In this document: one piece after another, positions 1-24,797 of the stretch
Numbering within the stretch: position 1 is the first letter of the stretch
Layout: each line of letters starts with the position of its first letter
IMG/VR virus record: IMGVR_UViG_3300028548_005693
Location: 1 to 24,797 of that record
Strand: one strand, 5' to 3'
DNA from: a virus
DNA: 24,797 nt
Position numbers and translations under genes: made by a program
Notes under the pieces: model-generated
The model's database searches: none
What the model saw: the letters and a program-made list of their open reading frames with translations, nothing else
Told to the model about the DNA's origin: nothing

Positions 1-119
1 AACCCAAGCTTAGAGGCTGCTTTTGTTAGAGTAGTAGACGCACTGATATTAGTAGGGCTACTGGTTAGGTTTGCACTAGATAAAGAAAAGCTTGCCGTTG
101 TCGTTGCTGTTCTTGCCAT
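1..119 (-). CDS. Tandem beta-rich virion-type protein, third copy (partial)
   Basis: Open reading frame cut by the window edge, with 39 residues visible from the ATG at 119. It begins MARTATTTASFSLSSANLTS and continues to TTLTKAASKLG, which aligns with the N-termini of the two genes immediately upstream (MATTTATLILSSADVTG... TLTKAASSTG). It is therefore a third tandem paralogue of the family. Its ATG shares one base with the TAA stop of the upstream copy (TAATG), so translation is probably coupled. The Ser/Thr-rich beta-strand composition fits a decoration, fibre or tail protein. The specific role is inferred. Confidence 0.75.
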   Translation of the reverse strand, partial: MARTATTTASFSLSSANLTSSPTNISASTTLTKAASKLG

Positions 120-529
120 TATGATACAGTTGATTGAGAGAATACCCCGTACTCAATGCTTACGTTTGTAGCTATAGTAGTTACTTGAATATCTAACGTT
201 CCTGCATAAGGAATAAACATCCAATCTCCTGGATAAAGTCTTCCAATAATGACATTACCTTCAAGCTCCACTAAGATATAATCGCTATTACCAGTACTTG
301 TATTTCTAATATAAACCTTGTGGGCTACGGTAGTATCTACATATATGCTATCCGCCACAACAACCGTATCGGTTTGCGCTGATGGATACTTTCTGCTAGT
401 AATACCTGTAAACTCGTCTAGCCCTGTTGAAGAAGCCGCCTTAGTTAAGGTAGCTGTCTGCGTCATATTAAAGCTATGTCCTGTAACGTCTGCGCTACTA
501 AGGATTAATGTTGCTGTTGTAGTTGCCAT
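119..529 (-). CDS. Tandem beta-rich virion-type protein, second copy (136 aa)
   Basis: This 136-residue Ser/Thr/Val-rich protein has no signal peptide or membrane segment. Roughly half its residues match the neighbouring 137-residue product. The most conserved block is residues 68-110 (AHKVYIRNTSTGNSDYILVEL followed by IGRLYPGDWMFIPYAGTLDI), and both proteins end in VFSQST. From memory, similar 'KVYIKN...GRLYPGDW' proteins occur in uncultured marine phages beside structural genes, which suggests a beta-sandwich virion surface protein. Head decoration, fibre or tail remain open. It lies 11 bases after the upstream copy and overlaps the start of the next copy by one base. Confidence 0.8.
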   Translation of the reverse strand: MATTTATLILSSADVTGHSFNMTQTATLTKAASSTGLDEFTGITSRKYPSAQTDTVVVADSIYVDTTVAHKVYIRNTSTGNSDYILVELEGNVIIGRLYPGDWMFIPYAGTLDIQVTTIATNVSIEYGVFSQSTVS

Positions 530-540
530 AGTCTATATTA

Positions 541-954
541 TTATGATGCGGTTGATTGAGAGAAAACAGCATATTCAACCTTCATATTAGCTGCACTAGT
601 ATCTATGTCTACGTCTAAAGTTCCGTCGTAAGGGAAGAAACACCAATCTCCTGGGTAAAGTCTACCCATTAAAACATTACTACCCCCTAGCTCAACAGTA
701 ATAAAATCGCTAGACCCAGTAGCTGAATTTTTAATGTAAACTTTATGAGAAGCGGATGTGTCAACGTAATCTGCAGCATCTACAATTTTCTCTGCTGTCT
801 TAGCAGTTGCATATACTACGGTAGTAACGCCTGTAAACTGGTCCAAACCAGTAGCAGTACCCGCTTTATTTAAGTTAGTTGTCTTACTTAAATTTAAAGG
901 GTCACCAGTAATGTCTGGACTAGTAAGATTTATTGTTGCTGAGATCGTAGCCAT
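541..954 (-). CDS. Tandem beta-rich virion-type protein, first copy (137 aa)
   Basis: This is the first of at least three tandem paralogues and the best preserved reference copy. It begins MATISATINLTSPDITGDPL and has the family core SHKVYIKNSATGSSDFITVE with MGRLYPGDWCFFPYDGTLDV, ending VFSQSTAS. Overall composition (Thr, Ser, Ala, Val, almost no Lys/Arg clusters) predicts an all-beta protein. The 158-residue product at 17539-18015 follows a similar plan (MATLNVTISEELTL start, a 'VKYVRLTNLGTQPVNLSL' middle, acidic beta-rich tail) and may be a distant relative. A 44-base non-coding gap with a TATATTTG box precedes it, so it may head its own transcript. Function as a virion surface protein is inferred. 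Confidence 0.8.
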   Translation of the reverse strand: MATISATINLTSPDITGDPLNLSKTTNLNKAGTATGLDQFTGVTTVVYATAKTAEKIVDAADYVDTSASHKVYIKNSATGSSDFITVELGGSNVLMGRLYPGDWCFFPYDGTLDVDIDTSAANMKVEYAVFSQSTAS

Positions 955-973
955 TTTAAGAATTATTTATATG

Positions 974-981
974 CAAATATA
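974..981 (-). promoter_or_regulatory. Candidate flavobacterial -7 box (TATATTTG)
   Basis: TATATTTG on the minus strand matches the TAnnTTTG -7 element described for Bacteroidetes primary sigma factors. It ends 20 bases before the ATG at 954, in one of the few non-coding gaps of the late region. I do not see a convincing -33 TTG/TTTG at the usual distance, so this is suggestive only. The same octamer occurs upstream of two other genes in this window. Confidence 0.4.
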
Positions 982-998
982 AGTATTATTACGTTGTC

Positions 999-1190
999 TT
1001 ATTTTCCACCCTTGCTATGGTTAGAAAGTTTGAACATTGCTTTTTCTACAGACTTAGGATGAGGAGCATAAGAGCCTTCCATTAAAAAATATCTACCGCC
1101 TTCTTCCATCCAGTGGTAGCCCTTGGGAGGGGCTACTTCTATCTTCTTGCTAGATACCTTTAGCTTAGTATTTTTTTTAACAGGTTTCAT
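999..1190 (-). CDS. Small basic protein ending in SKGGK (63 aa)
   Basis: Hypothetical 63-residue, strongly basic protein that I do not recognise. It begins MKPVKKNTKLKVSSKKIE, has a central aromatic/glycine stretch (PPKGYHWMEEGGRYFLMEGS) and ends NHSKGGK. It has no signal peptide or membrane span. The start is supported by an ATGA overlap with the stop of the upstream gene. The C-terminal SKGGK is one instance of the Gly-Gly-Lys motif that recurs in many proteins of this window. It sits at the end of a run of small Lys-rich genes, so a nucleic-acid-contacting or internal virion protein is possible but unproven. Confidence 0.7.
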   Translation of the reverse strand: MKPVKKNTKLKVSSKKIEVAPPKGYHWMEEGGRYFLMEGSYAPHPKSVEKAMFKLSNHSKGGK

Positions 1191-1558
1191 TTTTTAGGTT
1201 TTTTTACTTTTTTCTTGCTGTAAGTATAGCTTTTTCGAGTTCCGTCAGCGTTAAGAACTTCAGTGCTAGTAGTGCTTGTGCCTCTTCTTCTCGTTCCTGA
1301 TCCAAAAATCTTTGGCTTAAAGACCACTGTATTTACAGATGTAGTGGTGGTATTTGGTTTCTCTCCATCAGGGTGTTTATGAGTGCTAACTCTAGTGTTA
1401 CTGGAAGATGTAGTTGTCTTGTCTTTGCCTCTCTTATTTTTTTTTGTAGTGGTCTCCGAAGTGGTCAAATTGTTCAAGGATACGTTAACCCTAGGTTCTT
1501 TTTTGATAGACTTACCTCCGTTATTATACTTCTTAATTACCTTTTTAATTGCTTTCAT
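1187..1558 (-). CDS. Lys/Thr-rich basic protein with N-terminal KKYNNGGK motif (123 aa)
   Basis: Hypothetical 123-residue low-complexity protein. The first 18 residues, MKAIKKVIKKYNNGGKSI, carry the recurrent [KR]-K-x-[YF]-x-x-G-G-K motif of this genome. The rest is dominated by Lys, Thr and Ser (TTSETTTKKNKRGKDKTTTS and SGTRRRGTSTTSTEV), ending in a Lys cluster. It is probably largely disordered and able to bind nucleic acid. The start ATG at 1558 shares one base with the upstream TAA, and the stop overlaps the next gene as ATGA, so it sits firmly inside the operon. The plus-strand readings through the same bases are hydrophobic shadows of the Lys/Thr codons. Confidence 0.7.
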   Translation of the reverse strand: MKAIKKVIKKYNNGGKSIKKEPRVNVSLNNLTTSETTTKKNKRGKDKTTTSSSNTRVSTHKHPDGEKPNTTTTSVNTVVFKPKIFGSGTRRRGTSTTSTEVLNADGTRKSYTYSKKKVKKPKK

Positions 1559-1878
1559 TATTTCTTTTTTCTACAACGCCATTTACGTAAAGCTAAAGCC
1601 TTTCTTGTAGGTTTACCATTTGGCTTTTTCATAGGTCCTTTCATCCCACTCATTCTAGCGCAAAAAGATTTGCGTCTCTTTGCAGCCTTAGACCCCGCTT
1701 TAACTTTCCCTGTTACAGCCATCTTAAGCTTGCTGCCTGGATTTGCCTTTCTGTAAGAAGCTACACCTTTTGCGTTTAATCCGCCTTTTGGATTCTTCCC
1801 TGCTTTACGTGTCCAAGCAGGAGTCTTACCTCCTTTCTTATATTCCTTTTCTTTATGTTCGCATTTACAAGCTTTCAT
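1558..1878 (-). CDS. DUF6321-like highly basic phage protein (106 aa)
   Basis: This 106-residue, very basic protein carries the pattern I associate with DUF6321 proteins of marine phages: TPAWTRKAGKNPKGGLNAKG near residues 19-38, then a YRKANPGSKLK segment, then KRRKSFCARMSGMKGPMKKP and GKPTRKALALRKW near the C-terminus. The family has no known biochemical function. The charge and the conserved SF-x-ARM-x-GM-x-GPM block suggest a nucleic-acid-binding or internal virion protein. The N-terminus adds CKCEH, a possible metal ligand group, and EYKKGGK, another copy of the genome-wide GG motif. TAATG overlaps link it to both neighbours. The family name is from memory of the motif and was not searched. 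Confidence 0.8.
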   Translation of the reverse strand: MKACKCEHKEKEYKKGGKTPAWTRKAGKNPKGGLNAKGVASYRKANPGSKLKMAVTGKVKAGSKAAKRRKSFCARMSGMKGPMKKPNGKPTRKALALRKWRCRKKK

Positions 1879-2240
1879 TAGAATGCACTCATTATAACTT
1901 CGTCAACCGCATCTTGCACTTCTGATTGTGTAGCCTCAAGCTGCATCATAATGTTAGCTTGAAACCTTTCTACTTCTTCGCCTTCACTAAAAATAACAAG
2001 AGTAGGGACCACAACGATCTTATGTTCTTTTTGCATGTCAGGGTTTGACGCTATATCTATACGTCTGCCCTTACAGTCACTTAGGTTATCTAACCAGCTT
2101 ACACTATTGCTAGCATTAAAACTAGCGTTAAATTCTACAACACATACACCTGAATCTGGGATATTGATCTCTTCAGGTATAGAAACATATACTGCTGTAG
2201 TGAACAAAAGAAAAGAAAGAGTGATGAGTAAAGTTTTCAT
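1878..2240 (-). CDS. Secreted thioredoxin-fold protein lacking CXXC (120 aa)
   Basis: Residues 1-18 (MKTLLITLSFLLFTTAVY) form a signal peptide or membrane anchor. The rest follows a thioredoxin fold: a beta strand GVCVVEFNASFNASNSV, where the active-site loop would be, then CKGRRIDIASNPDMQKEHKI, then the cis-Pro strand VVVPTLVIFSEGEEVERFQA and a C-terminal amphipathic helix. The usual WCxxC is replaced by NASFNAS, so classical disulfide exchange is unlikely. Only Cys33 and Cys56 are seen, and they might form a structural disulfide. A redox-inactive periplasmic adaptor or chaperone is a reasonable inference. From memory, similar proteins occur in marine Bacteroidetes phages beside the beta-barrel and coiled-coil genes seen here. 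Confidence 0.75.
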   Translation of the reverse strand: MKTLLITLSFLLFTTAVYVSIPEEINIPDSGVCVVEFNASFNASNSVSWLDNLSDCKGRRIDIASNPDMQKEHKIVVVPTLVIFSEGEEVERFQANIMMQLEATQSEVQDAVDEVIMSAF

Positions 2241-2246
2241 GGATTA

Positions 2247-2531
2247 TTATTTTAAAGCATCTATTTTGTCCTCAATATTTTTAAGGTCGGCTTTCATCTC
2301 CTTAACATCGTCCTGAGTAGTCATAATTGTTTGACGAACCAATTGATCTTTCATGTCAAACTCCATACGTGTAATCTCTGGATCTGGTGGCACAGGCAAT
2401 TCTTTTGCTAAAGTTATGTCTGCTTGAAGAGCAAACCACATAGCAATTAATGATCCTATACCAGCAACTCCCATACCTATTGTCTTTAAGTCTAAAGTTA
2501 CTTCTGTTTTCTCCCCAATCTGTTGCGCCAT
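2247..2531 (-). CDS. Single-span membrane protein with C-terminal coiled coil, holin/spanin-like candidate (94 aa)
   Basis: 94 residues. A hydrophobic helix at about 18-37 (IGMGVAGIGSLIAMWFALQA) is followed by a Pro-rich linker (ELPVPPDPEIT) and a charged helical region, 52-94, with heptad-like spacing (MKADLKNIEDKIDALK). The short N-terminal tail lacks a signal peptide, so the protein is probably anchored with the coiled coil on one side of the inner membrane. Size and topology fit a holin, spanin component or other membrane-anchored phage factor, and the sequence alone does not decide. It precedes the thioredoxin-like gene with a 6-base gap. No endolysin lies next to it; muralytic candidates are at 16670-17185 and 18433-19059. 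Confidence 0.7.
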   Translation of the reverse strand: MAQQIGEKTEVTLDLKTIGMGVAGIGSLIAMWFALQADITLAKELPVPPDPEITRMEFDMKDQLVRQTIMTTQDDVKEMKADLKNIEDKIDALK

Positions 2532-2534
2532 ATC

Positions 2535-2750
2535 TTATGCTTTTGATTCTAATTTAGTTCTTGCTATATACTTTCCGTCGGCATCTCTAGTTAAAATATA
2601 TCCTAATTTTTGTTCGTTTGCGTCTGCCGAACTACTCCATATTTTTTTTGCTATCTCCCTATTAACGGACATCCCTATAGACCCCTCATAGGGCATACTG
2701 TAATTTACAGTATTTTTCTTTTTCTTTTTCTTTTTAATAATATTTGGCAT
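2535..2750 (-). CDS. Hypothetical basic protein with seven-lysine run (71 aa)
   Basis: I do not recognise this 71-residue protein. It starts MPNIIKKKKKKKNTVNYSMP and continues with a mixed segment (IGMSVNREIAKKIWSSSADA) and GYILTRDADGKYIARTKLE, which could form a small alpha/beta fold. The lysines are encoded by alternating AAA/AAG codons, so the tract is unlikely to be a simple homopolymer slippage artefact. It is packed between the beta-barrel gene (2-base gap) and the coiled-coil gene (3-base gap), which supports it as a real gene. Confidence 0.65.
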   Translation of the reverse strand: MPNIIKKKKKKKNTVNYSMPYEGSIGMSVNREIAKKIWSSSADANEQKLGYILTRDADGKYIARTKLESKA

Positions 2751-2752
2751 AT

Positions 2753-3790
2753 TTATAATATTACATAGTTAAGTCCCACTGAGAAATCGTGCCACTCTCT
2801 GTTCCAATACTTATTGTATTTTCCCTCTAAGAACACACCAAGACTCTTATTTAATCTCCAACCAAAGATAAGGCCTCCAGAGTAATCTATCCACTGGTCC
2901 CCGCTTGTTGCTTCAAAGTAAGAGTACTCGCTGTCAACCCTTAGGTGATAAGGCATTACACTCGCCCAGCTGTGCATCCAAAAGTTTTTAGAAAATTTAT
3001 AATAGTCAAATCCTACTACTATTGAGTGGTTCCATTGGCTAGGAAGCTCGCTTCTTTTACGAAACACATAATCATCTATAACCTCAGGAACAACCACCTG
3101 CTCCCAAACATCTGCACTTGTAGCAACAAGAAATCCTTCTGAATTGTAATATTCGTTAGCAGATACATCTACAGTGTATCCCTCTTGAATAGCAAGAGTG
3201 GTATAATGTAAATTCCCATTAGATAACATCCACTCTTCTAAGGCGTCATAGCCATAAGGCTCGGATATTCGTTGTGCAATGCCAAGATTAAAACTAAGCC
3301 TATCATTTACACTTAATCGTAATCTTTGTGATCCTTCAAAATACTCTACGTCCGCAAAACCATCCTGTACATATTCCACTTTAGTTACCCAGTCCTTAGC
3401 AACGTATCTAACAAAATGATTTTGATCTAAAAAGTTTACTCCTTGTTGTCGTCTCCAATCAGCTTCAAATAAAAACTCAAAGCCTTTTACTTTACCTACT
3501 GTAGCTGCGTCACTATATGATTTTTCTGTTCCGTTATAAAAAGCATTAGCTCGGTTCTCATATCCAAACCTAGCTATTTTACGAACTCCAGCAGTAAAAG
3601 AATAATCAAAAGGAGTCTCTATAATGTCCGTTTGTAAAGAGTTAGTTACAGAATATACGCTATTATCAGAAATAGAATTCCCTCCGCTGAATGCAGTATA
3701 AAAAGTTGCAAACTTAAAAGTCTTTTTTAAGGTTTGGCTACTAACACTAAATGAAAGTAACGAGAATAATATAACTAATAAATACCTCAT
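2753..3790 (-). CDS. Phage-encoded outer-membrane beta-barrel protein (345 aa)
   Basis: 345 residues with a signal peptide (MRYLLVILFSLLSFSVSSQ, cleavage near residue 19) and then alternating hydrophobic/polar strands with aromatic girdles. Examples are FEFLFEADWRRQQGVNFLDQ, NHSIVVGFDYYKFSKNFWMH, GGLIFGWRLNKSLGVFLEGK and the C-terminal strand WHDFSVGLNYVIL. A terminal strand closing on a hydrophobic residue is typical of outer-membrane barrels recognised by the BAM complex. The protein should therefore sit in the host outer membrane. From memory, closely similar proteins are common in marine Bacteroidetes phage contigs, with no assigned function. Receptor masking, superinfection exclusion or permeability change are candidates. 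It lies in the operon between two tiny genes, with 2-base gaps. Confidence 0.8.
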   Translation of the reverse strand: MRYLLVILFSLLSFSVSSQTLKKTFKFATFYTAFSGGNSISDNSVYSVTNSLQTDIIETPFDYSFTAGVRKIARFGYENRANAFYNGTEKSYSDAATVGKVKGFEFLFEADWRRQQGVNFLDQNHFVRYVAKDWVTKVEYVQDGFADVEYFEGSQRLRLSVNDRLSFNLGIAQRISEPYGYDALEEWMLSNGNLHYTTLAIQEGYTVDVSANEYYNSEGFLVATSADVWEQVVVPEVIDDYVFRKRSELPSQWNHSIVVGFDYYKFSKNFWMHSWASVMPYHLRVDSEYSYFEATSGDQWIDYSGGLIFGWRLNKSLGVFLEGKYNKYWNREWHDFSVGLNYVIL

Positions 3791-3792
3791 GG

Positions 3793-3993
3793 TTATTGTA
3801 AAATTATTTGATTGTAAAAATTTTTATCTATATCCTTAATAGGGTTTACAAAATTAACTTTGCAGTGCCTATTTATTTCTTGTCTCTTAGTTTTGCTATT
3901 AGTAACACAAACGTTAGCCGCTTGGTAAGAAGCGTTCTTACCTAAAAGACTATCAATACGTTTCTTAATCTTTTTATTCGTTAAATAACTCAT
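3793..3993 (-). CDS. Hypothetical small basic protein (66 aa)
   Basis: 66 residues, basic and soluble, with no recognised domain. It begins MSYLTNKKIKKRIDSLLGKN and has two cysteines (VCVTNSKTKRQEINRHCKVN) that could bind metal but do not make a classical zinc motif. The ATG overlaps the TGA of the upstream 667-residue gene as ATGA, which strongly supports the start and suggests translational coupling. Function is unknown. Confidence 0.65.
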   Translation of the reverse strand: MSYLTNKKIKKRIDSLLGKNASYQAANVCVTNSKTKRQEINRHCKVNFVNPIKDIDKNFYNQIILQ

Positions 3994-5993
3994 GACTTTA
4001 TTATTTTTTTAATTAAAATTCTTCCGTTATAATTTACAACAACCTCATAGAGGCCTTTAGGTAGATGCGTAAGGTTGATTCTTTTATCTCTAGTGCTTGG
4101 TATTACAATTTGACCAAAAGCATTGTACACCTCTGTAAGGACGTTCTGAGAGGTCTGTATGTTTAATACGTCGCTTACTGGGTTAGGGTACACATCAAAC
4201 CCATTGTTAGCTTCTGGAACTCCTGTTGGCCATCCCTGCTCACAATAGCTGTATAAATCAATACAAGCGTTGTCCCATTCTACTTCGCAACAGTATGGAT
4301 CTATTGTTATTATCCACGCATAGCATGAGTCGTTTAAGTAATAAGGGGTACCTGGTTCACCTATACATCCCGCATCGTATAAACATAATTCATTACTAGG
4401 GGAGTTGGCTAACTCATTGTAATTCACTGCGTTAGGGTCCGTGCAGTCAACAACTACTTCAATGCAGTCTCCTGTATCTACGTTAGCTTCACTATCATAA
4501 TTTAAGGCTAGCTCATCCATACATCCAAATAAAGCTAATTCATTACAACTCCCATTGTCGTAGTCCGCTACATAACCCTGATTGTAGTATTCTACATATC
4601 CCGCTTGAGTGCAACCCGCAAAAAAATAACAAGTATTATCTTCGGCGTTAGCATCTACATCGTAGTTCTGAGCTTCTATATCCATGCACCCGTATACAAA
4701 TACCTCACAGTAATTAGAACACGTTGGTGTTTCAGTGTATTTATATGGAAATTTTTTAAGAGGATCTGTCCAGGGGTTTGTTCCACTCTGTAGCACCGTT
4801 CCGTTCGGGCCTTCAATTCTAAAGCCACATTGTGAAGCTGTTGTTTCTGCATTACCCTCCGTGAAAAAATAAACACTTATCTCTTCGTTTGAGTTTAGAG
4901 TTAGATTAAAATCCTCTTCATACCCATCATTTACTCCCATTGAGTAAGGACCGTAGACACTGTCTCCTTGAGTCATTCCTAACCAACTACCAAACCATCC
5001 GTCTGCTCCACCGTCTGTAATAGTAAGGGTGTAATCACATGAAGGGTGAACATCCATAGTGTTTGCCAAGACATCGTAATTAAACATTGTAATGTCTGTA
5101 CAACCTAACGTTACAAGTGTATTACAACTTCCATCATCTGTAACTGCTAAAGGATTGTATTCTACATATCCTGGCGTAGTGCATCCTTGAAAAGATACAG
5201 GTGCACATACAGGTACTATGTAGGGATTAGAAGAAATTGTGTCAAACTGAGTTTCTCCGCCCACTGTAAAAATACTATCTCCACACAATGTTAGCACATT
5301 GAAATATCCATCTACTCCTCCCCAACAAGTACCGCACATTCCGTCTCCGTAAGTATCATAAATAGTAGCTACAAGAGTATCTCCTTCGTTAACACATGTG
5401 TAAGTTGGTATTGTTACTCCTGTAGTTCCTTCGTACCCTCCAGATATAAGAGTGTCTCCGTTAACTGTTATCTGCCAGCTCGTTTCATTAGGATAGCTAT
5501 CAGGAGTAATAAGAGAAATAATGTTAGTTTGGCCGCTAGCACAAGCGGCTGGGGGAAAGGTACAAGGAGCAGGAGAATTAGCCCAAGGATTAAAGTTTAA
5601 AGCTTCTGCTTCCATACATCCTATTACGGGTGGTGGGCAAGCTAGCAAGTCAAAGTATACAGTTGCTGTAGGACTGTTAAAATCATATACAAATGTATTT
5701 AAACCACAGTTGTTAACTAGACCAAAATACCCTTCTCCCCAATCACAACATATACCATCACCAAATTGATCATATATAACAAAGTTATATCCTCCTGGGG
5801 GAAGAGTAACAAATATTTCATTATACGAGTTGTTTGCGTATGCCCCAGATATAGCTACAATAGTACTGTCTTCGTAAATTTCCCAGCTAGTTTCTCCTCC
5901 GTAGTTATCGGCCTGTACTATTACATTAACCCAACTGCTTTGAGATAAAATTGTTACAGGTAAAAAAAATAAAAAGAAGATTAATTTTTTCAT
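3990..5993 (-). CDS. Secreted Cys-rich repeat protein with type A T9SS C-terminal domain (667 aa)
   Basis: I place the start at the ATG at 5993. It gives a clean signal peptide (MKKLIFFLFFLPVTILSQ) and lies 13 bases after the previous stop; a longer reading would need a TTG codon inside the upstream gene. Three beta-sandwich-like segments follow, two sharing an ETSW start and a YGDG/FGDG-CC pattern (about 20-115 and 156-250) and one with DGGADGWFGSW (about 319-405). Seven Cys-bounded repeats of the 'GC-(T/M)-D-x2-A-x-NY-(D/N)-x2-AN' type lie at about 125, 270, 297, 435, 460, 490 and 517. A DPYCCEVEWDNAC segment follows. The end (600-667) is a type A T9SS sorting domain: VYPNPVSDVLNIQ near its start, a GLYEVVVNYNGR strand and a basic tail. 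T9SS cargo of this kind is exported across the outer membrane and anchored at the Bacteroidetes cell surface. Finding it inside a phage structural operon is unusual, and acquisition from a host is inferred. Confidence 0.85.
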   Translation of the reverse strand: MKKLIFFLFFLPVTILSQSSWVNVIVQADNYGGETSWEIYEDSTIVAISGAYANNSYNEIFVTLPPGGYNFVIYDQFGDGICCDWGEGYFGLVNNCGLNTFVYDFNSPTATVYFDLLACPPPVIGCMEAEALNFNPWANSPAPCTFPPAACASGQTNIISLITPDSYPNETSWQITVNGDTLISGGYEGTTGVTIPTYTCVNEGDTLVATIYDTYGDGMCGTCWGGVDGYFNVLTLCGDSIFTVGGETQFDTISSNPYIVPVCAPVSFQGCTTPGYVEYNPLAVTDDGSCNTLVTLGCTDITMFNYDVLANTMDVHPSCDYTLTITDGGADGWFGSWLGMTQGDSVYGPYSMGVNDGYEEDFNLTLNSNEEISVYFFTEGNAETTASQCGFRIEGPNGTVLQSGTNPWTDPLKKFPYKYTETPTCSNYCEVFVYGCMDIEAQNYDVDANAEDNTCYFFAGCTQAGYVEYYNQGYVADYDNGSCNELALFGCMDELALNYDSEANVDTGDCIEVVVDCTDPNAVNYNELANSPSNELCLYDAGCIGEPGTPYYLNDSCYAWIITIDPYCCEVEWDNACIDLYSYCEQGWPTGVPEANNGFDVYPNPVSDVLNIQTSQNVLTEVYNAFGQIVIPSTRDKRINLTHLPKGLYEVVVNYNGRILIKKIIKS

Positions 5994-6006
5994 GTTTCCT
6001 ATGTTG

Positions 6007-6177
6007 TTAAACAACCACTTGTATTGATCCAATGGATTTTTCGGTTAATATTGTTGAAGACGCAGCAGATAAACTTGCAGAAACGGAAAAGTTTTTTTTT
6101 GTAAAGCTAACAGAAGTACTGCCGCCAACAGAAACGCTAACTGTATTGTCAGATGTTGTGCTTACAGATACACTCAT
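6007..6177 (-). CDS. Ser/Val-rich small protein (56 aa)
   Basis: A small gene filling the gap between the beta-rich protein and the T9SS protein. The ATG at 6177 opens a 56-codon frame ending in TAA at 6007. The product starts MSVSVSTTSDNTVSVSVGGS and ends GSIQVVV. It is almost entirely Ser, Val, Thr, Ala and Lys, predicting beta structure without a signal or membrane span. The start lies 2 bases after the upstream stop, and the stop lies 13 bases before the next ATG, which fits the packing of the operon. It resembles a short virion-type protein, but the function is unknown. Confidence 0.6.
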   Translation of the reverse strand: MSVSVSTTSDNTVSVSVGGSTSVSFTKKNFSVSASLSAASSTILTEKSIGSIQVVV

Positions 6178-6179
6178 TA

Positions 6180-6683
6180 TTATTCAAATGCTTCGGTTAC
6201 ATCTGCGTTAACAGAAAACTTTCCTCTTAAAACAGTCCTGTGAGTATCTAAGCCAGAAGCGTTAGGAAGAATATACTGAAGGTCATAAGAGTAACTCCCA
6301 GAAGGAACTTTACTCATAGTTTCAGCGGAAGCTTCAATAGTTACGTTTCCACTATCATCAACGGTAGGGGTTTCAAATGTCCTTCCACTAGACGGTACAG
6401 ATACTACAGGAGGCGGGATCCTAGTCTTAGACTTAGACTTAACTCGGACCTGATCCTTTGCTGCGGCATTAGGAGTACCTAAAATTAAAGTTGATCTAAC
6501 GGAACCTCCTCTTCTCGTCACCTCCGTAGATTTTACTTGCATTAAAAAAACGTACCCGCTGGTAGACAAAGTAAGGGCCGTACCCGCAGAATTCTTTAAA
6601 GTAAGCGTAATAGAAAAGGTATCTCCTTTCCTACATGTTATATTTAAGACATCTGATCTATCTAAATTTACTGAACTAGCCAT
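6180..6683 (-). CDS. Beta-rich phage structural protein, baseplate/adhesin-like (167 aa)
   Basis: 167 residues, all-beta in character. It opens MASSVNLDRSDVLNITCRKG and then DTFSITLTLKNSAGTALTLS, the same plan as the N-terminal domains of many small phage tail or baseplate proteins ('rkGDtf-ltltlkd-GtpldLtg-y'). The C-terminal part (SYSYDLQYILPNASGLDTHR, then TVLRGKFSVNADVT) also follows that pattern. It starts one base after the portal stop, so it is a direct downstream neighbour in the late operon. It is a probable virion component of unknown position. Resemblance to BppU-like N-terminal domains is from memory, and I could not check it. Confidence 0.65.
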   Translation of the reverse strand: MASSVNLDRSDVLNITCRKGDTFSITLTLKNSAGTALTLSTSGYVFLMQVKSTEVTRRGGSVRSTLILGTPNAAAKDQVRVKSKSKTRIPPPVVSVPSSGRTFETPTVDDSGNVTIEASAETMSKVPSGSYSYDLQYILPNASGLDTHRTVLRGKFSVNADVTEAFE

Positions 6684-6684
6684 A

Positions 6685-9123
6685 TTATTCGTTTAATAAT
6701 GCATTAATTAGTTTGTTTGAACCTTCAGGCAGCTCCTCTCTTTTCCCTTGTCTTTGAGATATAAGTTTGCTTTGGTCGGAGGTTTGTTGATCTAGCCTGT
6801 CGTCTTTACGGGTTTCTTTTAAAACCTCAAGTTTTTCTTTAAACTCTTTATCGTCCTCTTTAAATCCAAGAGTAGCTTGAGCTTTAAGCATTTCAATTTC
6901 TTTAGTAAACTCATGCCTCATTTGCGCCATCTTCATATCGACCTGCGCTTGCATTTGAATTTTTTGAGTGTCAATTTGACCCTGCGCTTGCATTTCAGAC
7001 ATTTTAGCTTGTTGTGCCTGTTGTGCTATTTGACCCTGCATTTTAGCTTGTTGCTCTGAGTTCTGCTGAGCCATCTGCTGCTGCATAGCCATTCTTTTTT
7101 TACGCCTAACAACAAGAAGCCTTTCCGCTTGGTTGATATCTTTTAAACCTCTAACAGCTATAGCGTCTTCTAAATCTAACTCTTGTTGTTGAAGGGCCAT
7201 CTGGATGTTTTGTTCTAGATAAGCCTTATCTTTCTCCTCCATGTCTTTTACAACAACTACCCCAAAGTTGTACATTGGAAGGTCTCTGAAAGAAGCTAAA
7301 GCCTCCATATTTGTGTCTCCGATAGCGTTCTCATATATTTTATATAGAACAGATTCAGTAGGTATAATTTGAATGCATTTAACTATATCCTCACATACTT
7401 TTTTAAACAAAACCATAGCGGCATTTGTTATATCATATATAGCGTTATTACCTGCAGCTATAGCTTGATTTTGAACACCAACTAAAGCATCACCTTTAGG
7501 GGAAGAAGCGTCCATTGCTTCATTGATTCCCGTTGTATCTCTTATTAAACCTAAGTAATGGTTATATAAACCTACAAGTTCATTAATGTTTCTTATGCTA
7601 TTGCTTATCTCTCTAACAGGAGGGTTTTGGAATCCACCTTCGGGGTTTTTACTTCTGTAATAAAAAACACCTGTCTGCTCATATATGTCATGAAGATCTA
7701 AAGGCTGTAGCTCTCCACCTTTTCCTAGCTGTACATTCTCTAATCCTTCTATATCTATAATCAAACCATCTGGTTTGGCTTTTGCTATAGCTTGCTGTAT
7801 CTTTAAGTGAGTAAGCTGAAGCATATCTGCAAATCCCACACAGCTATTTACCATAGATTTTGGCATCATGTTACGGATATTAGTTGCCGTTACAGAATAA
7901 GACAATGTAGCCTTAGATATATCGTGTATATTTTTAGGTACGTTCTTAGTTTTGCCATACCCAAATAAATAATCACAACCTAAAACATAACTTCCGCCAT
8001 AAACAGTAGACACCTCTAATTTATGAGGGGTTCTCTCAAACACACTGTTCTTGTTAGGTTGCTCCTCAAAGCCTTTAAAGTAAAACCCCGTGTTGCCATG
8101 TTTGTTTTCTTTTTCTTCAAAATGAATGCAATCGACAGAAATAAACTCAAAGTCTAAAACCTCAACCATATAATCGTCATATCCAAATGAGGTCTTACCT
8201 AGGGCTTGACTATAGTTGTTCTTATTGTATTTTCCAGAATCATTACCATTTCGGCCTTTAGATTTCTGAGCAATCTTTTTGTAGTCCTCCTCATTTAATT
8301 CCTCTCCAGCTAAACGTTTTAACTCTTGTATAGAGATTTTTTTTATGTGCCCAGCGTATATAAGATCTTCGAAATTAGGGTCTTCTGTGTAGCTATGTAT
8401 AAACATACACGGATCTACATAAGATGTTTTAATGCCTTCGTTTGGATCGTTTGACCTTTTTACTACAGACATACCTAGAGTAGCCAAGTCATTTACACAT
8501 CTTCGGAAAGTATTATCTACGAAGTTATTCCACGTAAGAGTAAGTTCCGTCCCTAGCTGAGCCGATATCTCCCCGTCTGTTTTAACGTTAGTGTCGAATA
8601 AAATCTCCGCTTCTTCTGGTGTATCTGGAATAGAATCTGGATCCATATCTAAAACAACACCCGTCTTATCTTTTAGCTCTTTAAGTTTATCCTTAGAGTC
8701 AACTTGCTTTAAAATCCTTTTCTTTTTTTCATTTTTTTCAGAAGAAGATAAAGGGTCTACCGCTTCTAAATTAGGATAAGGATTAACAGACAATATCTTG
8801 TTAACTACAATTCTTACGAATTTAGGTAGAATAGGGACTGGGGTGTAATCCATATTTAACAAAGCTCCGTCCGCTTTATTTGGATTCAGGGAATTTAATA
8901 GCTGCTTATATATACTTGTATCTTGAACCCCAATAGCATAATCTCGGTCTTTCTCAAAAGTTTTATTTCTCTTACCTACTAAAGAAGAATCGTCCGTAGT
9001 TTTTCCCCATTGAGATTCAATAGCTTTAGCGTACTGAACACCATATTCTTTCTTTTGCTTTAATTCCGTAGATTCTAATGGATCTGGGAAACCCTGCTTG
9101 CTTTTATTCTCGTTATTATACAT
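6685..9123 (-). CDS. Portal protein (812 aa)
   Basis: An 812-residue protein directly after the large terminase gene. The middle and C-terminal parts have portal-like features: a conserved DYTPVPILPKFVRIVVNKIL segment, a long helical region around GLIRDTTGINEAMDASSPKG (the 'G-I-N-x-A' plus polar loop common in podovirus portals), and a helical barrel-like region (AYLEQNIQMALQQQELDLED). Residues about 680-750 are extremely Gln/Met-rich coiled coil (MQQQMAQQNSEQQAKMQGQI), followed by a charged helix and a tail ending ALLNE. Portals form the dodecameric vertex through which DNA is packaged by TerL and ejected. Size and tail fit a podovirus or crAss-like type portal, but the lineage is not settled. 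A TATATTTG box lies upstream. The antisense readings in the Gln/Met region are shadows. Confidence 0.85.
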   Translation of the reverse strand: MYNNENKSKQGFPDPLESTELKQKKEYGVQYAKAIESQWGKTTDDSSLVGKRNKTFEKDRDYAIGVQDTSIYKQLLNSLNPNKADGALLNMDYTPVPILPKFVRIVVNKILSVNPYPNLEAVDPLSSSEKNEKKKRILKQVDSKDKLKELKDKTGVVLDMDPDSIPDTPEEAEILFDTNVKTDGEISAQLGTELTLTWNNFVDNTFRRCVNDLATLGMSVVKRSNDPNEGIKTSYVDPCMFIHSYTEDPNFEDLIYAGHIKKISIQELKRLAGEELNEEDYKKIAQKSKGRNGNDSGKYNKNNYSQALGKTSFGYDDYMVEVLDFEFISVDCIHFEEKENKHGNTGFYFKGFEEQPNKNSVFERTPHKLEVSTVYGGSYVLGCDYLFGYGKTKNVPKNIHDISKATLSYSVTATNIRNMMPKSMVNSCVGFADMLQLTHLKIQQAIAKAKPDGLIIDIEGLENVQLGKGGELQPLDLHDIYEQTGVFYYRSKNPEGGFQNPPVREISNSIRNINELVGLYNHYLGLIRDTTGINEAMDASSPKGDALVGVQNQAIAAGNNAIYDITNAAMVLFKKVCEDIVKCIQIIPTESVLYKIYENAIGDTNMEALASFRDLPMYNFGVVVVKDMEEKDKAYLEQNIQMALQQQELDLEDAIAVRGLKDINQAERLLVVRRKKRMAMQQQMAQQNSEQQAKMQGQIAQQAQQAKMSEMQAQGQIDTQKIQMQAQVDMKMAQMRHEFTKEIEMLKAQATLGFKEDDKEFKEKLEVLKETRKDDRLDQQTSDQSKLISQRQGKREELPEGSNKLINALLNE

Positions 9124-9149
9124 CCTTAAGATATGGTATTTCTATTTAG

Positions 9150-9157
9150 CAAATATA
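9150..9157 (-). promoter_or_regulatory. Candidate flavobacterial -7 box (TATATTTG)
   Basis: TATATTTG on the minus strand in the 39-base gap between terL and the portal gene, ending 27 bases before the portal ATG. It matches the Bacteroidetes TAnnTTTG consensus and is identical to the boxes at 974-981 and 18281-18288. No clear -33 element is visible, as the upstream bases are the terL stop region. Confidence 0.4.
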
Positions 9158-9162
9158 GTAAA

Positions 9163-11280
9163 TCATCCGATTACTTGATATCTCCTAAAGAATCGTTTTT
9201 CAGACAAGTCAGAAGTCTTTTTAGACTTAGCTTTTTGCGCTCCTAATAGAGCTAATCCAGAGCTAATCGTAAGGTCATATTTAGTTCTATCGTCTATCTT
9301 ATAACCTATCCAATCCTCTAGTGTTTTATTAAAATACATTTTTCCAACATCTCCCGTTTCTCTATTTGTTCCTACATGGTCATGTATAAAGGCCTCTATA
9401 GCATGTGCGTGAGCTTGGATTACATCTTGTGAGTTAGATGGGATACCTTTTGTTTTAGATTTCATTCCGCTAGCGCTGATTAAATGCTTAGGCCTATCCA
9501 TTAAATACCCGTCATACCCTCTGGCTTCAAAGTGCCTTGCGATACCATATTTGTTATTCTCTATTAATATAGGGTAACCATAAAACACAGAGGCCATTAA
9601 AACATCTTCGTAGAATATTTTAGCTAAAGGAGGTCTTGAAGCATACTCTAGTACAAACATGTTGCAAGGGTGCTCCATGTGAAACTTGTTGTATAGATGT
9701 AAGGAGCCTTTTGATCCTCTCCCGTCTACAGTAGCGTCAAGATCATACGAGTCAACTCCACCCACTCCAAAATTTGAATGAGGAGCTACCCTCTTGCCTC
9801 TCTCTGTTTTCTTTTGGTTTCTAAAATCAGGAGGTGGCATCCAGGCAATTTTAAATCTACCCTGAACGTTTGGGCTAAATACTACCTCAGTGTCTTTTAC
9901 CCCTCCTTTCCAGACAAAGTTCCCCGCAACAACAGGGTTAGGAAACAGCTCGTCATTATGCTCTATCTGTTCATAGATCTGCCCGATGTTAAATACACTC
10001 CCTTCTATACTATCCCTAAAGGCTTCGTCTTCCGTAAAGGGGAATTGCCTGACCACTTCGTTTAACTCCGAAGCATCGTTTTTTAAAGAGTCTCTTTCAT
10101 TCTTTAAGAATGTTTTAGCCCCGATATAAATGTACTCGTTATCTATACCTTCTGTAGTATCTATAGGGTCTTCAACTATTGGGTGACCAAACTTATCAAA
10201 GAAACCTTCTAGAGAATTATATGCAGGAATAAAAAGTCTATATAGACCAGTTCTAGTCCTCCCATTCGCGTTCCTCTCCAAAGGATTTGAGTCCTCCCAT
10301 AGATCCTTGTATTGACTTCCCCCTTTGTCCATTGGGTTTACCGTGCTTCCGACCATTGCCTTCCCCACGATTTTTCTTCCGACGATCAAACAAGTCCTCT
10401 GAATCCTCCAAGCGTCTCTTATGTCTGTAGGTCTTTCCCATTTTCCTGCTTCATCTAAATACAACAGGTGTAACTTCTCCCCGTCATATGCGTTATTTGT
10501 TGTGTTTTTCCAATTTATAACCGTGTTCAAAGCTTCCCCCATTTGAGAGGTTTTGTTCTTCTTGGTTATTCTTTTCGATGGCTCTCTAAAGGCCAGCTCC
10601 ATACGCGGATTGGTTGTACCGTCCTGGATAGGCTTAAAAAAGAAAGGGTAGTTTCTAAACATAAAAACAACCTTCTTCATAAATATATTTTCTTGGGCAT
10701 CCTTACCAGTCTTAGACTGAATCCCCATAAGTTTGTCTTTGACTTGCGTCCCTTCGTCTACAAGCACAGATGAACACATATTTGTGTACCCACTACGACG
10801 ACACTTAGTATATAGCTGACCTATACATCTAGGATCAATTTCACACGCCGCTAAGTGTAAGAAGATATCTCTTTGGAAGTTTAAAAAATACGGGTAACCA
10901 ATATCCATCTTGGTCCACTGTATCATCATGTAGTGCCGCCCCGTAATATATGTAGCTGTGCCGTTGTTATAAAACCAAAAACCCTCACGCCTACGCCTAA
11001 ACTCTTCCTCGATATATGGACGAAACCTTGCTCTAAACTCTCGTGGCATTTCCGCCCACTCATCCATAGAACGAATACGAGACAGTTCCTGCGGCATAAG
11101 TACCCTTCCCCACATTTGCATAGAGTTTGGTTCTTTATATCCTGAAATTTCTTTTTTCGGAGGCCTTTTTGGAAGGCAAATGAGTAGCCCACCGAGTTCA
11201 ATAAGCTCACCTTCCGTACCGTTGGGACAAATTTTAACAGCTGGTTCTTCATACTCTTTAACATCTAAAAGTATACTCAA
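9163..11280 (-). CDS. terL: Terminase large subunit (705 aa)
   Basis: A 705-residue packaging motor. The ATPase half has an adenine-binding/Walker A-like segment (QLYTKCRRSGYTNM, residues 155-168), Walker B LHLLYLDEAGKW (Asp276-Glu277) and the coupling motif GSTVNP (311-316). The RNase H-like nuclease half has candidate metal ligands Asp510 (FGVGGVDSYD), Glu574 (ILIENNKYG) and Asp619 (NSQDVIQAHAH). The protein translocates DNA into the prohead through the portal and cuts it. The only sensible start is a TTG at 11280 overlapping the upstream TGA as TTGA, because the next Met is at residue 54, after the conserved-looking DVKEYEEPAVKICPNGTEGE segment. Use of TTG may lower translation relative to neighbours. 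The portal follows after a 39-base gap. Confidence 0.93.
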   Translation of the reverse strand: MSILLDVKEYEEPAVKICPNGTEGELIELGGLLICLPKRPPKKEISGYKEPNSMQMWGRVLMPQELSRIRSMDEWAEMPREFRARFRPYIEEEFRRRREGFWFYNNGTATYITGRHYMMIQWTKMDIGYPYFLNFQRDIFLHLAACEIDPRCIGQLYTKCRRSGYTNMCSSVLVDEGTQVKDKLMGIQSKTGKDAQENIFMKKVVFMFRNYPFFFKPIQDGTTNPRMELAFREPSKRITKKNKTSQMGEALNTVINWKNTTNNAYDGEKLHLLYLDEAGKWERPTDIRDAWRIQRTCLIVGRKIVGKAMVGSTVNPMDKGGSQYKDLWEDSNPLERNANGRTRTGLYRLFIPAYNSLEGFFDKFGHPIVEDPIDTTEGIDNEYIYIGAKTFLKNERDSLKNDASELNEVVRQFPFTEDEAFRDSIEGSVFNIGQIYEQIEHNDELFPNPVVAGNFVWKGGVKDTEVVFSPNVQGRFKIAWMPPPDFRNQKKTERGKRVAPHSNFGVGGVDSYDLDATVDGRGSKGSLHLYNKFHMEHPCNMFVLEYASRPPLAKIFYEDVLMASVFYGYPILIENNKYGIARHFEARGYDGYLMDRPKHLISASGMKSKTKGIPSNSQDVIQAHAHAIEAFIHDHVGTNRETGDVGKMYFNKTLEDWIGYKIDDRTKYDLTISSGLALLGAQKAKSKKTSDLSEKRFFRRYQVIG

Positions 11281-11465
11281 AACGTCTGCCCATATCTATT
11301 AGATCTAAACCCAGGTGCGCCAGATTTTGGGTTAGCTAACGTCATATATTTCTCGCATTTCTCGCATTGGACGTCATGTATTACACCTTCCCCTTCAATA
11401 TGCCTTATTGTTACGCCTGATTTATCTACAACTTCGTCGTTGCAATCACATTTATACTCTGCCAT
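11277..11465 (-). CDS. Small zinc-ribbon protein (62 aa)
   Basis: 62 residues with a two-pair cysteine pattern, CDC at 6-8 and CEKC at 34-37, separated by a beta-hairpin-like stretch (SGVTIRHIEGEGVIHDVQ). This is the layout of a treble-clef or rubredoxin-like zinc ribbon. The C-terminus SGAPGFRSNRYGQTF is polar and probably disordered. It lies immediately upstream of terL and overlaps its start codon (TTGA), so the two are probably co-translated. A packaging accessory or regulatory role is plausible, but no function can be read from the sequence. Confidence 0.7.
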   Translation of the reverse strand: MAEYKCDCNDEVVDKSGVTIRHIEGEGVIHDVQCEKCEKYMTLANPKSGAPGFRSNRYGQTF

Positions 11466-11469
11466 CTAA

Positions 11470-11679
11470 TTAAAATTTAGCTCTAATGTAACCTCTAGAA
11501 TGTTTGTATGGGGCCATGTATTTTGGAGCTGGTCCGTCACAGCACCATTCGGCGCCTCCTCCCCAAGGGTCTATACACCAGCATTGATTGTAATGTCTCG
11601 CTTGGGACCTTCTGTGTTTAGTCTGCACAGAACATGACGCTAGTAATATAGCAGACATGAAGATAAGTAAATATTTCAT
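11470..11679 (-). CDS. Cys-rich predicted lipoprotein (69 aa)
   Basis: 69 residues. The N-terminus MKYLLIFMSAILLASCSVQT is a signal peptide with a lipobox (L-A-S-C), so signal peptidase II should cleave it to leave a lipidated Cys16. The mature part has four further cysteines in an aromatic, Gly-rich context (YNQCWCIDPWGGGAEWCCDG) and a basic tail. A lipoprotein this short and Cys-rich could be a disulfide-stabilised surface or periplasmic peptide. Its position beside terL suggests late expression. An outer-membrane spanin or an envelope-modifying factor are alternatives. It starts 24 bases after the preceding gene. Confidence 0.7.
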   Translation of the reverse strand: MKYLLIFMSAILLASCSVQTKHRRSQARHYNQCWCIDPWGGGAEWCCDGPAPKYMAPYKHSRGYIRAKF

Positions 11680-11703
11680 TATATATATATTAAATTTAAT
11701 AGC

Positions 11704-11931
11704 TTATACGCTATTCCTTTTTTTAGGCCTGTTGTTAGCTCTGTTTTTAGACTGAGCTTGAAGTCTAGTCTTACCCCCTTTACTAAAATGAGCCTCGTCT
11801 AATCCGTCTCCGTTCCCGTAATTTCCTTTTTCTCTGTTAATTTGATTTAGCTCCGCGCGATATTTTTTAGCTTTAAGCTTAGATCCGTACTTAGCGTACT
11901 CCTTTTTATAATCTCTTTTTATAGCTTTCAT
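11704..11931 (-). CDS. Small basic protein with HFSKGGK motif (75 aa)
   Basis: 75 residues, strongly basic, beginning MKAIKRDYKKEYAKYGSKLK. The pattern 'YG-x-KLKAKKYRAELNQINREKG, then GNGDGLDEAHFSKGGK, then SKNRANNRPKKR' resembles small phage proteins I know from marine Bacteroidetes phages. The D-G-x-D-x-x-H...N-R arrangement loosely recalls a degenerate HNH-type core, but the metal-binding residues are incomplete and I do not claim nuclease activity. It contains another copy of the genome-wide x-[YF]-x-x-GGK motif (HFSKGGK). A virion-internal or DNA-binding role is inferred from charge. Confidence 0.65.
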   Translation of the reverse strand: MKAIKRDYKKEYAKYGSKLKAKKYRAELNQINREKGNYGNGDGLDEAHFSKGGKTRLQAQSKNRANNRPKKRNSV

Positions 11932-11961
11932 AACTCTTGCAATATACTAAAAAAAATACAG

Positions 11962-13134
11962 TTAGCGAAATATTGTTACAAGCCCTTGCAGCTGGGTGGC
12001 TTTTCCAGACTGAGTCGCGTTAAGCTTCCAAGTATAAACCCCATCAGGGCACAACCAATGTTGAGAAAAACTTGTCCCTGTCCAATAACCCATTGGATCG
12101 GTTATTTCTTTTACAAGCGTCCCCCATCTATTGTATATCTGCATATTCCACGTTAACCAACACGTTGGATCGGTTATTGCATAAAATACATCATTGACCC
12201 CATCATTATTAGGGGTAAAAGTATTAGGAATGAAAATACTGTTATCGTCACAGTCATTAATCCCGCCTCCACCATCTTCACAAGGTAAACCTGTATAGCA
12301 ATCTATATATTCAGTTGAAAATACATATTCAGTAAGCGTTAAAGTATCTGTAACATAAACGTAATTATCTACAACTACGTCTACATACATCGTATCGGTT
12401 AAATAAATATACTCGTATTCAACAAGAGTATCTGTTATATAAACTAATTGTAATAAATATTCTATTATAGTATCTGTTGTTACCCACTCTACATCTATAT
12501 ACTCGATTATTGTATCTGTGATGTACTCGATAACTTCTACGTCTACATACACTGTATCACATGCAGGTAGAGCACAATTAACAACGGTGTTATTAGAAAG
12601 ATCTACGTCAGGGTAGTTCTGCGTTTGGTTAAACCCTGGATTTACCGCCCAACCGCCATCATCTATAAAAGCTGTGCGAGATAGATTAATCTGCCATACA
12701 ACTAACTCAGTACATAGCGTATCGTTAGCTAATACCTCAGTCCAACAATCACTTGTACTTGCCCCTGTATCATAGACATTAGCACTCCAAGTATCCCCAC
12801 TCTCTAGCATTTGATTTCCATAAAGAGTAAAAACTTTAAACGTCCATCCTGGGTGATTGACTCCAGTCAAACAATCCAACCAATTATAATCCAACCCTTC
12901 TACATGCAACCCTAAAACTATTGATGAGACTGTTTCGTTATTAGTTACGTACGGACTAGAGCTATTCTCACACGTATTACCTTCAGTTGTAAATTCATTG
13001 CAACCACAGTTCTCACTGTTAATAGCCTCTATAACAATATCCCCTGTTATAGCATCCCAACTACTTATAGCTACATCGCATTGTGCAGATAGCGTTGGAA
13101 CCCATAAAGCTAATAGATATATTAATTTTCGCAT
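11962..13134 (-). CDS. Secreted repeat protein with type B (gliding-associated) T9SS C-terminal domain (390 aa)
   Basis: 390 residues. Signal peptide MRKLIYLLALWVPTLSAQ. Residues about 19-190 are a Cys/Trp-rich domain I do not recognise. Residues about 193-277 form a degenerate tandem repeat, then a Cys/Gly/Asp linker (CEDGGGGINDCDDN). Residues 300-390 match the CHU_C/type B T9SS domain: FIPNTFTPNNDGVNDVFYAI, MQIYNRWGTLVKE and a final WKLNATQSGKATQLQGLVTI strand pair. Type B domains direct export through T9SS and are typical of gliding adhesins such as SprB and of ice- or polymer-binding surface proteins. The gene overlaps the preceding secreted-protein gene by 13 bases. It is the second T9SS cargo candidate in the window, lying about 6 kb from the type A one. 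Confidence 0.85.
   Translation of the reverse strand: MRKLIYLLALWVPTLSAQCDVAISSWDAITGDIVIEAINSENCGCNEFTTEGNTCENSSSPYVTNNETVSSIVLGLHVEGLDYNWLDCLTGVNHPGWTFKVFTLYGNQMLESGDTWSANVYDTGASTSDCWTEVLANDTLCTELVVWQINLSRTAFIDDGGWAVNPGFNQTQNYPDVDLSNNTVVNCALPACDTVYVDVEVIEYITDTIIEYIDVEWVTTDTIIEYLLQLVYITDTLVEYEYIYLTDTMYVDVVVDNYVYVTDTLTLTEYVFSTEYIDCYTGLPCEDGGGGINDCDDNSIFIPNTFTPNNDGVNDVFYAITDPTCWLTWNMQIYNRWGTLVKEITDPMGYWTGTSFSQHWLCPDGVYTWKLNATQSGKATQLQGLVTIFR
12304..12558 (-). repeat. Degenerate 12-16-residue tandem repeat (TDT-I/L-x-E-Y)
   Basis: Inside the 390-residue T9SS protein, residues 193-277 consist of about six diverged units such as ITDTIIEYIDVEWV, TTDTIIEYLLQLVY, ITDTLVEYEYIYL and VTDTLTLTEYVF. They alternate Thr-Asp-Thr turns with beta-branched/aromatic strands. 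This predicts a beta-solenoid or extended stalk that would hold the N-terminal domain away from the cell surface. Expansion by slippage followed by divergence is inferred. Confidence 0.7.
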
Positions 13135-13484
13135 ACACCGTAGCTTGATAAAAATAATAATAAATCTTGAACGTCTACCGTTCCACTATCATCCAAGTCC
13201 CCAGGGCATGTATCCTCCTGTATGCATGAAGCGTAATTAGGGTGCTCTGTAAGTAACGGGTAGACAAATCCATCTCCGTTTAAAACAAAAGTTGTTCCTA
13301 TGTCTGCACAGTAAATTATAGTATACCCTCCCGCAGGCAACCCAAAATAATGAGACTCCCCATCACAATCTTGATATTGAAAATTAGTCCATTTCTCAGC
13401 TCCTACAGAAGTAAAAACGTGCTGATTGCATTGAGATAGAACAGATACAGGTAACAACAATAAAACAAATAATAATTTTTTCAT
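13122..13484 (-). CDS. Secreted protein with C-terminal EF-hand/dockerin-like loop (120 aa)
   Basis: 120 residues. Signal peptide MKKLLFVLLLLPVSVLSQ, then a Cys-containing beta-rich domain (about 19-88). The C-terminal segment DTCPGDLDDSGTVDVQDLLL contains a complete EF-hand loop: Asp96, Asp98, Ser100, Gly101, Asp104 and Asp107, followed by the helix LLLFLSSYG. This is half of a type I dockerin and is common at the ends of Bacteroidetes secreted proteins, where it binds calcium. A single loop rather than a pair is present. The stop overlaps the start of the T9SS type B gene by 13 bases, so the two products are likely made together and may act together at the cell surface. Confidence 0.75.
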   Translation of the reverse strand: MKKLLFVLLLLPVSVLSQCNQHVFTSVGAEKWTNFQYQDCDGESHYFGLPAGGYTIIYCADIGTTFVLNGDGFVYPLLTEHPNYASCIQEDTCPGDLDDSGTVDVQDLLLFLSSYGVCEN

Positions 13485-13493
13485 ACTGCAAAG

Positions 13494-13868
13494 TTACAAC
13501 TTAATTAATCCCGCGTGAAGCTCTCTATGACAATTAGCACATAAAAGAGCGCACTTTTTAGATTCAACTAATAAACTTTTAAATGATCTTTTAGACTCGC
13601 TAATAGCAAAGGATTTTTGCGATGGATCTCGATGGTGAAACTCTAAAGCCGAATCACATTTATTATAACCGCAAACTTCGCACTTTCCGCCCGAAAGAGA
13701 AACCAATTGTTTTTTCTTTGTTCGATTAGCGTCACGCTTTCTTTTTGTTCTGCACTTCTTACATGAATTTTCAATTCCACCTAAGCAATTTTTATGTAAC
13801 TGAAAATCTTTTTTAGATTTAACTTCTTTACAATCTTTACATTCTTTATATTCAGTAACGGTACACAT
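13494..13868 (-). CDS. HNH endonuclease with N-terminal zinc-binding domain (124 aa)
   Basis: 124 residues. The N-terminal half has CKDC (10-13) and CKKC (36-39) pairs, a zinc-knuckle arrangement common in phage HNH proteins. The C-terminal half has the HNH core: GGKCEVCGYNKCDSALEFHH, then DPSQK, then CALLCANCHRELHAG. The His-His pair and the terminal Asn/His residues supply the catalytic metal site, and the CxxC pairs bind structural zinc. HNH enzymes next to terminase genes often assist packaging-linked cleavage, but free-standing homing endonucleases look alike. The start ATG overlaps the upstream TAA (TAATG), which suggests it is a stable operon member. The gene also carries weak signs of mobility by family. 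Confidence 0.88.
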   Translation of the reverse strand: MCTVTEYKECKDCKEVKSKKDFQLHKNCLGGIENSCKKCRTKRKRDANRTKKKQLVSLSGGKCEVCGYNKCDSALEFHHRDPSQKSFAISESKRSFKSLLVESKKCALLCANCHRELHAGLIKL

Positions 13869-14158
13869 TACTTAGAAAACCTTTCAGCAAATCCGCCAGA
13901 GTAGTCCTTTATGTCTTTTATATCCCCGCTAACCTCAAGGTCCTTTACCATCTGAGCCAACCTCTGCCTCTCTATAATAAGCTCCTTGCAGTCCGTGGCT
14001 GTTTGCTTTATAGATTGAAGTTCCGCCTTCCGTGCGCTACCGTTTATTTCAGGGTCTACAGGTTTTTTAATCTCTTCGATCATATTATCTATAGCTATCT
14101 CCATGCTATGCATAAGCCTTTTAGATGCACTAGTAGTAGTAAATTTATATTTCGACAT
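13868..14158 (-). CDS. Small helical protein, possible small terminase subunit (96 aa)
   Basis: 96 residues, predicted mostly alpha-helical: MEIAIDNMIEEIKK, then ARKAELQSIKQTATDCKELI and ERQRLAQMVKDLEVS, ending DYSGGFAERFSK. It has no membrane span and no obvious helix-turn-helix. Its size, oligomer-type coiled-coil pattern and place a few genes before terL and next to an HNH gene make it a candidate small terminase subunit. That is positional inference only, since no TerS DNA-binding domain is evident. It overlaps the upstream GroES-like gene by 14 bases and the HNH gene by one base. Confidence 0.65.
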   Translation of the reverse strand: MSKYKFTTTSASKRLMHSMEIAIDNMIEEIKKPVDPEINGSARKAELQSIKQTATDCKELIIERQRLAQMVKDLEVSGDIKDIKDYSGGFAERFSK

Positions 14159-14741
14159 ACATTAGGTCTTCTGCGCGAGTGCGGTAATATTCTACCTCGT
14201 CTATAGTTATACGATAATCTCTGTTTTGTTTAAAGCCTACAATGTCTCCTGGCATAACACCCATCTCGTCAGCCGACTTACATGTATAAGCTACCTCTCC
14301 TTTAGTGGGTAAGGCTTCCGTGAGGTCTACTATCTCTATGAGATCCGACTGAAGTTTTAACTCTTCTTGCTCTACAGATTTCAATAGACACCAGCCTGCT
14401 AAGCAATGTATCTTACCGTCTTTTTGGCTCTTATACGCTATAGCTTGATTCCCAATAGCATTGTTTGGATCGTAAGTAACGATATAGGTGTTGTCGTCTT
14501 CAGTAAAGATTTGACCGCTATTATCTCCACCTAGAACTACTAAGTGGTGAAAGTATAAAGTATCCCCTACTTCCACTCCCGTATCGAACTTAAAGGGAAC
14601 ACACACAACGGGGCCTTCAGTTGTTCGGTTGTCAAAGTCGTTAAACCTTGCGTCTATATGTAGCTCAAATCCGCTATTGGAAGTAATTGTATCCTTAAGC
14701 CTTTTCTCTAGCTTAACGACAAATAGATTAAATGTTTTCAT
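14145..14741 (-). CDS. GroES-like co-chaperonin with extended or duplicated fold (198 aa)
   Basis: 198 residues, twice the usual length of GroES (about 97). The C-terminal half has the co-chaperonin signature, MGVMPGDIVGFKQNRDYRIT, then IDEVEYYRTRAEDLMYVEI, equivalent to the 'vGD-v-f-x-k...i-dg-eyl-i-ree-dIlav' end of Cpn10. The N-terminal half repeats the plan (TEGPVVCVPFKFDTGVEVGD followed by TLYFHHLVVLGG), suggesting two fused barrels or one barrel with a large insertion. Phage co-chaperonins such as T4 gp31 replace host GroES for capsid folding, so a role in folding the missing capsid protein is reasonable. From memory, similar proteins are frequent in uncultured marine phages. The start overlaps the upstream TGA as ATGA. 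Confidence 0.75.
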   Translation of the reverse strand: MKTFNLFVVKLEKRLKDTITSNSGFELHIDARFNDFDNRTTEGPVVCVPFKFDTGVEVGDTLYFHHLVVLGGDNSGQIFTEDDNTYIVTYDPNNAIGNQAIAYKSQKDGKIHCLAGWCLLKSVEQEELKLQSDLIEIVDLTEALPTKGEVAYTCKSADEMGVMPGDIVGFKQNRDYRITIDEVEYYRTRAEDLMYVEI

Positions 14742-14896
14742 TTTTTATAAGGAAATTTTTTATTTAATGACTCTTGCCGTTTTTTACAGCCGCAGTCCTT
14801 ACCTGTAGTTGCACTTACTTTATCTACAAGCGCTTTAATCTTTATAAGGCGAGCTAGTTTTTCAATAGAGTCGCCTAATCCTTTACTTTTATTCAT
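14738..14896 (-). CDS. Conserved micro-protein with CGC motif (52 aa)
   Basis: I take the ATG at 14896, 10 bases after the glycosyltransferase stop. The upstream ATGs at 14944/14941 would overlap that gene by more than 30 bases and add a tail not typical of the family. The 52-residue product reads MNKSKGLGDSIEKLARLIKI, then VDKVSATTGKDCGCKKRQES, and ends LNKKFPYKK. From memory, the 'SKGLGD-x-IEK ... GKDCGC-x-KR-x-x-LN-x-xFPY' pattern is a conserved small family in Bacteroidetes phages, with no known function. The CGC plus Lys/Arg suggests a compact metal or nucleic-acid contact. The TGA overlaps the next gene's ATG. Confidence 0.7.
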   Translation of the reverse strand: MNKSKGLGDSIEKLARLIKIKALVDKVSATTGKDCGCKKRQESLNKKFPYKK

Positions 14897-14906
14897 TACT
14901 TTTATT

Positions 14907-15665
14907 TTAAAATGCCCAGTAGTCTTTTGGATTATATCCATCATACTTCATTTGTATAACGGGTTCTTCATTCTCATCCACTAAATTGGCTTGCCAGAAC
15001 TTATCATGGAACTTAGTCCCTGTAACCTTAACCTTAATAGGAAGGCTAAGTCCTGAGTTCTCACCGAAGTGTAGGCTGTCATCAATAGATCTATTGCTGC
15101 TCATAAGAATAGCCTGTGCTAACAGCTTAGGACCCGTTAATCCCATCAAGCCCCTACGGTAAGGAGATTTCATCTTTGGGTGGGGGCCATGGACAGCCTT
15201 ATTTAGCACGTTGTACTTACATAGATTTATAGCCATCTTCAGGAACTTGTGATTTTCTACAGAGGCCAAGAAGGCGGATTCGGGGTCGAAGTGTTTTCCG
15301 TACTGCTCACCAGGAGTTAAACAAGGAAGGTTCAAAGAGCTTATAAAAGGCTTGTCTTTAGGCAACCATTCATCTAAGGGCTTGAGGCATATATTATCCA
15401 TATCGGAATAAACGCCGCCATTAACAAACAGGTAGCAGTATCTAAATAGATCGGATTTAGCGGCGCCTCTATCCATCGTGTCAAAAGCAAGTAAGACGTC
15501 TTCGGTGAAATTGTCCGCTAGAAACTTCCTGCCGTTGTCATCAAACATTAATATATGATCGTAAGACGGGTTTAAAGTCCTCCAGGTGTCTATGGCTGAT
15601 AACATTGGCGGGGTTAACGGTGTTCCCCCAAACCAAACCTGTAATATTGTTTTAGGTATACGCAT
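14907..15665 (-). CDS. GT32-type (DXD) glycosyltransferase (252 aa)
   Basis: 252 residues. The start at 15665 (MRIPKTILQVWFGG) uses an ATG that overlaps the upstream TGA by one base; a preceding TTG is not needed. The N-terminus IPKTILQVWFGG is the Rossmann-like start of OCH1/capsule-type sugar transferases. Residues 67-90 hold the family block 'AAKSDLFRYCYLFVNGG' followed by VYSDMD, with the DXD (Asp88-x-Asp90) that binds the metal and nucleotide sugar. The substrate cannot be read. In phages such enzymes may modify host surface glycans to prevent reinfection, glycosylate virion proteins, or modify DNA. Being embedded among late genes favours the first two. Confidence 0.88.
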   Translation of the reverse strand: MRIPKTILQVWFGGTPLTPPMLSAIDTWRTLNPSYDHILMFDDNGRKFLADNFTEDVLLAFDTMDRGAAKSDLFRYCYLFVNGGVYSDMDNICLKPLDEWLPKDKPFISSLNLPCLTPGEQYGKHFDPESAFLASVENHKFLKMAINLCKYNVLNKAVHGPHPKMKSPYRRGLMGLTGPKLLAQAILMSSNRSIDDSLHFGENSGLSLPIKVKVTGTKFHDKFWQANLVDENEEPVIQMKYDGYNPKDYWAF

Positions 15666-15904
15666 CAAAAATTACAATCGAACTCTAACATACACGGCAT
15701 ACCGTCTATAGCTTTCCATAAGGTTTGAACCCCTTCTGTATCTTGCATATATACGAGGTATCTGTCTTTACTGTATTTGACTAGATATCTCTCGTCTTGG
15801 ACGATCGTGCTTACTTTCCCCGCTCCTGCTCTCATTCCCACATAATAAGCCATTCCGTCTTTAGGGTCTCTTCCGACCACAATTTTTCTAATAATTCCTT
15901 CCAT
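15665..15904 (-). CDS. Hypothetical beta-rich protein (79 aa)
   Basis: 79 residues, unrecognised. It begins MEGIIRKIVVGRDPKDGMAY and has alternating short strands (YLVKYSKDRYLVYMQDTEGV), then WKAIDGMPCMLEFDCNF. It has no signal, membrane span or metal motif; the two cysteines lie in the last strand. Spacing to the upstream gene is one base, and the stop overlaps the glycosyltransferase ATG. The compact beta design could be a single-domain accessory protein. I have a vague memory of similar small proteins in marine phages, not enough to name a family. Confidence 0.65.
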   Translation of the reverse strand: MEGIIRKIVVGRDPKDGMAYYVGMRAGAGKVSTIVQDERYLVKYSKDRYLVYMQDTEGVQTLWKAIDGMPCMLEFDCNF

Positions 15905-15905
15905 T

Positions 15906-16223
15906 TTATTCAGTATCTATCCCTAAGCTCTCTAGAAAATCATCTACGTCTGCGTCGAAGTTTTCAAAGGTTTCAGGGGTCTCGTATTCAAATTCGTGTT
16001 CAAATGTATTGTTTATAAAATCCAATATCTCCGTTAGCTCAAATATAGTAGATAGATGGTAACTATATATAGCGTTCATATTCATCTCCCCGTAATCATC
16101 TTCTTGTAAAAAACCAGAAACTAATATAGAAACAAATCTATCCCTCATGTCATACTTATCAACAAGGTCATCCATTTCTAGAGCTAATTTTTGAATCTCT
16201 AATAAAAAAGCTATATCTTTCAT
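15906..16223 (-). CDS. Acidic helical protein (105 aa)
   Basis: 105 residues, strongly acidic toward the C-terminus (YETPETFENFDADVDDFLES). The N-terminal two thirds are predicted helical: MKDIAFLLEIQKLALEMDDL and HLSTIFELTEILDFINNTFE. It has no recognised domain. It starts 16 bases from the divergent plus-strand winged-helix gene, so any promoter for that regulator must lie within this coding sequence. The acidic, helical profile could suit a DNA-mimic or a partner-binding protein, but nothing in the sequence proves this. Confidence 0.65.
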   Translation of the reverse strand: MKDIAFLLEIQKLALEMDDLVDKYDMRDRFVSILVSGFLQEDDYGEMNMNAIYSYHLSTIFELTEILDFINNTFEHEFEYETPETFENFDADVDDFLESLGIDTE

Positions 16224-16239
16224 AATAATAATCTATTTA

Positions 16240-16662
16240 ATGCCTAAAAGTAAAGTACCCAAAAAGAGACTGTTTAGAGAGTTCTCCCTGCAAGATAAGA
16301 AATATATCCACAGGAACTATTTAAAGAAATTAAAAGTTGTTAAGCACTTTGTAAATAAAGAATACGACATTAACTTCTCCCATGTAGAGTTTCTTTTCTG
16401 GGGGTATGACCTTCAGTTCTTTACGATAAAGTACGCAGCGGAAAGCTTAGTCATGAATAGGAATAACACCCAGAATAGATTTATATATCCGTTAGTAAAT
16501 AAAGGTTACCTATATAAACATTTTGATAAACTTACCCCTTCTAACACTTTTGCCGATCATCTCTTTAGAGATGAAACAAAGTTTAACTATAGGGTAAGGT
16601 ATGCTTTAACTCAAAAAGCTAGATTACTTGTGCAGAGAGCTTATAGAGAGCTCGAAGGATAA
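16240..16662 (+). CDS. MarR-like winged-helix DNA-binding protein (140 aa)
   Basis: This is the only well-supported plus-strand gene in the first 24 kb, wedged between divergent and convergent minus-strand genes. The 140-residue product has the layout of a MarR-type winged helix: a basic N-terminus, helix HRNYLKKLKVVKHFV, then SHVEFLFWGYDLQFFTIKYA, a helix-turn-helix around AAESLVMNRNNTQNRFIYPL with VNKGYLYKHFD (about 61-95), a wing (about 96-122) and a final helix starting YALTQKARLLVQRAYREL. In MarR regulators 'LT-x-KG/KA-x-x-L' follows the wing, as here. It is likely a regulator of this phage's genes or a virion-borne factor. It is convergent with the DUF5675-like gene, 7 bases apart, with no obvious terminator. 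Confidence 0.75.
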   Translation: MPKSKVPKKRLFREFSLQDKKYIHRNYLKKLKVVKHFVNKEYDINFSHVEFLFWGYDLQFFTIKYAAESLVMNRNNTQNRFIYPLVNKGYLYKHFDKLTPSNTFADHLFRDETKFNYRVRYALTQKARLLVQRAYRELEG

Positions 16663-16669
16663 TTACAGC

Positions 16670-17185
16670 CTAACATTCGTCAAGCATATTTACCGCATCT
16701 TCTTGAGATAAAAGAAGGCATGTTGCAAAATCCCGATATGTTATAGTTACTTCTTCGCCTTTTTCGATTGCTTTCGCGATGTCTTCGTAGATACGGAAGT
16801 AGGCTTGAGTTGATCGTCCAATGAATCCGTTTTCTTTAATGTTGTTGTTTTCTTGCGAATCACCCAATAGCAAACATCCAGCAGTGTCTTCGTCAGTATT
16901 GCCGCAATGAATAAGAATATATTTAAAATTAGGTACATCAAGTACATGAAGCATTCCCATATGGATATCAGAAAACCTTTTAGAGTACTTGGCGTGGTGG
17001 CCCCCCACAGTTCGAAGACCGAGAACATACTCTCCTTCAGGTATACAAGTTTCTCCCCACACTTTTTCAGTGCGGCTCTCATCTTCGAGGGTATAGCATA
17101 AAAATTTTCTTTCATTCGTTGTATTAAATAGTATCCCATTTGTTGAGTCCTTTCCTTTGTTAAATCTAATTACTTCTAATTTCAT
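16670..17185 (-). CDS. DUF5675-like protein, possible lysis/peptidase-fold enzyme (171 aa)
   Basis: I place the start at the ATG at 17185, giving MKLEVIRFNKGKDSTNGILF. An upstream start at 17233 would add a 16-residue hydrophobic leader and overlap the preceding gene. The domain follows the DUF5675 pattern: a TLEDE segment (YTLEDESRTEKVWGETCIPE), GEYVLGLRTVGGHHAKYSKR, then HMGMLHVLDVPNFKYILIHC and GNTDEDTAGCLLLG. The His-x-Gly-x-x-x-x-x-Thr-x-Gly-Cys arrangement recalls L,D-transpeptidase-type active sites, so a cell-wall role has been suggested for the family, but the biochemistry is not established. As a small phage gene it is an endolysin candidate. The convergent regulator gene lies 7 bases downstream. 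Confidence 0.8.
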   Translation of the reverse strand: MKLEVIRFNKGKDSTNGILFNTTNERKFLCYTLEDESRTEKVWGETCIPEGEYVLGLRTVGGHHAKYSKRFSDIHMGMLHVLDVPNFKYILIHCGNTDEDTAGCLLLGDSQENNNIKENGFIGRSTQAYFRIYEDIAKAIEKGEEVTITYRDFATCLLLSQEDAVNMLDEC

Positions 17186-17207
17186 TTTTTTAATATAATT
17201 TATTTGA

Positions 17208-17537
17208 TTAGTTAGTCCAAGCGCCAGGATCACTACAGTTTGGATCTACGTCTCCTGTAACTTTATCGCGGCATAATCCTATTTTACTCAGAAGACCCTT
17301 CATGAAGTTTTGTCTTTTATCTTTTTTTAACCAAGGCTTTGTAGCATACAGCTCTGCAGCTCGATCACCTTTTTTTTCGGGATTTCTTCTAGTGTAATTC
17401 CTGTAACGTCTCTGCCAGCGTTTTATATTCCTATTCTCAACCTGTTCTGCATGTTTTTCCCTTCTGGTTTGTTTTTCTTCTGGTTCTGGGAGGTCCCAGT
17501 GAACTCCACCATGATCGTATCTTTTAATAGGTTTCAC
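17208..17537 (-). CDS. Basic protein with N-terminal KRYDHGG motif, GTG start (109 aa)
   Basis: 109 residues, rich in Arg/Lys/Glu (KQTRREKHAEQVENRNIKRW, then QRRYRNYTRRNPEKKGDRAA). The start codon is GTG at 17537, chosen because it sits one base after the upstream stop and yields MKPIKRYDHGGVHWD, which carries the genome-wide N-terminal [KR]-[YF]-x-x-GG motif. The C-terminus has two cysteines (LCRDKVTGDVDPNCSDPGAW). It has no membrane span or known domain. Helical and basic, it is probably nucleic-acid-associated or an internal virion protein if the motif is a packaging tag (inference). Confidence 0.7.
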   Translation of the reverse strand: MKPIKRYDHGGVHWDLPEPEEKQTRREKHAEQVENRNIKRWQRRYRNYTRRNPEKKGDRAAELYATKPWLKKDKRQNFMKGLLSKIGLCRDKVTGDVDPNCSDPGAWTN

Positions 17538-17538
17538 C

Positions 17539-18015
17539 TTAACTAGCTATAAAGATTTCTATTGTTACTGCGTTAGATCCTGGATCAACAAGTAGTGATT
17601 CCAACTCATGCATTGACACGTCTATGTTTGCATTTGTGTCATTGACAGCTATAGCGTCAATCGTAGCACCCATAACAAAGCTTTTTCCCGCTTCAATAAG
17701 GATTGTAGCAGATTCATCAGCAGCACCATCCCCACCGTCTGTTGTGCCTACTTGTAAAGACAAGTTTACAGGCTGTGTACCTAGATTTGTTAATCTTACG
17801 TATTTTACATCACCAACATCTATACTACCAGCTGCGCTTGTGCTGTCATCTACTGTACTGGCAAACGTTGCTACTGTAGTATCTTGGCTTGCAGGACAAG
17901 TAACGATCCTATGGTATACCTGAGTAACAGAAGCTACAGCAAGAGTGTTTGTAGACCCTCTGTCAGCTCCATTAAGAGTTAGTTCTTCGCTTATAGTTAC
18001 GTTTAAAGTAGCCAT
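17539..18015 (-). CDS. Beta-rich virion-type protein (158 aa)
   Basis: 158 residues, acidic and Thr/Ala/Val-rich, predicted all beta. It begins MATLNVTISEELTLNGADRG, continues SVTQVYHRIVTCPASQDTTV, VKYVRLTNLGTQPVNLSLQV and ILIEAGKSFVMGATIDAIAV. From memory, this pattern ('MATL-x-VTI-x-EELTLNG-x-DRG...VTQVYHR', 'VKY-x-R-x-TN') is frequent in small structural proteins of uncultured marine phages. The architecture echoes the tandem proteins at 1-954. It is a likely virion component such as a decoration or tail protein, but the position is unknown. It starts 3 bases after the preceding stop. Confidence 0.75.
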   Translation of the reverse strand: MATLNVTISEELTLNGADRGSTNTLAVASVTQVYHRIVTCPASQDTTVATFASTVDDSTSAAGSIDVGDVKYVRLTNLGTQPVNLSLQVGTTDGGDGAADESATILIEAGKSFVMGATIDAIAVNDTNANIDVSMHELESLLVDPGSNAVTIEIFIAS

Positions 18016-18018
18016 TTA

Positions 18019-18264
18019 TTATTGCATTCCGCCTCCTTGAGACATTGGAGGTCCACCGCCTTGAGGCATATTCATAGGTAAGTCGCCCATAATAAATCGA
18101 GCTACCTCTTCAGGAGAAAGCTTTGCTTCAGAAGGCATCTGTGATAACATCTCTAATAGTTGATTTACATCAACTGGAGCAGGTTGTTCTGGTCCTCCCT
18201 GTTGTGGTGGCCCTTGCATCTGTCCTTGCGTCTGTCCACCCATATTGTATTTTCTAATCTGCAT
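18019..18264 (-). CDS. Gly/Pro/Gln-rich protein with RKYNMGG motif and MGDLPMN tag (81 aa)
   Basis: 81 residues. The N-terminus MQIRKYNMGGQTQ carries the [RK]-K-Y-x-x-GG motif. A Gln/Gly/Pro-rich stretch follows (QGQMQGPPQQGGPEQPAPVD), then a short helix (VNQLLEMLSQMPSEAKLSPE). It ends FIMGDLPMNMPQGGGPPMSQ plus GGGMQ. The octamer I-M-G-D-L-P-M-N recurs almost exactly (VMGDLPMN) at residues 515-522 of the 1452-residue protein. The helix between two disordered arms suggests a scaffold or linker that binds a virion partner. A TATATTTG box lies 17 bases upstream of the ATG. Confidence 0.7.
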   Translation of the reverse strand: MQIRKYNMGGQTQGQMQGPPQQGGPEQPAPVDVNQLLEMLSQMPSEAKLSPEEVARFIMGDLPMNMPQGGGPPMSQGGGMQ

Positions 18265-18280
18265 AACTCTTTATTTTTTA

Positions 18281-18288
18281 CAAATATA
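18281..18288 (-). promoter_or_regulatory. Candidate flavobacterial -7 box (TATATTTG)
   Basis: TATATTTG on the minus strand in the 29-base gap before the 81-residue gene, ending 17 bases before its ATG. A TTG lies 15 bases upstream, shorter than the usual 17-23 base spacing to a -33 element. It is identical to the boxes at 974-981 and 9150-9157. Confidence 0.45.
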
Positions 18289-18293
18289 ATATA

Positions 18294-18440
18294 TTATCCG
18301 CTACAACTTTCACAGTCTTCTGGGGAGTCCGTATTGCATACCGTCTCTCCAGACTCTATTTTAGCCTCTTGCTCTTTAAGCTTCTTTTGGTCTAGAAAAG
18401 ACGGAGAAGGTAGGTCGAAATTGTTGTCAGGTTTAGTCAT
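18294..18440 (-). CDS. Small protein with C-terminal cysteine cluster (48 aa)
   Basis: This short gene fills an otherwise unexplained 168-base gap. The ATG at 18440 overlaps the last 8 bases of the lysozyme-like gene and the frame ends in TAA at 18294. The product begins MTKPDNNFDLPSPSFLDQKK, is acidic and Lys/Glu-rich in the middle, and ends with Cys at 35, 43 and 46 (TVCNTDSPEDCESCSG). The C...C-x-x-C arrangement is a possible metal site. Length and overlap are typical of this operon. Function unknown. Confidence 0.6.
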   Translation of the reverse strand: MTKPDNNFDLPSPSFLDQKKLKEQEAKIESGETVCNTDSPEDCESCSG

Positions 18441-19059
18441 TTGGGAATATAGGTTGAAACGCAGGGCCTACATCCTTTCTGGGGTTGCCTGTGCCTTCTT
18501 GGTTATCTAAAGTGTGCTTAAAAGATTTTACGCGGGTCTCATAATCTTTATCAAAATTACCTTTCCAGTGACCTTTTGCCCATTGATCTGCCCATTGAGA
18601 CTGGTCCGTTAAAACTGTAGAAACTAAGGAATTTTCATCTCTAGCGAAATGGGCTGTAAATAGAAGGTCCTGTAGCTCAGGGGATACCTGATCCATATTC
18701 TTAAATTGCTCCTCCGTCATAGCAGGGAGTGAATACCCTCTTTCCTTAGCTATCCATTTAGCTCTCGTATAAGCGGTTTGGGCGGACTCAGCATCAAACT
18801 GGTATTTACCCTTTCCTGTAGATAGCTTATTAGGATCACTTTCGTTTTGTATCGCAGAATAACCGTTTATTCCTCCTTCATGATTCCCTACAGTATATCT
18901 GAATTCAGAGAATTTATAAGCAGGCCTTTCAACTTTACTATTTAATATCTCGTCTAGAACCTCCGTTGTGAGCTCCTCATGTGGGTGACCTGGTCCTTTT
19001 CCTCCCTCATGGAACTTCCTTACCCTCATCCCTGGAGGTGTTGATCTGCGTATATTCAT
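18433..19059 (-). CDS. Virion lysozyme/transglycosylase-like protein with GG-motif leader (208 aa)
   Basis: 208 residues. The start at 19059 overlaps the upstream TGA as ATGA. The leader MNIRRSTPPGMRVRKFHEGG then KGPGHPHEE carries the same N-terminal motif as the 1452-residue protein. The core at about 50-150 looks like a lysozyme-superfamily muramidase: a candidate catalytic Glu61 in VGNHEGGINGYSAIQNES, then STGKGKYQFDAESAQTAYTR (the GKYQF segment is typical of transglycosylase/lysozyme domains) and SPELQDLLFTAHFARDENSL. Encoded beside the putative ejection polyprotein, it probably cuts peptidoglycan during DNA entry rather than at lysis. No signal peptide is present. An ordinary endolysin is the alternative. 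Confidence 0.75.
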   Translation of the reverse strand: MNIRRSTPPGMRVRKFHEGGKGPGHPHEELTTEVLDEILNSKVERPAYKFSEFRYTVGNHEGGINGYSAIQNESDPNKLSTGKGKYQFDAESAQTAYTRAKWIAKERGYSLPAMTEEQFKNMDQVSPELQDLLFTAHFARDENSLVSTVLTDQSQWADQWAKGHWKGNFDKDYETRVKSFKHTLDNQEGTGNPRKDVGPAFQPIFPND

Positions 19060-22000
19060 CTTATAGACTTAAGTATTAAATCTCTTTGCCCTTTAGTAAA
19101 CTTATTACTCATGAACTTCATTAACCCTTTCATATTATTAGTAGGAGAAGGTATATTTTTTAATTGAGAAAGTATCTCTTCAAACGAAAGATTAAAGTCA
19201 ACCCCTTGTTCTTTTGCAGCATTTACCCCTGTATTTAATACAGCTTCATATTCTTGCCCGTTACTTAAAACATACTTACCAGCTTTATCGAACTTACTGT
19301 CGTCAACTATGTGTTTCCCCGTAGTAAGCTTTCTATAAGCTTTTCTCATTGCGGGGTCTTGTATCCTTGCGTCATGATCGTTATCCATTCTGTAAGCTAA
19401 ACGCTGTAAAGGTCCGTATTGAGAAGCATGCACTTGCTCATGCTTAAGAGTGTCGGGATCTTCGCCATCCCTATACATAACTATCTCCTTTTCTTTTGGA
19501 TCGTATGCCCCCAAGGTTGTAGGTTGATCGCTAGCCAGTACATCTAAAAGCTCTGAGGTCCTAGCCTGTCTAACAGGAGTTTTATCTATTCTGCGTTCCG
19601 ATCGTCTCTCCCTTAGCTTCTCAAACAAACCTCCTTCATCGTATAAGGACTTCTTGATCTTCATTCCTTTCTTAGCAAAATACCCTAACGCACCACCAGC
19701 AACCGCGCCTATAGCGGCCCCCCAAGGTCCGAGCGCCATTCCAAGCTTAGCCCCCTGAGCGGCACCTTGTAAGGCTTTTTGATGTTTTTGCCGCTTCTTC
19801 TCATCCTCAGTTAAAGACACCTCCCCAGCCTCTTCTTGAGCGTCCATAGCGTTTTGTTCGGGGATGAGGTTTGGATCCTCTAATTCGTGCACGCTTGGGT
19901 TCTTAGAGGTATATTCTGTATCGAAGTTTCCGCCAGTTCCCCAGCCACCTACGCTTCCACCTGCCCCGTACTTTTTAACAAGGCCTTTTAATGCTTTCCC
20001 ACCTTTCTTATAGGTTTTAATCTCCGATGGGGGGAGTGATATATCGTTTTGAAAGAAGTTTTCTGGGATTTTAACACGCATCCAAGTGTTGCCATGTATA
20101 TCTGTTACTTGCTTAACATCCGTACCGAACTCACTCCTCCATAGCTTAGGGAAGTTCCTGTAGTTTTTCGTTACGGACATCTCAGACTCACTTATCTTAG
20201 AGAGATCAAAACCTTTAGCGTTTATCTCATCTATTTTCTTTTGAGCCTCTTTAAACTTTGTTATATCCTGTTTTGCTTTTATTCCAACTTCTGCTTTAAC
20301 CTTTTTTATGTAAGCGATCAACTCTTCTTTTTGATTTATTATTTCTGGTGTAATCGGATCGGCATATGAATCCTTTCTCACTTCCCGCTGATATCTTCCA
20401 AGGACATCCATTTTTCTCCTAAGGTCTAGGTACATATCCTCAAAATCCGAACCTTTACCTAACTTATTAAATGTACCTATAGTTGCTGGCTGATTCTTTT
20501 CAATACTATTGATTAATTGATCGTAAATTACCTCTTTCTCTTTAACTTTTGTATTTATTATTTCATTAAGACCTTTGTTCGAAAGTGTACTTTTAATCTC
20601 TGATATTATATCTTCTGTCTCACCAAAGCTTCCTTGGCCTATTTGCATTAAGGAATTATCATATTCTCTAAGTATATTATATTGCGGGGTAATTAAAAGG
20701 TTTAACTCAGCGTTATTCGGCTTTGCCCACCCTTCAATAGTAAATACCGTTTGCGCCGTAGGCACGTCTAGGTACTCCATCCCCTGCCTTGCAGCGTCTA
20801 ATAAGGACTCGTTTACAAACTTAAGAGGTAGGCCTTTTGAGTTAGCTTTAGAGAGGTTTGTAGGTTTCACTCTGGCGGCTAAGGCTATCTCTAATCCTTT
20901 TTCCATTTTAGCTAATTGAAAAGCATGACCTATTGAGAAGTTAGAATTGCCGTAGTCAGTTTTTAATGAGTTTATTTGTTGTTTAAATAGGCTAATCTGT
21001 TGCTCTAGACTAAACGTTGCATGGGGATCACCATTAAAGTATTCTCCGCCTATATTATCAGGGTAGTAATCAATAGCTTCTTCGGAACTAGCCCCGCCTT
21101 TTGAAGGGTTTTTTAAAACCTTTACATCCGTTTGCCACTCTAAAGCTTTTAATACATTAGGTTCCTCTGCGGTAACCATACTCCTTATCCAGAAGCTATG
21201 AGGTTGGTCTGGGAAATGACCCTCCCCCTCTTTCGTCAACCCTAAAGATTTATCTTTATAAAGGTTGGTTTTTGCTGTAGCATTAGCTGGATCCCGATCG
21301 GGGGGAGTTTCACCAAATAACTCATAGTTAGGATCTCGCTCCGTAACGGTTTCATACCCTAAGCTTCTCACTCCTGTGTCAGCATAGCTCGCTTGGCCCG
21401 TAGTAGGTATAATCTCTGCAGAACGTATATCTAAAGCCAGAGACTGCTTGAAGCTACCATACGGTATCCTCTTACCTTCGAACTCCCCTAAAACATCCTC
21501 AATAGCCAAAGCTTCACTAGGCTTAGTGTTTTTATTTTTTACTAGCTGCTCTAATATAGTTCTAGATATAGTCCCGTCTTTAGCCGATACTTGCCCCTCT
21601 AGTTTACTCCCCGTCATAAACGATGGGTATTGGTATACACCAGAGTTATAGTTACTTGCAAACCAATAAGCTGGATCTGTTTGTGGGTTTCCTATCTCAG
21701 CTAAGTTCTCTGAAGCTACATTACTCTCCTCATAAGGGTTACTAGGCTCATACTTCTTTCCTTTCCCCTTCCCTTTTACTTTAGGTGGTGCTGGTTTAAT
21801 AGCTAGTTGTGCGTCCCCTGTTAACTGCTGTAAAGGAGAAGCAGGTATATTCATAGGGAGATCCCCCATGACTAAAGGTGTAGAAGCGGTCTCAGTGGTA
21901 GCCCCTAGTAACCTACTACCCCGAAACTCTTGAGTTAATGTATTAAGTGCGGGTCTACGAAGCTCTTTTGCAGCCCCAAGTAACGTCCTACCCCCCATAG

Positions 22001-23414
22001 GAGCCATAGAAAGGAATAAAGCCTGTAGCCCAGCATCAGACATATTCCCCATAATCTTAGATAAATCCCCAGGAGAAAGGCTTCCATCCTCCATCCCGCT
22101 TAATAAGGCCTCATCAGCCGCAGTAAGAGAAGAATCTACACCCTTAACAGCCTCTATATAGGCTGCTGGATTGAACATAGAGGTAATACCATCGTATATA
22201 TTGTGCTTCTGAGAGTCTAACTCCGCTTGAGTAGGTCTCGTGAACCCATTCTTGCTGATATGCTCCCACACCTGCATAGGATTAGCTAGTATAGTACTCC
22301 AATCCGCCTTCTTTACCTCGTCAAACTCAGATAAACGATCTTCTCTAGGTGCATCTATTAGCCCTATTAAAGGATTATTGTCTGTAAGGCCAGGTATTAC
22401 TGGTGCAGTATACCCAGCTGGATGCGGATGTCCTGGACCTTTCCCACCTTCATGATATTTTTTAATAAGGTTCTTTAATGCCCCCCCTTCGTTAAAGCTT
22501 GCTTTTATTCGTGTGGGGTTTCGGATTCTATTTTCTTGTTTATAACGTTCTATCTCCTCAGGCTCTATTTCCCTTCTAAGGTACTTGTTTTTTTTCTCAC
22601 TCCAAACCATATCGTGGCTAGGGATCTGCTTCGTTCTTACACCCCCCCAACCCTTCATTACCCTCTGAGTTGGGTGCTTAGGGCCTTTATATATAGATAC
22701 ATTACTTTCTTGTAATTCTTTTGAATCTAGATCTACTGTTGTGACTCTAGGCTTAAGGAGCCCTAAAAGAGGCTCTTGCTCCCGTTGCTCCGCTGGAAAA
22801 AAACCTTTAGTAAATTTTTTATAAGCTTCTTGTTCGCTTATTGGAGGTTCTGGATTACCAGCCCCCCAGTGGATATTATCATATAAAGGAACATTAACTA
22901 CATCCCCCCACCTAACTCTACTATAATAACTTTGTTGCGCAGTAGGACTTATTCTTGGATTATATAAAATCTTAGGGAGGTCTTCATTTATCCAGCGAAC
23001 ATCACTTTCACGACTTAAAAAAGTGCCATCATCATTATATTCACGATCCATAAGAGTATTACGTTCAATGGATTCTAGTCGCTCCTCTTCTAATTGTTTT
23101 TTATAACTCTCTATCTTCTTTAATACTGCTTCTTGTTTATCTTCAGGGATTTTATGTTTGTTCCCTTCAAACCATTTTTCTGTTTCCTCTAATAACTTCT
23201 TAGTGAACTCAAGGTTTTCTTCGTCTGTTTTTGATGAAGCGTCACCCCCTTTCTCTAAATCCCCCGTAAGTACATAGCCCTGTCTTAATAACTCATCAAT
23301 CATTTTCTGGCTACTGCTTATAACATCCAAGCTATCCTGCTTTGTGGAAGCTTTATTAGAGTGTGGGTGGCCTGAGCCTTTCCCCCCGTTATGATATTTC
23401 CGTACTCTAGGCAT
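19056..23414 (-). CDS. Large multi-module virion protein/polyprotein with LPD-like region, glycine zipper and HExxH peptidase motif (1452 aa)
   Basis: 1452 residues, the largest gene and first of the leftward transcript. It divides into three modules at a repeated motif. Module A (1-311) opens MPRVRKYHNGGKGSGHPH and is unrecognised. Module B (312-1139) opens ALKNLIKKYHEGGKGPGHPH. Its 740-1120 part resembles regions in large polyvalent phage proteins (ESLLDAARQGMEYLDVPTAQ, then KLWRSEFGTDVKQVTDIHGN), as I recall them. Module C (1140-1452) opens ALKGLVKKYGAGGSVGGWG, has a glycine-zipper hydrophobic stretch (LGMALGPWGAAIGAVAGGAL, about 1224-1243), another GG motif at 1258-1262 and a zincin-like site, KHEQVHASQYG (His1325-Glu1326-x-x-His1329). 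A membrane-active segment, a peptidase and an adjacent muramidase fit DNA-ejection proteins. Processing at the GG motifs is my inference. The start is the ATG at 23414. Confidence 0.8.
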   Translation of the reverse strand: MPRVRKYHNGGKGSGHPHSNKASTKQDSLDVISSSQKMIDELLRQGYVLTGDLEKGGDASSKTDEENLEFTKKLLEETEKWFEGNKHKIPEDKQEAVLKKIESYKKQLEEERLESIERNTLMDREYNDDGTFLSRESDVRWINEDLPKILYNPRISPTAQQSYYSRVRWGDVVNVPLYDNIHWGAGNPEPPISEQEAYKKFTKGFFPAEQREQEPLLGLLKPRVTTVDLDSKELQESNVSIYKGPKHPTQRVMKGWGGVRTKQIPSHDMVWSEKKNKYLRREIEPEEIERYKQENRIRNPTRIKASFNEGGALKNLIKKYHEGGKGPGHPHPAGYTAPVIPGLTDNNPLIGLIDAPREDRLSEFDEVKKADWSTILANPMQVWEHISKNGFTRPTQAELDSQKHNIYDGITSMFNPAAYIEAVKGVDSSLTAADEALLSGMEDGSLSPGDLSKIMGNMSDAGLQALFLSMAPMGGRTLLGAAKELRRPALNTLTQEFRGSRLLGATTETASTPLVMGDLPMNIPASPLQQLTGDAQLAIKPAPPKVKGKGKGKKYEPSNPYEESNVASENLAEIGNPQTDPAYWFASNYNSGVYQYPSFMTGSKLEGQVSAKDGTISRTILEQLVKNKNTKPSEALAIEDVLGEFEGKRIPYGSFKQSLALDIRSAEIIPTTGQASYADTGVRSLGYETVTERDPNYELFGETPPDRDPANATAKTNLYKDKSLGLTKEGEGHFPDQPHSFWIRSMVTAEEPNVLKALEWQTDVKVLKNPSKGGASSEEAIDYYPDNIGGEYFNGDPHATFSLEQQISLFKQQINSLKTDYGNSNFSIGHAFQLAKMEKGLEIALAARVKPTNLSKANSKGLPLKFVNESLLDAARQGMEYLDVPTAQTVFTIEGWAKPNNAELNLLITPQYNILREYDNSLMQIGQGSFGETEDIISEIKSTLSNKGLNEIINTKVKEKEVIYDQLINSIEKNQPATIGTFNKLGKGSDFEDMYLDLRRKMDVLGRYQREVRKDSYADPITPEIINQKEELIAYIKKVKAEVGIKAKQDITKFKEAQKKIDEINAKGFDLSKISESEMSVTKNYRNFPKLWRSEFGTDVKQVTDIHGNTWMRVKIPENFFQNDISLPPSEIKTYKKGGKALKGLVKKYGAGGSVGGWGTGGNFDTEYTSKNPSVHELEDPNLIPEQNAMDAQEEAGEVSLTEDEKKRQKHQKALQGAAQGAKLGMALGPWGAAIGAVAGGALGYFAKKGMKIKKSLYDEGGLFEKLRERRSERRIDKTPVRQARTSELLDVLASDQPTTLGAYDPKEKEIVMYRDGEDPDTLKHEQVHASQYGPLQRLAYRMDNDHDARIQDPAMRKAYRKLTTGKHIVDDSKFDKAGKYVLSNGQEYEAVLNTGVNAAKEQGVDFNLSFEEILSQLKNIPSPTNNMKGLMKFMSNKFTKGQRDLILKSIR
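19428..19442 (-). other. HExxH zinc metallopeptidase motif
   Basis: Residues 1325-1329 of the 1452-residue protein read HEQVH, within DTLKHEQVHASQYGPLQRLA. The helix context and following polar residues are typical of gluzincin/metzincin-type active sites, and the 'HE-x-x-H-x-x-Q' form is similar to DUF4157-type domains. A third zinc ligand is not certain; Glu/His/Asp residues 15-30 positions downstream (DNDHDAR) are candidates. Confidence 0.6.
19953..20018 (-). repeat. Duplicated GG-motif junction, module B/C boundary
   Basis: Residues 1133-1154 of the large protein contain two GG motifs in tandem: KTYKKGGK followed by ALKGLVKKYGAGGS. The layout [YF]-x-x-GG-x-ALK-x-L-[IV]-KKY-x-x-GG is shared with residues 307-324. 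The flanking sequences differ completely, so this is a repeated junction element rather than a duplicated domain. Confidence 0.7.
22419..22502 (-). repeat. Duplicated GG-motif junction, module A/B boundary
   Basis: Residues 305-332 of the large protein: SFNEGG, then ALKNLIKKYHEGGKGPGHPH. The second half matches the N-terminus of the same protein (RKYHNGGKGSGHPH) and the leader of the lysozyme-like protein (RKFHEGGKGPGHPH). It looks like a gene start that has been fused in frame to the previous module. Confidence 0.7.
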
Positions 23415-23418
23415 GAGA

Positions 23419-23426
23419 CAAAGATA
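23419..23426 (-). promoter_or_regulatory. Candidate -7 box TATCTTTG before the 1452-aa gene
   Basis: The minus-strand octamer TATCTTTG fits TAnnTTTG and ends 5 bases before the ATG at 23414. If used, the transcript would be almost leaderless. A similar ATCTTTG plus four bases precedes the possible rightward ATG at 24549, so the element might instead be a translation-start signal. No convincing -33 element is visible. Confidence 0.3.
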
Positions 23427-23626
23427 ACTAAAAGGCCTTTATAGTATAACGTTTAAAAAGGCTTAGAAACAACCGAACATAACAAGGGCATATTCCACTT
23501 CCAATACTCGATCAGTCTCTTATAGACTCGCTCTCGTATACAAAACAAAATATTTCGGAAGTTATACACGGTGAACGCTAATATGCTGCTAAGGTACCAC
23601 TTTTTTTTTGCAAAGTCAAGTCTAAT

Positions 23627-23712
23627 GTAAAGGTTTAAGTAAAGTAAGGTAAACGTCACGTAATCAAGGAGTTAAGGGATTTGACTCAAGTAAGGGTTTA
23701 AGTGAAATAAAG
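23627..23712. repeat. Imperfect 23-bp direct repeat, two copies 63 bp apart
   Basis: Copies at 23627-23649 and 23690-23712 share GTAA-R-GGTTTAAGT-R-AA-R-TAA, with 19 of 23 positions identical. All four differences are A/G transitions. They lie in the non-coding region ahead of the large leftward gene and could be regulator-binding sites. Confidence 0.5.
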
Positions 23713-24001
23713 ACCCTCCTAATAAAAAACGGGAGAAAAGACGCCAAAAGACTATACCTGGAAAAAAATTGGAGAAATGTTTAGATCGGGGATTATCTAT
23801 ATTGTCAGGCGTTGGATTCCTAAAACGAAATTCACATTTTTTAACGCCCCCCATTTGCATTTTCAACATTTTTGCCGTATATATTCAGCTTTTCAGTGCA
23901 ATCAATTGACAATCAATAACATACAAGGCATCATCTCAACGTATACTCTAGGTATTCAATCGTATGTCGTTTTGTTATAGCTACTTAGAGGAAGGGGACA
24001 A

Positions 24002-24030
24002 TTGACATCCCATTTTCTCCCTTATATAGA
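24002..24030 (+). promoter_or_regulatory. Sigma70-like promoter, rightward
   Basis: TTGACA at 24002-24007, a 17-base spacer, and TATAGA at 24025-24030 closely match the general sigma70 consensus. This would drive rightward transcription toward the gene at 24549 through about 500 bases of repeats. The element differs from the TAnnTTTG boxes seen ahead of leftward genes, so early and late promoters may differ in type. Confidence 0.45.
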
Positions 24031-24053
24031 ATCATTCTAAATAGAGTACATAC

Positions 24054-24065
24054 AACATTAATGTT
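24054..24065. repeat. Perfect 12-bp palindrome AACATTAATGTT
   Basis: AACATTAATGTT is identical to its reverse complement and lies about 24 bases downstream of the sigma70-like promoter. It could be an operator for a dimeric repressor. Confidence 0.45.
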
Positions 24066-24092
24066 ATGCTTCGACATTGTTTGTATAAGGTT

Positions 24093-24112
24093 ACTAACAC
24101 TGCATTGTTAGT
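24093..24112. promoter_or_regulatory. Near-perfect 20-bp palindrome, candidate operator
   Basis: ACTAACACTGCATTGTTAGT has 18 of 20 symmetric positions (arms ACTAACA/TGTTAGT around a CTGCAT centre). Spacing of its half-sites, about one and a half to two helical turns, suits a winged-helix dimer, and the phage encodes such a protein at 16240-16662. A link between the two is speculative. Confidence 0.5.
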
Positions 24113-24140
24113 CGTTCGTAACTACGTCTAAATCAATCAC

Positions 24141-24170
24141 TTACAAATGTATTCAAATGTTAACAAATGT
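24141..24170. repeat. Three 10-bp tandem iterons (nnnCAAATGT)
   Basis: TTACAAATGT, ATTCAAATGT and TAACAAATGT follow each other at exactly 10-base intervals, putting CAAATGT on the same face of the helix. A further AACAAATGTTAA lies at 24281-24292, and a reverse-oriented near copy (AACGAATGTTAA on the minus strand) lies at 24489-24500. The phasing suggests cooperative protein binding at an origin or operator. Confidence 0.6.
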
Positions 24171-24249
24171 TATAACGATTTTAAGCCATTCTGAGGCACT
24201 TTCTCGACGTTAGTGATGTTATAGTATAGATGATGTCTTTAAACGCTTA

Positions 24250-24480
24250 CTAACTGAGTATCAATGAGTTACGATATACTAACAAATGTTAATTCCTAAC
24301 TGCTTGGTTATCAATGGTTTATGATTAGGTTTCAGGAGAAATGTTTTGCACGCGCGCGTATGTATGCGTATGTGCGGGATTCCATTACGGCTAAAAGAAA
24401 GCTCAGCTCAAAATCGTGTAACTTATTGGTTTTCAGTCAGTTAGCCTATTATACGACTCAACTCATTGATAATCAGTTAG
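24250..24480. repeat. Long inverted repeat, 21-bp arms with 20/21 identity
   Basis: The left arm at 24250-24270 (CTAACTGAGTATCAATGAGT plus T) matches the reverse complement of 24460-24480 at 20 of 21 positions; the 189-base loop is too long for a terminator. A third, weaker copy in the left-arm orientation lies near 24297-24320 (CTAACTGCTTGGTTATCAAT). Together with the CAAATGT iterons this marks a multi-site binding region. Confidence 0.6.
24347..24376. other. 30-bp alternating purine-pyrimidine tract (potential Z-DNA)
   Basis: From 24347 to 24376 every base alternates pyrimidine-purine without exception. The tract includes CGCGCGCG and later TATGTATGCGTATGTG segments. Such tracts can form left-handed Z-DNA under negative supercoiling. 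It is GC-rich at its start within an AT-rich region and lies inside the loop of the long inverted repeat. Confidence 0.6.
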
Positions 24481-24548
24481 TTACAATTTTAACATTCGTT
24501 AACAGAATTTATTAGGATATCCGAAAGTGATGCCCCCATCTTTGCAAT

Positions 24549-24761
24549 ATGAATAACGAAGTAACATACAAAGACACAATCCTTTACGACAAGCGACGAA
24601 GGTCAGCGGGGCTTATGTCAGTCAAGCGTAACAGCCTGAGAAAGCAGAGCGACACACAACATAAAATTCACGCTCAGATTTGCAGGATATCGGACAGAAT
24701 AGAGCGCAAGGATGACCGACGAAATAAGAGAAACGCCCGAAAGAGGACGTTGACAAGATAG
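24549..24761 (+). CDS. Possible rightward basic coiled-coil protein (70 aa)
   Basis: A 70-residue frame beginning MNNEVTYKDTILYDKRRRSA and continuing LRKQSDTQHKIHAQICRISD into RIERKDDRRNKRNARKRTLT. It is highly basic and helical with no recognised domain. It is the only plausible gene in the right-hand part, reads away from the late block, and would be the first gene of a rightward (early) transcript. No Shine-Dalgarno is visible; ATCTTTG lies just before the start. A GTCCG-CAAGTA-CGGAC hairpin lies 6 bases after the stop (24767-24782), without a T-run. Composition is a little more GC-rich than its neighbours. It could be spurious. Confidence 0.4.
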   Translation: MNNEVTYKDTILYDKRRRSAGLMSVKRNSLRKQSDTQHKIHAQICRISDRIERKDDRRNKRNARKRTLTR

Positions 24762-24797
24762 AAAACGTCCGCAAGTACGGACAGAATACATAGGATT

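Follow-up and report, generated by a model that had tools for sequence, protein, structure and literature searches.

The window analysed here is the whole of a virus record of 24,797 bp, which is probably a fragment of a phage genome. Its main genes run leftward up to position 23414 and the next reading frame, encoding 70 amino acids, runs rightward, with a divergent, non-coding stretch of 1,134 bp between the two blocks, hereafter the control region. The genes and the control region are placed as follows.

6685–9123, minus strand: portal protein gene, by family match
9163–11280, minus strand: terminase gene, by family match
14145–14741, minus strand: gene for a GroES-like protein, by family match
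19056–23414, minus strand: gene for a 1452-aa virion-type protein, first of the leftward block, flanking the control region
23415–24548, no strand: control region, divergent and non-coding, between the leftward (virion) and rightward (small-gene) blocks
23589–23619, minus strand: candidate Bacteroidota-type promoter of the leftward block, TTG-N20-TAnnTTTG with one mismatch in the downstream box
24549–24761, plus strand: gene for a 70-aa basic protein, first of the rightward block, with a homologous frame in the relative L004

The 1452-aa protein has a partial match to phrog_6056, an internal virion protein (E = 3.6e-7), and profile searches of PHROGs and Pfam found no family match for the 70-aa protein. 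The contig ends 36 bp after the 70-aa gene, which cuts off the right-hand neighbour genes; in L004 and a second relative, L005, further small genes continue in the rightward direction. By analogy, the leftward block would be the late one and the rightward block the early one. The nearest record by terminase is MW202828 (49%), and the 100 records with a terminase match include 68 Flavobacterium phages, at 39% in the rows listed, and 15 Cellulophaga phages. Because the matches are mostly to phages of these two genera, we infer that the window belongs to a phage of Bacteroidota. Neither the DNA of positions 18000–24797 nor the 1452-aa protein has a match in the phage collection, no tRNA was found in the window or in five relatives, and the window, L004, L005 and a third relative, L007, have no match in Rfam.

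We aligned the control region with those of L004 (89% identity to the window), L005 (88%) and L007. The last is the most diverged relative and aligns in two pieces at 70–74%, with 66% identity when the full alignment is taken without the strong dyads described below. An earlier reading made from the sequence alone had called 360 bp of this stretch non-coding, and the stretch does lie between genes, and the reading frames of 64–68 aa inside it are not kept as such in L007. A leader-sequence pattern scan and an N-terminal profile scan yielded no new relatives. The candidate promoter at 23589–23619 follows what we take to be the Bacteroidota-type consensus; it is kept in L004, L005 and L007, contig L011 carries a perfect match in the equivalent position, and the same scan of the window gave three other one-mismatch candidates. 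The leader of the leftward block contains, following the candidate late promoter, a 26-base block (23533–23558) that recurs without change in L007 and was found in only four viral contigs, all of them already-known relatives. Another block, like GGGGATTATATATA, is conserved at 23788–23805 in the window and at about 1508–1523 in L007 though its surroundings hardly align, and it occurs also at about 9615–9640 in L011 and about 19425–19451 in contig G041, where it runs into a GC-rich alternating stretch.

The 25-bp dyads and the IHF consensus

The control region carries about seven copies, four strong and three weak, of a 25-bp dyad with the pattern YAA-N4-YTGAT-W-ATCAR-N4-TTR. They are listed here with the other sequence elements that lie among them.

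23650–23674, no strand: weak 25-bp dyad, 11.7 bits, 3 mismatches, adjoining the late promoter candidate
23899–23923, no strand: weak 25-bp dyad, 14.5 bits, 2 mismatches
24119–24143, no strand: weak 25-bp dyad, 14.1 bits, more than 3 mismatches to the two-sided consensus
24144–24170, plus strand: three CAAATGT units with a 10-bp period, starting at 24144, 24154 and 24164
24247–24271, no strand: 25-bp dyad, 26.4 bits, 2 mismatches
24280–24291, no strand: palindrome TAACAAATGTTA, holding a fourth CAAATGT; second copy at 24161–24172
24297–24321, no strand: 25-bp dyad, 23.1 bits, 1 mismatch, paired with 24247 at a distance of 50 bp
24347–24376, no strand: 30-bp perfectly alternating pyrimidine–purine tract, Z-DNA-prone, between the two dyad pairs
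24419–24443, no strand: 25-bp dyad, 25.2 bits (L007-only model), 2 mismatches, paired with 24459 at a distance of 40 bp
24459–24483, no strand: 25-bp dyad, perfect two-sided IHF consensus, both halves WATCARNNNNTTR

The sequence-only reading had seen part of this family. The inverted repeat that it reported is found as 24249–24270 with 24460–24481 (95% over 22 bp), the related third site is present at 24299, and its view that such repeats are not random is borne out by shuffles, which reject chance. Its limits of 360 bp hold sites that exist, but they are too narrow for the family, which also occupies 24119, 23899 and 23650.

Dyad 24459 is the only perfect two-sided site, with no mismatch to YAANNNNYTGATWATCARNNNNTTR, and none such arose in 200 shuffles of the window. 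A model built solely from L007 finds 7 sites in the control region of the window, with 0.03 expected, and one extra site at 4410, inside a gene, which we take as chance. The three weak dyads are recognized mainly by their conservation. Dyads 24119 and 23899 each have a counterpart at corresponding spacing in L004, L005 and L007, the former a weak one, and one half of dyad 24119 (24131) is a perfect IHF consensus, as is one half of dyad 23650 (23662). Dyad 23650, with three mismatches, does not stand out from chance when only the two-sided consensus is considered, shuffles reaching 1.5 such sites per 24.8 kb; it is included on the strength of L004 and L005, where its spacing is unchanged or nearly so.

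The order and distances of the dyads are conserved as well. Successive spacings are 249-220-128-50-122 bp in the window and 249-220-128-50-121 bp in L004, whose seven dyads lie within 1 bp of the spacing in the window except that the outer pair is 62 bp apart instead of 40. L005 has seven dyads (259-221-128-50-131) and L007 has eight, the comparable ones at 220-138-51-106. Between the window and L007, the consensus positions of the four strong dyads are identical at 56 of 68, the N4 positions at 22 of 32 and the rest of the alignment at 667 of 1010, a modest difference between the dyad consensus and its surroundings. The parts of L011, MW202828 and Elemovirus that were covered contain no strong dyads. 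When up to two mismatches to the two-sided consensus were allowed, 10 of 26 records (the window plus 25 relatives by terminase) had a match, but in 4 of these 10 a reversed control matched as often.

The dyad is the IHF consensus WATCARNNNNTTR written on both strands around one shared centre. PMC8421141 and PMC9820253 give this consensus, in which 9 bp separate the two bends and an A-tract frequently lies opposite, and the former describes E. coli IHF sites as one-sided, often with the A-tract on the other side. Matches to WATCARNNNNTTR number six in positions 23415–24548 (0.207 expected) and zero in the other 23.7 kb of the window; the counts inside the control region and elsewhere are 6 versus 1 in L004, 5 versus 3 in L005 and 6 versus 1 in L007.

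Matrices made from the dyads recover some known IHF sites and miss another. One was built from the phage dyads and the other, the MAG matrix, from 139 core-anchored sites of the Bacteroidota metagenome-assembled genome (MAG) Prado074. Over the 48,478 positions of phage lambda, the MAG matrix ranks H′ 1st, H2 13th and H1 34th and the phage-dyad matrix ranks H′ 3rd, H1 11th and H2 334th, H1, H2 and H′ being, as we take it, the names of lambda's IHF sites. Column-permuted versions of the phage-dyad matrix never equalled the real one on H′ and H1 jointly (0 of 2,000, and 0 of 1,000 with 5-nt shifts). In phage Mu, both matrices rank positions 935–959, between c and ner, 1st; this is presumably Mu's IHF site. 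The attP of P22 is ranked high by neither. PMC5847225 describes the Mu enhancer element as bent by IHF.

A close known counterpart is H′ of lambda attP, a site of E. coli IHF, which has the same 25-bp register with two mismatches to the two-sided consensus and is the top lambda match of the MAG matrix. In H′, however, an A-tract replaces the second half, whereas both halves of the dyads here follow WATCARNNNNTTR and the sites are near-symmetric, as would fit a dimer that reads both halves alike. A text search with two core 11-mers, judged by titles and abstract openings and with subscription journals mostly outside its reach, found no literature on this palindrome.

Dyads beyond this phage group

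The same dyad is found in bacterial genomes. In 55 loci (within L138–L213) of the Microscillaceae MAG Prado074 (JALONJ01), there are 401 dyads of at least 16 bits in 371 kb; these loci were chosen for holding a dyad, which inflates the density and affects the flank pattern less. Around 125 TTGATWATCAA cores in these loci, a set from which cores within the search pattern were left out, the flanks are A (94%), A (92%) and T (82%) at −10 to −12, and positions −9 to −6 are less strongly biased, the highest value there being 64% T at −8; this is the spacing of IHF. Five control palindromes occur 0–4 times in the same loci. Prado074 also has 21 distinct neighbouring dyad pairs 44–47 bp apart, many of them in surroundings that look similar by eye. 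A strict dyad pattern, run over 84,980 genomes, gave 76 stretches, 73 of them Bacteroidota by record title and 55 from Prado074; the 21 outside Prado074 comprise 18 with Bacteroidota titles, two from Lentisphaeria and one from Omnitrophota.

In viruses, a broad dyad scan gave at least 120 loci. A further dyad lies within 800 bp in 49 of the 120 listed, as against 1 of 120 shuffles, and 16 have two or more further dyads, with 11 groups by shared sequence. The 71 loci without a second dyad nearby may be chance matches, and the spread of dyads seen in viral contigs is a lower bound. A synthetic consensus query against the phage collection returned mostly short matches of weak E-value.

We then asked which proteins accompany the dyads. 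Beside the 11 viral clusters, 107 of 128 neighbouring ORFs of at least 100 aa were scanned, 21 being left out as shorter or doubtful ORFs, with one long one in L071. Among the 25 most frequent families per library (of 54 and of 140, from contig pieces only), no regulator family recurs widely in these 107 proteins: HNH endonucleases lead, with three members in Pfam and in PHROGs, and the sole regulator-like family listed is a sigma factor with two members. The early proteins of the relatives (ten per library in two libraries, the sets differing) include no convincing DNA-binding family. PF00216 has matches in all four dyad-bearing bacterial genomes searched and none above cut-off in 26 virus records; PF18291 has matches in three of the four, Prado074 being the one without, and in none of 11 virus records. 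Because these families occur in the dyad-bearing bacterial genomes and above cut-off in no virus record, a host protein would be the simpler guess for the reader of the dyads. Prado074, the MAG with the most sites, has just two poor PF00216 matches, one of them with a stop. The largest dyad cluster seen, of 12 sites, is that of L087, and its contig (G023) has a match to PF00216, the HU/IHF family, below cut-off at 13254–13424, possibly a phage-encoded reader.

The alternating tract and the CAAATGT units

Between the two pairs of strong dyads, the tract at 24347–24376, which the sequence-only reading passed over, alternates perfectly between pyrimidine and purine for 30 bp. It is the longest such run in the window, where the next longest is 12 bp, and in 300 shuffles the longest run was 20 bp (mean 13.5). 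As in Z-DNA-forming tracts, the long alternation is rich in CG and CA/TG. Its counterparts in L004 (30 bp), L005 (29) and L007 (22) are likewise placed between the dyad pairs, and in the latter two the alternation is kept with many letters changed.

Outside these relatives the picture is mixed. Judged by eye, opposed gene blocks enclose the longest runs of L011 (19 bp), G041 (19 bp), MW202828 (34 bp, in the 41.9 kb covered) and G054 (28 and 22 bp, with the flank GGAATCCCGC in common), the runs of L011 and G041 being part of another element. In G034 (17 bp) and G038 (19 bp, TA only) the longest run occupies a different divergent boundary from that upstream of terminase, and in G039 (20 bp) it is found 78 bp beside another boundary; G032, G033 and Elemovirus have nothing comparable. 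A rule that places the junction upstream of terminase worked in just 6 of 14 contigs. Rule-placed junctions hold a distinct longest run in L011 only; that of L216 holds a 12-bp run tied with others, the runs of G054 lie about 260–510 bp beside its junction, and L004, which is without terminase, has its run inside its boundary. Conservation of the tract is firm within the window's own subgroup, and the evidence beyond it is only suggestive. In MW202828 (L012), positions 8110–8260 form a CG/TG-rich stretch of roughly 150 bp with alternating runs of 34, 16 and 15 bp, near a change of gene direction in a phage that is otherwise AT-richer.

The three CAAATGT units, which the sequence-only reading had reported, do lie exactly 10 bp apart. 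No 7-mer of any kind formed a triple at spacings of 8–12 in 3,000 order-1 shuffles of the 1,134-bp region, and exact copies of CAAATGT number four on both strands, with 0.29 expected. Of the two additional copies reported, only one (24283) is present in the region as an exact copy. The units were to be looked for in relatives: L004 and L005, at 88–89% identity, keep two of the three and L007 keeps none, and with the triple absent there CAAATGT iterons were dropped as the main feature. The GC-skew analysis likewise proposed does give a cumulative minimum inside the region, at 23556, but gene orientation flips there too and could by itself be the cause, and 5 of 14 contigs differ. For the window, L004 and L005 this minimum falls within the control region, and for L216 within the stretch that corresponds to it; it is about 50–900 bp outside the junction in L007, L011, L012, G032 and G038, and far from it in G033, G034, G039, G041 and G054.

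Interpretation of the control region

We consider it probable, on sequence evidence, that the control region is an IHF-type array, bent by a host protein of the HU/IHF family, that organises the divergent promoters and possibly an origin. In this arrangement, two close dyad pairs would flank the Z-DNA-prone tract, with three weaker sites extending as far as the candidate late promoter. A dimeric DNABII protein, most likely the host's, would bend the DNA sharply at each dyad, and the bends would fold the control region into a compact complex. The two gene blocks, firing outward, would leave the DNA between them negatively supercoiled, and the alternating tract could take up the underwinding by going left-handed. 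Fold and supercoiling together would set how strongly the late promoter candidate (23589–23619) and the early side fire, and the same fold may aid initiator loading, if an origin is present in the region. The early regulatory region of Mu offers a likeness in its IHF-type site between divergent phage genes; there a single strong site stands against about seven dyads here, and no repressor gene has been identified here. A further parallel would be Bacteroides host factor A, a DNABII protein of the HU family from a Bacteroidota host, which the mobile element CTnDOT reportedly uses.

The cooperative binding that the sequence-only reading envisaged, by a phage initiator or regulator, survives as a region with many sites for regulation or organisation, in which dyads and spacing are conserved and which lies between opposed gene blocks; an initiator acting on iterons is not supported, because the CAAATGT triple is not kept and it is the IHF consensus, along with two classical sites of IHF, that the dyads match. 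The array and the Z-prone tract together seem to explain the region better than an iteron origin does. It is still conceivable, if rather doubtful, that the region is a replication origin, with the CAAATGT units (and TAACAAATGTTA) as initiator sites and the dyads as accessory bending sites. The three units at about one helical turn, unmatched in shuffles, resemble the short repeats of iteron origins in phages and plasmids, the skew minimum lies in the region or its counterpart in four contigs, and IHF-type sites do occur in origins, oriC being named in PMC8421141. Here, however, there are just three units, of which one is lost in L004 and L005 and all in the distant L007, and the skew, confounded by gene orientation, has its minimum outside the junction or elsewhere in ten contigs.

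The symmetry, clustering and pairing of the dyads near promoter candidates, and the similar clusters in other viral contigs, would also suit an array of operators for a homodimeric repressor or activator encoded by the phage, with a site that resembles the IHF consensus by coincidence. We regard this as unlikely, given that a bacterial MAG carries scattered copies of the dyad, that matrices made from such dyads recover the IHF sites of lambda and Mu, and that the families listed include no regulator common to the genes beside the 11 clusters. The dyad pairs of Prado074, with their many similar surroundings, could point to a dispersed palindromic repeat (REP/BIME-like) of Bacteroidota genomes that phages acquired, but the copies in the phage relatives differ in sequence and keep their order and spacing, which makes such an origin of the sites very improbable. 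Scarcely credible, finally, is a recombination region, attP-like or of another kind, that contains IHF-type sites: attP of lambda does hold three of lambda's four WATCARNNNNTTR matches, but no integrase family was found among 20 window ORFs (PHROGs) or 10 (Pfam), a search that the loss of the right-hand genes leaves short of decisive.

Returning to the probable array bent by a host protein, a broader proposal can be made tentatively: Bacteroidota and their phages may share a code in which a symmetric, probably homodimeric, IHF-like protein reads a 25-bp palindrome, and in the present phage group the array and the Z-DNA tract may act as a supercoil-sensing hub where the two opposed gene blocks meet. 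One-sided IHF sites are known from E. coli; a palindromic, two-sided IHF-like code in Bacteroidota and their phages would be new. If true, it would give Bacteroidota a sequence-specific DNA bender with predictable sites, and dyad clusters would mark control regions in uncultured phages; the palindrome is clustered in viral contigs and, by one strict pattern, almost confined to Bacteroidota among bacterial genomes. The alternating tract, in which the alternation is kept rather than the letters, would offer a case in which selection on Z-DNA in a phage can be put to the test.

Outside the control region, the protein encoded at 3990–6032 in the window has a Por secretion C-terminal sorting domain, and that at 11962–13134 has a host-secretion-like end similar to it, by eye only. 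Among the small early genes, a hairpin of GTCCG, a short loop and CGGAC is repeated, with no match in Rfam and with loop letters that vary between relatives; it lies at 24767–24782 in the window, at 95, 702, 1081, 1489 and 2154 in L004, at 698, 1183, 1412, 1640 and 2344 in L005 and at 265 in L007.
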